Shown here: positions 1 through 64,000 of the stretch, piece by piece
How positions within the stretch are numbered: position 1 is the stretch's first letter
Layout: the number at the start of each line of letters is the position of its first letter
Assembly: GCF_900168055.1 (NCBI RefSeq)
Contig: NZ_FUYS01000004.1
Span: 372,001 to 436,000 of the forward strand
Direction of reading: 5' to 3'
Length of the DNA: 64,000 nt
DNA from: Parapedobacter luteus
GTDB taxonomy: Bacteria; Bacteroidota; Bacteroidia; Sphingobacteriales; Sphingobacteriaceae
Position numbers and translations under genes: made by a program
The notes under the pieces: generated by a model
Told to the model about the DNA's origin: nothing
Database searches by the model: none
The model's input: only the letters and a program-made list of their open reading frames with translations

Positions 1-261
1 GCAGCATTCGCCGCCGCTGCGCAAAGCAGAAATAAATTGCTCATCGGCATATACATCCAGTTTTTTCTGGCCTTCCCCTTGTATATTAACCGTACCATTG
101 TCTCCAAGAATATCGACGAGCCCGGCTTTATTGACTTCCCGGTTTACAATTTTTGCGGCAATGCCAATGTCCCGTAAAAGCCTTGACAGTTCGCCTTTGG
201 CGTAAGGAAAGTCCGCCTGTTTTTCGATAATGAATTGGCCGAGGGTAGTCACCTTTCTCAT
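1..261 (-). CDS. fbp: class 1 fructose-1,6-bisphosphatase, N-terminal part (cut by window edge)
   Basis: This is the N-terminal 87 codons of a class 1 fructose-1,6-bisphosphatase, the gluconeogenic enzyme that hydrolyses fructose 1,6-bisphosphate to fructose 6-phosphate in the cytoplasm. The reading frame runs off the left edge. The peptide contains the stretches [33 protein letters not shown] and [13 protein letters not shown], which match the start of bacterial FBPase I, including the region that binds the allosteric AMP in this family. The chosen ATG is at 261; a second in-frame ATG at 270 would add three residues. A TATTTTTG box lies on the same strand at 311-304. Only the N-terminus is visible, so completeness cannot be judged. 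Confidence 0.85.
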
Positions 262-367
262 AGTCAACATTAGTTAGTGTAAAGAATTTGATTTCAAACA
301 ACACAAAAATATACACCAAAAACCAATAAAACGACGATTTAAGAATATCTTAGTGTAAAACTATCCT

Positions 368-862
368 TTACTTTCCTGCTAACTCAATAACTTCTAAATT
401 CTCAATACGGCTGCCGTCGATGCTAAATCGTAAAAGCGTACGAACCTTATGCCAGCCCTGCTTGCCAGCCGCACCCGGATTGAGGTGCAGGCATTGTAAC
501 TTTTGGTCGTACATCACTTTGAGGATATGCGAGTGACCGCAGATAAAAAGTTTAGGTGGGTAACGGCGAATGGCGTCCTTTACCTGTGGGCTATAGCGTC
601 CTGGATATCCTCCGATATGGGTGATCCAGACATCCACCGCTTCACAGGTAAAACGTAGCGTTTCAGGGTATGTTGCACGGATTTGTTGCCCATCGATATT
701 ACCATATACGCCTTTCAGTGGTCTGAAAGCGGCCAGCGTGTCAGCAACGGCAATATCCCCGAAATCACCGGCATGCCAGATCTCGTCGCATGATTCAAAA
801 TGCCTGAATACCGCCTCGTCGAGGTAACCGTGCGTATCTGAAAGTAATCCGATTCTGGTCAT
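368..862 (-). CDS. YfcE/MJ0936-type metallophosphoesterase
   Basis: The 164-residue protein is a small calcineurin-like metallophosphoesterase. It begins with the metal-binding motif GLLSDTHG (D9, H11), followed by HAGDFGD, GNID, a THIGG motif and GHSHIL, which together form the expected two-metal centre. Family members such as YfcE and MJ0936 hydrolyse phosphodiesters in vitro, but their physiological substrate is usually unknown, so the substrate is not assigned here. There is no signal peptide, so it should be cytoplasmic. It lies 22 bases downstream of trmN6 on the same strand and may be co-transcribed with it. Length is normal for the family. Confidence 0.8.
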   Translation of the reverse strand: MTRIGLLSDTHGYLDEAVFRHFESCDEIWHAGDFGDIAVADTLAAFRPLKGVYGNIDGQQIRATYPETLRFTCEAVDVWITHIGGYPGRYSPQVKDAIRRYPPKLFICGHSHILKVMYDQKLQCLHLNPGAAGKQGWHKVRTLLRFSIDGSRIENLEVIELAGK

Positions 863-884
863 ACTGCTGCTAATATAGCGATTC

Positions 885-1595
885 TTAACGTGTCAGGAAA
901 AAGTCTTCCAGCAACCTGTGGTACGCTCGGCTGTAGACTCCTTTGTTTTCATAAATTACAAAGTCCGGCTGATCCCACATTGCTTCATAGGGTGCTTTAC
1001 CGACTGCCAATACCCGGCGTATGGCTGGGGCCGATTCAAAGGAATGGATATTTCGTTCCCCCTGCAAGACTAACTGAAACTCTTTTACGGCTTTTTGTTT
1101 GACTTGTTCAGCCAAAGGGACGGGCAGTATAAGCTGCAGGCTTCCTCCCGGGCTAAGCCAGCGAGCGGATCGGTCTAATAAATCCGAGAAAAAGGCCATA
1201 TCGGTATGCCTGGCCAGTTGCTTGCGCAGATCGGGATTTTTCAGCGAATATAAAAAGTAGGGAGGATTCGACACCATCAGATCATACGGCTGCGTTGGCT
1301 CAAAATCTTCCAATGCTACGGCATATGCTGTTGTACGCGCCGCAAAAATCGACGATTCAAAATTTTTACGGGCGACGCTCGCCGCCAGCGCATCAATTTC
1401 GATCGCATCAACCACTGCTTCAGGAAAGCGCTGAGCAAGCATCAACGCGATAACCCCTGTACCCGTTCCGATATCAAGCACACGCCCAGGACTAGGGCTT
1501 GTCGCCATAGCCCCCAGTAGCACACCATCAGTGTTGATTTTCATGGCGCACCCCGCCTGAACAACAGCAAATCGCTTAAACCTGAATACCGACAT
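885..1595 (-). CDS. trmN6: tRNA1(Val) (adenine(37)-N6)-methyltransferase
   Basis: This predicted SAM-dependent methyltransferase modifies A37 of tRNA1(Val), as E. coli YfiC/TrmN6 does. The sequence shows the Rossmann SAM motif LDIGTGTGVIALML, the catalytic NPPYF motif typical of N6-adenine methyltransferases, and the N-terminal FKRFAVVQAGCAMKINTDGVLLG block conserved in the YfiC family. I chose ATG 1595 (236 residues) over the TTG at 1628, because a TAACTTTG promoter box lies at 1614-1607, only 11 bases before this ATG, and because family N-termini begin at the equivalent of MSVFRF. It is divergent from hutH. Confidence 0.82.
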   Translation of the reverse strand: MSVFRFKRFAVVQAGCAMKINTDGVLLGAMATSPSPGRVLDIGTGTGVIALMLAQRFPEAVVDAIEIDALAASVARKNFESSIFAARTTAYAVALEDFEPTQPYDLMVSNPPYFLYSLKNPDLRKQLARHTDMAFFSDLLDRSARWLSPGGSLQLILPVPLAEQVKQKAVKEFQLVLQGERNIHSFESAPAIRRVLAVGKAPYEAMWDQPDFVIYENKGVYSRAYHRLLEDFFLTR

Positions 1596-1832
1596 ATTGA
1601 TGTCCGCAAAGTTAGCGGAATAGTTCAAAGCATCTTATGTGCTTTTGTTATTTAATTTGATAAATTCGTGGATAGTTTCTAACATTGTACGAACGCTAAA
1701 TGAAGGGTTGTGGATTTTACAGGCTGTGATGTGTTCCGATGTTCTTCCTCGATCTAAAACAATTGATCTTTATCAAAAAAAACGATGGTTGATGTGGATT
1801 AGCGGTGGTAAAGGCAAATTAGACAGAACCAG

Positions 1833-3398
1833 ATGAAAAGTTTTCGATACGGTACAGACAAGCTAACGATTGAGGCGGCCATGGCGCTCACGCGCGGAGA
1901 AATGAGTGGTACATTATCTGCCAAAGCCCGGCACAGGATTGACCAATCTGCGGCGTTTGTTGAAGGCATTGTATCGCAGAATGAAGTCGTCTACGGAATC
2001 AACACAGGGTTCGGCCCGCTTTGCGATACCATTATTTCGCCTGAAGACACCGCCAAATTACAGCATAACCTACTTAAAAGCCATGCCGTCGGCGTCGGCG
2101 ACATGCTTCCTGTGGAAATGGCGAAAACGATGATGATCATCAAAGTGCAGTCATTGGCACAGGGCTACTCGGGTATACGGCTGCGAACGCTTGAACGAAT
2201 CATCTGGATGGTTGAACAGAATATCATCCCGGTCGTTCCAGCACAGGGATCGGTCGGCGCATCAGGTGACCTCGCCCCGCTCTCCCACCTCTTTCTGCCG
2301 CTTATTGGCCTTGGCGAGGTGTATTACAAGGGCTACATCATGTCTGCGGAGGAAGCGTTAAGTACACAGGGGATGCCACCCATCCAGCTTGGCCCCAAAG
2401 AAGGACTGGCACTGATTAACGGCACGCAATTCATTGCAGCACACGCTGTCCATGCGCTATACCGGATGCATAATGCATTGGAAGCGGCTGACATCATCGG
2501 TGCCATGTCGCTCGAAGGGCTGATGGGCTCCTACAAGCCATTTGACGCCCGCTTGCACCAAATCCGGCCTTTCCCGGGCAATCAATTGGTCGCCCACCGG
2601 CTATGGGAATTGCTTCATAAATCTGAAATCGCCAACGCTCATCCTGATTGCGGCCGGGTGCAAGACCCATATTCGCTGCGCTGTATGCCCCAAGTGCACG
2701 GTGCTTCGCGCACGGCATGGCTCCACCTCAAAGAGCTCACCGAGATAGAAATCAATGCGGTGACCGACAATCCTATTGTCCTGGGCGCACATGATGCCAT
2801 CAGTGGCGGAAATTTCCATGGACAACCTTTGGCAATAGCCCTTGATTACGCCACCGTAGCCGCAGCTGAGTTGGGCAATATTGCCGACCGCCGGAGCTAC
2901 CTCATCATCGAAGGGCGGTACGGGCTTCCGAAGCTACTTATCCAGGATGCAGGGCTAAACTCGGGATTCATGATCCCCCAGTACACCACGGCGGCTCTAG
3001 CGTCCGAGAACAAAACGCTTTGTTTTCCGGCAAGCGCTGACAGCATTCCCACTTCACTGGGCCAGGAAGACCATGTGTCCATGGGCTCCATCAGCGGGCG
3101 CAAACTAAACAAGGTCATTGATAACCTCGAATATATTCTTGCAATAGAACTATTGTATGCTGCACAGGCCATAGACTTTCGTCGACCGCTTAAGTCGTCC
3201 GAGGTATTGGAGGCATGTCATGAACTGGTGAGGAGCAAAGTACCTTTTGCTGACAGTGACCGCATCTTTTCCTATGATATCAAAACGCTTAAACAACTGA
3301 TCAGCAGTGGCACATTCGTACACCGGGCAAATGAAGCCGCAGAAACATACGGCTACCATCTCAACAAAACGGTTTACGAAGCCTTCAGCCTTTCTTGA
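1833..3398 (+). CDS. hutH: histidine ammonia-lyase
   Basis: HutH deaminates L-histidine to urocanate, the first step of histidine degradation. The 521-residue protein has the Ala-Ser-Gly triad (143-145, within GSVGASGDLAPLSHL) that self-cyclises into the MIO electrophile, the YGINTGFG loop near residue 54, and the later blocks QDPYSLRCMPQVHGA and NPIV. Length is normal for the family. No hutU, hutI or hutG gene is nearby: the upstream neighbour is divergent trmN6 and the downstream neighbour is a convergent response regulator. Other MIO enzymes (tyrosine or phenylalanine ammonia-lyase) share this fold; the histidase assignment rests on overall similarity to bacterial HutH. Confidence 0.88.
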   Translation: MKSFRYGTDKLTIEAAMALTRGEMSGTLSAKARHRIDQSAAFVEGIVSQNEVVYGINTGFGPLCDTIISPEDTAKLQHNLLKSHAVGVGDMLPVEMAKTMMIIKVQSLAQGYSGIRLRTLERIIWMVEQNIIPVVPAQGSVGASGDLAPLSHLFLPLIGLGEVYYKGYIMSAEEALSTQGMPPIQLGPKEGLALINGTQFIAAHAVHALYRMHNALEAADIIGAMSLEGLMGSYKPFDARLHQIRPFPGNQLVAHRLWELLHKSEIANAHPDCGRVQDPYSLRCMPQVHGASRTAWLHLKELTEIEINAVTDNPIVLGAHDAISGGNFHGQPLAIALDYATVAAAELGNIADRRSYLIIEGRYGLPKLLIQDAGLNSGFMIPQYTTAALASENKTLCFPASADSIPTSLGQEDHVSMGSISGRKLNKVIDNLEYILAIELLYAAQAIDFRRPLKSSEVLEACHELVRSKVPFADSDRIFSYDIKTLKQLISSGTFVHRANEAAETYGYHLNKTVYEAFSLS

Positions 3399-3501
3399 AT
3401 GACGAGCTAAGATAGCTCAATTAAAAATTACTGCTCCCCCAACTGGGTAATGGCTGGTATAGCGAAGATCGCGGCATGCCCGATTTTTAAGGTAGAACGG
3501 C

Positions 3502-4188
3502 CTAAGCCTCAAATTTGTAACCCACCCCTTTCACGGTGGAAACATAGCTTTCGCCTATTTTTTCACGCAGTTTGCGGATGTGAACATCGATAGTGCGGTT
3601 TGTCACGACCACTGAGTCCTCCCAGATATTTTTTAGGATCACTTCCCTCGTGTACACTTTACCCGGCTTGGATGCCAACAGGTAGAGCAGCTCAAATTCT
3701 TTCTTGGCCAACACTATTTTTTCACCGTTTTTGAACACTAAAAACGCTTCTCGGTCGATAACGAGGTTGGCAATCTCAAGCTTTTCGTTCGGGAGCTCTT
3801 CATGCTGTGCATTGCGGCGTAGGATGGCATTAATCCGGCTTAACAAGGCGCGTGGCTTGATTGGCTTGGCAATATAGTCATCAGCACCTACATTAAACCC
3901 AGCTATCTCAGAGTATTCTTCGCTACGGGCCGTCAAAAATACCATAAACGTACTTTTAAACTCGGGCATAGCCCGCATAATGCGACAGGCCTCAATGCCA
4001 TCCATTTTAGGCATCATGACATCAAGGATAATCAGATCGGGCATGACTTTCTTTGCCGTGGTCACAGCCTCCTGGCCGTTTGACGCCGTATAGACCTGGT
4101 AGCCTTCGCGTTTAAGGTTATAAGCAATTAACTCTACGATATCCGGCTCATCGTCTACCACCAATATCTTTTGTTTTACGGTACTCAT
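3502..4188 (-). CDS. OmpR/PhoB-family response regulator
   Basis: This 228-residue two-component response regulator has an N-terminal receiver domain (acidic pair D12/D13, phospho-acceptor D56 in LIILDVMMPKMDG, the conserved Lys of IAKPIKP near 106). A C-terminal winged-helix DNA-binding domain of the OmpR/PhoB type follows, ending in RTIDVHIRKLREKIGESYVSTVKGVGYKF. It resembles the PhoB/RprY-like regulators common in Bacteroidota. No histidine kinase gene adjoins it: hutH is convergent on one side and a TlpA-like lipoprotein gene lies upstream on the same strand across a 101-base gap. Its sensor partner and targets cannot be read from this window. Confidence 0.88.
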   Translation of the reverse strand: MSTVKQKILVVDDEPDIVELIAYNLKREGYQVYTASNGQEAVTTAKKVMPDLIILDVMMPKMDGIEACRIMRAMPEFKSTFMVFLTARSEEYSEIAGFNVGADDYIAKPIKPRALLSRINAILRRNAQHEELPNEKLEIANLVIDREAFLVFKNGEKIVLAKKEFELLYLLASKPGKVYTREVILKNIWEDSVVVTNRTIDVHIRKLREKIGESYVSTVKGVGYKFEA

Positions 4189-4289
4189 GGTGTTATTTTT
4201 TGCTAAAGTATGTACTTAATGACAAATAATGGTTAAACCAGCATTAATAAATCGTTAAACAACACCGCTGCTTTAACAAAAAAGAAGCA

Positions 4290-5390
4290 CTAATCCAATG
4301 TTTTCTTCAAAAAGGCTTCGAGGTCGGGGCCCCGTAAATTCTTAGCGATAATGATCCCCTGGGGATCAAGCAGGTAGGATGTCGGGATGGCCTGTATTCG
4401 GTAAAGCCCCACTACTTCGCTCCCCCACTGCTGTAAATCAGAAACCTGTGTCCACTCCAATCCGTCATCGCGGATGGCACGCATCCAAGCCCCGGGGTTA
4501 CCATCGAGCGATACTCCCAACACAGTAAACCCTTTATCCTTATACGCATGATACTGCTTAACGATGTTTGGGTTTTCTTCACGACAAGGCACGCACCATG
4601 ATGCCCAGAAATCGACAAGCGTATATTTGCCTTTGAAATCAGATAGCTTTATTGGCTGGTTATTTGGCGTAAGCGACTCGAAATCGGGAGCGGGCTGCCC
4701 GACGGCCAGTCGCTTCAATCGTGCCATTTCCTCTAAAAATTGCCGTACTCGTGCATTATCATCCCACCGTCCGGCAATGCGGTCGGCATACGCAATCAAT
4801 TCTGTTTCTGCAAGTTCGGCATCCAAGGTACTCATTGCGTAGAACCCGGCCAAATCGTCGTGCTGATTGGCAAACTGTACCGCGGATTTCGTATACTGTT
4901 GCATACGTTCGCGATATTTTTGAAGGAATTGCTGCCTGAGGTTCATCAGTGCCGTATCATCCAGCCCCACCGCCTGGCTCGCAAAAGATGTTTCAAGCTC
5001 CTCCTGAAAGCGCTCTTTTTCGGCTATAGTGCCGGCAAAGCTCTTTATTTTTTCCGACAGCGGCGAACCGGAAATTTCATAATCGTCGCTATCCTTCGTC
5101 AGGTCTGCGCGAAAAGATAGCTGGTCCCCGTTTTGCAGGATAACGTGATACCTGTTAATTCCCGCTTCCAGCGTCAGCAGCCGGGGATGTGATGCTGCGC
5201 GGCGGAACCGGAATGCTCCCTTTTCATTTAAGAACACCGAATCCAACTTCCGATCGCCTTCATAGAGCAGAACGGTCTTTATGTTACCAGCGTTATCGAT
5301 TTGCCCGTCGATCGTAAATGCTTCGTTGCCTGAACAGGCCAGAAAAAGCACGCTTACCCATCCCAATAAGATTGCAATATTATTCGTCAT
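4290..5390 (-). CDS. TlpA-like thiol-disulfide oxidoreductase lipoprotein with DUF4369-like N-terminus
   Basis: This is a predicted envelope lipoprotein of 366 residues. The N-terminus is hydrophobic and ends in LFLAC (C19), a lipobox. An N-terminal beta-rich domain follows (TIDGQIDNAG... with GDRKLDSVFLNEKGAFRF), resembling DUF4369, and then a helical linker. The C-terminal thioredoxin fold carries the redox motif WCVPC (C266/C269) and the TSYLLDPQG cis-proline loop. Such Bacteroidota proteins reduce or isomerise disulfides outside the cytoplasm; the partner is unknown. The ATG at 5390 lies 11 bases inside alaS, so the genes overlap and are probably translationally coupled. A longer frame from 5504 lies wholly inside alaS and lacks a signal peptide, so I rejected that start. 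Confidence 0.85.
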   Translation of the reverse strand: MTNNIAILLGWVSVLFLACSGNEAFTIDGQIDNAGNIKTVLLYEGDRKLDSVFLNEKGAFRFRRAASHPRLLTLEAGINRYHVILQNGDQLSFRADLTKDSDDYEISGSPLSEKIKSFAGTIAEKERFQEELETSFASQAVGLDDTALMNLRQQFLQKYRERMQQYTKSAVQFANQHDDLAGFYAMSTLDAELAETELIAYADRIAGRWDDNARVRQFLEEMARLKRLAVGQPAPDFESLTPNNQPIKLSDFKGKYTLVDFWASWCVPCREENPNIVKQYHAYKDKGFTVLGVSLDGNPGAWMRAIRDDGLEWTQVSDLQQWGSEVVGLYRIQAIPTSYLLDPQGIIIAKNLRGPDLEAFLKKTLD

Positions 5391-8031
5391 CTTTGATAAC
5401 CTTTGTGTGATCGTCCACATAACTTTTTGCCTTAACCAAAGCCCTGTCCAAGCCACTTGCGTCCTTACCACCAGCCGTCGCGTAAAACGGCTGGCCGCCA
5501 CCACCGCCCTGTATCTCCCGGGCTAGCTCCCGTACAATTACACCCGCATTCCAGCCCCGGTCTGAGACCAGATTGTCCGAAATGACAACGGTAAGCCCCG
5601 GCTTGTCGCCGATTACCGTCCCCAGCACCAGAAAGAGGTTGTCGACATAGCCTTTCAGCGCATATGCCAGCGTTTTCACCGCATCCGCGTTGGGCACGTC
5701 TATCTTTTCGGCGAGGAAGTTAACGCCATTCACAGGCACAACCTTGGCTGCTAAATCCTGTTTAAGGCTAAGCGCTCGTTCGGCCACGGTCCGTTCGATT
5801 TCCTTTTTCAGGTGGCTATTCTCGTCGACTACCTTCGACAGCGCTTTGACGAAATCCTTAGGGTTGTTGAGCAACTCCTTAAACTTACTGACAATATCAA
5901 TCTGTTCATAGATAAACTGCTCCGCACGGCTTCCCGTAATCGCTTCAATTCGCCTTACACCGGCAGCCACTGCGCTTTCCGCTACAATTTTAAAGAAGCC
6001 GATTTGGCCGGTAGCACGGACGTGTGTCCCACCGCACAATTCTTTCGAAAATTGGTCGTCAAAGGTAATGACCCGCACCCTATCACCATATTTTTCACCG
6101 AATAATGCCGTTACGCCGGCATCAACAGCTTGCTGGAACGGCACATCCCGTTCTTCCTTCAACGGAATATTTTCGCGGATTTTTGCGTTGACAATACGTT
6201 CGATCTGCAAGAGTTCCTCTTCGCTGACTTTGGCAAAATGCGAAAAATCAAATCGCAGGTATTCCGCATTCACCAATGACCCTTTTTGGTTTACATGCGT
6301 ACCTAGCACCTGTTTCAATGCGGCATGAAGCAGGTGGGTGGCGGAATGGTTACCTTCTGTTTCACGTCGTTTGGCAACATCAACCTTGGCCACCAACGTA
6401 GCGGACAAATCCTTAGGTAAGTGCGGCGTAAAATGCACAATCAATCCGTGTTCCTTTTTGGTATCCGTAATGGCTAGTTGTTCACCGGTGTCGGCCACGA
6501 TTAATACGCCGGTGTCGCCCATCTGCCCACCACCTTCCGCATAAAAAGGTGTTTTAGCAAGCACAAGCTGGTATTGATCCACTCCTTTTGTACTGATTTT
6601 CCGATATTTCAGGATTTCGGTATGACACGTTAATTGGTCGTAGCCGACGAAATCCACCTGATCTTCTTCACGCAAAACCACCCAATCGCCTGTATCGACA
6701 GCCGTAGCAGCACGGGATCGGCTTTTTTGAGCTTCCAGCGCTTGCTGAAAACCCTGCATGTCAACCGTCCATCCTTTTTCACGTGCCAGCAGTCCGGTTA
6801 AATCAATCGGAAAACCGTAAGTATCATACAACTCAAAGGCAAAGCCGCCATCAATCATCTTAGCGTCTCCATTGCCAATGTAATTTTCAAAGCGCTGCAC
6901 GCCGGTAACGAGCGTACGCAAAAACGATTGCTCTTCCTCGAGCACCACCTTCTGCACAAATTCCTGCTGCGCGGACAACTCGTCGAATACCCCCTCAAAC
7001 TGCTTGGCCAAAAGCGGCACCAACTCGTGCAAAAACGGCTCCTTGAAGTGCAGGAACGTATAGGCATACCGCACGGCCCGGCGCAAAATACGGCGGATGA
7101 CATAACCAGCCTTATTGTTGGATGGAAGCTGCCCGTCAGCAATGGTGAAACTGATCGCACGGATATGGTCAGCCATGACCCGCATTGCGATATCCGTCTG
7201 CTCGTTGGCACCATAAGACACCCCTGCCCGCTCCGCAATGTAGTTGATGATGGGCCTGAACACATCCGTGTCGTAATTCGACGCCTTGCCCTGGATGACG
7301 CGTACGAGGCGTTCAAACCCCATCCCGGTATCGACGTGCTTGGCCGGCAGTGGCTTCAGGGATCCGTCTTTCTGCCGATTAAACTGCATAAACACCAGAT
7401 TCCAGATTTCGATGACCTGCGGGTGGTCAGCATTGACCAAGGTCCTGCCATCCACGGTCTGGCGTTCGGCGTCCGGGCGGCAATCCACATGGATTTCCGA
7501 ACACGGGCCGCATGGGCCAATATCCCCCATCTCCCAGAAATTATCTTTTTTGTTGCCCAGAAGAATACGATCTTCGGCGATGATCGCGCTCCAAAAGTTA
7601 TACGCTTCTTCATCCTTCGGCAAACCATCTGCTGGATCGCCCTCAAAGATGGTAACGTACAACCTGTCTTTATCCAGCTTGTACACCTCGGTAAGGAGCT
7701 CCCAGCTCCATGTAATGGCTTCTTTCTTAAAATAATCACCAAAACTCCAGTTGCCCAGCATTTCAAACAGGGTATGGTGGTAAGTGTCTATCCCCACTTC
7801 TTCCAGGTCGTTGTGTTTACCGGAGACGCGCAGACAACGCTGGGTATCCGCAACACGGGGATACAGGGCCTGTGCTTCCCCTAATAAGATATCTTTGAAC
7901 TGGTTCATACCAGCATTGGTAAACATCAGCGTGGGATCATTTTTGATAACCACCGGTGCTGACGGTACTATCTGATGCCCCTTATCGTTGAAAAAAGCCA
8001 AAAAAGCTTCGCGGATTTCCCTACTTGTCAT
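5380..8031 (-). CDS. alaS: alanine--tRNA ligase
   Basis: AlaRS charges tRNA(Ala) and edits mischarged Ser/Gly. The 883-residue protein has the class II catalytic core at the N-terminus (FTNAGMNQFKDI; the RVSGKHNDLEEVG region), the editing domain with the zinc-type motifs HSATHLLHAAL and CGGTH, and a C-terminal coiled/C-Ala domain ending in the glycine-rich GGGGGQPFYATAGG block. Length is typical. I chose ATG 8031 (MTSREIREAFLAFFNDKGH), which matches the family start; the upstream extension to 8157 is not conserved-looking and overlaps the promoter at 8059-8089. The gene is divergent from the OmpA-like gene and overlaps the downstream lipoprotein gene by 11 bases. Confidence 0.96.
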   Translation of the reverse strand: MTSREIREAFLAFFNDKGHQIVPSAPVVIKNDPTLMFTNAGMNQFKDILLGEAQALYPRVADTQRCLRVSGKHNDLEEVGIDTYHHTLFEMLGNWSFGDYFKKEAITWSWELLTEVYKLDKDRLYVTIFEGDPADGLPKDEEAYNFWSAIIAEDRILLGNKKDNFWEMGDIGPCGPCSEIHVDCRPDAERQTVDGRTLVNADHPQVIEIWNLVFMQFNRQKDGSLKPLPAKHVDTGMGFERLVRVIQGKASNYDTDVFRPIINYIAERAGVSYGANEQTDIAMRVMADHIRAISFTIADGQLPSNNKAGYVIRRILRRAVRYAYTFLHFKEPFLHELVPLLAKQFEGVFDELSAQQEFVQKVVLEEEQSFLRTLVTGVQRFENYIGNGDAKMIDGGFAFELYDTYGFPIDLTGLLAREKGWTVDMQGFQQALEAQKSRSRAATAVDTGDWVVLREEDQVDFVGYDQLTCHTEILKYRKISTKGVDQYQLVLAKTPFYAEGGGQMGDTGVLIVADTGEQLAITDTKKEHGLIVHFTPHLPKDLSATLVAKVDVAKRRETEGNHSATHLLHAALKQVLGTHVNQKGSLVNAEYLRFDFSHFAKVSEEELLQIERIVNAKIRENIPLKEERDVPFQQAVDAGVTALFGEKYGDRVRVITFDDQFSKELCGGTHVRATGQIGFFKIVAESAVAAGVRRIEAITGSRAEQFIYEQIDIVSKFKELLNNPKDFVKALSKVVDENSHLKKEIERTVAERALSLKQDLAAKVVPVNGVNFLAEKIDVPNADAVKTLAYALKGYVDNLFLVLGTVIGDKPGLTVVISDNLVSDRGWNAGVIVRELAREIQGGGGGQPFYATAGGKDASGLDRALVKAKSYVDDHTKVIKDDE

Positions 8032-8058
8032 TTGAAAAAATGCGTTTGATATTTTTCG

Positions 8059-8089
8059 CAAACTTAGGCAAAATTGCCTGTTTATGCAA
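8059..8089 (-). promoter_or_regulatory. alaS promoter (TTG-N20-TAAGTTTG) with palindrome in the spacer
   Basis: On the minus strand TTG at 8089-8087 is followed after 20 bases by TAAGTTTG at 8066-8059, the Bacteroidota -33/-7 consensus. The ATG is 27 bases further on. The inverted repeat AGGCA-N4-TGCCT (8066-8079) fills part of the spacer. Confidence 0.65.
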
Positions 8090-8236
8090 TTTGTACAAGC
8101 GGCCTGCCACCGGCAAAGATGCCGAAACGCACTTTTTGGCGCAGCCAAATCAAACATTTCACGTAAAATACAAAAAATGGCAAGCTAATTGCTTAATCGC
8201 TTCCAAAATCAAAACTATCGCTTAATAAATTACCGC

Positions 8237-9559
8237 ATGAAAATGAACGTAAAAAAAGCCGGCGCCCTTGCTGCAGCAGGGATACTCGCCGTTACCCAAC
8301 TTGTTGCCCAAACCCCCACAATCAATGAGGTAAAACCTTTTGCACCCGAATCCGAGTACCGGACTTGGTCTATTGGTGTACATGGCGGCCTTCTAAATCA
8401 ATCCAACCTCATCGGTCTACGACGCAGGTTCGATAAGGTAGAGCACAATTTTGGATATGGCGTATATGTAAAAAGGCAAATCCTCCCCGGTTTCGGCATT
8501 CAAGCTGAATATATGGGCGGGAAAGTAACAGGTGCCTATAAAGACAATAACAACTCTTTTGAGACCAAGCTGCCTTGGTCCGTGGCATTATCAGCCCACG
8601 TCACACTGGCCAACATCAACTGGCGGCATCATCAAGGACTCATTAAGCCATACTTAAACGTTGGCCTGGGTGCATTGGGTTTTGAGCCCACCACCGAAAT
8701 AAATGGCATCACAGCGACCTATGACTCGACTACCGAACTTTTTGTTCCTGCAGGCCTGGGGTTGAAATTTGCCGTTGCACCTGATATCAACATCGATTTG
8801 GGCTACCGGATGAACCTGGTACAATCAACCACTTTTGACGGTGTGCGCGGCGGAGGATCGAAAGACCTCTTTTCCTATGCCCATGTAGGTGTTGAATTTG
8901 CACTGGGCAACAAGTCAAAACCAGTTTTGGCGAACAGCAATCCAGTATCGAGCATGCAGAAAGAATATTTGGCTCAATACGACGACTTGGTCGCACAAAA
9001 AGAAGCACTGAAAGCGCAGCAAGCTGAGAACGAAAAATTACAGGCTCAAATGGAGCGGTTGTATGCAGACTTAGCCGATGACGACGGGGATGGTGTAGCC
9101 AATCGTTATGACAAGTGTCCGGATACTCCTGAAAACACAAAAGTAGATGGTGCAGGATGCCCATTGCCTGAACCCAAAGCGCCTGTCGTGCAACAAGTGG
9201 TTGTGACCGAAGAAGACCGCCGCGTCGTAGATGAAGCGATTCAAAACCTGGAATTTGATCTTGGGAAAGCGACCATTCGTCCCTCATCGCACGCCAGCCT
9301 GAATAAAGTTGCCGCGTTATTAATTGAGAAAAACTTCAGCCTCAAATTAGCTGGCCATACAGACAACACCGGCTCCATGCAAACCAATATGCGCCTATCG
9401 AAGGAACGTGCGGAAGCGGTGAAGGCATACCTCGTCAGCAAAGGCGCCAATCCATCGCGCATAGAAGCCACGGGATACGGGCCGACGCAACCCATCGCCA
9501 GTAACAACACAGCGGAAGGCCGCCAACAAAACCGGAGGGTAGAGTTTACGTTGTACTAA
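8237..9559 (+). CDS. OmpA-family outer-membrane porin with TSP type-3 repeat
   Basis: This 440-residue outer-membrane protein has a signal peptide (MKMNVKKAGALAAAGILAVTQ, cleaved near LVAQ) and an N-terminal beta-barrel of about 210 residues. A coiled stretch rich in Gln/Glu/Lys (YLAQYDDLVAQKEALKAQQ) and a calcium-binding thrombospondin type-3 repeat (DDDGDGVANRYDKCPDTP) follow. The C-terminal OmpA peptidoglycan-binding domain has the NIR-like LAGHTDNTGS, RLSKERAEAV and GYGPTQPIASNNTAEGRQQNRRVE motifs. It anchors the outer membrane to the cell wall. ATG 8237 starts the signal peptide; the frame can be extended to 8189, but the extra residues are not signal-like. A strong terminator follows the stop codon. 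Confidence 0.9.
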   Translation: MKMNVKKAGALAAAGILAVTQLVAQTPTINEVKPFAPESEYRTWSIGVHGGLLNQSNLIGLRRRFDKVEHNFGYGVYVKRQILPGFGIQAEYMGGKVTGAYKDNNNSFETKLPWSVALSAHVTLANINWRHHQGLIKPYLNVGLGALGFEPTTEINGITATYDSTTELFVPAGLGLKFAVAPDINIDLGYRMNLVQSTTFDGVRGGGSKDLFSYAHVGVEFALGNKSKPVLANSNPVSSMQKEYLAQYDDLVAQKEALKAQQAENEKLQAQMERLYADLADDDGDGVANRYDKCPDTPENTKVDGAGCPLPEPKAPVVQQVVVTEEDRRVVDEAIQNLEFDLGKATIRPSSHASLNKVAALLIEKNFSLKLAGHTDNTGSMQTNMRLSKERAEAVKAYLVSKGANPSRIEATGYGPTQPIASNNTAEGRQQNRRVEFTLY

Positions 9560-9571
9560 GTTGGGAATCCC

Positions 9572-9634
9572 AAAACCGGTAGTCGGAAGGTTGGAAGTCC
9601 CATGTGGTCTTCCAACCTTCCGATTCCCGGTTTT
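9572..9634 (+). terminator. long hairpin terminator after the OmpA-like gene
   Basis: An inverted repeat pairs AAAACCGG plus TCGGAAGGTTGGAAG on the left with CTTCCAACCTTCCGA plus CCGGTTTT on the right around a short loop, and ends in a T run. It starts 13 bases after the porin stop codon and fits a factor-independent terminator. Confidence 0.75.
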
Positions 9635-9650
9635 CTTACTTATATTAAAT

Positions 9651-9681
9651 TTTGAATTCCAATTTATTAACCGTACCTTTG
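9651..9681 (+). promoter_or_regulatory. promoter of the DEAD-box helicase gene
   Basis: TTTG at 9651-9654 and TACCTTTG at 9674-9681, separated by 19 bases, match the Bacteroidota -33/-7 consensus exactly. The predicted leader to the ATG at 9724 is about 35-40 bases and contains the hairpins at 9691-9708. Confidence 0.75.
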
Positions 9682-9690
9682 CACCGCCTT

Positions 9691-9708
9691 AGGCAATAGT
9701 GCCTATTG
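9691..9708 (+). promoter_or_regulatory. small overlapping hairpins in the deaD leader
   Basis: AGGCA (9691-9695) can pair with TGCCT (9700-9704), or CAATAG (9694-9699) with CTATTG (9703-9708). The two pairings exclude each other. The first palindrome has the same AGGCA-N4-TGCCT form as the one in the alaS promoter. It could be an operator or an RNA element; function is not shown. Confidence 0.35.
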
Positions 9709-9723
9709 TAATTAAACATATTG

Positions 9724-11496
9724 ATGAACCCATTTATTGAACTGGGGATCCGTCATGATATTGTTAATGCCATCACAGAGTTAGGGTTTGAAAAACCTAC
9801 TCCCATTCAGGAACAAGCCGTTCCCGTACTTTTGACAGGCAGCAACGATTTTGTCGGATTAGCCCAAACCGGTACCGGCAAAACCGCAGCTTTTGGCTTG
9901 CCATTGTTAGAATTGTTGGACTTTTCGCAAAAACACCCGCAGGCGTTGGTACTATGCCCAACCCGCGAACTGTGTTTGCAGATTGCGAAAGACATCGAAA
10001 AATTTGCCAAGAACATTCCGAATGTGCATGTCGTCGCCGTTTACGGTGGCGCGAGCATCAGCGACCAGTTGCGGCAGATCCGTCGAGGTGTACAGATTGT
10101 CGTGGCCACCCCTGGCCGCATGCTGGACATCATCGGCCGTGATGCCATCGATTTCTCCAACGTGAAGTATGTTGTGTTGGACGAAGCCGATGAAATGCTC
10201 AACATGGGCTTTCAGGAAGACATCAACAATATCTTGTCTACCACCCCGGACGAGAAGAAAACGTGGCTGTTTTCAGCCACTATGCCAGCCGAAGTGCGGC
10301 GGATTGCCAAAAATTACATGACCGATCCGTTTGAACTGACCGTAGGCACCAAAAACAGCGGCAACGCAAACATCGAGCACCATTATTACGTGGTGCGTGC
10401 TCGCGACAAGTACGCTGCATTCAAACGCATCGTAGATTCCAATCCTGAGATTTTCGGCATCGTATTTTGCCGTACAAAGGTAGAAACGCAGGAAATCGCC
10501 GAAGCACTCATCAAAGACGGCTACAATGCGGACTCGCTGCACGGCGATCTGTCGCAGCAGCAGCGCGATAAAGTGATGAAACGCTACCGGGATAGGAGCC
10601 TTCAACTGCTTATTGCCACGGATGTGGCCGCCAGGGGCATCGACGTGAACGATGTGACCCACGTCATCAATTTCTCGTTGCCTGACGAAATTGAAAATTA
10701 CACGCACCGTAGCGGACGAACCGCCCGCGCAGGGAAAACGGGTATTTCCATTTCTTTGGTAAACCTGAAAGAACTGGGCAAAATCCGCCAAATCGAAAAG
10801 GTCATCGGCAAACCCTTCGTTAAAATGGAGGTACCGAAAGGCGATGCGGTTGTTGAAAAGCAACTCTTTGCTTTAATCAACAAGGTACACGAGGTAGCCG
10901 TCAATGACGATCACATCGATCGGTACCTGCCCCAAATCATGGAAAGTTTTGCCGATTTGAGCAAAGAAGAAATCATTAAGCGTTTTGCTTCCCTTGAATT
11001 CAACCGGTTCCTGGAATACTATCAAAACGCACCGGACCTCAACGTGGATGCCCACGAGGCACGTAGCGGTGATCGCAGAGGAAAAGCAGAACGCTTTGGC
11101 CGCGACGGGTATAAATCGGATTACACCCGGCTGTTCATCAACCTCGGTTCGGTAGACGATTTTACGCGCGGAGACATACTCGGTTATATCTGCAACACGA
11201 CAAATATCAGCGGAAAAGCTATTGGCAAGATAGACCTCAAAGGTGTATATACATTTTTTGAAGTTGAAAATTCATCTGTTGACAAGGTGTTCCGGGGCTT
11301 TCAGAATGTTGATTTCAACGGACGTTCCGTACGTGTGGAAAACGCTGGTGAAGGACGCGGTGATAGCCGAGGCGGCGAAAAGCGTACCCGATCGTTCCGC
11401 AACGGAGGCGGGGAAAGCGGTGGACGCCGTAAACGTGAAAGCGGTGGTGGTTTCCGGGATTTTGGCGGGAAACGCCGTGAAAAAAGCCGTTGGTAG
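9724..11496 (+). CDS. deaD: DEAD-box ATP-dependent RNA helicase (DeaD/CsdA type)
   Basis: The 590-residue RNA helicase has all core motifs in order: Q motif (PTPIQEQAVPVLL), motif I AQTGTGKT, PTREL, motif II DEAD (VVLDEADEML), SATMP and the motif VI HRSGRTARAG. The C-terminal third contains a DbpA/CsdA-type RNA-binding domain (TRLFINLGSVDDFTRGDILGYI) and then an Arg/Gly-rich tail (RGGEKRTRSFRNGGGESGG...), typical of helicases acting on rRNA and cold-stabilised structures. The frame could begin at TTG 9721, but the adjacent ATG at 9724 is the more likely start. It has its own promoter and terminator and is therefore probably monocistronic. Confidence 0.92.
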   Translation: MNPFIELGIRHDIVNAITELGFEKPTPIQEQAVPVLLTGSNDFVGLAQTGTGKTAAFGLPLLELLDFSQKHPQALVLCPTRELCLQIAKDIEKFAKNIPNVHVVAVYGGASISDQLRQIRRGVQIVVATPGRMLDIIGRDAIDFSNVKYVVLDEADEMLNMGFQEDINNILSTTPDEKKTWLFSATMPAEVRRIAKNYMTDPFELTVGTKNSGNANIEHHYYVVRARDKYAAFKRIVDSNPEIFGIVFCRTKVETQEIAEALIKDGYNADSLHGDLSQQQRDKVMKRYRDRSLQLLIATDVAARGIDVNDVTHVINFSLPDEIENYTHRSGRTARAGKTGISISLVNLKELGKIRQIEKVIGKPFVKMEVPKGDAVVEKQLFALINKVHEVAVNDDHIDRYLPQIMESFADLSKEEIIKRFASLEFNRFLEYYQNAPDLNVDAHEARSGDRRGKAERFGRDGYKSDYTRLFINLGSVDDFTRGDILGYICNTTNISGKAIGKIDLKGVYTFFEVENSSVDKVFRGFQNVDFNGRSVRVENAGEGRGDSRGGEKRTRSFRNGGGESGGRRKRESGGGFRDFGGKRREKSRW

Positions 11497-11518
11497 ACAA
11501 TAACGTATATCACAAAAC

Positions 11519-11560
11519 AAGGGCTTGCCGGAACACCGTGCAAGCCCTTTTTCTTTTTAT
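11519..11560. terminator. terminator between deaD and convergent exuT
   Basis: GGGCTTG (11521-11527) pairs with CAAGCCC (11541-11547) and is followed by a long T run. It lies 22 bases past the deaD stop codon and could also serve the convergent exuT transcript, because A residues flank the other side. Confidence 0.8.
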
Positions 11561-11585
11561 TGCTTATTGACCCCCGTATTACACG

Positions 11586-12962
11586 CTATTTCAGGTCTAC
11601 CAATTTCATCCGCGGCACCAACGACTTCATAATCACCCAGGCTATCAGATAAGAAACCGCACAAATGGAAAACATGATGGTGTACCCGGTGTGAATACGG
11701 TCAATTGCCGCATAGTGGTCGAAAACAGCACCGCCAAGTTTACTCATTACCACACCGCCCAAGCCGCCCGCCATGCCGCCGATACCGGTCACGGAAGCTA
11801 CAGTAATCTTGGGGAACATATCCGATACAGTCGTGAAGATATTGGCCGACCACGCCTGATGCGCCGATGCACCGACACCGATCAACACGACAGGAATCCA
11901 GTAACTGATTCCTCCCAGCGGTTGCGCAGCCAACACGACAAGTGGAAACAATGCGATGATCAGCATAGCTTTCATACGCCCGTCATAGGGTGAATAGCCT
12001 TTATTGATATAATACTTGGGAAACCAGCCCCCGCCGATGCTCCCGAACATGGTCATGCTGTAAAGCACTGCAAGGGGAAGCATAATCGCTACGCCTTCCA
12101 TACCGTATTGTGCCTTCAGGTATGCCGGCAACCAAAACAGAAAGAACCACCAAACCCCATCCGTCATGAATTTCCCGGCAGCAAATGCCCACGTCTGGCG
12201 GTACCCCAACAAACGGACCCAGGGCACTTTTTCGGCTTTTTCTTCCTCCCGGTCAGCAGGCACGTCCACGACCTCCACATCACTTTGTATGTAAGCAAGC
12301 TCAGCAACCGACAGCCGCTTTTGCTTTTCAGGCTTCTCATAAAACCAAAACCAGAAAATGAGCCACAGGAACCCTACTGCGCCAATGACGACGAAGGTAC
12401 TCTGCCACCCCCAGTTCAGCGCCATCCAAGGCACTGTGAGCGGAGCCAAAATAGCGCCCACGTTGGAACCCGAGTTAAATATACCGGTAGCAAATGCCCG
12501 ATCTTTCTTGGGAAAGTATTCCGCCGTCGCTTTGATGGCAGCGGGGAAATTGCCTGATTCGCCAAACCCCAGCAACGCCCGGGCAATGATAAAACCAACC
12601 ACAGATACCGAGAGTCCTGTGATGCCGAATACCCCCAACAAGCTGACAGCCCCTTCGCCGATGGGAATCGCAACCGCGTGTACAATGGCAGCAACCGACC
12701 AAACGATGATGGCAATGGCAAACCCCCACTTGGTTCCCAAACGATCGATAATGCGTCCGACGAACAACATTGACAAGGCATAGATAAACTGGAAAGCCGC
12801 CAAGATGTTGGAATAATCCGTATTGGACCACCCGAACTCCTCCTCCAAGGTAGGGTGCAATAAACTGAGTACTTGCCTGTCTAAATAGTTAACGGTCGTG
12901 GCAAAAAACAACAATGCACAGATCGTCCATCGGTATCTGCCTACTGGCTGTGTTGGAGTCAT
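11586..12962 (-). CDS. exuT: hexuronate (galacturonate/glucuronate) MFS transporter
   Basis: The 458-residue protein is a 12-helix major facilitator of the anion:cation symporter family to which ExuT belongs. It starts with RWTICALLFFATTVNYLDRQVLSLL and has the family signature FVGRIIDRLGTKWGF between helices 2 and 3 and ARALLGFGESGNFPAAIKATAEYFPKKDRAFATGIFNSGSNVGAI in helices 4-5. Proton-coupled uptake of galacturonate into the cytoplasm is inferred from the family and from the uxaC-uxaA-uxaB genes immediately upstream. A 120-base gap separates it from uxaC and carries two operator-like sites, so it probably has its own promoter in addition to operon read-through. Substrate choice between galacturonate and glucuronate cannot be read from sequence. 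Confidence 0.85.
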   Translation of the reverse strand: MTPTQPVGRYRWTICALLFFATTVNYLDRQVLSLLHPTLEEEFGWSNTDYSNILAAFQFIYALSMLFVGRIIDRLGTKWGFAIAIIVWSVAAIVHAVAIPIGEGAVSLLGVFGITGLSVSVVGFIIARALLGFGESGNFPAAIKATAEYFPKKDRAFATGIFNSGSNVGAILAPLTVPWMALNWGWQSTFVVIGAVGFLWLIFWFWFYEKPEKQKRLSVAELAYIQSDVEVVDVPADREEEKAEKVPWVRLLGYRQTWAFAAGKFMTDGVWWFFLFWLPAYLKAQYGMEGVAIMLPLAVLYSMTMFGSIGGGWFPKYYINKGYSPYDGRMKAMLIIALFPLVVLAAQPLGGISYWIPVVLIGVGASAHQAWSANIFTTVSDMFPKITVASVTGIGGMAGGLGGVVMSKLGGAVFDHYAAIDRIHTGYTIMFSICAVSYLIAWVIMKSLVPRMKLVDLK

Positions 12963-12994
12963 AATATAAGTATCAAGATGATTAGATTTATATC

Positions 12995-13010
12995 GCGTAA
13001 ACGTTTACGC
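12995..13010. promoter_or_regulatory. 16-bp perfect palindrome, LacI-type operator upstream of exuT
   Basis: The halves GCGTAAAC and GTTTACGC are exact reverse complements with the central CG typical of LacI/GalR operators. The site lies 33 bases before the exuT ATG. It differs from the 24-26-bp operator found elsewhere in the locus, so a second LacI-family protein may read it. Confidence 0.6.
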
Positions 13011-13064
13011 CATCCAAAGATAGGAAGACTTCGTTAATTACCACCTTTTACTACCGGAATTTTT

Positions 13065-13083
13065 GCGAAATCGTTTTCGTTGC
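13065..13083. promoter_or_regulatory. operator-like site at the uxaC/exuT junction
   Basis: On the minus strand the site reads GCAACGAAAACGATTTCGC and shares the 11-base core CGAAAACGATT with the operator in front of the GH28 gene (21338-21363). It abuts the uxaC stop codon and is a degenerate member of the pectin-locus operator family. Confidence 0.45.
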
Positions 13084-14498
13084 TAAGCCGAAGTTCCTTC
13101 CCAACCAAAGTACCGATTGGCATTGTGATAGCATATATCCTGAATCATTTGCCCTATCCATTCGATGTCATTCGGTAGTTCGCCGTTCTCGATTTCCGTT
13201 CCAAACAGATCGCATAAAAGCCGTCTAAAATACTCGTGCCTGGGAAACGAAAGGAAGCTCCGTGAGTCCGTCAGCATGCCGACAAAACGACTGATCAGCC
13301 CCATGTTGGAGAGTGCATTCATTTGTTTAATCATCCCATCCTTTTGATCAAGGAACCACCATGCTGATCCAAACTGGATCTTCCCCGCAATAGAGCCATC
13401 GTTGAAGTTGCCAATCATGGTCGCCATCAACTCATTATCGGCGGGATTTAGGTTGTAAAGAATTGTCTTGGCCAGCTGATCACGACTGTCAAGCCGATTC
13501 AAGAATTTCGAAAGCGTCTGGCCCTGGCTAAAATCACCGATGGAATCCCAGCCGGTATCCGGGCCAAGTTTATGCAGCATCCGTGAGTTGTTGTTGCGCA
13601 AAGCACCCAAATGGTATTGCTGTACCCAATTCTTTTCTGCATCCCATTGTCCAAACAACAGCAACAGTGCGGATTTTATTTTCCGGCATTCGCCATTGTC
13701 CAGGGGGGTTCCGTTCAGCGCCTTTCTGAATACGCGATTAACCTCCTCGTCCGTAAAATCGTCACAATAAATTTCCTCAAGGCCATGGTCAGACACCGAA
13801 CAGCCCATATCTGCAAAGAAATCATGGCGTCTCTTAAGAGCCTCCACAAAATCGGCGTACGAGGCAATGGATACTCCTGCCGCTTCCTCCAGCCGGGAGA
13901 CGTACCGTTGGAATTTCGTTAAATCATCCAGGTTCATGGCCATATCAGGGCGGAAAGCGGGCAGAACAGGTATTTCATACCCCTCATCTTTCAACTGCTG
14001 ATGAAAATTGAGCGAATCGACCGGATCATCCGTTGTGCAGATGACCTTGACATTCATTTTGTCCAGCAACCCCCGCACCCGGTACTCGGGCGACTGCAAT
14101 TTTTCGCGGGTCTCGTCATAAATCCGGTCGGCCGTATCCGCATTCAGCAGATCCGTGATCCCAAAATAGCGTTGCAGCTCGAGGTGTGTCCAGTGATACA
14201 GCGGATTCCGCATGGTATAAGGCACAGTCGCCGCCCATTTACGAAATTTCTCCCGGTCGGGTTTATCACCGGTGATATACTGTTCATCCACACCATTCGT
14301 GCGCATCGCCCGCCATTTGTAGTGATCACCATTCAACCATACTTTGGTGATGTTCTCAAACTGGGTGTTTTCGGCAATCTGTTGCGGCGGCAAATGGCAA
14401 TGGTAGTCGATGATGGGCATAGCCGACGCATAGTCGTGATACAGCGTCTGCGCTGTCTTTGTGTTCAACAGAAAGTGCTCGTCTAAAAACTTCTTCAT
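13083..14498 (-). CDS. uxaC: glucuronate/galacturonate isomerase
   Basis: UxaC isomerises D-galacturonate to D-tagaturonate (and glucuronate to fructuronate), the first cytoplasmic step of hexuronate catabolism. The 471-residue protein shows the amidohydrolase-like metal motif DYHCHLPPQQI near residue 32 and the family blocks ICTTDDPVDSL, DMGCSVSDHGLE and GMLTDSRSFLSFPRHEYFRRLLC. Length is normal. It lies 15 bases downstream of uxaA in the run GH28-GH105-uxaB-uxaA-uxaC, so it is probably expressed from the operator-controlled promoter in front of the GH28 gene. Confidence 0.93.
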   Translation of the reverse strand: MKKFLDEHFLLNTKTAQTLYHDYASAMPIIDYHCHLPPQQIAENTQFENITKVWLNGDHYKWRAMRTNGVDEQYITGDKPDREKFRKWAATVPYTMRNPLYHWTHLELQRYFGITDLLNADTADRIYDETREKLQSPEYRVRGLLDKMNVKVICTTDDPVDSLNFHQQLKDEGYEIPVLPAFRPDMAMNLDDLTKFQRYVSRLEEAAGVSIASYADFVEALKRRHDFFADMGCSVSDHGLEEIYCDDFTDEEVNRVFRKALNGTPLDNGECRKIKSALLLLFGQWDAEKNWVQQYHLGALRNNNSRMLHKLGPDTGWDSIGDFSQGQTLSKFLNRLDSRDQLAKTILYNLNPADNELMATMIGNFNDGSIAGKIQFGSAWWFLDQKDGMIKQMNALSNMGLISRFVGMLTDSRSFLSFPRHEYFRRLLCDLFGTEIENGELPNDIEWIGQMIQDICYHNANRYFGWEGTSA

Positions 14499-14513
14499 AC
14501 CTATATTCGTAAA

Positions 14514-16151
14514 TTATAAAGACACTCCTCGTTTCCAGGGAATAAAATCATCCTGATTAAGTCTTACCGCATGAGGTATCACTTCACCCGAAGCCGCTTT
14601 TATGCAGTATTCAAGAATTTCTTCGCCCATCTCTGCGATGGTTTTTGCGCCATTGATAATCGGCCCGCAATCGATGTCAATGATATCCCCCATACGCTCG
14701 GTCAGCCTACTGTTGGTCGCCACTTTGATCACCGGGCATACGGGATTCCCCGTAGGCGTACCTAATCCGGTTGTAAACAAAATCAGGGTCGCTCCGCTGG
14801 CCGCTTTTCCGGTGGTTGCTTCCACATCGTTACCCGGCGTACATACCAGGTTCAATCCGGGTTTATTTGCCTGTTCGGTATAATCCAATACATCGACGAT
14901 CGGTGATGTGCCGCCCTTTTTGGCGGCACCGTTGCTTTTGATGGCATCGGTGATCAGCCCATCTTTGATATTTCCGGGGGAAGGATTCATATGGAATCCG
15001 GACCCTACCCGCTCTGCTGCCGCTCCATATGCCTGCATCAACGCCATAAACTTACGGGCGGCATGTTCATCAGGCATCCGGTCAAGCAGATTTTGCTCCG
15101 CGCCGCACAGTTCTGGAAACTCCGCCAGCAAGACCGTTCCGCCCAGCGCCACCAGGAGATCGGCACAGTACCCCACGGCCGGATTGGCTGAAATCCCGCT
15201 GAAGCCGTCACTGCCGCCGCACTTCACACCAATAGTCAGTTTATGCAACGGCGCTGGCTGGCGTAACAGCTTATTCGCCTCCACCAGTCCCATAAACGTT
15301 TGGTGGATGGCCGCTGTGATCAATTGTTCTTCGCTAACCGCCTGTTGTTGTTCAAAAATCAAAAGCGGCTTATCAAATGTAGGATTCAATTGTTTAAGGT
15401 CTTCCACGAAGTCACGAACCTGCAAATTCTGGCATCCCAGGCTCAACACCGTAACCCCCGCTACGTTGGGATGGTTGGCATATGCAGCGAGCAGCTTACT
15501 CAACACCGCAGCATCTTGCCGGGTACCACCACATCCGCCTTGGTGGTTAAGGAATTTGATACCATCCACATGCTTGAAAAGCCGGTCCACCGGCACCACC
15601 GATTCCTGTACAGTGAGGTCTACTTCCGATACATCGTTCTGCCGTTCGTACCATTCCCGCAGGATACGCGTCTTGGCTTTGTATTTATCCGTGACCGCAT
15701 ACCCCAGCTCGTTGTGCAACGCCTCGCGTATCACATCCAAGTTTCGGTTTTCACAGAACACCGTTGGTATAAACAGCCAATAGTTGGCCGTGCCCACCCG
15801 GCCGTCGCTCCGATGGTATCCCATGAAAGTACGTTCTGCAAACCGTGACACGTCCGGTGGGTTCCAAACGTATCGGTAAGGATGGTACTCATAGGGCGAA
15901 GTATCGTGTTTTACGTTACCTGTATTCATCCATTGCCCGGTCGTCACCTCATGTTGCGCCCTTCCCACGATGACACCATACATGATGACCGCCTCTCCGG
16001 CGTCCAGCCGTCTGCCAAAAAACTTGTGCTTTGCCGGAATATCTTCCTGCAATGAATACACGGCACCTTCATAGGTCAATCGTGTCCCTTTCTTTAAATC
16101 TTGCAACGCTACCAGCACATTATCCTGCGGATGCACTTTCAATACCTGCAC
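14514..16151 (-). CDS. uxaA: altronate dehydratase
   Basis: UxaA dehydrates D-altronate to 2-keto-3-deoxygluconate. The 545-residue protein has the N-terminal SAF-like domain (MQVLKVHPQDNVLVALQDLKKGTRL, about residues 1-95) and the large C-terminal UxaA domain with DGRVGTANYW, HQGGCGGTRQDA, LGCQNLQ and GVKCGGSDGFSGISANPAVG, which carry the conserved Cys and Asp residues of this iron-dependent family. The start codon is GTG at 16151, three bases after the uxaB stop. No upstream ATG is possible because an in-frame TGA lies two codons before it. It is part of the tightly packed uxaB-uxaA-uxaC group. Confidence 0.93.
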   Translation of the reverse strand: MQVLKVHPQDNVLVALQDLKKGTRLTYEGAVYSLQEDIPAKHKFFGRRLDAGEAVIMYGVIVGRAQHEVTTGQWMNTGNVKHDTSPYEYHPYRYVWNPPDVSRFAERTFMGYHRSDGRVGTANYWLFIPTVFCENRNLDVIREALHNELGYAVTDKYKAKTRILREWYERQNDVSEVDLTVQESVVPVDRLFKHVDGIKFLNHQGGCGGTRQDAAVLSKLLAAYANHPNVAGVTVLSLGCQNLQVRDFVEDLKQLNPTFDKPLLIFEQQQAVSEEQLITAAIHQTFMGLVEANKLLRQPAPLHKLTIGVKCGGSDGFSGISANPAVGYCADLLVALGGTVLLAEFPELCGAEQNLLDRMPDEHAARKFMALMQAYGAAAERVGSGFHMNPSPGNIKDGLITDAIKSNGAAKKGGTSPIVDVLDYTEQANKPGLNLVCTPGNDVEATTGKAASGATLILFTTGLGTPTGNPVCPVIKVATNSRLTERMGDIIDIDCGPIINGAKTIAEMGEEILEYCIKAASGEVIPHAVRLNQDDFIPWKRGVSL

Positions 16152-16154
16152 TGC

Positions 16155-17630
16155 TCACTTATTTTGTAGTTTCAACTCCATTTCTTCATTCAGTTCTTGT
16201 ATCACGTCTAGCGCATTTTTTTGCTGGAGTTGTACCAGAAAGTACCTGATCTCATCAGCAAGCCCCGGCAAACCATTCAGATCCATGCCCCACCGGTCTT
16301 CGTTGCGCAGCACCTCAACGACCAATTCTTCTCCATCGACCGTGCTCCACAAGCCGGCCAACCAGCCTGCGTGCTCATCGGCAACCTGGTGGGTTCCTTG
16401 CATGAAATACAGGTAGGCGGCAAAACCCAATGCCATGCATCGCGGTACGGCGCGGTTCTTGCGTATAAACCGTTCCAAGGACGCCACATTACGCATCTGC
16501 ATCTTCGACGTGTAGTTTAAGCTGATACTTTGCCAAGCATGATCCAGGAAAGGATTTGCAAAACGATCCATGACGTTCGCTGCAAAGTCAAGTGCCTCCG
16601 CCTCCGAAATCCCGTTGCCAATTATTGTGTCGGCTATCTCCCTGAACATCAACCGCCGCACATACCGTGCAAACCCATCATGCTGCATGGCAACTTTAAC
16701 TGTACTAAAGCCGCAAAGGACGGCCAGTCCGCACGAGAACGTATGGCTTCCGTTTAATAGGCGCAGTTTGAGTTCTTTGAATTTGCTGATGTCCGGAGTA
16801 ATGATCATTCCCTCATCCCCTTGGGCGAAAGCGAGCCGGTCGTGTACGCGATCATTATTCGACTCGATCGCCCAGAGCCGGAATGGCTCGGCCATGATTG
16901 CCAACGCATCACGATAGCCCAGTTGCTTTTCTGCTTCTTCCGCCTCATTCTCCGGCAATTTTCCCGGTACGATGCGGTCGACCAATGTGTTGCAAAAATC
17001 GTTAGCTTCCACTATCCAACGAGCAAACTCGTCTCCCAATCCGTGCCGGCGGGCCAACTCCAATACAATCGACTTCAATGTGGCTCCATTGTCACTGATC
17101 AGTTCGGTCGGCAATATCACCCACCCTTTGTCTGGGTCGCCATTGAAATGCACAAAACGGCGATAAAGCAACGCGGTAAGTCTACCCGGAAAAGACGATG
17201 GCGGCGCAGCCCGGGGATCGTCTTGATCATCCAATACAATCCCCACCTCGGTCGTGTTGGAAATGACGATCGAAATATCTGGATGTTCCGCAATCTGAGC
17301 AATCGTCTCCCACTGCGTTGCTGCATGCAAGACCCTGCTGATAGCAGACACCAGCAGGGTTTCGCGCACCTCTTTACCGTTTTGCAGCCCGTTGGTATGT
17401 AGCGTATACAGCCCGTCCTGCCGAGCAAATTCGTCGGTACCGCCTTGTCCGGTTGATTTTACCACTACGATCCGTCCGTTGAATATCCGCTGCCGGTTCG
17501 CTTTTTCAATAAAATAGTCGGGCAACCCGCGGAGCAGCACCCCGGTTCCAAATTGCAAGACCTTCTCCGGGAGTTCCTCCGTCGCGCCGGTTTGCAATAA
17601 ATCCTTATTCAATGTTTTCATTACTTGCAT
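16155..17630 (-). CDS. uxaB: tagaturonate reductase
   Basis: UxaB reduces D-tagaturonate to D-altronate with NADH. The 491-residue protein belongs to the mannitol dehydrogenase/UxaB family. It has an N-terminal Rossmann fold (VLQFGTGVLLRGLPDYFIEKAN), a central SDNGATLKSIVLELA segment and the C-terminal catalytic block FKELKLRLLNGSHTFSCGLAVLCG, which contains the conserved Lys and Asn/His residues. The ATG at 17630 shares one base with the stop of the GH105 gene (TAATG), a coupling overlap. Internal ATG 17621 is an alternative start. UxuB-type fructuronate reductases are related, but the pairing with UxaA and UxaC favours UxaB. Confidence 0.9.
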   Translation of the reverse strand: MQVMKTLNKDLLQTGATEELPEKVLQFGTGVLLRGLPDYFIEKANRQRIFNGRIVVVKSTGQGGTDEFARQDGLYTLHTNGLQNGKEVRETLLVSAISRVLHAATQWETIAQIAEHPDISIVISNTTEVGIVLDDQDDPRAAPPSSFPGRLTALLYRRFVHFNGDPDKGWVILPTELISDNGATLKSIVLELARRHGLGDEFARWIVEANDFCNTLVDRIVPGKLPENEAEEAEKQLGYRDALAIMAEPFRLWAIESNNDRVHDRLAFAQGDEGMIITPDISKFKELKLRLLNGSHTFSCGLAVLCGFSTVKVAMQHDGFARYVRRLMFREIADTIIGNGISEAEALDFAANVMDRFANPFLDHAWQSISLNYTSKMQMRNVASLERFIRKNRAVPRCMALGFAAYLYFMQGTHQVADEHAGWLAGLWSTVDGEELVVEVLRNEDRWGMDLNGLPGLADEIRYFLVQLQQKNALDVIQELNEEMELKLQNK

Positions 17631-19600
17631 TATTTTCTCCTTGCTTTTGCTAGCAACCACTGCACCCATGCATCCGCCGCCTCGTAGTTTTCAAAATCCG
17701 GGGGCAGCTTACGTCCATCTATGTACTCATTGTATATCCACGGGTCACCTAGTGCAAAAACCGTCCCTTTGCCATATTTGGCCGTAGCCATGAGGTGTTT
17801 TCCCTCCTTTTGGACGAGTGACCGCGCGGGCGGTGTAAGCTCCAGGGTACTGACCTCTTTGAGGAAAAGCCTATAAGGTTTTTTAAAGACGCTGTTCCCT
17901 TTTTTAAGTTGAACGGCTCCCTCCGGGAAGTGGTCGTTTTTTACCAACAGCGCATTGTCTTCGTTAAAGCGGATACCGAACCGCCCGGCCAGTTGATTGA
18001 AATGTGCAAATTCCGCGTTGCCGGCATCATTACCCAAAAGGACCAATACACCACCCTGCCGTACCCATTCGGTTATCACGTCGATTTCAGGGCGTTCCAG
18101 AAAATTTGGCGAGTTTGTCTCTTTTTCCGTATCCGGATCGACGATGATGTAAACATCGGCATTACCCAATGTCGCTACCCCAGGTTTCGTCTCCAATGAT
18201 GCCGTCCTTACCCCATAGCGGTTGAAGAGGTGTCCCAGAAACGAATAGCCGCTGTTCGACTGATCTTCCCATACGTAATGATAACGTACCTGCCGGCCGG
18301 TCACGTCCACACGGTACTCATTATTGTAATAATAGTCTAGAACCACCGTCTTACCTTTCGCTCGCCCCAGTGTGGGCAACAGCTCCATCTCAGCTGCACA
18401 TTTGATAAATGCACCCATCCCCTTCGGGTCGTTCTGAATCACCGGCTCGCTCATGTAATACGCAAAGCTACCGTCGCGATAACGGCCCGAGCCCCCAAGG
18501 CCAGACACCGCCACCGTACGTTCGAGATTGATGCCGCCATCGTCACGACCGGAGATAAATGTCTTCAAGATGCCGCTGTACCCTTTCTGCGCCTGTTTGA
18601 TATAGCCTTCCGGCAGGTAGCCCAGGCGTACGCCTTTGGCCAGCGTATATACCAGCATGCAGGAAGCCGACGCTTCGAGGTAATTCTCAGGGCGATGTGC
18701 CATGTCGACCACATCATACCACACACCCGAACGTTTATCCTGAAACGCAATCACCGCCTTTGCAAACCGCTGAAGGATCCCTGCCAACGAATCCACGCCG
18801 GGGTGGTCTTCGGGGAAATGCTCGATAGCATCAACCAGGGCCATCCCGAACCAGCCCAACGAGCGCCCCCAAAAGTTCGGAGACCGGCCAGTAGCCTTGT
18901 CTGCCCAGGCTTGTTCCCTCGATTCGTCCCATCCATGGTACAACAGGCCGGTCTCGTCGTCGCGGCTATGGCGTTCCATCAACACAAACTGATTAGTGAT
19001 ATCGTCAAATGCATCCCGCTCATTAAATAATTTGGCATACTCGGCAAAAAAGGGCTGCCCCATATAAAGGCCATCCAGCCACATCTGGTGTGGATAGATT
19101 TTCTTGTGCCAAAATCCGCCCTCGGATGTCCTTGGATGCGTACGCAATTGATCCCGCAGCAGGGAGGCTGCATTGTAATACTTCGCCTTTCCTGTCACCT
19201 GATACAAAAGCAGGAGCAGCTTACCATTGTTGATGAAATCGATGTTGTAGTCTTCCCGCTTGTAGGCTTTGATGGTTCCATCGTCTTGCACGTAGTGATC
19301 CATCTGCTGTTGGATATAAGCAAACCACCGGGCATCGCCGGAGCCCTTCCACACCGCTTCCACACCTTTGAGGATTACCCCCAAATCATAACTCCATTTT
19401 GCCGGCGTACCTGGTTTTCCCAAACTGAATGAGTCGGGCCACAGTTTCATGGCGGTCTCCGCCATCCGCTCGCTGTATTTCTCCGGCTGTGCCCCTGCCC
19501 AGCCTACGGCACCAAACACTAAACCACACACCAAGACAGGTTTCAAAGCTGCTTTCCGCAGCACAAACTTTATCAGCTCATTATTCAGATTTAACTTCAT
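17630..19600 (-). CDS. GH105 unsaturated (rhamno)galacturonyl hydrolase with C-terminal extension
   Basis: This 656-residue enzyme probably releases the unsaturated uronate left at the non-reducing end by pectin lyases. Residues 1-37 form a signal peptide (cleavage near WAGAQ). The alpha/alpha-barrel of the YteR/YesR (GH88/GH105) type follows, with Asp in NIDFINNGKLLLLL near residue 122 and the catalytic-type HQMWLDGLYMGQPF near 175. A further 250-odd residues (about 400-656) form a second alpha/beta domain with VYIIVDPDTEKE and WVRQGGVLVLLGNDAG, resembling DUF4350/GATase-like modules that are not needed for GH105 activity. It sits three bases after the GH28 gene and overlaps uxaB by one base. 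Whether it prefers homogalacturonan or rhamnogalacturonan products is not evident. Confidence 0.85.
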   Translation of the reverse strand: MKLNLNNELIKFVLRKAALKPVLVCGLVFGAVGWAGAQPEKYSERMAETAMKLWPDSFSLGKPGTPAKWSYDLGVILKGVEAVWKGSGDARWFAYIQQQMDHYVQDDGTIKAYKREDYNIDFINNGKLLLLLYQVTGKAKYYNAASLLRDQLRTHPRTSEGGFWHKKIYPHQMWLDGLYMGQPFFAEYAKLFNERDAFDDITNQFVLMERHSRDDETGLLYHGWDESREQAWADKATGRSPNFWGRSLGWFGMALVDAIEHFPEDHPGVDSLAGILQRFAKAVIAFQDKRSGVWYDVVDMAHRPENYLEASASCMLVYTLAKGVRLGYLPEGYIKQAQKGYSGILKTFISGRDDGGINLERTVAVSGLGGSGRYRDGSFAYYMSEPVIQNDPKGMGAFIKCAAEMELLPTLGRAKGKTVVLDYYYNNEYRVDVTGRQVRYHYVWEDQSNSGYSFLGHLFNRYGVRTASLETKPGVATLGNADVYIIVDPDTEKETNSPNFLERPEIDVITEWVRQGGVLVLLGNDAGNAEFAHFNQLAGRFGIRFNEDNALLVKNDHFPEGAVQLKKGNSVFKKPYRLFLKEVSTLELTPPARSLVQKEGKHLMATAKYGKGTVFALGDPWIYNEYIDGRKLPPDFENYEAADAWVQWLLAKARRK

Positions 19601-19603
19601 CGG

Positions 19604-21274
19604 TTAGTTCATTTTTACAGCCGTTTCCGCGGCACCATGGTCAGCCTGCAGCGGTTTTTCGGCCAAGGATGTATCGATATTATGCAGTACCACGCCTTTG
19701 CTCCGCTCACCCTGCACATGGAGCAACGTTTTCACACGCCCGCCGTAACGCAGTGCATCGAACACGACGTCTCTACCATTAAGCACATAGGCCAACGGCT
19801 CATCTGAGGTGGTTTCCACTACCGATTCGGTAACCGTGATCGCTGCGCCCTCCTGAATGTCGATTCCCGCTGCCGTCTTCATGCGCAAGCCCGACAAGTG
19901 GATCCCCCGTATGGGCATCTCGGGTAGCCCGCGTATGAACACCGCCTTCTTAGCCCCCTCGCAATGGATGTTGGCAATGTAGAAGTTACGGAATTGCGGT
20001 GTCTCTTCAGACACAGGCAGCGTTTCCGCTTTCGGCGGCTGGCGAACCTCTCCTGCAGCGGGAATGGGATCCTTCGCCTCGTAATACATGTCAAACAGGA
20101 TCGCCTCCCCCGGGATGTCCTTCATGTATATGTCCCGGATATAGACATCTTCCACCACTCCGCCCCGGCCGCGAGTGGTTTTAAAGCGCAAGCCTATGTC
20201 TGTACCAATAAACGTTAAGCCGGAAACATAGAGGTTGCGCGCCCCTCCACTCATTTCACTGCCTACCACAAAACCACCGTGCGCATGGAAAACCGTACAG
20301 TTGCGCACCCATAAATTTTCCGTAGGCATCCCCAACTGCCGCCCGTGTGTGCCTTTCCCGCTCTTTACACAGATGGCGTCATCGCCGACGTCGAACGAAC
20401 TCCCCTCTACCAGCACATTGGTACAGGACTCGATGTCCAATCCGTCGCCATTTTGCGAATACCACGGATTGCGCACGGTAATATTGCGGATTGTGACATC
20501 CCGGCTCATCAGCGGATGGATGTTCCATGCTCCGGAGTTTTGGAAGGTCACCCCTTCCAGTAAAATCCGCTCACAACGTTCCAATACCACAAGGTTCGGT
20601 CTCAGGAAATCCGCTATCTCTTCAAAGAACGTCTTGGTCTTATCCGGCGTAATCAGGCCGGCATCTTGGTATTGCCGTCCCTTCAGCGCACTTTCTGAGG
20701 GGTACCATTCCTTGCCGTCCGGGGTAACCACGCCGCCGGATGCGACAAGGTTTTTCCATTGGGAGTCCGTCATCTTTGCTTTTTTCACGTAGCGCCATGC
20801 ATCGCCGTTTCCATCAATTACCCCTTCACCGGTTATGCCAATATTTTGCTGTCCCTCAGCACGGATGGGCGAGTGCCGGCGTACTTGGGGCAATCCCTCC
20901 CACCAGGTTTCAATCAGCGGGTAATCGTTGAAATCACGCGAAAACTGCAAAAGTGCATGGCGCGACAAGTGCAGGTTTACGCCGCTTCTCAGCGACAAGG
21001 GCCCCGAGCTCCACACCCCTTCGGGGATCAACACAACGCCGCCGCCCTGCCCGTGGCAAGCATCGATGGCCGATTGGATGGCCGCCGTGCTGACAAATCC
21101 CGGGGCATCAGACGCACCGAAGCCCCGTATATCAAAGGTATCCGTTTTAAACACCGGCAAGCGGACATCCGGCTCCGGCCAGGTGTCCTGACCGCAGACA
21201 ACGGATATTGTTCCGCTTACCAAGCAAACCGCCACAACGGTCATCCATCCTATTTTTTTCATGTTCTTTCGCAT
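19604..21274 (-). CDS. GH28 polygalacturonase-family glycoside hydrolase
   Basis: The secreted right-handed beta-helix enzyme has 556 residues. A signal peptide (about 1-28, ending near VVCGQ) is followed by the GH28 start FDIRGFGASDAPGFVSTAAIQSAIDAC. The catalytic region carries NGDGLDIESCTNV and GDDAICVKSG (three acidic residues of the inverting mechanism), then HGGFVVGSEMSGG and RFKTTRGRGG (substrate-binding His and Arg/Lys). Family members hydrolyse alpha-1,4-galacturonan, often as exo-enzymes in Bacteroidota, or act on rhamnogalacturonan; endo/exo mode cannot be told here. It is first in an operon with GH105, uxaB, uxaA and uxaC, and an operator lies 64 bases before the start. Confidence 0.9.
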   Translation of the reverse strand: MRKNMKKIGWMTVVAVCLVSGTISVVCGQDTWPEPDVRLPVFKTDTFDIRGFGASDAPGFVSTAAIQSAIDACHGQGGGVVLIPEGVWSSGPLSLRSGVNLHLSRHALLQFSRDFNDYPLIETWWEGLPQVRRHSPIRAEGQQNIGITGEGVIDGNGDAWRYVKKAKMTDSQWKNLVASGGVVTPDGKEWYPSESALKGRQYQDAGLITPDKTKTFFEEIADFLRPNLVVLERCERILLEGVTFQNSGAWNIHPLMSRDVTIRNITVRNPWYSQNGDGLDIESCTNVLVEGSSFDVGDDAICVKSGKGTHGRQLGMPTENLWVRNCTVFHAHGGFVVGSEMSGGARNLYVSGLTFIGTDIGLRFKTTRGRGGVVEDVYIRDIYMKDIPGEAILFDMYYEAKDPIPAAGEVRQPPKAETLPVSEETPQFRNFYIANIHCEGAKKAVFIRGLPEMPIRGIHLSGLRMKTAAGIDIQEGAAITVTESVVETTSDEPLAYVLNGRDVVFDALRYGGRVKTLLHVQGERSKGVVLHNIDTSLAEKPLQADHGAAETAVKMN

Positions 21275-21285
21275 TCTTGTCCCTG

Positions 21286-21314
21286 CAATTTTATCGTTAT
21301 CCGATAAGCATCAA
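21286..21314 (-). promoter_or_regulatory. possible promoter of the GH28-GH105-uxaBAC operon
   Basis: On the minus strand TTG at 21314-21312 is followed after 18 bases by TAAAATTG (21293-21286), one mismatch from TAnnTTTG, 11 bases before the ATG. The spacer holds a degenerate operator-like inverted repeat (21291-21307, TTATCG...CGATAA). Weak spacing keeps confidence low. Confidence 0.3.
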
Positions 21315-21337
21315 AAACTTTCCGCGCCATTTATTTG

Positions 21338-21363
21338 CGGAATCGTTACCGAAAACGATTGCG
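21338..21363. promoter_or_regulatory. LacI-type operator upstream of the GH28 gene
   Basis: Halves GGAATCGTTACC and GAAAACGATTGC form an imperfect palindrome (9 of 12 positions), with the outermost C/G also pairing. It has the same CCG-type centre and AACGATTGC arm as the sites at 29506 and 33818. It lies between the CE12 stop codon and the GH28 start. Confidence 0.6.
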
Positions 21364-21377
21364 ACCGGCAGACTTGT

Positions 21378-22139
21378 CTAACGCTTGAAGTGCGCCGCCA
21401 ACGCTGGCAGGCAACGCTTCATCTCAGCCACTGCCAGGTCGCAGATTTTAAAAGCGCCTGTGCCAGAGAGATGTGTATCATCCTCCGCGCCGTTCGGCAA
21501 CGCCTCGTACTGCCCCGGCATCAGGTGCAGGAACAGTGCCTTTGAACGCTCAGGCCCCCACTCCAGCAGCAGCTCCCGGGTTTGCGCATGCATGTCGAGC
21601 AACGCCACGCCTGTTTCACTTGCCACATTCCGCACAACCTCCGGATAGGCCCCGTGTGTTTCCTCGAGGTATCCCCGGACATCAAACTTACGGCGCATGA
21701 TTGGTGTCGACAGTACCGGGATTCCGCCGCGCTCCCGCGTCTCCGCGATGTATCGTTTCAGCTGACGCGGAAATTCGACCTCCGGATCCGCATAGCGCTC
21801 CGGACTGTTTTCCTTCTGGTCATTGTGTCCGAACGCGATGACGACATAATCGCCGCGCTGTACCCGTGCCTTCACCTTATCCCAGTGCCCTTCGTTGCGA
21901 AAACTCTTGGTACTCCGGCCGTTCAGCGCATGGTTTTCCACCCGCACCCCTTCGTCAAAATACAGGGGCAATACCTGCCCCCACCCTTTCTCGGGATTGC
22001 TTGCGCGGTACGGCTTATTGGCCACGGTTGAGTCGCCGACGAGAAATACAGTTACCTCCCGTTGACCAGCCCATAGGAAAGCTAAGAATAAGCCGGCGCA
22101 TGGCATCACTATCCATTTCGCCAATCGTTGTATCATCAT
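21378..22139 (-). CDS. CE12-type rhamnogalacturonan acetylesterase (SGNH hydrolase)
   Basis: The 253-residue secreted GDSL/SGNH esterase should remove acetyl groups from pectin, freeing the backbone for GH28 and lyases. After a short signal peptide (about 1-25) it shows block I VFLVGDSTVA (nucleophile Ser), block II LNGRSTKSF, block III AFGHNDQKE with the oxyanion Asn, and block V DDTHLSGTGA with the catalytic Asp/His. These match the RhgT/YesT rhamnogalacturonan acetylesterases of CE12. It is 10 bases downstream of the Gfo/Idh gene and likely the last gene of the CE8-SusC-SusD-Gfo/Idh-CE12 run. Two adjacent ATGs (22139, 22136) are equivalent starts. Confidence 0.87.
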   Translation of the reverse strand: MMIQRLAKWIVMPCAGLFLAFLWAGQREVTVFLVGDSTVANKPYRASNPEKGWGQVLPLYFDEGVRVENHALNGRSTKSFRNEGHWDKVKARVQRGDYVVIAFGHNDQKENSPERYADPEVEFPRQLKRYIAETRERGGIPVLSTPIMRRKFDVRGYLEETHGAYPEVVRNVASETGVALLDMHAQTRELLLEWGPERSKALFLHLMPGQYEALPNGAEDDTHLSGTGAFKICDLAVAEMKRCLPALAAHFKR

Positions 22140-22149
22140 TCAACTAACG

Positions 22150-23550
22150 TTAGGCCATGCGTTTGGGCATAGGCTTCAAGTCCGTCAACGAAGCGATCTT
22201 CACCGGCGCGCCGGTTTCAATACTTTTCCTGGCAGCTACGCCGATCAAAATGGACATCGCCCCATCCCGCACACCTGCCGCGTGGCCATAGGGATCAGGC
22301 GCATGCTTGTCCTTGAAGATCTTATCATGCAACCGCCGGTCTCCGCCTCCATGCCCACTCCGTTCGCTGGCAACCTGGATCACCTTGTAGTCGGACCAGC
22401 TTTTATAGAGCACGAGCGGTTCGTGTATCATATCCTCATTTTTCGACTGCTCCATTTCCGCGGCGTGCAGGCTTTCCTGATCCAGCTCGTCGTTTTTCAT
22501 CCAAGGGATATCCAGCCACGCTTCGATCCGCCCTTTATGCCCATTGAACGCGATACGCCACCCTTCAAATGGCGAATATGTCGTGAGCGAATAATTAGCT
22601 ACCACATTGTTGGCGTATTTAATTTGTGCAGACATCTTATCATAAATATCAATCTCATGCCTATATACGCAGCCATCGCGGATATAGCCGTCGTGTTCCT
22701 CATTTTCCACATACAGCTTCATACTATGGCTGTCCTTGGTGATATCCCAATAGTACACACACTCCTGCTTATGGGGGCAACTGCGGCAGCTTTTGCCGCG
22801 GAAAGGGCCGTTGCTTCCGTAATGTTCGAGCGCCCCATAAGCAAAGACTTCCTCCGGTTCAGCATCAAGCCACCAATTCAACAAGTCGAAATGATGTGTG
22901 GCTTTGTGTATCCACAGCGAGCCGCCACTGTTCATTAAGCCGTGCCAGCGCCTGAAATAGGAAGCCCCATGGTGCACGTTCAGATACCAGTTGAAGTCTA
23001 CCGACGTGATATCTCCGATCTCCTCCTGCTGGAGCAATTCCTTAATTTTCGTCATGTAGGGACTCCACCGGTAGTTGAAACCGACAATTAGGTTCTTGCC
23101 ATACTTGCGTTCGGCATCCAGGATAGCTTGGGCCTTCACTTCATCAGTAGTAAGCGGTTTCTCGGTCAAGACGTCGCAGCCAGCAGCTAGCCCCTTGATG
23201 ATAAACTCATGGTGCGTCGAGTCTTTCGTACACACGATAATGAGGTCCGGTTTTACTTGCTGTACCATCTCATCAAAATCGACAAACGTGGGGCAGTTTA
23301 CCCCCATGTATGTCTTGGCGTAGGCAAGCCGGCCCGGATTGATATCGCTGAGCCCGACGAACTCCAGCAAATCCGGATATTGCTCCACCAGCCTTTTGCC
23401 CCAAAATGAAATGCCGCGCACCCCCGTGCCGACCAGCACCACCCGGAGCCGGCGCTGCATGCCGAAGGCGGTACCAGGCATGCTGACTGCCGTCCCAGCT
23501 GCCAGCATGCTCAACGCATACAAAAAGTCTCTTCTTGAAAAAGTTGTCAT
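22150..23550 (-). CDS. Tat-exported Gfo/Idh/MocA-family oxidoreductase
   Basis: The 466-residue NAD(P)-dependent oxidoreductase carries a twin-arginine signal (TTFSRRDFLYALSMLAAG), so it should be exported already folded with its cofactor. The Rossmann motif VVLVGTGVRG is followed by VCTKDSTH and the family EKP motif (VLTEKPLTT). The catalytic-type segment is KATHHFDLLNWWL. A Cys cluster (CRSCPHKQEC near residue 240, another Cys in DGCVYRHE) may bind metal. I chose ATG 23550 because it starts the Tat signal; the frame extends to 23715 inside susD. Its substrate is unknown. Some exported family members act as NAD-dependent glycosidases (GH109) or make 3-keto sugars, so a role on pectic oligosaccharides is possible but unproven. 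Confidence 0.82.
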   Translation of the reverse strand: MTTFSRRDFLYALSMLAAGTAVSMPGTAFGMQRRLRVVLVGTGVRGISFWGKRLVEQYPDLLEFVGLSDINPGRLAYAKTYMGVNCPTFVDFDEMVQQVKPDLIIVCTKDSTHHEFIIKGLAAGCDVLTEKPLTTDEVKAQAILDAERKYGKNLIVGFNYRWSPYMTKIKELLQQEEIGDITSVDFNWYLNVHHGASYFRRWHGLMNSGGSLWIHKATHHFDLLNWWLDAEPEEVFAYGALEHYGSNGPFRGKSCRSCPHKQECVYYWDITKDSHSMKLYVENEEHDGYIRDGCVYRHEIDIYDKMSAQIKYANNVVANYSLTTYSPFEGWRIAFNGHKGRIEAWLDIPWMKNDELDQESLHAAEMEQSKNEDMIHEPLVLYKSWSDYKVIQVASERSGHGGGDRRLHDKIFKDKHAPDPYGHAAGVRDGAMSILIGVAARKSIETGAPVKIASLTDLKPMPKRMA

Positions 23551-23563
23551 ATTTAGTTGTTGT

Positions 23564-25246
23564 TTAGTTCTGGTATCCAGGATTCTGGGTGATATCAGCC
23601 TCGTTGATGTCGATTGCAGTTTGTGGGATAGGCCGGTAGATTTTGTCCTGTCCATCCACCCCGCGGAACGCATTATCGACCCCCACTCGTCTGATATCAT
23701 AGTTATAGGCCCCACAGAATTCCTTCAATTTCCCCGTCCGCCTCAGCTCGGGCCACCGAAGGTACTCGCCCGCAAACTCTTTGGCGCTTTCTATGAGGTA
23801 GGCATCCAAGGCCTCGCTTTGGCCCGAGGCGGCGGCAATTGACTGACTGGGCAGCAACGTCCCTCCATCCTTCGCATTGCCGGGCCGGTTAAGCACTGAT
23901 TGCACATATTGTGCCGCCGTAGCGAAATCATTCAGCCCGATACACGCCTCCGCGTACAGGAAGTAAGTCTCCGCGGTGCGGGCAAGCACGATATCCCTCA
24001 CGCTGGCCTGCGTGTTAAACACATGGCGTGTTGACGGACTATCAAATTTTTTAATGACCGGCGAATTCATATCAATCTGATAAGCCGCCCGGTATGCTTC
24101 TTCGTTATATTTGAAGGGATAATACCTGAAATTGCTGGCGATTTGGTGTTCCCGTCCCGCCACCCAGTCCAACGAATCAGCGGTCGTGTATTCGCGCCCC
24201 CAAACCCTGGGGTAGTATGCACGAATCAATAGTTCATCTTTATTTTTGTTGTTGTCATAGTAATCGAAATACTGGTCGTAAATCGTCAGCATGAAAGTCG
24301 CCTCATAGCGGGCATCGTTTTCACCGAAAAAGGTGTGCAAGCTCCACGAGGGCATAAATGCCGAGTTCATGTATTTATGGTTCAATTCCGGACCGCCAAG
24401 GTATGGACCAAAGAGAGATTGCTGGTCGTTGCCATCTGTTGGGCTGGCAATGGATTCGCTGTCATATTGCACGGCAAAAATGACTTCCTCGTTATTTTCA
24501 TTTGTAGGACTCCACAATTGGTCGAAAGGAATGGAAATCGTGTAACCAGCTATAGCTGCTTCGGCATATACCTTGGCACGCTCGAAATCAGTGGTTTGCC
24601 CCAGATCCCAGCCCCGGGTGAGGTATGCCTTGGCCAGGTAGTGGTTCGCCGCCGTTTTATTCGCCCGTGTGCGATCGTCCGGCAAGTCGGGCAGCGCGGC
24701 TTCCAGCTCGGCAATCACAAATTGGTAAGCATCGGCCAGCGAAGCCCTCGGCAGATTCATGCGTGGCCCCTCCAGGGTAGGCTCGTCGTTGATGATGATG
24801 CCCCCAAACTGCTCAATCAACAAAAAGTGGTAGAACGCCCGCAAAAAGCGAAGTTCGGCCCTCCACATGGCCCTCTTGGTCTCATCCGTTTCGACCAACG
24901 CGTTGTAGTACAATCCGATATTAGTGGTCTGTATGGCGTTATAGCAATTCCGATAAAAGGTCAACACGTCGCCATTGTCCGCAAAAAGTTGCGTATACTC
25001 CATCAGCGCCCGGTTTTCGAACCCCCTGTTCATCTGATACATGTCGGTACCCGCCAATAGCAGCCACGGCGTGGTCCTGAATGTCGTCCGCAACGAACTG
25101 TAAGAAGCGGTCACAAGGGTTTCGTACCCCGTCTCCATGCGATAAAACTCCTCGTTCGTTATTCCACCCAAGTTGTCCTCTTCCAAGAACTTTGTACACC
25201 CCGTGGCGACCAACAAACACAGGATAACCAAACTGAACTTATTCAT
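23564..25246 (-). CDS. SusD/RagB-family glycan-binding lipoprotein
   Basis: This 560-residue outer-membrane lipoprotein is the surface lid of the SusCD importer. The signal peptide ends in LLVATGC (lipidated C17). The SusD N-terminal motif FLEEDNLGGITNEEFYRMETGYETLVTASYSSLR follows, then TPR-like helices (AELRFLRAFYHFLLIEQFGG) and the C-terminal SusD signature (TYFLYAEACIGLNDFATAAQYVQSVLNRPG, EFAGEYLRWPELRRTGKL). The end YRPIPQTAIDINEADITQNPGY is the usual SusD tail. It lies 14 bases after the susC gene and just before the Tat oxidoreductase gene. Ligand specificity for pectin oligomers is inferred from context. Confidence 0.95.
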   Translation of the reverse strand: MNKFSLVILCLLVATGCTKFLEEDNLGGITNEEFYRMETGYETLVTASYSSLRTTFRTTPWLLLAGTDMYQMNRGFENRALMEYTQLFADNGDVLTFYRNCYNAIQTTNIGLYYNALVETDETKRAMWRAELRFLRAFYHFLLIEQFGGIIINDEPTLEGPRMNLPRASLADAYQFVIAELEAALPDLPDDRTRANKTAANHYLAKAYLTRGWDLGQTTDFERAKVYAEAAIAGYTISIPFDQLWSPTNENNEEVIFAVQYDSESIASPTDGNDQQSLFGPYLGGPELNHKYMNSAFMPSWSLHTFFGENDARYEATFMLTIYDQYFDYYDNNKNKDELLIRAYYPRVWGREYTTADSLDWVAGREHQIASNFRYYPFKYNEEAYRAAYQIDMNSPVIKKFDSPSTRHVFNTQASVRDIVLARTAETYFLYAEACIGLNDFATAAQYVQSVLNRPGNAKDGGTLLPSQSIAAASGQSEALDAYLIESAKEFAGEYLRWPELRRTGKLKEFCGAYNYDIRRVGVDNAFRGVDGQDKIYRPIPQTAIDINEADITQNPGYQN

Positions 25247-25260
25247 AATTTCTATCCAAA

Positions 25261-28200
25261 TTAAAACCTAACATTTACGCCCAATTGGTACGTGATATTA
25301 CTCGGGCCGTTCCCGCTGGCCAGCGCTGTAGTGGCATATTCCGGATCCCACCCCTCATAGTTCGTAAAGGTAAAGGGATTGAGCACGTTTGCATAAATCC
25401 GGAACTGCGACATGCCCCATTTTGAAATCACGTTTTGCGGCAATGAATAACCCAAAATAATGTTGCGCACCTTTACGAACGATGCATCAGTGTACCGTCC
25501 GTTGCCGCCATAATACGGTCCCTTATTCTGCGGGTGCGGATATTGTGCGGCTTCATTGCCGGTTCCGCTGTCTCCCCATACTGCTTGGGGGCGGCCATCG
25601 GCATGCGTACCCCAGTTATTCCAATCGTATCGCGGAACGGCCGGCGGTATGTAATAGTCGTAGCGGATCTTCGGCCGGCCCCGCTGTACGTTATCCGGGC
25701 CGAATTCTTCCAGAAACCGATCATTTACAAACACACCTTGTCGCGTATAGAGGTTAAAAGAAAAATCCCAGTTACGGTACCGGAGGTTTGACGTAAAGCT
25801 ACCAAACCACGTTGGATCTGGCGATCCCAGTATCACCCGATCGGCGGGAGTAATCGCACCATCGCCGTCCGTATCATCAGCTATCGCCTGTCCAGGCTGT
25901 TGCCCCCAGGCGGTAGCTTCCGCCAATTGGTCCATCCGCCAGAGCCCGATGATCCGGTAATCGTAGATGACATTGATTGGCTGTCCGATAAACCGAGCCT
26001 CACCCACCACATCTTCTGCCCGGCCATACAGGGTACGAATAGCATTCTTATTCCGGGAAAACATCAACGATGTGGTCCATTCCCAATCGGTGGTACGCAC
26101 GTTTGTGGAGTTGAGTGCCACCTCCACGCCCCGGTTATTTACCGAACCGATGTTGTCAATCATCCACGGCACGCCAGACTCAACCGTCAAGGTCCGTTGC
26201 ATCAGCAGCCCATCGGACAATTTATCATACCAATCCACGCTCCCACTCAGCCGGTTATTGAATAAGCCAAAATCCAATCCAACATTTATTTCACGCGTCT
26301 TTTCCCAGGTTATTGACTGGTTTACGGGTCTTCCGGGCGCAAAACCTGTCACCGCCCCGCTTCCATAGTCATACCACACTAAGGCGTCGGTTTCAGGTGT
26401 TTGTTGGGAACCGAAGGCACTGATGCCGTTGTTGTTACCCGAATAACCGAAACTGAACCGTGCTTTTAAATCGCTCAGAAAATTGGCCCGCTGCATAAAA
26501 TCTTCTTCCGAAATGCGCCAGGCTAGTGCGGCCGAGGGAAACGCCTCCCATTTATCCCGCAGCTTAGAGCTGCCGTCATAGCGGACCGTAGCGGTAAGCA
26601 GGTACTTGCCCTTCAGGTCGTAATTGGCCCTTGCGGCATACGACAGCAATGTCGTTTCACTATAGGCCGTATTCGAACTCCCGGGCATGAAATTACCGCT
26701 AAAAAGGTTGTACCACCAAGAGCGGTATGGCAAGTCGTTTGCGGCTGCCTGTATGCGCTCGAAACGGGTCTTGTAAGCACTCTGGATGAGTGACACGTTC
26801 AGGCGATGGTCCTCATTGAACTGCTTGTCATAGTTAATAACGTTGTCCCACGTCCATTCGAAAGCTTCTGTGTTCGACTGGTAAGCATAGTCTTGGTTGC
26901 GTTGGCCCAACACCACCCCATAGTACCGGCCATCTCTCGTCCGGTTAAATCGTGGCAGGAATGTACTCCTGATGGAGAGATTTTCCATGGGCCGCAATTC
27001 TGCAAAAATGCTGCCCAGAAAATCATATTGCCGCACCTCCTGCGTGCCGCTGTTGATTTCGTTGAGCGGATTAGGCGAGCTGGTGAAGTTACCGGTGCCC
27101 TGAATGGACTCCGCAATGCCGGGTTGGTCAATCAAGTTTCCTTGGTCATCGTAGGCATACAAGATGGGCGGCATCCGCAGGATATCACGGTAGCCGGTTT
27201 CACTTCCATAATTGTTTACTCCATGCACCAGGTTTACGCTGGCACCGGCTGAAAAATAATCCGATGTCCTGTGCTCCACGGCAAGCTTCAAAGTGTAGCG
27301 GTTAAGGTCTTCGCGCACGAAGTTTCCCTCCTCATTCTGGTATCCCACGCCAAGGTTATAATTCATCTTTTCCGAGCCTCCTGCAATGCCGATGTAGTGG
27401 TTTTGTTGCTGTCCGGACCGCGTACCCAAATCGAGCCAATCCTCATATTGCTCATTATACAACCTGCTTTCCAGCAGCGGGCTGTTTTGAAGAATCGCTT
27501 GCGGCGTTGCCAATACATAGCGCCCGTCTTCGAACGTATAATAAGCCGAGGTCCGGAAATCCACCCATTCCCTGCCATCCATGAAATCGGGAATTCTTGC
27601 CAGCTGCCGAATACCATAAAAACCATCATAGGTGACCGTCGTCCGTTCGGCGCCGGGTGTTCCCGCATTTTTCGTCCGTACGATGACGACGCCGTTTGAA
27701 CCCCTTGAGCCATAAATCGCTGTAGAAGAAGCGTCCTTCAAAATATCGATCTGCTCGATATCCGCCGGGTTCAGAAAATCAATATTCGATGTCACCACGC
27801 CATCGACCACGTACAGCGGATTCCCGGCCTGCAAGGAGTTCTGCCCACGGATCTGGATGCTGAAGCTTCCACCGGGACGAACCGAATTGCTGCTGATATC
27901 CACACCGGCCACCGTTCCCTGAAGTGCCCCCATGACCGATGTAGTGCCTCGCGCCACGAGGTCGTCGGCGCTCACGGTTCCGACAGAACCGGTCAGATCC
28001 CCTTTACGCACCGTTCCATACCCCACAGCCACCACTTCGTCCAACATCGCCGCTTCATCTTCCTCCATCACGACGATCACCTGCTGTTGCTGTCCGACGG
28101 ACACCTGCTGTTCTTTGAATCCAATGAAGCGGAGCTGGATCCGTACGTCGCCCGTTGCGGGTATCGCTAAGCTGAACGTTCCATCTTCCCCCGAGCTCGT

Positions 28201-28350
28201 GCCTTGCGTGGTCCCTACGATGGCGACACTCACCCCCGACAGCGGCATACCGTCGCTATCCGTGACCCGCCCGCTAATTTGCCTGGTTTGGGCGGCCAAA
28301 TAGGCTTTCCCGCACACCACCAGCAAAATCATTAACACTAATTTACGCAT
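25261..28350 (-). CDS. SusC/RagA-family TonB-dependent transporter
   Basis: This 1029-residue outer-membrane transporter works with SusD to import oligosaccharides using TonB energy. Domains in order: signal peptide (1-20), a carboxypeptidase-regulatory-like domain (ISGRVTDSDGMPLSGVSVAIVGTTQGTSS, about 24-95), the TonB-box region (MLDEVVAVGYGTVRKGDLTGSV), the plug domain (VDGVVTSNIDFLNPADIEQIDILKDASSTAIYGSRGSNGVVIV) and a 22-strand barrel ending in ITYQLGVNVRF with the terminal Phe typical of BamA substrates. Length and order are canonical. It lies 60 bases downstream of the pectin methylesterase gene and probably shares its transcript. No anti-sigma/ECF pair or hybrid two-component gene is present, so control is likely by the LacI protein. 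Confidence 0.96.
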   Translation of the reverse strand: MRKLVLMILLVVCGKAYLAAQTRQISGRVTDSDGMPLSGVSVAIVGTTQGTSSGEDGTFSLAIPATGDVRIQLRFIGFKEQQVSVGQQQQVIVVMEEDEAAMLDEVVAVGYGTVRKGDLTGSVGTVSADDLVARGTTSVMGALQGTVAGVDISSNSVRPGGSFSIQIRGQNSLQAGNPLYVVDGVVTSNIDFLNPADIEQIDILKDASSTAIYGSRGSNGVVIVRTKNAGTPGAERTTVTYDGFYGIRQLARIPDFMDGREWVDFRTSAYYTFEDGRYVLATPQAILQNSPLLESRLYNEQYEDWLDLGTRSGQQQNHYIGIAGGSEKMNYNLGVGYQNEEGNFVREDLNRYTLKLAVEHRTSDYFSAGASVNLVHGVNNYGSETGYRDILRMPPILYAYDDQGNLIDQPGIAESIQGTGNFTSSPNPLNEINSGTQEVRQYDFLGSIFAELRPMENLSIRSTFLPRFNRTRDGRYYGVVLGQRNQDYAYQSNTEAFEWTWDNVINYDKQFNEDHRLNVSLIQSAYKTRFERIQAAANDLPYRSWWYNLFSGNFMPGSSNTAYSETTLLSYAARANYDLKGKYLLTATVRYDGSSKLRDKWEAFPSAALAWRISEEDFMQRANFLSDLKARFSFGYSGNNNGISAFGSQQTPETDALVWYDYGSGAVTGFAPGRPVNQSITWEKTREINVGLDFGLFNNRLSGSVDWYDKLSDGLLMQRTLTVESGVPWMIDNIGSVNNRGVEVALNSTNVRTTDWEWTTSLMFSRNKNAIRTLYGRAEDVVGEARFIGQPINVIYDYRIIGLWRMDQLAEATAWGQQPGQAIADDTDGDGAITPADRVILGSPDPTWFGSFTSNLRYRNWDFSFNLYTRQGVFVNDRFLEEFGPDNVQRGRPKIRYDYYIPPAVPRYDWNNWGTHADGRPQAVWGDSGTGNEAAQYPHPQNKGPYYGGNGRYTDASFVKVRNIILGYSLPQNVISKWGMSQFRIYANVLNPFTFTNYEGWDPEYATTALASGNGPSNITYQLGVNVRF

Positions 28351-28410
28351 ACTTGGTTTTACTATAAGTTAATAATTGGTAAAATATATTCGTTAATCAG
28401 TCGGACACCG

Positions 28411-29379
28411 TCATGGTTCATCAGGACTCCATCCATCCAATATCCGTTCTTCCGTATAATATTCAGCTTGTGCGGCGGTCAGCTCATGCGCCCAGGATAC
28501 GCGCCTTCCCCGTAGCGCCCCTTCCCCGTGGTTGTTGTACTCGGCATAGCCGGCCGTCTGCTCATTGCTCGCCTTCCCCCAGTTATGCCAGCCTTCCGGC
28601 CGAATCTGCTCGCTCATGCGGCAATCCATGAAGACGGTTTTTGCATACGGGCGCCAAGGCCGCCCCAGGTAAGTAGATTGTGGAGGGGCTTCGCCGCCAA
28701 CGATGCAGTTTTTAAACACAAAACCGTATGGAACGGTATCTGGCGTAGAGGCTGCTGTCATGTACGATCCACCCGGTTTGCAGTGGATCTCGCACGATTG
28801 GAAGAGCGCGGTTGCCGCACCGAAAATAAAATCGGTTGTCCCTTCGATGTAACAGTCCTTGTAGTACTGCCTGCTCCCGTCTAACTGCGGATAAAGCGTA
28901 TCCTGGTGTCCCAAAAAGCGGCATCTGTTAAAAAACACCCGATCTGCACTCACGCGGACGGCTACTGCCTGCCCCACCGGCCCTGCGCTGTTTTCAAATG
29001 TGATGTTTTCCGCATAAAATCCATCGCCAAAAACGAAGAACGAAGAGGAACCCGATGTGCCCATAGCTTCACCGAACCGGTTTTTTTTGCTGGCGTAATC
29101 ATCATATGTGAGTATCGTCGTGCGCGCATCTTCGCCAATGAACGAAACATTCGTCTTTGAATCAGGCAAAACCAGCTTTTCCTTGTAAACACCGGGTTTT
29201 ATGCGGATGACGGTACGCACACTGCGCATATCCGGAACCGCCATGATAGCCTCCTGCACGGTGCTGTAATTGCCAGTACCGTCCTGTGCCACCACCAACT
29301 CGCCCGTTTGTCCAAACAGCGCCAGGCAAACGGAAAGCAAGAACCAAACCGGGAAGACGCGATACTTCAAAATCAACAT
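28411..29379 (-). CDS. CE8 pectinesterase (pectin methylesterase)
   Basis: The 322-residue secreted pectin methylesterase demethylates homogalacturonan. A signal peptide (MLILKYRVFPVWFLLSVCLALFG) precedes the beta-helix, which starts VVAQDGTGNYSTVQEAI. Catalytic motifs are all present: RFLGHQDTLYPQ (acid/base Asp), EGTTDFIFGAATALF (nucleophile Asp) and YLGRPWRPYAKTVF (conserved Arg/Trp). I chose ATG 29379 at the signal peptide; longer frames to 29433 or 29475 add residues with no signal-like start. It is the first gene of the CE8-susC-susD-Gfo/Idh-CE12 run, downstream of the operator at 29506. Confidence 0.92.
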   Translation of the reverse strand: MLILKYRVFPVWFLLSVCLALFGQTGELVVAQDGTGNYSTVQEAIMAVPDMRSVRTVIRIKPGVYKEKLVLPDSKTNVSFIGEDARTTILTYDDYASKKNRFGEAMGTSGSSSFFVFGDGFYAENITFENSAGPVGQAVAVRVSADRVFFNRCRFLGHQDTLYPQLDGSRQYYKDCYIEGTTDFIFGAATALFQSCEIHCKPGGSYMTAASTPDTVPYGFVFKNCIVGGEAPPQSTYLGRPWRPYAKTVFMDCRMSEQIRPEGWHNWGKASNEQTAGYAEYNNHGEGALRGRRVSWAHELTAAQAEYYTEERILDGWSPDEP

Positions 29380-29704
29380 GGTCACCTGTGTGATAGATTC
29401 AACTAATTGGTATAATCGGGTACGTTTAAACATGGCCCGATATCGTAAGCGCAAGTATAAGGGGAATCCAGCCAAAACAACGACTGTCGGGCCGGATAAA
29501 ATTACGCAAACGATACCGATATCGTTTGCAGACAGATCCGTAGGGTCTCCGGATGAATTCGGTAACGATTGCGTAGTTATTTCTGTATCGGAGCTTCCGA
29601 ATATTCCATAAACTGCCTATCCTTGTGTCGCACATCGACGCCCGAACGGGTGTCTGCCGTGGCTCAAAACTGATTTTCAGACCTATCAATTGCTTATCAA
29701 TAAT
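29380..29704. promoter_or_regulatory. divergent control region between CE8 and GH43 genes
   Basis: This 325-base gene-free stretch contains one full operator (29506-29529) and two half-sites in the + orientation: CCGATATCGTAAGCG at 29437 and CGGTAACGATTGCG at 29560. A GTTTAAAC palindrome lies at 29424. No TAnnTTTG match with proper spacing was found for either divergent gene, so promoters here must be weak or of another class. No small ORF with coding features was seen. Confidence 0.55.
29506..29529. promoter_or_regulatory. 24-bp LacI-type operator between CE8 and GH43
   Basis: Halves GCAAACGATACC and GATATCGTTTGC are reverse complements at 11 of 12 positions. The arms and CCG centre match the perfect palindrome beside the LacI gene at 33818-33843. 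It is placed to control both divergent transcripts. Confidence 0.7.
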
Positions 29705-31354
29705 ATGAAGACTGCTGGGATTATATCGGTTTTTATCATGATGTATTTCGGTGTAAATACCGTTCTCCACCCTATCCTTGCGCAACAGGTTTCGGAAGTG
29801 TGGGTGGCAGACCAGGGCGATGAGACCTATAAAAACCCCATTTTGCATGCCGATTACTCGGACCCCGACGTGATGCGGGTAGGAGATGATTACTTCATGA
29901 CCGCTTCCAGCTTCGACGCCGTGCCCGGCCTTCCCATCCTTCATTCCAAAGACTTGGTCAACTGGACGCTCGTGGGGCATGCCTTGCGTCGCCAGCCGCC
30001 GTTTGAGCATTTCGAAAAAACCCAGCACGGCAATGGCGTATGGGCTCCTTCCATCCGGTATCACGACGGTGAGTACTATATTTTCTGGGGCGATCCGGAT
30101 TTTGGCATTTACCGCGTCAAGACCAGCGATCCCTTCGGTGAATGGGAGGCGCCCGTGCTACTGGAGCCTGCCAAAGGAATCATTGACGTATGCCCGATGT
30201 GGGATGAAGACGGCGAGGCTTACCTCGTATATGCCTATGCCGGCAGCCGCGCGGGCATCAAAAGCGTCCTCGCTATCAAGCGCATGGATGCAGCGGCCAC
30301 CCGGACACTCGACGAAGGCGTGATTGTCTATGACGGCCACGAGTTGGACCCTACCATCGAAGGCCCCAAATTTTACAAGCGCGATGGCTACTATTACATC
30401 TTCGCCCCTGGCGGCGGCGTTGCCACCGGCTGGCAAACCGTCTTGCGGTCGACGCAACTTTACGGTCCTTATGAACGCCGCATGGTATTGCATCAAGGCG
30501 CCACAGCCATCAATGGCCCTCACCAGGGCGGGTGGGTCGATACCCAAACCGGCGAAGACTGGTTTATTCATTTCCAAGACAAAGGCGTGTACGGCCGCGT
30601 CACTCACCTGCAACCCATGGTCTGGAAAGACGGGTGGCCCGTGATCGGTACCGACCGGGAAAATAAGGGCTATGGTGAACCCGTATTGACGCACCGAAAA
30701 CCGAATGTAGGGCAGCCCCATCCCATTGCCACGCCTGCAGAAAGTGATGAATTCAACGGCCTGCGCATGGGGCTGCAATGGCAATGGCAAGCCAATCCAA
30801 AGGCCACGTGGTCGTTCCTTTACCCAGACAAGGGCGTGTTGCGTCTCTACGCACAGCAGGTGCCAAACGGGGCGCGCAATCTCTATGAAACCCCAAACGT
30901 TCTCATGCAGAAATTTCCGGCCCCGGCGTTTGTAGCGACCGCCAAAATTGAATTTACACCACACCCTGACAAACTGCTGGGCGAAAAAGCCGGCTTGGTC
31001 ATTATGGGGAGAAGCTACGCGGCGTTGGCCTTCCGTAAAGATGCTGATGGCATTGCGCTGGTGCAAACCACTGCCAATGGCGCACATCAGGGGAAACCCG
31101 AAGAGGAGGCGGTCATCACGAAGCTGGAAAGCGGCGCATGCTACCTTCGGGTAGTGGTAGCCGAAGGCGGACAGTGCCGGTTTTTTTATAGTATGGACGG
31201 CCGCGATTACCGCGAGGCCGGGGAGCCATTCCAAGCTGTTGAAGGCCACTGGATCGGCGCAAAAGTCGGCCTGTTCTGTACCCGCACCGAAACCATCAAT
31301 GATGCCGGCTGGATGGACGTCGATTGGTTCAGGGTGACCCCTTTAGCTCAATAA
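29705..31354 (+). CDS. GH43 glycoside hydrolase with C-terminal beta-sandwich
   Basis: The 549-residue secreted enzyme has a five-bladed propeller of GH43 (about residues 45-340) and a C-terminal concanavalin-like/DUF1349-type beta-sandwich (about 350-549, starting ESDEFNGLRMGLQWQWQANP). The signal peptide ends near LHPILAQ. GH43 landmarks are NPILHADYSDPDVMRVGDDYFMTASSF (catalytic base Asp), DVCPMWDEDGEAYLVYAY (transition Asp) and EGPKFYKRDGYYYIFAPGGG (acid Glu). This two-domain form is common in alpha-L-arabinofuranosidases and beta-xylosidases, here probably acting on pectin side chains. ATG 29705 begins the signal peptide; the frame from TTG 29690 is less likely. The PL10 gene starts 4 bases after its stop. 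Confidence 0.88.
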   Translation: MKTAGIISVFIMMYFGVNTVLHPILAQQVSEVWVADQGDETYKNPILHADYSDPDVMRVGDDYFMTASSFDAVPGLPILHSKDLVNWTLVGHALRRQPPFEHFEKTQHGNGVWAPSIRYHDGEYYIFWGDPDFGIYRVKTSDPFGEWEAPVLLEPAKGIIDVCPMWDEDGEAYLVYAYAGSRAGIKSVLAIKRMDAAATRTLDEGVIVYDGHELDPTIEGPKFYKRDGYYYIFAPGGGVATGWQTVLRSTQLYGPYERRMVLHQGATAINGPHQGGWVDTQTGEDWFIHFQDKGVYGRVTHLQPMVWKDGWPVIGTDRENKGYGEPVLTHRKPNVGQPHPIATPAESDEFNGLRMGLQWQWQANPKATWSFLYPDKGVLRLYAQQVPNGARNLYETPNVLMQKFPAPAFVATAKIEFTPHPDKLLGEKAGLVIMGRSYAALAFRKDADGIALVQTTANGAHQGKPEEEAVITKLESGACYLRVVVAEGGQCRFFYSMDGRDYREAGEPFQAVEGHWIGAKVGLFCTRTETINDAGWMDVDWFRVTPLAQ

Positions 31355-31358
31355 TAGT

Positions 31359-32417
31359 ATGATGGCAACATCCAGATTGACCGCACTAACGATCCGGCAC
31401 ATCACCACGATGTGGCTGGCCGTATTGGCGGCCAACACCGGAGCCGCTGCGCAAACGGCCGTGGCAGATAGTGTGGCCGAACAGATGCTGCTACTCCAAC
31501 GGTCCTATGGCGGGTGGTCCAAAACCTTCGACGGCAAGGCCGTCGATTATCGGCGCCCATTCAGCGAAGGCGAACGCAGGCTGGCGTGGAAGCAAAAAGA
31601 GGCCGATGATGCCACAATTGACAACGGTGCAACGACCAAGGAAGTCATTTACCTCCTTGAAGCACACAGGAAAACAGGAAATGCCCGTTATGCCGACGCC
31701 GCCCGTCGCGGGGTCGATTACCTGCTGAAAGCCCAATACCCCGGCGGTGGATGGCCGCAATATTTTCCTGACACACGCTTTTACCGCTCGCAGATCACGT
31801 ACAATGACGATGCCATCTTCAATGTGCTGACGCTGCTAAAGGCCGTCGCCGACGGCGAATATGGGCCGGTTTTCGGAAGGAGGTATCGCAAGCGGGCTCA
31901 GCGAGCGGTACTCAAAGGGGTCGAAAACATACTTGCCACGCAGGTTGAGATTGACGGGAAAAGGACTATCTGGGCAGCCCAATATGACAAAGATAGCCTC
32001 AAACCCGCCACCGCACGGGCCTACGAACTGCCATCGTTAGCCACGTCCGAATCGGCCAATATCCTCATGTTTCTCATGGCATTAACAGCGCCGAGCGAGC
32101 GCGTAAAGCAAGCCATACACCAGGGCGTTCGGTGGTTTACCGAACATGACATCGAGGGGTACACGACAAAAATCGTGGTGGCACCGGATCAGCCTACGGG
32201 AAGAGACCGGGTATTGGTCGTTGCTCCGGGGGAAGTTATCTGGGCACGGTTTTATGACCTTGCAGAGCAACAACCGCTGTTCGCGGGGCGCGACGGCCAA
32301 CCCAAGAAAAAGTTGGAAGCGGTCGAAAACGAACGCCGCGTGGGCTATGCTTGGTATGGCGGATGGGGCGACACGGTCATCAAGCGCTACAAGAAATGGG
32401 TGGAACACCATCAGTGA
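31359..32417 (+). CDS. PL10 pectate lyase
   Basis: This 352-residue secreted pectate lyase of family PL10 cleaves de-esterified homogalacturonan by beta-elimination, producing unsaturated ends for GH105. The signal peptide ends near TGAAAQTA. The mature domain shows the PL10 pattern: LLQRSYGGWSKTFDG, ATIDNGATTKEVIYLLEAHRKTGNARYADAARRGVDYLLKAQYPGGGWPQYFPD, YRSQITYNDDAIFNVLTLL (acidic calcium ligands) and ARAYELPSLATSESANILMFLM. Length is that of a catalytic domain alone. It is co-directional with GH43. Its last 7 bases overlap the convergent esterase gene, so there is no room for a terminator. ATG 31362 is an equivalent start. Confidence 0.9.
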   Translation: MMATSRLTALTIRHITTMWLAVLAANTGAAAQTAVADSVAEQMLLLQRSYGGWSKTFDGKAVDYRRPFSEGERRLAWKQKEADDATIDNGATTKEVIYLLEAHRKTGNARYADAARRGVDYLLKAQYPGGGWPQYFPDTRFYRSQITYNDDAIFNVLTLLKAVADGEYGPVFGRRYRKRAQRAVLKGVENILATQVEIDGKRTIWAAQYDKDSLKPATARAYELPSLATSESANILMFLMALTAPSERVKQAIHQGVRWFTEHDIEGYTTKIVVAPDQPTGRDRVLVVAPGEVIWARFYDLAEQQPLFAGRDGQPKKKLEAVENERRVGYAWYGGWGDTVIKRYKKWVEHHQ

Positions 32418-33673
32418 CCTGCGGTCGATCCGGCAGCCATCACCCTGTTCAAAAAGGCGGTAATCGTCTCCAACATCGGCGTAAACCAGGGTTCGAACAA
32501 GCAAAAGGAATGGGGCGCATCGGCGAAGACTTTCCTTTCGTGATAAATTCCGTGTTCGTCCAATACTCGTATAAAATCGTCTCTGCCGGCATGCATGCGA
32601 TCCACCGAACTGTTGATAAACAGCGTGGGAGGTGTATTTTCCGAAACGTGTGTCAACGGTGAGGCCTCCACCCACAGGTCCGGCCGTTCGTATTTGGTGT
32701 ATCCAAACCAATAGGTGGCGGCAGAGGTGGATTTGGTGTCGTCGCCTTCCCCAGATTCGGGATGGATAAACGCCAGGATGCCATCAATATCGATGATGGC
32801 TTGCACCCGGTCTCCGCCGACTCCACCGCAAGCCAGCGCAAGCTCCGGATTTCCCGCTGTCGTGCCCGCCAATGCGGCAAGCTGGCCGCCAGCGGAAAAG
32901 CCCAGCACCGCGATTCGATGCGGATCGATACGTAAACTATCGGCATGCTTATGCATCCAACGTAGTGCGGTTTTCACATCGCATACCGCAGCGGGATACA
33001 GCGCATGCGTAGATAGCCGGTAATCAATCGTCACGCAACTGAATCCTTCGGCGGCCAACCGCTGGGCCAACGGCCCCAGTTGGCGTTTGTCGCCACTCCT
33101 CCATCCGCCACCGAAGATCAGCAGCACGGCCGGCGCCTTACCTTCAACGCCCTCGGCAGGATAAATGTCTGCGACTAATTCCCAATTATCCGCATCTCCA
33201 TACGGTACATCACGGACTACCTCGCTTCGATGCGGTTGTTCCCGAACCAGTCGAATGAAGGGATAGCTTTTCAACATACGTTGAAACTCTTTTTCCGGCG
33301 TGAAACCGGTATCCCTAATCCCCGTCAGACCCGCTTTGTTCGGGGCAACGGTAAGCGGGCACCAGCCCCGAAAAACGGTATCAAGCATGTGGCGTGTCCG
33401 ACCACTGCGTGCCAACTGCTTCGACCGAGGCACCCGTGGTTCAGGACCGGCGCCCGACGCCACGGCCGATAGGCCTGCCGAAACCTGTACCCGGTACCGT
33501 CCCGATTCATCAGTCTGAACGGTGCTTCCGGTCTCTTTCACCAAAACACGCACGCCGGCAACCGCCTGTTGGGTCACTTGGTCTGTAACCGTTCCACTCA
33601 CCATACCTTGGCCATAGCTGCGTTGGCCTGGGACGACCAACAACGTAAAAATCAACAGTACGTAATGCCTCAT
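32411..33673 (-). CDS. alpha/beta-hydrolase (acetyl)esterase with N-terminal CarboxypepD-like domain
   Basis: The 420-residue secreted esterase is probably a pectin/xylan acetylesterase. After a signal peptide (1-22) comes a short carboxypeptidase-regulatory-like segment (VSGTVTDQVTQQAVAGVRVLVKETGSTVQTDESGRYRV, about 25-63) and an Ala/Arg-rich linker of about 60 residues. The hydrolase of the BD-FAE/lipase_3 type follows: oxyanion loop LLIFGGGWRSGDKR, nucleophile elbow GFSAGGQLAAL, Asp in VDRMHAGRDDF and His in ADAPHSF. The usual HGGG has Phe in place of His. The regulatory-like domain normally precedes SusC plugs, so its presence here is unusual. The other two frames across the linker show no recognisable continuation of that domain, so there is no evidence of a frameshift. 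Confidence 0.8.
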   Translation of the reverse strand: MRHYVLLIFTLLVVPGQRSYGQGMVSGTVTDQVTQQAVAGVRVLVKETGSTVQTDESGRYRVQVSAGLSAVASGAGPEPRVPRSKQLARSGRTRHMLDTVFRGWCPLTVAPNKAGLTGIRDTGFTPEKEFQRMLKSYPFIRLVREQPHRSEVVRDVPYGDADNWELVADIYPAEGVEGKAPAVLLIFGGGWRSGDKRQLGPLAQRLAAEGFSCVTIDYRLSTHALYPAAVCDVKTALRWMHKHADSLRIDPHRIAVLGFSAGGQLAALAGTTAGNPELALACGGVGGDRVQAIIDIDGILAFIHPESGEGDDTKSTSAATYWFGYTKYERPDLWVEASPLTHVSENTPPTLFINSSVDRMHAGRDDFIRVLDEHGIYHERKVFADAPHSFCLFEPWFTPMLETITAFLNRVMAAGSTAGH

Positions 33674-33817
33674 AATCGCTGATTGCTATCGCTTATACTT
33701 GGTTTAGCCATTTGCATTTTCTTAAACGATGGCCGTTGGTCGCATTACGGCGAATACGACTGTGCAAGTTTACCGGATTTGCAAGACCAAACACCACGCG
33801 AGCCGTAGAAAAAACTA

Positions 33818-33843
33818 CGCAATCGATACCGGTATCGATTGCG
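33818..33843. promoter_or_regulatory. 26-bp perfect palindromic operator between esterase and lacI-family gene
   Basis: The halves are exact reverse complements: C plus GCAATCGATACC on the left and its mirror on the right, with the CCGG centre. It is the best copy of the locus operator and lies about 55 bases upstream of the regulator promoter and 145 bases upstream of the esterase start. It is therefore well placed for autoregulation or control of the esterase. Confidence 0.75.
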
Positions 33844-33897
33844 GGGGAAGACCGGGCGTTGGCCACGCCATGTGCGCCTATTCACTGCTTGTGTTAC

Positions 33898-33928
33898 TTG
33901 TATATAAGGAATGAATTAACTAAGTTTG
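33898..33928 (+). promoter_or_regulatory. promoter of the LacI-family regulator gene
   Basis: TTG at 33898-33900 and TAAGTTTG at 33921-33928 are 20 bases apart, matching the Bacteroidota consensus. The GTG start at 33949 leaves a leader of roughly 15-17 bases. Confidence 0.7.
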
Positions 33929-33948
33929 TCAAATAACTAAATTAAACC

Positions 33949-36670
<2,722 letters not shown>

Positions 36671-36689
36671 ACTACGCTGCGGCGCATAA

Positions 36690-37250
36690 TCAATGGATGA
36701 ACAGCCCCACGGTAAGGAATACGTTGTGCTGACTAAAGGTGTTGCCCAAAAAGCGGGTATCAAACTGCTGGAAGCCATAACCGGCGCTGAACAACAGATC
36801 CGAACCTTCCATCAGCAGGTGGCCGTAAGTAACGCCTACTTTACCAACAAATCCTTTGAAATAATCGCTGCCGATGCTTGGTGCATACCCGACGTTGGCC
36901 AGCACGCCGACTGTGCCTAAGGGAGACAGCTGGGCGAGAGGCAACCGCACGTCGGCAAATATCGGCAAGGTGTTTACCCGGCGGGTGGATCGGGTGCCGT
37001 CGGCCAATGTCGTCCGGCCGCGGTAAACATCAGTACCGATGCCAAGGCCTACATACACGTCATCATAAAAGTTGCGACCGAAAGAAAATTGAAACTGATA
37101 GCCATGCATGGGGCTTTGGTCGCTGGTCGTCGACAGGCCAAAGAGCCCTCCCGCCTGCAACAACGTATATGTACCCCGTTGCTGGGCTTGCGCATGAAAG
37201 CAAAAACCAATCAATAATCCGATAGCTGCAAAAAAACAACGATTCTTCAT
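36690..37250 (-). CDS. outer-membrane beta-barrel protein of unknown function
   Basis: The 186-residue protein has a clear signal peptide (MKNRCFFAAIGLLIGFCFHAQAQ) and alternating beta-strand patterns typical of a small barrel (YQFQFSFGRNFYDDVYVGLGIGTDVY; PIFADVRLPL; GVTYGHLLMEGSDLLFSAGYGFQQF), ending in NVFLTVGLFIH. It resembles general outer-membrane beta-barrel (OmpW/PorT-like) proteins of Bacteroidota, but I do not recognise a named family. It begins two bases after the holA stop and is thus probably translated from the same transcript. It converges on the ABC-F gene with a 19-base gap. Confidence 0.7.
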   Translation of the reverse strand: MKNRCFFAAIGLLIGFCFHAQAQQRGTYTLLQAGGLFGLSTTSDQSPMHGYQFQFSFGRNFYDDVYVGLGIGTDVYRGRTTLADGTRSTRRVNTLPIFADVRLPLAQLSPLGTVGVLANVGYAPSIGSDYFKGFVGKVGVTYGHLLMEGSDLLFSAGYGFQQFDTRFLGNTFSQHNVFLTVGLFIH

Positions 37251-37252
37251 TT

Positions 37253-38257
37253 TTAATACAAGATTTTATACACTAATTCCTTGAGTAAGTCACCTTGTTC
37301 GACATTTACCGCATTTAGCCCTTTTGACTTGAGGTCATACTCGCGGAGGTAGGCAATGATATCGAACGTCTTGCGGCGGTTGTAACTGCGGGCCGCCATA
37401 TCGTACTCCTTGGTAAAAAACGGATGCACACCGAGCTCCCGCGCCACGGCCTGCGGCGATTTGTCTGGAAGGTAATGGTACTTCAAAATTTTGGTAAAAT
37501 AGCCCGCCATGGCTCCGAGGATTACCTGAATAGGGCTGCTCCGCGGATTTGCGGCAAAATAAGCCACAATCTGGAAAGCCTTTCCGATGTCTCGTTTAGC
37601 TAAGGCCGTGTTGAGTTCAAAAACGTTAAAATCTTTGCTTATCCCAATATTGCGTTCGATGTCAGCCGCCGTGATTTCCTGTCCTTTGGGCACATTGAGC
37701 ATCAGCTTTTCCAATTCATTAACCACCTTCGCCAAATCATTGCCCAGGTATTCGGCCATCATTGCCGCTGCTTGCGGATGGATTCGCCATCCCCTGTCCT
37801 TCACAAACGCGGTGATCCACGGCGCTACTTTATCGTCATAAAGCTTGGCTGATTCCAGCACCACCCCGATCTTCTCCGCCAGTTTATAACTTTTCTTGCG
37901 TTTATCGAATTTCGCGTGTTTGTGGGCCAGCACCAATACGGTGCTTTTCATCGGGTTTTCCAGGTAGGCTAAGAACAGTTCATCGTCTTTCCACTTGAGA
38001 TGCTGGGCTTCTTTTACAACAATCACTTGATAGTCGCTCATCATGGGATAGCGCTTGGCGGCGTTCACAATCGTGGTAAAATCGGTGTCCTTCCCGTAAA
38101 GCACCGTTTGGTCAAACCCCTTCTGGGCTTCGTTGAGCACGTGCTCCTCGATATAATCACTCACCAAATCAATGTAATACGGTTCCTCTCCGTGCAGCAA
38201 ATATACCGGTTGGAGCCTTCCCCCCTTGATGTCCGTGATGATCTGATTGGCGTCCAT
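37253..38257 (-). CDS. holA: DNA polymerase III delta subunit
   Basis: HolA is the clamp-loader delta subunit that opens the beta sliding clamp. The 334-residue protein has the typical start (IITDIKGGRLQPVYLLHGEEPYYIDLVSDYIEEHVL), a degenerate AAA+ domain (DQTVLYGKDTDFTTIVNAAKRYPMMSDYQVIVVKEAQ) and the helical collar domain (NLEVVNELEKLML-like DLAKVVNELEKLMLNVPKGQEITAADIERNIG, then FNVFELNTALAKRDIGKA). Length is normal. It is divergent from the HSDR_N gene; a DnaA box and promoter lie in the 121-base gap. Confidence 0.92.
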   Translation of the reverse strand: MDANQIITDIKGGRLQPVYLLHGEEPYYIDLVSDYIEEHVLNEAQKGFDQTVLYGKDTDFTTIVNAAKRYPMMSDYQVIVVKEAQHLKWKDDELFLAYLENPMKSTVLVLAHKHAKFDKRKKSYKLAEKIGVVLESAKLYDDKVAPWITAFVKDRGWRIHPQAAAMMAEYLGNDLAKVVNELEKLMLNVPKGQEITAADIERNIGISKDFNVFELNTALAKRDIGKAFQIVAYFAANPRSSPIQVILGAMAGYFTKILKYHYLPDKSPQAVARELGVHPFFTKEYDMAARSYNRRKTFDIIAYLREYDLKSKGLNAVNVEQGDLLKELVYKILY

Positions 38258-38343
38258 TTAGTTTCCCTCTGATTTCGCGTCGCCAAATTAAACATTATGT
38301 TCCAGCTGCAAAAAAGTTTTCGATGATGCGGCTTGGCGATGAC

Positions 38344-38374
38344 TTGTCATTTATCCACAAGTTGGCTAAGTTTG
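38344..38374 (+). promoter_or_regulatory. promoter of the HSDR_N gene, giving a leaderless transcript
   Basis: TTG at 38344-38346 and TAAGTTTG at 38367-38374 with a 20-base spacer match the consensus. The ATG at 38379 is four bases after the box, so the mRNA should lack a leader. The spacer holds a DnaA box. Confidence 0.7.
38351..38359 (+). promoter_or_regulatory. consensus DnaA box
   Basis: TTATCCACA is the exact 9-base DnaA box consensus. It is a single copy placed inside a promoter spacer next to holA, which suggests transcriptional control by DnaA or chance rather than an origin. Confidence 0.5.
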
Positions 38375-38378
38375 CAGG

Positions 38379-38834
38379 ATGTTCACCCCCATTCCACTCA
38401 ATCTTCCCGCATATGCGGCCAAAATCCGGCGGGACGGCACGAGGCTATTTATCTTTGATGAGTTGCGAAAAAAACAGCTTGTCCTGACGCCTGAAGAGTG
38501 GGTGCGCCAGCATTGGATACAGCACCTCATCCACACCAAAAAATACCCGAAGGCACTGATCAAGATTGAAGGTGGACTTAAATTGAACGAAATGCCGAGG
38601 CGAAGCGATTTGGTTATCTACGATACCCTGGGAAATAAGATCCTGCTTGCCGAGTTTAAGGCACCTTCCGTCAAGATTACTCAACGTGTTTTCGAACAGA
38701 TCGCACACTACAACACCATACATCGAATCCCTTTGCTATTGGTCAGCAACGGCTTGCAACATTTCTATTGCCGCATCGATTTTGAGCAAGGCGACATCAA
38801 TTTTCTGGACGATCTGCCGGATTATCTGCCGTAG
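38379..38834 (+). CDS. type I restriction enzyme HsdR N-terminal domain-like (HSDR_N) protein
   Basis: This 151-residue stand-alone protein resembles the N-terminal nuclease domain of HsdR (HSDR_N family). It contains EGGLKLNEMPRRSDLVIYD, followed by KILLAEFKAP, the spaced Asp and Glu-x-Lys of a PD-(D/E)xK nuclease centre, then ITQRVFEQIAHYN and LLLVSNGLQHFYCRID. There is no helicase, specificity or methylase gene nearby, so it is not a working restriction-modification system. From memory, small genes of this type beside holA are common in Bacteroidota; their role is unknown, and a nuclease function in DNA maintenance is only a guess. Transcription should be leaderless from the promoter at 38344-38374. 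Confidence 0.8.
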   Translation: MFTPIPLNLPAYAAKIRRDGTRLFIFDELRKKQLVLTPEEWVRQHWIQHLIHTKKYPKALIKIEGGLKLNEMPRRSDLVIYDTLGNKILLAEFKAPSVKITQRVFEQIAHYNTIHRIPLLLVSNGLQHFYCRIDFEQGDINFLDDLPDYLP

Positions 38835-39015
38835 GCAAACCCCGCAAGCGCTCCCGACGATGCAGACAGTCTGGCAGCACGGTCACACGGCATTTTGACA
38901 GTTGCCCCGCAGCCAACGCGTAGTGGCTCGATGTTTGTCCAATGAAGTTGATACCATGTTGGTATACATAAATTGAACGAAATAACCTATCTTAGCAATT
39001 TAATACAAATAAGAA

Positions 39016-39711
39016 ATGAGTATTGATAAAAACGAATTCAGGAAATATGCAATCAAGCACCATCGGATTGGCAGCCAACATGTAGACAGCTTCATCTCCC
39101 GTGTAGAGCGCAAGACGCCGACTTCACTGACCCCTTATATCATCGAGGAGCGGCAATTGAACGTCGCGCAAATGGACGTATTCTCCCGGTTGATGATGGA
39201 TCGTATCATTTTCCTCGGCGATGCCGTGACCGATCAGGTAGCAAACATTATACAGGCACAGTTGTTATTCTTGCAATCTGCCGATGCCCATCGCGACATC
39301 CAGATATATATCAATTCGCCAGGCGGTAGCGTTTACGCCGGGTTAGGTATCTATGACACCATGCAATACATCACGCCGGATGTAGCGACTATCTGTACGG
39401 GTATGGCAGCTTCCATGGGTGCAGTACTGCTTTGCGCGGGCGCAAAAGGCAAGCGGGCAGCACTGACCCACTCGCGGGTCATGATTCACCAACCTTCCGG
39501 CGGTGCACAGGGTGTAGCAGCTGATATGGAGATCAACCTCCGCGAAATGCTGAAACTTAAAAAAGAACTTTACGAAATTATTTCGCAGCACTCAGGAAAA
39601 ACCTACGAATGGGTAGAGCGTTCCTCGGACCGCGATTATTGGATGACCTCTTCTGAAGCCAAGGAACACGGCATGGTGGATGAAGTGCTGACCTCCAAAA
39701 AGGAGAAATAA
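39016..39711 (+). CDS. clpP: ATP-dependent Clp protease proteolytic subunit
   Basis: ClpP forms the barrel protease that degrades proteins unfolded by ClpX. The 231-residue protein has the catalytic Ser133 in [14 protein letters not shown] and His158 in [10 protein letters not shown], plus [21 protein letters not shown] and the handle helix region. The N-terminus ([26 protein letters not shown]) is longer than in E. coli, as is usual for Bacteroidota. A TATCTTAG box at 38988-38995 may be its -7 element, although no well-spaced -33 was seen. clpX follows two bases after the stop codon. Confidence 0.95.
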
Positions 39712-39713
39712 AA

Positions 39714-40961
39714 ATGGCAAAAAACATGAAGGAAGTAACGTGTTCATTTTGTGGTATCCGGAAACAGGACGCGCTGATGCTCATCGCCGGTGATGGAGCG
39801 CATATCTGTGACCGCTGTATTACGCAGGCCAGTGAGATACTGACGGAGGAAATGAATCTTCGTAAAAGCAAGGCGCTGCAAACCACGTTGAAGCTTATAC
39901 GGCCTATTGAAATCAAAGAACACCTCGATCAGTACGTCATCGGACAGGACGACGCCAAAAAGGTGATGGCCGTATCGGTATACAACCACTACAAGCGGCT
40001 CAACCAGAAGGTAGACAAGGATGAGATTGAAATTGAAAAATCCAATATCATCATGGTGGGCGAAACCGGTACCGGAAAAACGTTATTAGCAAAGACTATC
40101 GCCAAAATCCTAAACGTCCCCTTCTGCATTTGCGATGCCACGGTTCTTACCGAAGCCGGCTATGTGGGCGAAGACGTCGAGAGCATACTCACCCGCTTAT
40201 TGCAGGCGGCGGATTACGATGTCGCCGCTGCGGAACGGGGAATCATCTACATCGACGAGATTGATAAAATCGCACGGAAGAGTGATAACCCGTCGATTAC
40301 ACGCGACGTATCGGGTGAAGGGGTTCAGCAGGCGCTGTTGAAAATATTGGAGGGAACTATCGTGAACGTGCCCCCACAGGGCGGACGCAAGCATCCCGAC
40401 CAAAAAATGATCGCCGTAAACACCAACAACATTCTGTTCATCTGCGGCGGGGCGTTTGATGGCATCCAGAAAAAAATAGCCAACCGGCTACGCACCCAGA
40501 CAATTGGCTACAAGGTCAATAAAGACGAGGCCGACATCGACGTGAACAACCTGTATAAATACATTACACCGCAGGATCTGAAAAACTATGGGCTTATCCC
40601 AGAGCTAATCGGCAGGCTGCCTGTATTGACTTACCTCAATCCCCTTGATAAAGACACGTTGTTGAATATTCTTACGGAGCCGAAAAATGCGTTGATAAAG
40701 CAATATAGAAAGCTGTTCGATTATGAGGGGGTCGAGCTGAAGTTTGATGAAGACGTATTCCAATTCATTGTCGATAAGGCCGACGAGTTTAAGCTTGGTG
40801 CGCGTGGACTACGGTCCATCTGTGAGGCCATCATGCTGGACGCGATGTTTGAAATTCCGTCCAGTAAAAGCAAGGGCGAGCAAAAAGAGCTTTATATAAC
40901 GCTTGAATATGCGAAACACAAATTTGAGAAATCTGATTTGAAAAAGCTGAAAGCAGCATAA
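39714..40961 (+). CDS. clpX: ATP-dependent Clp protease ATP-binding subunit ClpX
   Basis: ClpX is the AAA+ unfoldase of ClpXP. The 415-residue protein has the N-terminal zinc-binding domain ([26 protein letters not shown]), Walker [36 protein letters not shown] (pore loop 1), Walker [11 protein letters not shown] and the C-terminal sensor-2 segment [22 protein letters not shown]. It follows clpP by two bases and ends at a strong terminator, so clpP-clpX is a closed two-gene operon. Confidence 0.96.
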
Positions 40962-40967
40962 CCTAAC

Positions 40968-40998
40968 CCCCCGTTTTAAAGCGGGGGTTTTTTATTTT
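40968..40998 (+). terminator. terminator of clpP-clpX
   Basis: CCCCCG (40968-40973) pairs with CGGGGG (40982-40987) around an 8-base loop, followed by a T-rich tract. It starts 7 bases after the clpX stop and ends just before the amn start. Confidence 0.85.
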
Positions 40999-41004
40999 AT
41001 AGCT

Positions 41005-41826
41005 ATGTCACGAGCCAAAACAAAACCTGTACAGAGCCCCGTGAAGCCGGGATTGAAAACAAAGGAAGACATTGTAAACAACTGGTTGCCACGGTATACA
41101 AGTCGCCCATTGGAAGAATTTGGCGAGTATATCCTGCTTACCAACTTCTCCAACTATGTCAAGCTGTTTTCCGAGATGCATGACAACGCTCCCATCATGG
41201 GGCTTGACAAGCCGATGCAAAGCGTGACAGCTGAAGGCATTACCATCATCAATTTCGGCATGGGAAGCCCCATGGCTGCAACGGTCATGGATCTGCTCGC
41301 TGCCATCGCCCCTAAGGCCGTATTGTTTCTGGGGAAAGCAGGGGGGCTCAAGAAAAAGAATAAAATCGGCGATTTGGTCCTGCCCATTGCGGCAATCCGG
41401 GGCGAGGGCACGTCCAATGACTATTTCCCACCGGAAGTACCTGCGCTACCAGCTTTTGCTTTGCAGAAAGCCATCTCAACCACGATACGCGACCATTCAC
41501 TGGACTATTGGACGGGGACGGTTTATACGACAAACAGAAGAGTCTGGGAGCATGACAGGTCATTCAAGCGTTACCTCAAAAGCATCCGCGCCATGCTGGT
41601 CGATATGGAAACCGCGACTATCTTTTCCGTGGGGTTTGCCAATAAAATCCCCACTGGGGCTTTGCTCCTCGTGTCTGACCAACCCATGATTCCTGAAGGG
41701 GTAAAAACGGTCGAGAGCGACTCCAGTGTCACTGCCCAATATGTCGAAACGCATCTCACCATTGGCATTGAATCCTTGCGCCAGCTAATCAACAACGGGT
41801 TGACCGTAAAACACCTGAAATTTTAG
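41005..41826 (+). CDS. amn: AMP nucleosidase (short Bacteroidota form)
   Basis: AMP nucleosidase splits AMP into adenine and ribose 5-phosphate. The 273-residue protein contains the nucleoside phosphorylase-like fold: IINFGMGSPMAATVMDLLAAIAPKAVLFLGKAGGL, RGEGTSNDYFPPEVPALPAFALQ, VWEHDRSFKRYLKS, MLVDMETATIFSVGF and LLLVSDQPMIPEGVKT. It lacks the N-terminal regulatory domain of the 484-residue E. coli Amn, which is normal for the short Bacteroidota form. It begins right after the clpX terminator and may rely on read-through or an unseen promoter. The AMP assignment rests on family-level similarity. Confidence 0.85.
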   Translation: MSRAKTKPVQSPVKPGLKTKEDIVNNWLPRYTSRPLEEFGEYILLTNFSNYVKLFSEMHDNAPIMGLDKPMQSVTAEGITIINFGMGSPMAATVMDLLAAIAPKAVLFLGKAGGLKKKNKIGDLVLPIAAIRGEGTSNDYFPPEVPALPAFALQKAISTTIRDHSLDYWTGTVYTTNRRVWEHDRSFKRYLKSIRAMLVDMETATIFSVGFANKIPTGALLLVSDQPMIPEGVKTVESDSSVTAQYVETHLTIGIESLRQLINNGLTVKHLKF

Positions 41827-41984
41827 TATGCTTATCGGTCCGCACACCTTCCGGGATTTCGCTTTTAAGCATTTTGAATATGCCGCGCCGCCGCAGCGGT
41901 CGCTACCCACGACGCCGCACGGTTGCTTATGTGCGTCCAAAGCGTTATTATTCTTATTTTTGTTAAACACCAGCAAAGGGACAG

Positions 41985-43349
41985 ATGATGTGGTACAACA
42001 ATATTTTAGAAACCATTGGTAACACACCGTTGGTGAAGCTCAATACCATTACGAAAGGGATCAAGGGCACCATATTGCTCAAGGTGGAAACCGCTAATCC
42101 CGGCAACTCCATCAAAGATCGTATGGCGGTAAAAATGATTGAAGATGCCGAGCAGGCCGGGCTTCTTAAGCCAGGTGGCACCATTATCGAGGGCACCTCC
42201 GGCAACACGGGCATGGGCCTGGCCATGGCCGCGGTCATCAAAGGGTATCGTTGCATCTTTACGACTACGGATAAGCAATCCAAGGAAAAGATCGATGCGC
42301 TGCGTGCGTTCGGCGCTGAAGTCATTGTTTGCCCCACCAATGTTGATCCCGATGATCCTCGGTCGTATTATTCCGTTTCCAGCCGCCTGGAACGTGAGAT
42401 CCCCAACTCCTGGAAGGCCAACCAATATGACAACCTCTCCAATACCCAAGCACATTATGAACAAACGGGACCGGAGATATGGGAACAGACGGGGGGCAAA
42501 ATTACCCACTTCATTGCCGGTGTAGGTACCGGAGGTACCATAAGCGGTGTCGGCAGATACCTCAAAGAGCGAAATCCAGCCATACAAGTATGGGGCATCG
42601 ACTCCTATGGTTCCGTTTTCAAAAAGTACAAGGAAACGGGCATTTTCGATAAAGAGGAGATTTATCCGTATATCACCGAAGGTATCGGAGAAGATTTTCT
42701 GCCGAAAAACGTCGACTTTTCGGTCATCGATCGGTTTGAAAAAGTGACGGACAAAGACGCGGCATTAATGACACGCGAAATCGCCCGGAAAGAAGGCATA
42801 TTTGCCGGTAATTCGTCTGGAGCAGCTGTAGCCGGCCTTTTGCAGCTCAAGGACGAGCTCACGGATGATGCCGTTGTGGTCATCATTTTACATGACCATG
42901 GATCGCGCTATATGGCCAAGATGTATAATGACGATTGGCTGCGCGAGCGTGGATTCCTCAAAGATGAAAAGCTAACAGCGTTGGCCATCCTGAAAAAAAG
43001 AGGCGAGGTTCCCATCGTCACCGCAGACGTCGGACAATCGGTAATCGAAACGTTTAATATCATGAAGACGCTCAACATCTCACAGATACCGGTGACGCAG
43101 CATGGAATGGTTATTGGCAAGGTGACGGAAGCTGACATCCTGCACGCCCTGCTGGAAAACCCCGCGTTACGATCGGCTCAGGTTGCTGAGATATGCACCC
43201 CACCGTTTCCTTTCGTGGAACTCAGGACATCCATCGATAAGATCTCTTCGCTCATCCATAAAGACAATCAAGCGGTATTGGTCGAGGACGAATCCGGCAA
43301 ACTGGCCATCATCACACAATATGACATTATCAATGCTATCTCCGAATAA
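41985..43349 (+). CDS. cystathionine beta-synthase-like PLP enzyme with CBS domain pair
   Basis: This 454-residue PLP-dependent beta-replacement enzyme has an N-terminal catalytic domain (ILETIGNTPLVKLN; PLP lysine K44 in NPGNSIKDRMA; phosphate loop GTGGTISGVGRYL; EGTSGNTGMGLA) and a C-terminal pair of CBS domains (about 340-454: GEVPIVTADVGQSVIETFNIMKTLNISQIPVT and VAEICTPPFPFVELRTSIDKI). That architecture matches cystathionine beta-synthase, which joins homocysteine and serine in transsulfuration, but cysteine synthases are close relatives. The CBS pair suggests nucleotide or SAM regulation. A TATTTTTG box lies at 41955-41962. Two adjacent ATGs (41985, 41988) serve as starts. Confidence 0.85.
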   Translation: MMWYNNILETIGNTPLVKLNTITKGIKGTILLKVETANPGNSIKDRMAVKMIEDAEQAGLLKPGGTIIEGTSGNTGMGLAMAAVIKGYRCIFTTTDKQSKEKIDALRAFGAEVIVCPTNVDPDDPRSYYSVSSRLEREIPNSWKANQYDNLSNTQAHYEQTGPEIWEQTGGKITHFIAGVGTGGTISGVGRYLKERNPAIQVWGIDSYGSVFKKYKETGIFDKEEIYPYITEGIGEDFLPKNVDFSVIDRFEKVTDKDAALMTREIARKEGIFAGNSSGAAVAGLLQLKDELTDDAVVVIILHDHGSRYMAKMYNDDWLRERGFLKDEKLTALAILKKRGEVPIVTADVGQSVIETFNIMKTLNISQIPVTQHGMVIGKVTEADILHALLENPALRSAQVAEICTPPFPFVELRTSIDKISSLIHKDNQAVLVEDESGKLAIITQYDIINAISE

Positions 43350-43380
43350 GCAAAAAGCCCGGACTCAATGGCCCAGGCTT
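43350..43380 (-). terminator. terminator for the YceI gene, at the convergent junction
   Basis: On the minus strand AAGCCTGG pairs with CCGGGCTT (one G-T wobble) around a 10-base loop, followed by TTTTGC. It lies between convergent CBS and YceI genes. In the plus direction the T run is absent, so it serves the minus transcript better. Confidence 0.6.
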
Positions 43381-43411
43381 CTGCTAATTCCTGCATATAT
43401 ATTATTGACGC

Positions 43412-44041
43412 TTATGCGCCAGCTACCAGCGTAATCTTCAGGTTGATCTCTTTGCTGATTAGGTCGTCCGCCTGGCCGGCGTAGTTTACTCCCCAGTCTT
43501 CACGCGCAATATTGAAGTCAGCAGTTGCTCGTAGGGACGTATCGCTTGCTTCCGCTACATGCGCATCAAAGGTGATGTTTTTCGTCACGCCGCGAAGCGT
43601 TAGGTTTCCGGAGATCACCGCCACGCCTGCTTCCGCACCGTCTTTTACGCCGGTTATCTCAAAAGTAGCTTCCGGATGATTTTCCACGTCAAAGAAATCA
43701 GCTGACTTCAGGTGTCCTTCCAGCTTCCCTTTGTATTCCCCTTCCAAATCCTGATTATCGATGGTATTCAGATCGATGACGAAGTTGCCGCCAACAAGCT
43801 TTCCGCCGTCTACTGTCAATGATCCGGTTTTAATCTTGACGGTACCGTGGTGTTGGCCACTTACTTTTCTTCCTGTCCACACCACGGAAGATGCGGCTGT
43901 GTCCACGGTCAACGCATTGCCAGAGCCGGATACCGTTGCTTCTACGCTGTCTGTCGTTTCTGCCTTCTTTCCTTCGGGATTGCTTACGCATGACACCAAT
44001 AAACATGCCCCTGCGGCCAATGATAAGAGTACTTTTTCCAT
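43412..44041 (-). CDS. YceI-family lipoprotein
   Basis: The 209-residue envelope protein has a lipoprotein signal (LLSLAAGACLLVSC, lipidated C18) and one YceI lipocalin-like domain. That domain shows LTVDTAASSVVWTGRKVSGQHHGTVKIKTGSL, then GGNFVIDLNTIDNQDLEG, HLKSADFFDVENHPEATFEIT and NLTLRGVTKNITFDAHV. YceI proteins bind long isoprenoid-like lipids in a beta-barrel, and physiological roles are poorly defined. It is monocistronic with a terminator after it, and a TATTTTTG box at 44094-44087 may be part of its promoter. Confidence 0.88.
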   Translation of the reverse strand: MEKVLLSLAAGACLLVSCVSNPEGKKAETTDSVEATVSGSGNALTVDTAASSVVWTGRKVSGQHHGTVKIKTGSLTVDGGKLVGGNFVIDLNTIDNQDLEGEYKGKLEGHLKSADFFDVENHPEATFEITGVKDGAEAGVAVISGNLTLRGVTKNITFDAHVAEASDTSLRATADFNIAREDWGVNYAGQADDLISKEINLKITLVAGA

Positions 44042-44156
44042 GATTTTTAAACGATTAAGTAATTTGATGGTTAACTATTTGTTATGCAAAAATATCGATC
44101 AATACCAATTTCTGAATTACACTGGAAAAAATAACAATTAATCAGCTAAATTGTTC

Positions 44157-45482
44157 TCAATGAGATAAGGGATTAGCGTCTATACGCCGGATATCTGCCC
44201 CCAAGGCACGTAGCCGGCCCTCGATATCCTGGTAGCCGCGTTCGATTTGCTCGATATTATGAATAACCGATCTCCCCTGTGCGGAGAGGGCGGCAATCAG
44301 AAGGGAAACGCCCGCCCGGATGTCCGGTGAGGTCATTTCAATTCCGCGCAGTTTGAACGCCTTATTAAGGCCGATTACCGATGCCCGATGCGGATCACAC
44401 AAGATGATTTGCGCCCCCATATCTATCAGCTTATCGACAAAAAACAACCTGCTCTCAAACATCTTCTGGTGGATCAACACATGTCCCTTCGCCTGTGTGG
44501 CGACGACCAGTACAATACTCAGCAAGTCGGGCGTAAAGCCGGGCCAGGGTGCGTCAGCAATGGTCAGAATAGAGCCATCGATAAACGTGTCTATCGTATA
44601 GCTCTTTTGGGACGGGATGAAAATATCGTCGCCGCGCAATTCAAACTGAATACCCAGTTTGGCAAAAACCGACGGAATAATGCCCAGCTCGTGATAGTGT
44701 ACATCTTTTATGGTGATTTCCGATTCCGTCATGGCAGCCAGGCCGATGAAGGAACCGATTTCTATCATGTCGGGCAACATGCGGTGTTCGGTTCCGCCCA
44801 GGTATTCCACCCCCTCAATGGTCAATAGGTTGGAGCCAATGCCACTTATTTTCGCCCCCATCCGGTTTAACATCTTGCACAGCTGCTGGAGGTATGGCTC
44901 GCAAGCGGCATTATAAATGGTGGTCGTCCCCTTAGCCAATACCGCAGCCATCACGATGTTGGCCGTACCGGTCACAGATGCCTCGTCCATCAGGATGTAC
45001 GTTCCCCTGAGGTCGGTGGCATCCACGTTGAAAAAGTGGGCATCCGGATCATATTGAAACCGGGCTCCCAGTTTTTCAAAGCCCAGAAAATGAGTATCCA
45101 GCCGTCTACGCCCAATTTTATCGCCGCCCGGCTTCGGGATGGCCGCACGTCCGAACCTTGCCAACAGCGGTCCTACTATCATGATGGAGCCGCGTAAGCC
45201 GCTGCCTTTGCTTTTAAACTCCGGCGAGCGAAAATAGTCCAGATTAATATCCTTGGCCCGGAACGTATACATATCCTTGCTTCTCCGGGTGATCTGCACG
45301 CCGAGGTCGCCAAGCAGCTCAATGAGCTTGTTGACATCCTTGATATCCGGCACGTTGCTTACCGTTACCTCTTCTGGAGTAAGCAATACCGCCGATAGGA
45401 TTTGCAGGGCTTCATTTTTTGCACCTTGGGGAATAATATCGCCTTTCAGTGGCCTTCCGCCGTGTATTTCGAACGCATTCAA
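44157..45482 (-). CDS. murA: UDP-N-acetylglucosamine 1-carboxyvinyltransferase with Asp at the fosfomycin-binding Cys position
   Basis: MurA makes the first committed step of peptidoglycan synthesis by adding enolpyruvate to UDP-GlcNAc. The 441-residue protein shows the start FEIHGGRPLKGDIIPQGAKNEALQIL (Lys/Asn pair) and the active-site loop PKPGGDKIGRRRLDTHFLGFEKLGA. E. coli MurA has Cys115 at the PGGC position; here it is Asp121, the change known to make MurA insensitive to fosfomycin. The start is TTG at 45482, overlapping the upstream stop codon by four bases (TTGA). No ATG or GTG precedes it in frame, and the first residues match the family start. It is the last gene of uvrD-DUF4290-murA. 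Confidence 0.93.
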   Translation of the reverse strand: MNAFEIHGGRPLKGDIIPQGAKNEALQILSAVLLTPEEVTVSNVPDIKDVNKLIELLGDLGVQITRRSKDMYTFRAKDINLDYFRSPEFKSKGSGLRGSIMIVGPLLARFGRAAIPKPGGDKIGRRRLDTHFLGFEKLGARFQYDPDAHFFNVDATDLRGTYILMDEASVTGTANIVMAAVLAKGTTTIYNAACEPYLQQLCKMLNRMGAKISGIGSNLLTIEGVEYLGGTEHRMLPDMIEIGSFIGLAAMTESEITIKDVHYHELGIIPSVFAKLGIQFELRGDDIFIPSQKSYTIDTFIDGSILTIADAPWPGFTPDLLSIVLVVATQAKGHVLIHQKMFESRLFFVDKLIDMGAQIILCDPHRASVIGLNKAFKLRGIEMTSPDIRAGVSLLIAALSAQGRSVIHNIEQIERGYQDIEGRLRALGADIRRIDANPLSH

Positions 45483-46132
45483 TGCTTCTTCTTTTTCTTT
45501 AGCTTTTTGTTGTTCTTGCCGTTGCCGTTTTGTTGTGTAGTGCCTCCTTTAGTCCGCACACCCGGAGGCGGCGTTTTGAAGTCGAGCTTCGTCAGGCTCA
45601 CATCAGGTCCAAGCTGCAATTCGCCGCCGGACAGCTCACGGAGATCCGCTATGATGGTTTCGTCTTCTACCGAATCTTTATTCCAGGTCACATACGCCAT
45701 TTTCATAAAGTTGGCGATGGATTGGGTCATGCTCTTCTTTTTCTCCGGATCGGCAATTTTCTTGGCCCTTTCGATCATTCTTTCGATGGTGTAGCCATAA
45801 TGCTTATACCTTATCCGGTGCTGAGGATAATCCAGCAGCTCGGGTTTGGGGTGAATAGCGTCCCGCTCGGGAATAGGGTATGGAGAGTCTACATCAATCT
45901 TGAAATCCGATATGATATGCAGGTGGTCCCATAGCTTATGCTTGAAATCCGCCACATCCCGAAGATGCGGGTTGAGGAAGCCCATCATATCGATGACGAC
46001 CTGCGCATGGTTGTTGCGCTCCTCTTTTGTCGGCAATGTGGTGATATAATCCACCATATTCTGCACATTCCGCCCATATTCCGCCAAAATCAGTTTTGGC
46101 CTCGTACTATTGTAATCAAAATCCATTTCCAT
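45479..46132 (-). CDS. DUF4290 family protein
   Basis: This 217-residue cytoplasmic protein of a Bacteroidota-specific family has no known function. The conserved start MDFDYNSTRPKLILAEYGRNVQNMVDYITTLPTKEERN is followed by a helical body (FMKMAYVTWNKDSVEDETIIADLRELSGGELQLG) and a highly basic tail (NNKKLKKKKKH). I chose ATG 46132. A GTG at 46156 overlaps the uvrD stop (GTGA) and would add eight residues, so translational coupling from that codon is possible. It links uvrD and murA in one operon, overlapping murA by four bases. Confidence 0.82.
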   Translation of the reverse strand: MEMDFDYNSTRPKLILAEYGRNVQNMVDYITTLPTKEERNNHAQVVIDMMGFLNPHLRDVADFKHKLWDHLHIISDFKIDVDSPYPIPERDAIHPKPELLDYPQHRIRYKHYGYTIERMIERAKKIADPEKKKSMTQSIANFMKMAYVTWNKDSVEDETIIADLRELSGGELQLGPDVSLTKLDFKTPPPGVRTKGGTTQQNGNGKNNKKLKKKKKH

Positions 46133-46152
46133 AGTTATATAATTCCCGTTTT

Positions 46153-48423
46153 TCACCCCACGATTCTCAACTTCGCAAATTTAAGCAACAATTGTTTCTG
46201 CCCCAATTCTTTGAAGAAAATAGTTGCTTTGACGTCGTTTTTGCTCCCTTCCAGGTTAATGACCTTTCCGAAGCCGAAGCGTTCGTGTTCCACTTCCATG
46301 CCCACCTGCAGGTTGCTGATATCCGACGGAGCAAAACCCGGGGTCGGCGTGTGGGCTTTCGGCAACATAGCCGTCGTTTTAGGCATTACCTTTGGCTTGG
46401 GTTTCGTAAAAACATCCCGTTGTCCCCATGCCTGTCGCTCGTCCGCAAACGACGCTGCACGCTCCGGTATATCCTTCGGCCTAAAGTCCAATTCGAGGTA
46501 GGCCGGATTCAGTTCATCCAAAAAACGGCTTGGCTCGCAATTGTTCAGCGTACCCCAACGGTAGCGTGATGTAGCATAACTTAGCGTAAGCTTCTTCTCG
46601 GCCCGGGTCACAGCGACATAAAAAAGCCTGCGTTCTTCCTCCAGTTCACTGCGCGAATTAAGCGACAGTTGCGATGGAAACAGGTTTTCCTCCAGCCCTA
46701 CGATAAACACGTGGGGAAACTCCAGTCCCTTGGAAGAATGGATGGTCATCAATGACACGGTATCCGCGTTGGGATCCTTGTCATTGTCGTCATTCGTAAG
46801 TAAGGCGACATCCTGCATAAATACATCGAGTCCCTTTTCTTCGATATCTTCCCGCTCGCTGAACTCTTTAATACCGTTGAGCAATTCCTGGATATTTTCA
46901 TAACGGCTGAGGCCTTCCACTGATTTATCTTCATAGAGATCTTTCAGTATACCCGAATGCTGGGCGATATGCATGGCGGCATCAAAGGCCGAATGGTTTT
47001 TGGCCACCACCTGAAATCCCTGTATCATGGTCGCAAAGACCCCCACAACGCCCGCACTGCGGCCGTCCAGATAAGACGACGCGTTGCTGATGACATCCCA
47101 AAGCGTCAATTGCTGTTTGTCTGCTGCTATAAAGATACGATCCACCGTGGTGTCCCCTATCCCCCTGCGCGGGTAGTTGATGACCCGTTTAAGGGCTTCT
47201 TCGTCATTCGGGTTAAATGTCAGCCTAAAATAAGCGATCAAGTCTTTAATCTCTTTGCGCTGGTAAAAAGACGTGCCGCCATAGATTTTATACGGGATGT
47301 TAATCTTGCGGAGGGCTTCTTCCATGGCCCGGGACTGCGCATTGGTACGGTAAAGGATGGCAAAATCACGGTAGTTCCCCCCTTTCAGCGCCCGTTCCTG
47401 CGCAATGGCTTCAGCCACTATTTTCCCTTCTTCATTATCGCTGAATGCCCGGCATACCTTGATTTTTTCGCCGGCCTCGTTTTCAGAGAATACGTTTTTC
47501 TTGAGCTGATTCTTGTTATTGGCGATAATGCTATTGGCCGCATTAACGATATTCTGGGTCGAACGATAATTCTGTTCCAGCTTAAAAACCTTCAGGTCAG
47601 GATAATCCTTCTCAAAGTTGAGGATGTTTTGGATATTAGCCCCGCGGAACGCATAGATACTTTGTGCATCGTCACCCACCACGCAGATGTTTTCATTGAT
47701 GGCGGCGAGCTTGCGTACGATCAGGTACTGGGAAAAATTGGTATCCTGATACTCATCCACCATGAGGTATTTAAACTTGTGCTGATAACGATGCAGCACT
47801 TCCGGAAATTCGCGAAAGAGCACATTGGTTTTGAACAACAGGTCATCAAAATCCATCGCTCCCGCCTTATAGCACCGCTGGGTATAGGTCAGGTAAATTT
47901 GACCCAGCTGGCCCCTGCCGTTGGCGTAATCTTCAGCTTGTATCTGATCGTTTTTGAGATATTCCTGTGCAGCTATCAGGTTATTTTTGGCTGATGAAAT
48001 CCGGTTATACACAAAATTTGCGTTATAGAGCTTATCATCCAATTGCATTTCCTTGAGAATGCTGCGGATGAGGCTTTTGCTATCATCGGTATCGTAGATG
48101 GTAAAATTTCGCGGATAACCGATATGTTCGGCTTCCACCCGCAATATCTTGGCAAATACGGAGTGAAAAGTTCCCATCCAAATATTTTTCGCCTCATCAC
48201 CGACCACTTTCATGATACGTTCGCGCATCTCTTTAGCTGCCTTGTTGGTGAATGTCAGCACCAGGATGTTAAAGGGGTCCACACCATGGCGCACCAGATG
48301 GGCCACCCGGTAAGTGATTACCCGCGTTTTGCCAGATCCAGCTCCGGCCACTATCATCACCGGCCCTTCGGTTTGTTCCACCGCGGCCCGTTGTGAAGGG
48401 TTTAAACCTGCTAAATAATCCAA
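46153..48423 (-). CDS. UvrD/PcrA-type superfamily 1 DNA helicase
   Basis: The 756-residue ATP-dependent 3'-5' helicase is used in nucleotide excision and mismatch repair in the family. It shows LNPSQRAAVEQTEGPVMIVAGAGSGKTRV (motif Q/Walker A), FTNKAAKEMRERI (Ia), MVDEYQDTN (II), VGDDAQSIYAFRGA (III), LEQNYRST (IV), VSLMTIHSSKGLEFPHVFIVGLEE (V) and EERRLFYVAVTRAEKKL (VI). The C-terminus ends in a Tudor-like VGMEVEHERFGFGKVINLEG domain, as in PcrA. I chose TTG 48423 because the family begins M-D-Y-L-x-G-L-N; the frame upstream to 48561 runs through the palindromic repeat and is not protein-like. PcrA and UvrD names cannot be separated here. Confidence 0.93.
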   Translation of the reverse strand: MDYLAGLNPSQRAAVEQTEGPVMIVAGAGSGKTRVITYRVAHLVRHGVDPFNILVLTFTNKAAKEMRERIMKVVGDEAKNIWMGTFHSVFAKILRVEAEHIGYPRNFTIYDTDDSKSLIRSILKEMQLDDKLYNANFVYNRISSAKNNLIAAQEYLKNDQIQAEDYANGRGQLGQIYLTYTQRCYKAGAMDFDDLLFKTNVLFREFPEVLHRYQHKFKYLMVDEYQDTNFSQYLIVRKLAAINENICVVGDDAQSIYAFRGANIQNILNFEKDYPDLKVFKLEQNYRSTQNIVNAANSIIANNKNQLKKNVFSENEAGEKIKVCRAFSDNEEGKIVAEAIAQERALKGGNYRDFAILYRTNAQSRAMEEALRKINIPYKIYGGTSFYQRKEIKDLIAYFRLTFNPNDEEALKRVINYPRRGIGDTTVDRIFIAADKQQLTLWDVISNASSYLDGRSAGVVGVFATMIQGFQVVAKNHSAFDAAMHIAQHSGILKDLYEDKSVEGLSRYENIQELLNGIKEFSEREDIEEKGLDVFMQDVALLTNDDNDKDPNADTVSLMTIHSSKGLEFPHVFIVGLEENLFPSQLSLNSRSELEEERRLFYVAVTRAEKKLTLSYATSRYRWGTLNNCEPSRFLDELNPAYLELDFRPKDIPERAASFADERQAWGQRDVFTKPKPKVMPKTTAMLPKAHTPTPGFAPSDISNLQVGMEVEHERFGFGKVINLEGSKNDVKATIFFKELGQKQLLLKFAKLRIVG

Positions 48424-48516
48424 AATCCTATTCCTCTTATGTCTTTTCCGATTGCGGTGTAAAGGTACGAAATTACCGGCATAGCCGGAAACAGGTGTAC
48501 CCACAGATTTCCGTTT

Positions 48517-48593
48517 GTTTCCGGTCGTAAAGTTTCTGACTGGAACGCACACTCCGTTCACGCTCCTGGGGCAAAAATTTTACAGCCAGAAAC
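48517..48593. repeat. palindromic hairpin repeat, copy 2
   Basis: Two 22-base arms (48517-48538 and 48572-48593, 17 of 22 positions pairing) enclose a 33-base loop. The loop is 27/33 identical to the reverse complement of the loop in the copy at 57357-57433. The left flank (GGTGTACC..., from about 48494) matches the left flank of that copy in the same orientation. It sits in the 232-base dnaB-uvrD gap. Confidence 0.75.
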
Positions 48594-48655
48594 GTGATGA
48601 TTGCCCACGATCTAAGGTTTGTCATGCACAACCGCCTACCGCTGAGCGCTATGGC

Positions 48656-50236
48656 TTAAAAAGGCGAATCATCGCTCATGTCATTCATCCGCGACTGCCG
48701 GATAATGCTCCCCGGCTGGTCGAAGGAAGAGGACGGTGCCATACCGGAAGAAAACGAATTTGAATCAGCGAATCCCGCTTCGCCACCAAAAGCAAATTCG
48801 TCTTCCAAGTCCGCAAATTTGACATATTTGCCGATGAATCGCAGTTGGACCGTACCGGTTTCGCCATTCCGGTGTTTGGCAATGATGACCTCCCCCACCC
48901 CGGCCGTCGGTCGCCCAGCCTCATCTTCGGTGAGGCCATAGTATTCCGGCCGGTAAAGGAAAAGCACCATATCGGCGTCCTGCTCGATGGAGCCGGATTC
49001 ACGCAGGTCAGAAAGCATCGGGCGCTTACTGCCCCCCGGGCGGCTTTCCACGGCCCGGCTAAGTTGCGAAAGCGCAATGACCGGTATATTCAGCTCTTTT
49101 GCGACAGATTTCAGGGATCGGGAAATACTACCGATTTCCTGCTCGCGGTTGCCCCCCTTGCCGTCGTTCTTGCCGTGCATGAGCTGCAGGTAATCGACAA
49201 TAACCATCTGTATATCATACTGGGCCTTGAGCCTGCGGCATTTGGCCCTGAATTCAAAGATGTTAAGTGCCGGTGTGTCGTCGATGAGTAAAGGCGCTTG
49301 CGTGAGCCGCCCGATACGCGAGTGCAACTGCGTCCATTCGTGGTCAGCTAGATTGCCCTTCCGCAGCTTCTCCTGTTCAATTTCCGTTTCGCCCGCAATG
49401 AGGCGGTTCACCAATTGCACCGAAGACATTTCCAGTGAGAATACCACCACGGGTTTGCTGTGATCAACCGCTGCGTTGCGCGCACAGCTCAACACAAAGG
49501 CCGTCTTACCCATGGCCGGACGGGCGGCCACAATCACCAGGTCTGACGGCTGCCATCCGGAAGTCATCCGGTCCAGCTCGGTAAAGCCAGAGGGCACGCC
49601 AGTAAGGCCGTCGGTACGGTCTCTTAATATTTCCAACGACTCCACAGCCTCCCGCATGATGTCATCCATCTTACGCGTGTCCCGTCTCAGGTTATTCTGC
49701 GCTATATCAAATAAGCTTTTCTCAGCATGATCCAACAGGTCGAAAATATCCGTCGTGTCTTCATACGCATTATTGATGATTTCTGTAGACACTTTAATGA
49801 GCTCGCGTTGGATATACTTCTGGGAAATGATGCGGGCATGATATTCAATATTGGCGGCAGAAACTACCCGATCCGTAAGCTGGGTAATATAATAAGCCCC
49901 GCCGACCAATTCCAAGGCCCCCATTTTCCGGAGCTCGGCTGTGACGGTCAGCAGGTCTATCGGAGAGGTTTTCTGGAAAAGATTGTAGATGGCCTCAAAA
50001 ATCTTTTGATGGGCCTCCACATAGAAAGTTTCCGGTTTGAGAATATCGATGACCTCACTCAGCGCATTTTTCTCCAGCATCAATGCCCCCAGTACGGCCT
50101 CTTCCAAATCCACAGCTTGGGGAGGAAGTTTTCCAAGTCCACTTACCAGGTTATTCAACCGCGTACGCCGTTCGGCAAACGTGCCCCGTGAAGACGTGCC
50201 GGTTTTGTTGGAGGCATATTCATTCTCATTCGTCAT
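48656..50236 (-). CDS. dnaB: replicative DNA helicase DnaB
   Basis: DnaB is the hexameric helicase of the replication fork. The 526-residue protein has the N-terminal helical domain (LPPQAVDLEEAVLGALMLEKNALSEVIDIL) and the RecA-like C-terminal domain with Walker A AARPAMGKTAFVLS, FSLEMSSVQLVNRL, Walker B MVIVDYLQLMHG and the H4-type LSQLSRAVESRPGGSKRPMLSDLRESGSIEQDADMV. There is no intein. The tail (about 470-526) is Ser/Gly-rich and probably disordered. It is divergent from menG across a 499-base AT-rich gap. Confidence 0.96.
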   Translation of the reverse strand: MTNENEYASNKTGTSSRGTFAERRTRLNNLVSGLGKLPPQAVDLEEAVLGALMLEKNALSEVIDILKPETFYVEAHQKIFEAIYNLFQKTSPIDLLTVTAELRKMGALELVGGAYYITQLTDRVVSAANIEYHARIISQKYIQRELIKVSTEIINNAYEDTTDIFDLLDHAEKSLFDIAQNNLRRDTRKMDDIMREAVESLEILRDRTDGLTGVPSGFTELDRMTSGWQPSDLVIVAARPAMGKTAFVLSCARNAAVDHSKPVVVFSLEMSSVQLVNRLIAGETEIEQEKLRKGNLADHEWTQLHSRIGRLTQAPLLIDDTPALNIFEFRAKCRRLKAQYDIQMVIVDYLQLMHGKNDGKGGNREQEIGSISRSLKSVAKELNIPVIALSQLSRAVESRPGGSKRPMLSDLRESGSIEQDADMVLFLYRPEYYGLTEDEAGRPTAGVGEVIIAKHRNGETGTVQLRFIGKYVKFADLEDEFAFGGEAGFADSNSFSSGMAPSSSFDQPGSIIRQSRMNDMSDDSPF

Positions 50237-50735
50237 AAATTATATCTCTTTAAGTGGTAGCATTGATTACGCGGTCCGTCACTGGTTGCCGTTTCTGTAA
50301 ACCAGCAGAGCAAATGTATGGATTTTTGCCGCTCACGATTCCATAAGTTCTGAACAGCCATTTAACAACTAATTTCTCCAAAACGTTTTGCCTTGAAACA
50401 AGCATAATTAGCAATATACCTTGTTAACACGATATGTGCAAAAAATGTTAAAAAAACACAACAAGCATTGATTAACAATACCTTACAATAATGTTAACAA
50501 CTTTCCAAATTGTGAATTACCGCAAACATACAGATAAAAAACGGAATTCATTTTGCGTCAAAACACATCATGCACGATACCAGTTGATTATCAATATCCA
50601 GTACAAAAATCCATAGCCGCTACCCAACGGGCCGCATGGCAGCGGCATGGATCCGTAGGCCTGGTACGGCAAGCATAAGAATACCTTTAGCCATTCAGCT
50701 TCGGACTTCCGACTAAAATCCTATCTTTGCGTATC
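50237..50735. other. 499-base AT-rich intergenic region between dnaB and menG
   Basis: No gene was found. Bases 50360-50530 are strikingly AT-rich and hold four TTAACA motifs (50362, 50424, 50472 and 50494), two of them as GTTAAC palindromes. No DnaA box matching TTATNCACA was seen. The right end carries the menG promoter. Confidence 0.5.
50722..50729 (+). promoter_or_regulatory. -7 box of menG, giving a near-leaderless transcript
   Basis: TATCTTTG ends six bases before the ATG at 50736. A TTC at 50700-50702, 19 bases upstream, is a one-mismatch -33 element. Confidence 0.55.
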
Positions 50736-51473
50736 ATGACGACATCCGAAACAGTAAAACCCTATAAAGACAGCGAAACGGATAAAAAGCAGCAGGTAGC
50801 GGACATGTTTGACAACATTTCACCCACCTACGATTTCCTGAACCACTTTTTATCGTTCGGCATCGATGTCATTTGGCGGAAAAAAGCTATCCGCGCATTG
50901 CAAACCATCCAACCGCAGCAATTGCTGGATGTGGCCACGGGTACCGGAGACTTCGCGCTGGAAGCTATTAAGACACTAAAGCCCGCCAAGGTGATCGGGG
51001 TTGATATCTCCCGAGGCATGTTGGATGTTGCCAAAGACAAGATCGCCAAAAAAGGCCTTGAAGGCCAATTTGAAGTATTATTGGGCGATTCCGAAAACCT
51101 TCCCTTCCCGCAGCACACGTTCGATGCGGTGACGGTGGCCTTCGGCGTGCGCAACTTTGAAAACCTGGAAAAAGGCTTGGCAGATATTTGCCGCGTACTT
51201 AAGCCAGGCGGAAAAGCCGTCATCCTGGAGTTTTCAAAACCAAAGAAATTTCCCATTAAGCAACTCTACGGCTTTTATTCCCATCGGGTATTGCCCTTTA
51301 TCGGGAAGGTGTTTTCCAAAGACAGCCGCGCCTACACCTATCTCCCCGAATCCGTCGCGCAGTTTCCGGATGGAAAGGACTTTACCGATATCCTATCGCG
51401 CGTCGGCTTCAGCGAGACGGCATGCCGGCCGCAAACGTTTGGCATCTGTACCATATATATCGGCACCAAATGA
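50736..51473 (+). CDS. menG: demethylmenaquinone/ubiquinone methyltransferase
   Basis: The 245-residue SAM-dependent C-methyltransferase (UbiE/MenG) performs the last step of menaquinone synthesis. It shows VADMFDNISPTYDFLNHFLSFGIDVIWRKKAI, motif I LLDVATGTGDFALEA, VIGVDISRGMLDVAKDK, FDAVTVAFGVRNFENLEKGLADICRVLKPGGKAVILEFSKPK and the end QTFGICTIYIGTK. Bacteroidota use menaquinone, so menG is the better name. I chose ATG 50736; the frame to TTG 50727 would start inside the -7 box. Its stop overlaps the porT start (ATGA). Confidence 0.93.
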   Translation: MTTSETVKPYKDSETDKKQQVADMFDNISPTYDFLNHFLSFGIDVIWRKKAIRALQTIQPQQLLDVATGTGDFALEAIKTLKPAKVIGVDISRGMLDVAKDKIAKKGLEGQFEVLLGDSENLPFPQHTFDAVTVAFGVRNFENLEKGLADICRVLKPGGKAVILEFSKPKKFPIKQLYGFYSHRVLPFIGKVFSKDSRAYTYLPESVAQFPDGKDFTDILSRVGFSETACRPQTFGICTIYIGTK

Positions 51474-52237
51474 AGCCTAAATCGGCAATATGTACCGTTT
51501 ACATCACGGCACTGCTGCTGATGCTTATACACTCTCCATCCCTGGGCCAGCAGCGCTTCCAACGATGGGGAGGCGGTGTAGATGACGAAACCATTCATTT
51601 TGGTTTCAGCTTCCATTATATCAGTGCAGACTATAAAATAGCTTTAAAGGACAACTGGCAAGAATCTCATCTTCCCCTTGCCCCTGCAGGTCATGGGCAA
51701 CTAATAAGCATAACTTCACCATTTGCCCACAATGTGGGCTTAGGATTATTGGCTGACTTCAAGTTGTCTGAAAATCTCAACTTGCGCTTTTCTCCAAATC
51801 TAGTATTTCTCAATATCAATGTTTTATATAAATACCGGACACCAAGCATGGCGGACGAGACAATAGCCAAAGATATGCATCGATCTAATATCGAATTACC
51901 GCTATTGTTAAAATTCAAATCGGATCGCAAAGGCAATCTTAGAGGCTATCTCATTGGTGGTGGGCAATATGTTCTTAATGTAGCATCGAGTAAACGCTAT
52001 ACTGAGGACCCCGGTTCTGGCGAATTAGATAAAGTTCTGCGAACCAAACCTACCTACTTTGCGTATACGATGGGCATTGGATTTGATATTTACTTCGATT
52101 TCTTCAAGATGTCACCAGAAGTTAAATGGGTACAAAGTGTCGGTAACGTGATGGATATCCGGAGTGTTAATATGTTCAACAGTCCGATTGATAAACTAAC
52201 GCTACGTAGTTTCCAGTTTAGTCTATTTTTTGAATAA
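51470..52237 (+). CDS. porT: PorT-family outer-membrane protein (type IX secretion)
   Basis: The 255-residue beta-barrel protein matches the PorT family of the type IX secretion system. A signal peptide (1-27, ending SPSLGQ) is followed by HFGFSFHYISADYKIAL, NVGLGLLADFKLSENLNLRFSPNLVF, the conserved IELPLLLKFKSDRKGNLRGYLIGGGQYVLN, FAYTMGIGFDIYFDFFKMSPEVKW and the end IDKLTLRSFQFSLFFE. PorT is thought to act in outer-membrane assembly or translocation of the system. The ATG overlaps the menG stop by four bases; from memory, menG-porT adjacency recurs in Bacteroidota. Codon use is visibly more A/T-rich than in neighbours. No other secretion-system gene is in the window. Confidence 0.8.
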   Translation: MKPKSAICTVYITALLLMLIHSPSLGQQRFQRWGGGVDDETIHFGFSFHYISADYKIALKDNWQESHLPLAPAGHGQLISITSPFAHNVGLGLLADFKLSENLNLRFSPNLVFLNINVLYKYRTPSMADETIAKDMHRSNIELPLLLKFKSDRKGNLRGYLIGGGQYVLNVASSKRYTEDPGSGELDKVLRTKPTYFAYTMGIGFDIYFDFFKMSPEVKWVQSVGNVMDIRSVNMFNSPIDKLTLRSFQFSLFFE

Positions 52238-52257
52238 TAATATACCTTGTATTCATT

Positions 52258-53046
52258 ATGGCAATTATATCAGACAGAAAAAAAGCATGTATCACCGGAG
52301 CGAGCGCAGGCATCGGCGAGGCCTGTGCAGAAGTATTCGCCAGAGAAGGTTACGATCTGCTGCTCGCCGCGCGCCGCATCAACCGCTTGGAAAAACTCGC
52401 TGCGCGTTTAATGGAGACGTACGGCATCGACACCCATTTGCTCGCGCTCGACGTCCGCAACGCTGAAGACGTATTTACTTCGTTCAGCAACTTACCTGGC
52501 GCATGGCAGCAAGTGGATGTACTGGTCAACAATGCCGGCTTGAGCCAGGGTCTTGATCCCATCCACGAAGGCGATGTGGGCGACTGGGATCGCATGATTG
52601 ATACCAATATCAAAGGGTTACTCTACGTCACCCGGGCGGTGGCCCCCATCATGGCGGCACGGCAGCGGGGGCACATCATCAACATCGGATCCATAGCCGG
52701 CAAGGAAGTCTATCCCAATGGCAACGTATACTGTGCCACCAAACATGCCGTGGACGCCCTCACGAAAGGAATGCGCATCGACCTGCTCCATCAACATATA
52801 AAAGTGACGGCCATCCATCCAGGCATGGTCGAAACCGAGTTTTCGACGGTACGCTTTAAAGGCGACAGCGAGCGTGCTGCCGCCGTATACCAAAATGTAG
52901 CGCCCCTCATAGCCAACGACATTGCCGAGGCGGTATGGTTTGCCGCGTCCAGGCCCGACCATGTCAACATCAACGATATGCTTATTATGCCTACCGCACA
53001 GGCCAACGCCACCACGATAGTGAGAGAAGACAGCCAGCGAAAATGA
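52258..53046 (+). CDS. SDR-family NAD(P)-dependent oxidoreductase (YdfG-like)
   Basis: The 262-residue short-chain dehydrogenase shows ACITGASAGIGEACAEVFAREGYDLLLAARR (cofactor motif; Arg after the second strand favours NADP), LVNNAGLSQG, the catalytic Ser in NIGSIAGKEVYPNGNVYCATKHAV with Tyr/Lys of YxxxK, and PGMVETEFSTVRFKGD. This pattern matches the YdfG 3-hydroxy acid/serine dehydrogenase group. It lies 20 bases after porT and may be in the same transcript. The promoter of the next gene lies at its 3' end. Confidence 0.88.
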   Translation: MAIISDRKKACITGASAGIGEACAEVFAREGYDLLLAARRINRLEKLAARLMETYGIDTHLLALDVRNAEDVFTSFSNLPGAWQQVDVLVNNAGLSQGLDPIHEGDVGDWDRMIDTNIKGLLYVTRAVAPIMAARQRGHIINIGSIAGKEVYPNGNVYCATKHAVDALTKGMRIDLLHQHIKVTAIHPGMVETEFSTVRFKGDSERAAAVYQNVAPLIANDIAEAVWFAASRPDHVNINDMLIMPTAQANATTIVREDSQRK

Positions 53047-53048
53047 AA

Positions 53049-53079
53049 TTGCATGCCATAGCCATTTTAGCTAACTTTG
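53049..53079 (+). promoter_or_regulatory. promoter of the M61 peptidase gene
   Basis: TTG at 53049-53051 and TAACTTTG at 53072-53079 with a 20-base spacer match the Bacteroidota consensus. The ATG at 53100 follows after 20 bases, which supports that start over longer frames. Confidence 0.7.
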
Positions 53080-53099
53080 CACTCCCAAATTACGTGACC

Positions 53100-54899
53100 A
53101 TGAAACAACTCTGCACCAAGCTTTGCCTCCTTATGACTACCGTTATTACCTCGACATTCGCCGCACCGCGCATTCACTTTGAAGTCTCCTTCAGCGAACC
53201 CCAAGCTCACTATGCCGAAATCAAGATGGAAATTTCGGATATCCGCAAGGATTACGTCGATGTGAAAATGCCGGTATGGACGCCGGGTTCTTACTTGGTC
53301 CGTGAATATTCGAAAAATGTGGAAAGCTTTGAGGCCTGCGATGAAAACGGCGCCCAGCTGCCCGTCACCAAAATTAACAAAAACACCTGGCGCATTTCTT
53401 CCGACAAACGCAGCCAGGTGGTGGTCAACTATCGCGTCTACGGCTTCGAAGTATCTGTACGGACCAACTTTATTGACGATGCCCATGCATTTTTGTCGCC
53501 CGCCGCTACCTTTATGTATGTAGATGGGATGATTAACCATCCCGTGGACGTCACGATTATCCCGCATCCGTCATGGAGCAAAATTTCCACCGGCCTGGAA
53601 CCGGTAAGTGGCCGTCCCAATACCTACCATGCGGCTGATTTTGATATCTTGTTCGATTCGCCTATCGAAATCGGGAACCAGGACGTTTTTACCTTTGAGG
53701 CCGCAGGGGTGCTTCATGAAATCGCGATGGTCGGCGGCGGAAACTACGATCGCGAACGGCTGAAAAAAGACGGCGCTAAGATTGTGGAAGAAGCCACCCG
53801 CATATTCGGCGTGAATCCCAACAAACGCTACGTTTTCATTGTACACAATTACCAGTCTGGCGGCGGCGGGCTTGAGCACCTCAATTCAACGGTGCTGGGG
53901 GCAAGCCGTAATGGCTACCAAAACGAGCGCTCCTATCTAAGCTTTTTAGGGCTTGTGGCCCACGAGTACTTTCACCTCTGGCATGTCAAAAGGCTCCGTC
54001 CCATCGAGCTTGGCCCGTTCAACTACGATGCAGAGAATTACACCACCGCCTTGTGGATTATGGAAGGCTTTACGGCCTATTTCGACAACCTCCTGCTCCG
54101 CCGTTGCGGCTTTCTAAATGAGAGCAGCTACTTACAGGCGTTGGCCAACGACGTCAATACCGTAGAAAACCGTGCCGGCAATCGCCTTCAGCCAGTGGCA
54201 TTAGCGAGCTTCGACGCCTGGATCAAATATTACCGCCCCGATGAAAATTCGGCAAACACCAGTGTTTCTTATTACAACAAAGGTGCGTTGCTAGCCATGA
54301 TGCTCGATTTGAAGATTCTGGCGGCCACGCAGGGACAGCAGCGCTTGGATGATGTATTGAAAGCGGCATATGAAGAATTTTACGTCAAGAAAAAACGTGG
54401 TTTTGAAGAGCACGAGTTCCAAGCATTAATTGAACGGGTCACCGGCGTATCGGTTGACGAGCTGTTCCATGCGGCACACACCGTAGAGCCATTAGACTAT
54501 AACCACTATCTCAATGCCGTCGGATACGAATTGGTTGACTACAACAAAGGCCGGGAATTGCCGGAATTGGGCATGACAACCACGGCAAGTGACGGCCGCA
54601 TTATCGTCACCGGCGTGAGCCGTGGCACCGGCGCATGGAACGGCGGCATTAATGTGCGGGATGAGCTCATCGCCATCAATGGCGAACGTCTGGACGTCAA
54701 CGGCAGGGAATTAAACCGCGTCATGCAAACGGCAGCCATCGGCGATACGCTCAACATCATGGTTGCCAGAGACGGAAAAATACGCGAACTCAACGTCGTG
54801 CTTGGAAGAGATACGAAAGGTGCGTTCAGCATTGTTCCACTGCAAAACGCTACGCCTGAGCAAGCACGTTTAGGAAAAATCTGGCTTTCGTTGGAATGA
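53100..54899 (+). CDS. M61 family metallopeptidase with C-terminal PDZ domain
   Basis: The 599-residue secreted peptidase of the M61 (glycyl aminopeptidase-like) family has a signal peptide (MKQLCTKLCLLMTTVITSTFAAP). The N-terminal beta domain includes VKMPVWTPGSYLVREYSKNVESF. The zinc site is HEYFH (H288-H292), with the third ligand in WIMEGFTAYFDN, and a PDZ domain occupies about 500-590 (ITGVSRGTGAWNGGINVRDELIAINGERLD). This is the usual order in bacterial M61 enzymes. The ATG at 53100 fits both the signal peptide and the promoter; the frame extending to 52935 overlaps the SDR gene. It converges on an outer-membrane protein gene 14 bases on. Confidence 0.9.
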   Translation: MKQLCTKLCLLMTTVITSTFAAPRIHFEVSFSEPQAHYAEIKMEISDIRKDYVDVKMPVWTPGSYLVREYSKNVESFEACDENGAQLPVTKINKNTWRISSDKRSQVVVNYRVYGFEVSVRTNFIDDAHAFLSPAATFMYVDGMINHPVDVTIIPHPSWSKISTGLEPVSGRPNTYHAADFDILFDSPIEIGNQDVFTFEAAGVLHEIAMVGGGNYDRERLKKDGAKIVEEATRIFGVNPNKRYVFIVHNYQSGGGGLEHLNSTVLGASRNGYQNERSYLSFLGLVAHEYFHLWHVKRLRPIELGPFNYDAENYTTALWIMEGFTAYFDNLLLRRCGFLNESSYLQALANDVNTVENRAGNRLQPVALASFDAWIKYYRPDENSANTSVSYYNKGALLAMMLDLKILAATQGQQRLDDVLKAAYEEFYVKKKRGFEEHEFQALIERVTGVSVDELFHAAHTVEPLDYNHYLNAVGYELVDYNKGRELPELGMTTTASDGRIIVTGVSRGTGAWNGGINVRDELIAINGERLDVNGRELNRVMQTAAIGDTLNIMVARDGKIRELNVVLGRDTKGAFSIVPLQNATPEQARLGKIWLSLE

Positions 54900-54913
54900 T
54901 TGGCGGCTGAACA

Positions 54914-55408
54914 TCAAAACGAAAACCGTACAGACAGGCCAATACCGTCAAACCGCACACCCGTTTCGGGTGTCAGCTCCATGGTCGGTTTCCAATCCAG
55001 CGACAGGTTGATGGGCGCTGTGGATAGCTTATAATCCAGGCCGATAACCCCATCGAAACTCCAGGCCATTCCGCTTTCATCGGTATCTTTATAGCGGTAG
55101 CTGCCCAAGCCGCCACCGAAACCATAATACCATTGCAGTCCGGTGATGTCGGCAACGGTCAGCGGCTGGTGAACTTCGAATAAGCCCAGCAGTTTGAAAA
55201 TGGTAAAGCTGCGATTTCCCTGAAAATTGACGATACCGTCTATCGCGTAGCTATCGGTTAGAAAATGTTTGTAAGTGATTCCGTTCGCCACCCCAAATCG
55301 TCCGCCGATGGCTCGCTGGTATGTGATATCTTCTTGCGCCAAGGACTGCTGGCCGGCGATCATGAGGGTGATGATGACCAGGAATAAGGTTGTCCGTTTT
55401 CTTTCCAT
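54914..55408 (-). CDS. small outer-membrane beta-barrel protein of unknown function
   Basis: The 164-residue protein has a signal peptide (MERKRTTLFLVIITLMIAGQQSLAQ) and a beta-barrel-like body: IGGRFGVANGITYKHFLTDSYAIDGIVNF, WYYGFGGGLGSYRY, MAWSFDGVIGLDYKL, INLSLDWKPTMEL, with a terminal aromatic FDGIGLSVRFSF that suits BamA recognition. It is like the many small opacity-type outer-membrane proteins of Bacteroidota; I do not recognise a named family. I chose ATG 55408 for the signal peptide. It is transcribed convergently to the M61 gene. Confidence 0.72.
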   Translation of the reverse strand: MERKRTTLFLVIITLMIAGQQSLAQEDITYQRAIGGRFGVANGITYKHFLTDSYAIDGIVNFQGNRSFTIFKLLGLFEVHQPLTVADITGLQWYYGFGGGLGSYRYKDTDESGMAWSFDGVIGLDYKLSTAPINLSLDWKPTMELTPETGVRFDGIGLSVRFSF

Positions 55409-55574
55409 GCCGCTATCCGCACAAAACAAATGCCAACTTCCCGTCGGCCGGAGCAGCCGCCTGGATGTTTAGCCGATATTTATTAAAGGCAACAGTTTTA
55501 CCAATTTTTTGTTAACTTTAGATGCACTACTGCGGTACTGCATAGGAAGTATTATAAACCAATAGGACAAATTT

Positions 55575-57335
55575 ATGGCTTCTCCAACGCGTATTTTTGA
55601 CATTCTGACACACTACGAGACGCACTTCGCCAAGCCAGTAATGGTTGCCGGAAAAGCACAAGGCAAGTGGACAAACTATGCGACAAACGAATTTGTGGCT
55701 ATCGTAAACAACCTGAGCAAAGGGTTGCTGGCCAAAGGGATTGGCAAAGGAGACAAAATTGCGCTGATGTCGGCCAATCGGCCCGAATGGAATTTCTGTG
55801 ATTTCGCTATCAATCAGCTTGGCGCTGCCACGGTACCGCTGTACCCGACATTGTCCGATCAGGACCTGTCGTTCATCATCAATGACGCCGATGTAAAAAT
55901 GATTATCGTCAGCAACAGTGAGCTTTACAGCAAAATAAAGGCCGCTTTGCAAACCAACAGCCTGGAAATCCCCACCTACGCCTTTGACCCTGTAGCGGGC
56001 GTGCCTTCGTGGCAACGCCTGGTCGAAGCCGGCGAACAACACGACGTCGATCTCACCATTTACCGCGATGCAGTCGATGGCGAAGACCTGCTTACCCTCC
56101 TTTATACATCAGGTACCACGGGCAAGCCCAAAGGGGTGTGTCTTTCACATAAAAACGTGCTGACGAATGTCTATGACTGTTATCACCTGCTTCCCGACTA
56201 CTTCAAAAAAGCGCTTAGTTTTCTCCCGCTCTGTCATATTTTCGAGCGTATGGTCGTCTATTTATACTTTGCAAAAGGTATTGAAATCCATTATGCGGAA
56301 AGCCTGGACACCATTGTGGCAGACATCAATGAAGTCAAGCCAGACGGGTTCACCACCGTACCCAGGGTGTTGGAGAAAGTATATGATCGCATTGTATCCA
56401 AAGGAAAGGAACTTAGCGGAATAAAAAAACAGCTGTTCTTTTGGGCACTCCAGACGGGGCTCGCCAATAAGGAACCAGGTCAAAACAGTGCCTGGTTTAA
56501 TTTCAAGTTGGCCATCGCCCGCAAGTTGGTGTTCAGCAAATGGCAGGCCGCACTCGGTGGCAACATCAAGCTCATCGTGTCAGGAGGAGCCGCCCTTCAA
56601 CCACGGTTGGCGCGGGTATTTTGGGCTGCAGGCATACCCGTACTTGAAGGTTACGGTCTCACCGAGACATCGCCTGTCATTGCCGTAAACAATTTGGAAG
56701 AAGACGGCGTCAAATTCGGAACAGTAGGCAAGGTACTCCAGCATGTGGATGTCAAGATCGCGCCCGACGGCGAAATATTATGCAAAGGCCCCAGCATTTT
56801 TACGGGGTATTACAAAAATGACGGTGCCACCGCCGAAGCCATTGATTCCGAAGGCTATTTCCATACGGGCGATATCGGCGAACTGGACGCCGATGGTTTT
56901 CTACGAATCACCGACCGTAAAAAGGAAATGTTCAAAACTGCCGGGGGAAAATATGTGGCTCCCCAAGCACTCGAAAACAAATACATGGAATCGACGTTCA
57001 TCGCGCAGGTGATGGTTATCGGCGAAAACCATAAATTTCCGGCGGCGCTCATTGTCCCGGCATTCGATGTACTCAAAAACTGGTGCGACATCAAGGGCAT
57101 TCCCTTCGATTCGAGGGAAGAAGTAGTCAAAAAGCCGGAGGTCATCGACAAATACCAGCGAGAAATCGATCGGCTGAACCAAGGCTTCGGCCAATGGGAG
57201 AAGGTAAAAAAGTTTGCCTTGCTGGCAACCGAGTGGACCATTCAAGCTGGCGAACTGACGCCAAAACTGAGCCTGAAACGAAAAGTGATTCTGCAGCATT
57301 ACGAAAAGGAGATCACGGCCATCTATCAGGAATAA
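55575..57335 (+). CDS. long-chain acyl-CoA synthetase (AMP-forming)
   Basis: The 586-residue ANL-superfamily ligase activates long-chain fatty acids to acyl-CoA. Core motifs are LLTLLYTSGTTGKPKGVCLSH (P-loop), SFLPLCHIFERMV, LIVSGGAALQPRLARVFWAAGIPVLEGYGLTETSPV, HTGDIGELDADGFLRITDRKKEMFKTAGGKYVAP and the C-terminal Lys region ELTPKLSLKRKVI. There is no signal peptide or membrane helix; it would act at the inner membrane face. A TAACTTTA box at 55513-55520 may be its -7 element. The palindromic repeat copy 1 begins about 20 bases after its stop. Confidence 0.9.
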   Translation: MASPTRIFDILTHYETHFAKPVMVAGKAQGKWTNYATNEFVAIVNNLSKGLLAKGIGKGDKIALMSANRPEWNFCDFAINQLGAATVPLYPTLSDQDLSFIINDADVKMIIVSNSELYSKIKAALQTNSLEIPTYAFDPVAGVPSWQRLVEAGEQHDVDLTIYRDAVDGEDLLTLLYTSGTTGKPKGVCLSHKNVLTNVYDCYHLLPDYFKKALSFLPLCHIFERMVVYLYFAKGIEIHYAESLDTIVADINEVKPDGFTTVPRVLEKVYDRIVSKGKELSGIKKQLFFWALQTGLANKEPGQNSAWFNFKLAIARKLVFSKWQAALGGNIKLIVSGGAALQPRLARVFWAAGIPVLEGYGLTETSPVIAVNNLEEDGVKFGTVGKVLQHVDVKIAPDGEILCKGPSIFTGYYKNDGATAEAIDSEGYFHTGDIGELDADGFLRITDRKKEMFKTAGGKYVAPQALENKYMESTFIAQVMVIGENHKFPAALIVPAFDVLKNWCDIKGIPFDSREEVVKKPEVIDKYQREIDRLNQGFGQWEKVKKFALLATEWTIQAGELTPKLSLKRKVILQHYEKEITAIYQE

Positions 57336-57356
57336 GGGTGTACCAACTTTCCGTTG

Positions 57357-57433
57357 GTTTCCGGCGGTAAGCTTTTTGGCCTAGGAGCGTGAGCGGAGCA
57401 AGCGTTCCAGTCAAAAAGCTTACCGCCGGAAAC
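57357..57433. repeat. palindromic hairpin repeat, copy 1 (perfect 22-base arms)
   Basis: Arms at 57357-57378 and 57412-57433 are exact reverse complements over 22 bases (left arm starts GTTTCCGGCG). The 33-base loop contains a second, shorter stem (GGAGCG with CGTTCC). The left flank (GGTGTACC..., from about 57337) and the arms match the copy at 48517-48593, but the loop is in the opposite orientation. Confidence 0.85.
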
Positions 57434-57484
57434 ATCATAAATGGCGTGAAACCTGAACGTTGCCGCGCTCCCCGAAACAAAAGC

Positions 57485-57522
57485 ATTTGCAACAAAAAGC
57501 GTACATTCGCTTTGTTGCAAAT
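57485..57522 (+). repeat. hairpin in the leader region of the YihY gene
   Basis: The arm 57485-57501 (ATTTGCAACAAAAAGCG) pairs with 57508-57522 (CGCTTTGTTGCAAAT) except for a two-base bulge, around a 6-base loop. It ends 43 bases before the ATG. No T tract follows it directly, so it is not a typical terminator. Confidence 0.6.
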
Positions 57523-57565
57523 CAATAGGTGCCGTTTTGTTGTTATTGGAAGTATTCAGGATTGC

Positions 57566-58546
57566 ATGATGAAATTGTTTAAAAAATCATTTTACAAGGA
57601 AATCTTCGGCTTGCTCGGCAACACCTTTTCCGAATTTTCCAAAGACAGCGCCATGAAGATGAGCGCATCCTTAGCCTATTACACCATCTTTTCGATAGCG
57701 CCGCTGCTGCTTATTGTCATCTGGTTGGTCGGTTTTTTATATGGCGAAGTACTATCGGGTGAGCAGGACGCACGGACTGAAGTGTTTGAGGAATTTGCCA
57801 GTATATTCGGGCCGGAAACCGCCGCTCAAATCCAGCAGATCATCCAAAACATCAATTTATCCAATAAGTCGGGCATTGGCATAGCCATCGGTATAGGCAC
57901 GCTCATCATCGGGTCTACGACCATCTTCGTGGAGATACAAGATTCGCTCAACCGGATATGGGGGGTCCGGCCCAAACCCAAAAAGGGTTGGCTCAAGATG
58001 CTGCTTAACCGTGCCATCTCCTTTTCCATGGTGCTCGGCCTCGGTTTCCTGTTGATAGTATCGTTAATTGCAAACGGCATTATTTTGGCGCTCAGTTCGC
58101 AGATCACCCAATACCTGCCGGACATTTCCGTTTACGTCGTCGAATGGGTCAACATTGGACTTACCTTTCTGGTTATTACGGCACTGTTCGCCTTTATTTT
58201 CCGGTTTTTGCCTGATGCCCGCATGCGTTTTCGCGATGCCGTCGGGGGGGCTATCTTCACTGCTGCGCTTTTTATGCTTGGCCGGTATCTTATTGCCCTA
58301 TATATGCAGTACAGTGCGCCTGCATCAGCTTACGGCGCGGCCGGAGCAATCATCATCTTGTTGCTCTGGATATACTATTCGGCGGCCATTCTTTATTTCG
58401 GCGCTGAGTTCACCAAGGTATATGCGCTGCGATACGGCAAAGGGGTATGGCCATCTTCCTACGCCGTGAAGGTCGTATTGAAAGAAGAAGAGGTCGAAGA
58501 CGAACCAATAGCGCCTCCCCAAGTGCCGACCGATCCGGAAGGATGA
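57566..58546 (+). CDS. YihY/BrkB-family inner-membrane protein
   Basis: The 326-residue membrane protein has about six transmembrane helices: ASLAYYTIFSIAPLLLIVIWLVGFLYG, then IGIAIGIGTLIIGSTTIFVEIQDSLNRIWGV, SFSMVLGLGFLLIVSLIANGIILAL, WVNIGLTFLVITALFAFIFRFLPD, GGAIFTAALFMLGRYLIALY and AAGAIIILLLWIYYSAAILYFGAEFTKVYA. These match YihY/BrkB (formerly mis-called RNase BN); the function is not established. The tail is acidic and proline-rich. I chose ATG 57566 (or 57569); the frame running back to 57389 passes through the palindromic repeat and the hairpin and is not credible. Confidence 0.88.
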   Translation: MMKLFKKSFYKEIFGLLGNTFSEFSKDSAMKMSASLAYYTIFSIAPLLLIVIWLVGFLYGEVLSGEQDARTEVFEEFASIFGPETAAQIQQIIQNINLSNKSGIGIAIGIGTLIIGSTTIFVEIQDSLNRIWGVRPKPKKGWLKMLLNRAISFSMVLGLGFLLIVSLIANGIILALSSQITQYLPDISVYVVEWVNIGLTFLVITALFAFIFRFLPDARMRFRDAVGGAIFTAALFMLGRYLIALYMQYSAPASAYGAAGAIIILLLWIYYSAAILYFGAEFTKVYALRYGKGVWPSSYAVKVVLKEEEVEDEPIAPPQVPTDPEG

Positions 58547-58572
58547 TACACTTCTGCAACCCGCATGCCCGG

Positions 58573-61299
58573 TCACTTCACCGTATAGCGGTAGATTGCC
58601 CGCCCAATGTTACCCAAAGAATCGACTCCCTCCACAACCACGCGATAGCTTCCTTTACCATCTGCATTATAGAAGTCGAGCTGAGCTCGCCCATCCTCGC
58701 CCGTTACCACGTCCGGATTCCAGTAAACCGTTGAGCGGATATCGTTGACGGCGCGCCGTTCGGGGGTATCATACTTCGGTGCATAGAATTTCCGTTCTTT
58801 GACATAACCAAGCGGTGTAAGGTCGATGATGTTGCTTTTAGGCAGTAAGCTTTCGATTTGACTAAGTGACATCCGGGGGCCCTTTTCCTGCTTTTTGGTC
58901 GTGTAGATGGATACCACCCCGTTGTTCTGGTACATCCGGCTTACCGTTCCCAGCTCATCCCGCAGGAAGATTTCAATCCCTTCGACCTCCGAGGGCATGA
59001 TCCCGTTCAGCGCCGGAACATCCATCGCCATACCATTCACAAAAAACTGCACCGGTATACGGCCTCCGGCATTGTAATCGCGGGTGATGTAGAATAGCTG
59101 GCGTTGTGAGTCATAGGTAATTCCGGTAAGTGCCGTCTGCAAGCACATCAACAGGTTGTTGCAACCTTTGAGCCGGTCTGCACTAATCTGATGGTCCGCC
59201 ATGCCGAGCCCTGAGATAGCGGGATACTCCTTGTGCGAAAAAGCAGGGCGTGCAGAGGCCGTCACCTCTACTTCTTCCAGTAAGATCGACGTCCGGTACT
59301 CATTGCGGCTGTTATCGAGATAGGCCGTCAGCATGTTGTCGATGTTCAATGCATCGTTTGTACGATAGGCTGTCGTATCGATGGCCGGAAATTGCGTTGG
59401 ATCAACATTGATAACCATATTCCGGTAATCATCATTACCGCGCGCATTGATGGTTACACGTGATGAATCGGTAAATACCAAATCCCTGAAAACGAACCGT
59501 CCGTTTTCATCGGTATACGTATCTTTACGGAAACTGATATCGGGGATGGAGAGCAACAATCCGCCATTAGCCACCGGCTTTCCGTTGTTGAGCCGCAATA
59601 CGCCGGATAGCTCGATGCCCTGTTCGGGCAGAAAATGTACTTGCGGATAATTATCTGCCAAGACATCGTTGTATGAAAACCGGCGGTACCCTTGCGTCAA
59701 TAGCAGGGCATCCAGCGCTTCACGTTTACGCTCATCCGGCTGATTGAAATAAAAATTGGGTTCCTCTACGTAGCCCTTAAGATCGGACGTAAGCAACAGG
59801 TTGCTGAGTATGGTGGTTTCCTTATTTTCGTCATAAGGCACTTTCGTTTCGTCGACCACCGCCACCGAATAACTACCTGCGGTAACCGTATCGTTGTTGC
59901 TTACAGTTAAAACCAGCTTGACCGGCTGTTTGGCCGAATACTCTTTTTGGTCACTGCTGATGGCAATATCCAGCGGTTTGATGTTTTCGACAAACACCAA
60001 TCGTTCACTCACCGGCCTGCCGGATGACGTGAAGAGGGTGAGCTGGGCAACACCGGTCGGGAAGCGCTCTTTAGGCAGGTTCACCAGTATGGCATCGTTG
60101 CGCAGCGCAGCCTGAGCCGCATAGCAAAGAATGCCGTTGGCCTGGGCAATCAAGTAAAAGACTTTTCCCTTATTGGCCGCAAAAAAACGATCGTTGGCAA
60201 CGAGAGCAAGCTGCAATTGGGCAGTATCCGACTTCAGCACCGTCACGTTGATTCCCTGGTCAACCACTGCGGGCAACGGGTAGCTGCGTGTTTCGCCATT
60301 TTCAAACGTCAGGTTGGCCGTATACGCGTTTCCCGCTTCCGGGATCATGGTAAAAACGCCCATCCCTTTATGGATATCGGCGATGGATGCCTGTTCCACG
60401 CCGTTCTGGTCTACGATTGTTCCTTTCACAGCGAGTCCCCGCCCGTCACTTCCAATGGCTTTGAACGCTACTTTCTTTGCCAATCCCGCAATAAAATCGC
60501 CACCTTCCGGAAAAAACTGCACGTCGGCATCCCACAATGCGGCCTGCAGGGGAAACGAACCAATCATCGGGGCAGCGCTGCCCCCCGATTCGACAGAGAC
60601 ATGCAGGTTACTTTTTCTCAGCAGCTCCCTATCCTTCCCGTTGATATTGATGATAACGTTGCCGACTGCATCGGTCTGTCCTTTACCATTGTCAATCGGC
60701 TCCCATCCCGATACAGCGGCCCATGTAAGTTTCCGGTTGCCCAAGGGTTTACCTTCCCGGTCCTTAAACTGGATAACGGCTTGGGTACGGGCATTTTTGC
60801 CTTTGCTGACGTCGTTGAAGGTGACGGTATGATGCAGGTTGTTGTTCAGCACGTCGCCTATCGGCACAATTTTATTGAAGAAGTAAGCCGGGTCAAAGTT
60901 CACCATCCATTTCGTATAGGCCCTGAATCGGTAATTGCCCTGCGTATACCATTCCTGATCCAGCACCAGGTGGCCGTCCCCTGCATTATCCTTCAGTGGA
61001 ATGCGCAAGGTTTGCATCAAGGAGTCCTTTCCGTTCATGACCTCAAGATACACCACTTTGCTGAGGTCGTAGTTGTACATGTTGCTGGCAAGGTAGGTTT
61101 TGAACCATACGGTGTCCCCTACTGCGTAATAAGGCTTATCGAAATGGACATGCACCTTTTCTATCGGATACCCTTCGAGCAACTTCTGGGTTTTCTCGAC
61201 AACGGTATTGATGCTGAGACTATCTTGCTGGGCGAATACGGGTATGGTGTTACTGTAGATAAAAAGCGAAATAAAAAACAATTTAATGATACGGTTCAT
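58573..61299 (-). CDS. large secreted protein with MG2-like, CarboxypepD-like and TonB-plug domains
   Basis: This 908-residue exported protein lacks a beta-barrel. The signal peptide (MNRIIKLFFISLFIYSNTIPVFAQ) is followed by an MG2/alpha-2-macroglobulin-like segment (EKVHVHFDKPYYAVGDTVWFKTYLASN). Several beta-sandwich modules follow, then a carboxypeptidase-regulatory-like module (SFRKDTYTDENGRFVFRDLVF, about 590-630) and a TonB-receptor plug-like domain (IPVQFFVNGMAMDVPALNGIMPSEVEGIEIFLRDELGTVSRMYQNNGVVSIYTT, about 760-820). The end (WNPDVVTGEDGRAQLDFYNADGKGSYRVVVEGVDSLGNIGRAIY) is another MG-like strand set. Similar proteins are frequent in Bacteroidota and have no assigned function. The start is ATG 61299; 61305 is an alternative. 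Confidence 0.75.
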   Translation of the reverse strand: MNRIIKLFFISLFIYSNTIPVFAQQDSLSINTVVEKTQKLLEGYPIEKVHVHFDKPYYAVGDTVWFKTYLASNMYNYDLSKVVYLEVMNGKDSLMQTLRIPLKDNAGDGHLVLDQEWYTQGNYRFRAYTKWMVNFDPAYFFNKIVPIGDVLNNNLHHTVTFNDVSKGKNARTQAVIQFKDREGKPLGNRKLTWAAVSGWEPIDNGKGQTDAVGNVIININGKDRELLRKSNLHVSVESGGSAAPMIGSFPLQAALWDADVQFFPEGGDFIAGLAKKVAFKAIGSDGRGLAVKGTIVDQNGVEQASIADIHKGMGVFTMIPEAGNAYTANLTFENGETRSYPLPAVVDQGINVTVLKSDTAQLQLALVANDRFFAANKGKVFYLIAQANGILCYAAQAALRNDAILVNLPKERFPTGVAQLTLFTSSGRPVSERLVFVENIKPLDIAISSDQKEYSAKQPVKLVLTVSNNDTVTAGSYSVAVVDETKVPYDENKETTILSNLLLTSDLKGYVEEPNFYFNQPDERKREALDALLLTQGYRRFSYNDVLADNYPQVHFLPEQGIELSGVLRLNNGKPVANGGLLLSIPDISFRKDTYTDENGRFVFRDLVFTDSSRVTINARGNDDYRNMVINVDPTQFPAIDTTAYRTNDALNIDNMLTAYLDNSRNEYRTSILLEEVEVTASARPAFSHKEYPAISGLGMADHQISADRLKGCNNLLMCLQTALTGITYDSQRQLFYITRDYNAGGRIPVQFFVNGMAMDVPALNGIMPSEVEGIEIFLRDELGTVSRMYQNNGVVSIYTTKKQEKGPRMSLSQIESLLPKSNIIDLTPLGYVKERKFYAPKYDTPERRAVNDIRSTVYWNPDVVTGEDGRAQLDFYNADGKGSYRVVVEGVDSLGNIGRAIYRYTVK

Positions 61300-61383
61300 T
61301 CCCATCCTGTTTAGAATCAATCAGCGGCTAAGATATCTTTTTTCGGTTGCTTCTGCCAAACGATAGCATAATTTTAACATTTG

Positions 61384-62853
61384 TCAAAGCAAGGGAGCCA
61401 ATAACCGGCATACCGAATCGAGGCCGCGCTTCCAACGCGGGCGTTTGCGCCAATCACCTATGGTGATGCAGGTGCTATCCAATTTATCCGCCTCAAATTG
61501 AGCTTGCAACTGCTGGCACAGCACGTCATCGCTCACGATGGCACTCACCTCAAAATTGATATAGAAGCTACGTATATCAAGGTTTACGGTACCGACGTAA
61601 GCAAGCTTACCATCAATACAGATGGTTTTGGCATGCAGCAATCCCTTTTCATAGAGGTATACGGATACTCCCCGTTCCAGCAACGGTTTCAGGAAGGAAA
61701 ACGATGCATGCTGCACGATAAACGTATCCGACTGACTCGGCAACATCAGCTCAACCTTCACCCCCGAGGCTGCGGCCAATTTCAGGGCGGTGCTCAGCTC
61801 GTCACTCGGTATAAAATAAGGCGTGCACAGCTGGATGGATACTTCCGCCTCCGCTATCCCGATCAACATGGCCTCCATATTGAATGGCCCCACCGAACCC
61901 GGGTCGCTGAACGCAAAGGTCACTGCGGCCCGGCCAAACGGGCGTATCGGCGCTGTATGAAAATACCCGTCGCGAAGACGGAACGCCTCCCCACCGGCCA
62001 GGTGCCAATTCATCCAAAACTGGGTCTGCAACATGTTTACCGCCTCGCCCTGAATCTTCACGGCGGTATCCCGCCAAAACAAGGTATGTTTACCGTTATT
62101 GATATACCGGTCACTGATGTTGATACCGCCTACGAATGCCGTATGGCCATCCATGATGGCTATTTTACGATGGTTCCGGTAATTGCTATCGGCCAAGGAA
62201 GCAAAGCCGACCGGCATAAACGGGACAAATTGGATCCCCATTTGGGCAAAGCGCTTCTGCCGCCGGCGGAGCTTCGGCGATCCGAAAGCATCCACCACCA
62301 TCCGCACGATGACGCCCGCCGATGCCTTTTGCTCAAGCAGGGATAGAATAGCATTCCCGATATCATCGCAATCAAAAATATAATATTCCAGGTGAATGTG
62401 ATGCTGCGCTTTGCGGATCGCATCGATAAGTTCAGGAAATTTCTGCTCCCCATTGACCAGCAGGGCCACCTGATTGTACAACGATGGCGGCGCAATTCGT
62501 TGGTTTTTCAGAAAAGTAAACACCCGGCTAAGCGGGCCGATAGCTTGTTTCAGCGTTTGGATATTGTCGTCCATGATGGGATTCAGTCTATCCCAAACCC
62601 TTAACAACCGGATATGCCTTTCCTGATTCTGGCTTCTGAACGTTTGGACTTTCTTAAACTTCTGCCCGAAAAAATAATAAATTGCGATACCGATGACCGG
62701 CAAGAAAACAATCACCATAATCCATGCAATGGTTTTTGATGGATTACGGTTTTCAATCAGGATGGTCACCATAATGGCGAGGTATACCAAAAGGAGCGGC
62801 AACCAATACCACTGATAAATGAAAGTCCCTATCTGATGAAGCGTTTGCGTCAT
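61384..62853 (-). CDS. cls: cardiolipin synthase
   Basis: The 489-residue phospholipase-D-superfamily enzyme makes cardiolipin at the inner membrane. Two N-terminal transmembrane helices (WYWLPLLLVYLAIMVTIL and TIAWIMVIVFLPVIGIAIYYFFG) precede two HKD motifs: NYRNHRKIAIMDGHTAFVGGINISDRY near residue 225 and LLHAKTICIDGKLAYVGTVNLDIRSF near 405. Length and order match ClsA-type enzymes. I chose ATG 62853; a TTG at 62883 would add ten non-conserved residues. It lies 32 bases downstream of the gshB-like gene and probably shares its transcript. Confidence 0.92.
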   Translation of the reverse strand: MTQTLHQIGTFIYQWYWLPLLLVYLAIMVTILIENRNPSKTIAWIMVIVFLPVIGIAIYYFFGQKFKKVQTFRSQNQERHIRLLRVWDRLNPIMDDNIQTLKQAIGPLSRVFTFLKNQRIAPPSLYNQVALLVNGEQKFPELIDAIRKAQHHIHLEYYIFDCDDIGNAILSLLEQKASAGVIVRMVVDAFGSPKLRRRQKRFAQMGIQFVPFMPVGFASLADSNYRNHRKIAIMDGHTAFVGGINISDRYINNGKHTLFWRDTAVKIQGEAVNMLQTQFWMNWHLAGGEAFRLRDGYFHTAPIRPFGRAAVTFAFSDPGSVGPFNMEAMLIGIAEAEVSIQLCTPYFIPSDELSTALKLAAASGVKVELMLPSQSDTFIVQHASFSFLKPLLERGVSVYLYEKGLLHAKTICIDGKLAYVGTVNLDIRSFYINFEVSAIVSDDVLCQQLQAQFEADKLDSTCITIGDWRKRPRWKRGLDSVCRLLAPLL

Positions 62854-62885
62854 AAACGGCCCAACAAGCGAATGCCAGACCAAAC

Positions 62886-63893
62886 TTACGGATTCCCCTT
62901 GAGATTCGCTACTTTTTGCTCGACTGCAATGATGACTTCTTCCATGAAATCCACCTGATGGAATTCGCTGGCATGAATAAGCCCTCCCGGACTGAACACA
63001 TTGATTTCCATTAGTTTATCACCAACAATATCCAACCCCACCAAAAACATACCGTCTTCCCTCAACAGCGGTCCCACGGCTTCGATAATCGTCTCCATGC
63101 CCTTGGTCATGGTTGCCCCTTTTGCCCGGGCGCCCTGGTGTATATTGCTGCGGATTTCGCCCGCCTGTTGTATACGTTGAATCGCGGCCACTTTATCTGC
63201 CTTCATCAAGGGCCTACCGTCCATCAAAAATAGCCGGGTATCCCCCTTCTTTGCCGCAGGCAGGTATTCCTGCGCGATGGCAAAGCCGTCCCGGCAGATA
63301 GCTTCGACAATCTGCTTACGGTTCTTGTCATCCTTCTTGTCCAACAGGAAGACATTCTTTCCGCCGGATCCTTTCAGCGGTTTCAGGATGATCCGCTGAT
63401 TTTGGGCGCGGTAAAATGCCTCCACGTCATCCATGTTGCGCGTAACGACCGTTTGCGGCCGCACAGATTCGGGAAAGTACTGCAGGTAAATTTTGTTGGA
63501 TGCCTTCACCAGCCCATCCGGATGATTAAGCACCAAGACCCCCTGCTTGCTGGCCAGCTGACCAAATAATACGCCGGCATCCTGTGCCCACGGCCGCTTT
63601 TCCATGTCTGCAGCCGGGTCATTGCGTAACCACATGACATCCCATTCTGACGAGCTCGTCAATTGCTTATCCTCCTCGATCAACGCTTCCAGAAAGGTAC
63701 GCAACGACCGAAACTCACGGTTCGGCGCCTTGCGGCAGTGCGCGCCCACACGCCCGTCAGAAAGATAAACTAAATCTCCGATGCCTACGTAGTAGACCGT
63801 ATGGCCCCTACGATGGGCCTCAAGTGCCAGTGCCGTAGTGGTATAGCCCGGCGACTCTTTACGTACCTGATTGACGACAAATAGAATGGTCAT
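62886..63893 (-). CDS. glutathione synthase-like ATP-grasp ligase
   Basis: The 335-residue ATP-grasp protein resembles prokaryotic glutathione synthetase (GshB). It has an N-terminal Rossmann-like domain (ILFVVNQVRKESPGYTTTALALEAHRRGHTVYYV), MWLRNDPAAD, LNHPDGLVKASNKIYLQYF, the ATP-binding IILKPLKGSGGKNVFLL, RLFLMDGRPL and the metal ligands in FLVGLDIVGDKLMEINVFSPGG. Many Bacteroidota carry such genes without a clear glutathione pathway (no gshA is visible here), so the true peptide or amine substrate is uncertain. It follows a truncated gene by 24 bases and precedes cls. Confidence 0.82.
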   Translation of the reverse strand: MTILFVVNQVRKESPGYTTTALALEAHRRGHTVYYVGIGDLVYLSDGRVGAHCRKAPNREFRSLRTFLEALIEEDKQLTSSSEWDVMWLRNDPAADMEKRPWAQDAGVLFGQLASKQGVLVLNHPDGLVKASNKIYLQYFPESVRPQTVVTRNMDDVEAFYRAQNQRIILKPLKGSGGKNVFLLDKKDDKNRKQIVEAICRDGFAIAQEYLPAAKKGDTRLFLMDGRPLMKADKVAAIQRIQQAGEIRSNIHQGARAKGATMTKGMETIIEAVGPLLREDGMFLVGLDIVGDKLMEINVFSPGGLIHASEFHQVDFMEEVIIAVEQKVANLKGNP

Positions 63894-63917
63894 ATAGTAT
63901 ATTTTGATTTTTACTTC

Positions 63918-64000
63918 CTACCCAATCATCTTAAACACGCTGCCCCCATTTTTTATCTCCTTGATTTTGTTGATGTACGGTTTTTCCAGAAATTTCGGCC
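63918..64000 (-). CDS. C-terminal fragment of an unidentified protein (cut by window edge)
   Basis: An open frame enters from the right edge and ends at TAG (63920-63918). Its 26 visible residues (PKFLEKPYINKIKEIKNGG, then SVFKMIG) look protein-like, while the other two frames are less so. It is 24 bases upstream of the gshB-like gene on the same strand, so it is probably in the same operon. From memory of Bacteroidota gene order, a DUF1704/QEGLA-type protein is a candidate, but the fragment is too short to tell. Confidence 0.45.
   Translation of the reverse strand, partial: PKFLEKPYINKIKEIKNGGSVFKMIG

Follow-up and report, generated by a model that had tools for sequence, protein, structure and literature searches.

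The Gfo/Idh gene within a pectin SusCD operon of Parapedobacter luteus encodes a protein that, on the sequences compared here, belongs to an unnamed and uncharacterised multi-phylum group of the Gfo/Idh/MocA superfamily, marked by an HKxTHHFD-type motif and a four-cysteine site. The whole reading favoured here, with a probability of about 0.4, is that of an oxidoreductase loaded with NAD that acts on plant-wall oligosaccharides in the compartment of the GH88/GH105 enzymes and is exported in Bacteroidota, with cysteines that would hold a structural zinc; it is a reading in which we infer the export, cofactor, metal, substrate and reaction of the family Gfo.

The window is the whole 64,000-nucleotide stretch of P. 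luteus DNA that was analysed. The start of the Gfo/Idh gene at 23550 and its stop at 22150 are borne out: the ATG at 23550 gives MTTFSRRDFL, and the longer frame begins at a GTG (23715) further upstream, within susD. The susD stop is separated by 13 nt from the Gfo/Idh gene, and the latter by 10 nt from the GDSL/CE12-type esterase gene, after which GH28, GH105, UxaB, UxaA, UxaC and MFS genes follow on the same strand (Table 1). GH43 and PL10-type pectate lyase genes lie nearby on the opposite strand. Judged by its genes, the locus is complete from galacturonan to galacturonate. An earlier note, made from the sequence alone, had placed the gene directly between susD and the CE12-type esterase gene in a pectin operon, and the reading frame, Pfam and the surrounding SusC, SusD, CE8, CE12, GH28, GH105 and UxaABC genes confirm this. 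Separately, an esterase gene (BD-FAE; 32411-33673, minus strand) whose product has an N-terminal CarboxypepD_reg-like domain is convergent with the PL10-type pectate lyase gene.

Table 1. Genes of the pectin operon and sites of the Gfo/Idh protein, in window coordinates.
Feature	Position	Strand	Basis
CE8-type pectinesterase, start codon uncertain	28411..29475	-	Pfam
SusC	25261..28350	-	Pfam Plug, CarboxypepD_reg
SusD	23564..25246	-	Pfam
Gfo/Idh/MocA oxidoreductase, 466 aa	22150..23550	-	Pfam and reading frame
Tat-type signal region, residues 1-31, SRRDFL then hydrophobic stretch	23458..23550	-	sequence
GxGxxG dinucleotide-binding loop, residues 41-46	23413..23430	-	sequence, family alignment
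D69, end of predicted strand 2	23344..23346	-	107/107 rows with a residue there; model strand 62-68
EKP motif, K131	23155..23163	-	K in 107/107 rows with a residue there
HKATHHFD, residues 215-222, family signature, predicted active site	22885..22908	-	family alignment
Cys cluster C255-x2-C258-x5-C264	22759..22788	-	family alignment
C294, fourth Cys of predicted metal site	22669..22671	-	family alignment
GDSL esterase, CE12 type	21378..22139	-	Pfam; PaeY-like part below NCBIfam cut-off
GH28	19604..21274	-	Pfam
GH88/GH105 unsaturated uronyl hydrolase type, with signal peptide	17630..19600	-	Pfam, N-terminus
Tagaturonate reductase (UxaB)	16155..17669	-	NCBIfam 541 bits, cut-off 359
Altronate dehydratase type (UxaA)	14514..16151	-	galactarate dehydratase model 282 bits, under its cut-off
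Glucuronate isomerase (UxaC)	13083..14498	-	NCBIfam 647 bits, cut-off 387
MFS transporter, hexuronate/galactonate type	11586..12962	-	NCBIfam, under cut-off

The family was delimited with an alignment of 108 rows, comprising the window protein, the best 80 of 585 relatives (the orthologue loci, 66-89% identity), 12 further Bacteroidota-type sequences and 15 plasmid sequences, with the fragment L190 excluded. In a sample of the phylum, 45 of 395 genomes gave a match at 1e-30, and 38 of 395, the window genome included, scored over 400 bits. A plasmid search added full-length relatives (35-47% identity) from rhizobia, Rhodobacterales, Paenibacillus and actinomycetes, whose matches begin at residue 48 or later, past the signal. 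A literature search, in which subscription journals were thinly covered, returned no paper on an HKxTHHFD/four-Cys family. A MAG titled Oceanospirillales also has a family copy (L092, 381-1757), which groups with Bacteroidota rows (L061, L057, L058); it is the only carrier among the 274 genomes of the class sample around it, and its grouping with other lineages points to transfer or misbinning.

The link of the family to pectin was surveyed with GH28, GH88/105, CE8, CE12, PL10, UxaABC and KduI as pectin/uronate markers. These genes occur at 12 of the 80 orthologue loci (best 80 of 585; 1.43 Mb), compared with none of 40 random 20-kb stretches (0.80 Mb, from 11 gene-carrying genomes and unmatched for region; p 0.008). 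DUF1080 (3-keto-disaccharide hydrolase) genes were found at 11 of the same best 80 of 585 loci and in 0/40 stretches (p 0.015). The PL10 labels were not trusted, because the PL10 profile also picked up CE8 proteins, and each PL10-labelled locus has another pectin label too; the GH109_C profile was abandoned, as it had come to match Gfo proteins in general. The window operon recurs in P. composti (L029), plus an extra FG-GAP protein. Further pectin-marked loci are L079, L058, L062 and L065, the last with Gfo, GH43, GH28, cupin and DUF1080 genes, and a locus outside the 80 (L174) combines GH28, rhamnogalacturonan-lyase-like, GH29, Gfo and GH127 genes in one row. On a quick tree with several open forks, the pectin/GH88 label requires 10 parsimony changes, so that, as read from these sequences, the association arose repeatedly in separate lineages. 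As for the extra gene of P. composti, it encodes an FG-GAP repeat protein (L029, 7757-9982) located between SusD and Gfo, and is absent from the window.

A possible but doubtful alternative is a general exported sugar/polyol oxidoreductase, similar to glucose-fructose oxidoreductase, with no special tie to pectin and captured by a pectin operon in one Parapedobacter lineage. No pectin marker was found at 68 of the best 80 of 585 loci, by which a strictly pectin-specific family is ruled out; many orthologues follow secA, lie near panC-linked genes or stand alone, and 20 of 79 loci are a single gene under a 180-nt rule. The nearest relatives of the window gene beyond its own operon type (P. soli, Sphingobacterium) are outside pectin loci, the rows sister to the pair that it forms with L029 are likewise non-pectin, and 24 of 37 carrier genomes in the phylum sample lack a GH88/105 match at 1e-30. 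Against this alternative, pectin genes and DUF1080 genes are over-represented around the family, and the link recurs in separate lineages. Moreover, within the same order, carriers are richer in GH28 copies, with a median of 5 (23 carriers) versus 2 (37 non-carriers; p 0.001), a difference confounded by genus, and within one genus the comparison of 13 with 5 genomes gave p 0.03. GH28 presence differed less in the order sample (21/23 carriers versus 29/37 non-carriers, p 0.29), and the phylum sample gave 16/37 carriers versus 9/42 non-carriers for GH28 (p 0.05) and 13/37 versus 7/42 for GH88/105 (p 0.07). These genome-level signals are weak, and the genomes have common ancestry. The survey thus supports the earlier note in part, its observation being right and its interpretation half right: the pectin association is real and recurrent, not general.

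The identity of the protein was stated correctly in that note, both Pfam domains being above cut-off: GFO_IDH_MocA at residues 35-158 (5.8e-20, 72.6 bits, cut-off 24) and GFO_IDH_MocA_C at residues 170-452 (2.2e-25, 90.2 bits, cut-off 22.9). By these matches the window protein is a two-domain member of the Gfo/Idh/MocA superfamily. No NCBIfam equivalog model passed its cut-off for it; the inositol 2-dehydrogenase model IolG (TIGR04380) gave 88.5 bits, under its cut-off of 355. From D69 we infer NAD rather than NADP as the probable cofactor. The EKP lysine (K131) and the downstream active-site histidine (H219, 108/108) are both present, as in the superfamily, and H215, K216, H219, H220 and D222 are invariant in 108/108 rows of the family alignment. 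The usual superfamily aspartate is replaced by H215, which pairs in the PDB sequence alignment with the Asp that precedes the active-site His of 3ezy; we take this Asp, known from inositol dehydrogenase, to be catalytic.

The AlphaFold2 model, built with 46 orthologues (mean pLDDT 78.6, pTM 0.80), is structurally closest to NAD-dependent sulfoquinovosidases (8qc2, 8qc3, 8qc8), with which it shares the two-domain Gfo/Idh fold over 343-349 residues at Z about 31-32. The best match is 8qc8 (Z 31.9, rmsd 3.7, 346 residues aligned), followed by 8qc3 (Z 31.8, rmsd 3.5, 343 residues). These enzymes, presumably GH188, carry out NAD-bound glycoside chemistry, which is a likeness to the role proposed here, whereas the window protein is only about 20% identical to them and the sequence alignment stops short of the Cys insertion. 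It is therefore conceivable, though unlikely, that the protein is an NAD-dependent glycosidase of GH109/GH188 type, with net hydrolysis of one pectin side-chain linkage, for which the periplasm would be suited as a site of redox-neutral chemistry; two of the orthologue loci contain a GH109_C protein as well. However, the structural ranking is nearly level with many non-glycosidases: WlbA, YjhC and others come close behind at Z about 30, so that the fold identifies the superfamily and not the reaction. Moreover, GH109 (6t2b) has the Gfo/Idh fold in common but is a weak PDB sequence match (9.4e-5), and its C-terminal domain (Glyco_hydro_109_C, PF21252) has no match in the window protein at E 0.001. 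Membership of GH109, to which the earlier note had pointed, is thereby ruled out. The same applies to its other suggestion, a known 3-keto-sugar dehydrogenase, since the Bacteroides glycoside 3-dehydrogenase model BT_2158_fam (NF058561) scores 34.2 bits, far from its cut-off of 750; this Gfo/Idh family aligns from residue 5, so its N-terminal extension is similar. The BT_2159 family gave 21.6 bits (cut-off 650).

The SRRDFL N-terminus had been read as a Tat signal, and this holds up: R6 is present in 95 of 96 close rows (partly duplicates of one another), TatC is encoded in the P. luteus genome, and the twin-arginine motif is followed by a hydrophobic stretch, which makes Tat export of the window protein plausible. 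A Tat-like N-terminus is found in 91 of 93 Bacteroidota-type rows, the two exceptions being a match without an N-terminus (L068) and a frame extended upstream, with RRKFL further in (L100). The loose Tat pattern also matches 5 of 15 plasmid rows, but these are not read as signals, since the arginines stand directly before the Rossmann strand or inside the glycine loop. Export as a remarkable trait was dismissed, because 13 of the 26 other Gfo/Idh proteins of the genome also have Tat-like N-termini, and it is the Cys cluster, rather than export, that distinguishes the window protein. The R6 and N-terminal counts argue against a cytoplasmic enzyme of galacturonate/deoxyuronate catabolism whose N-terminus would not be a working Tat signal; such a role, to which UxaABC in the operon and the KduI/KduD, altronate dehydratase or KdgR of some alphaproteobacterial relatives would be congenial, is very unlikely.

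The earlier note had also pointed to CRSCPHKQEC (residues 255-264) as lying outside the core fold, which agrees with the PDB sequence search, where no relative's best-scoring stretch covers the Cys region and all end by about residue 248. It had overlooked a fourth cysteine, C294, that goes with the cluster. Of 108 family rows, 104 have all four, and the remaining rows (L187, L189, L240, L242), a single clade with local support of 99, have none, therefore pointing to a single loss; of the four cysteines, the fragment L190, outside the 108 rows, retains C255 alone. In the sister group, which has A215 and D220, the four cysteines are kept with C-x3-C spacing. This all-or-none pattern, together with the retention in the sister group, indicates that the cluster is old and acts as one site. 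It is, by this sequence evidence, a hallmark of the multi-phylum family and not an addition to the window protein alone, so that its reading as an oddity of this protein is ruled out. No Cys cluster was found in the 26 other Gfo/Idh proteins of the genome (two of them very weak family-profile matches). The all-or-none pattern fits one structural metal site, and the four cysteines most likely hold a structural zinc, as a predicted site. Regarding the structure prediction that had been suggested for a metal site, the behaviour of the cysteines as a set stands, whereas the model places the Cys region at a block mean pLDDT of about 56-79. An iron-sulphur cluster or redox relay taking electrons from bound NADH would suit four cysteines kept or lost together, an exported enzyme in need of an electron exit and a relative whose neighbourhood includes an ApbE flavin transferase gene (L176), but is improbable in view of the same Cys set in cytoplasmic relatives and the sister group and its absence from one clade. 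In L176 (6893-11577, minus strand), the family Gfo, a second Gfo, the ApbE gene and a third Gfo form one row, a possible periplasmic electron exit.

The alphaproteobacterial relatives show two gene-context patterns; for nine plasmid regions without annotation, genes were labelled by ORF comparison. In the first pattern (Sinorhizobium, Pararhizobium, Phyllobacterium), the family Gfo accompanies mandelate-racemase-type and sugar-isomerase-type genes, with a divergent ABC importer; Sinorhizobium and Phyllobacterium additionally have genes labelled as DHDPS-type and as a second Gfo. The row of Gfo2, DHDPS-type, mandelate-racemase-type, sugar-isomerase-type and family Gfo genes, next to the divergent importer, is seen in L185 (4309-10239), L236, L243 and partly L235; this five-gene set looks like a sugar-acid pathway. 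In the second pattern (L188, L191, L237, L238, L239, L241), genes for an ABC importer are found upstream, sharing the strand of the Gfo gene in five of six, with GH88 labelled in L191 and L239 and KdgR in L188, L191, L239 and L241. Alloyangia (L189) has GH88, KduI and KduD near the family Gfo. Three Gfo/Idh-type genes lie close together and adjoin importer genes in L238, L239 and L241 (at about 8.9-12.7 kb), where the second of L239 and L241 gave no Pfam Rossmann-domain match at 1e-6.

In Alloyangia, Roseicitreum and Rhizobium (L189, L191, L239), the GH88-fold gene close to Gfo encodes a protein that matches the NCBIfam model 'beta-galactosidase BglB' at 516-527 bits (cut-off 420), whereas the window GH105 reaches 107 bits, far under that cut-off. 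Judged by N-terminal hydropathy only, GH88 and Gfo are without a signal in alphaproteobacteria, and GH105 and Gfo carry one in Bacteroidota. These contexts suggest that the family Gfo may be cytoplasmic in alphaproteobacteria and Bacillota, beside ABC importers, in some alphaproteobacteria with a cytoplasmic GH88-fold enzyme.

In the favoured reading of an NAD-loaded oxidoreductase, the Tat-type signal implies that the Bacteroidota protein would reach its folded, NAD(H)-bound state in the cytoplasm and then work in the periplasm beside exported GH105 and GH28. There it would oxidise a ring hydroxyl on the terminal sugar of a plant-wall oligosaccharide, after which either re-reduction would follow bond cleavage, giving net hydrolysis, or the keto-sugar would be passed to a partner. 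The periplasm has no NAD pool, so a redox-neutral cycle or an acceptor would be needed. The reaction is placed at the oligosaccharide level because the location of the Gfo tracks GH88/GH105 rather than the cytoplasmic route for monomers (UxaABC, KduI/D). By description only, it can be likened to YteT of the B. subtilis rhamnogalacturonan operon, presumably a Gfo-type gene beside a GH105 gene.

A more specific version is quite unlikely, namely that the family provides the oxidising half of a redox route that has so far gone unrecognised, in which the Gfo would make the keto-sugar end and a GH88/GH105-fold enzyme of the same compartment would complete the cleavage, the window operon being the exported version. 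The chemistry of the GH88/GH105 fold is the hydration of an unsaturated sugar; BglB activity would be odd for this fold unless the substrate were oxidised first, and the BglB matches count towards this version. The favoured reading itself has precedents. In the part of PMC9007349 drawn on here, periplasmic use of 3-keto-glycosides with DUF1080 was proposed from Caulobacter fitness data and extended to Pedobacter. Furthermore, as far as the cited part of PMC10628242 goes, an Agrobacterium operon for oxidation, elimination, hydration and reduction contains a Gfo protein; it resembles the present proposal as redox-assisted deglycosylation with such a protein, likened by function only, but there the Gfo takes the last, reducing step, unlike the oxidising role proposed here.

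If the favoured reading is true, Bacteroidota would break down pectin not only with hydrolases, lyases and esterases but also with an exported redox enzyme that carries its own cofactor, and a function would be gained for a family that about one in ten of the sampled Bacteroidota genomes contains. In alphaproteobacteria, one enzyme family would then cooperate with GH88/GH105-fold enzymes within the cell, and in Bacteroidota the same pairing would operate outside it. Relatives of the protein are often situated beside genes for digesting plant-wall sugars, which suggests that redox chemistry may assist bacteria in cutting these glycans.
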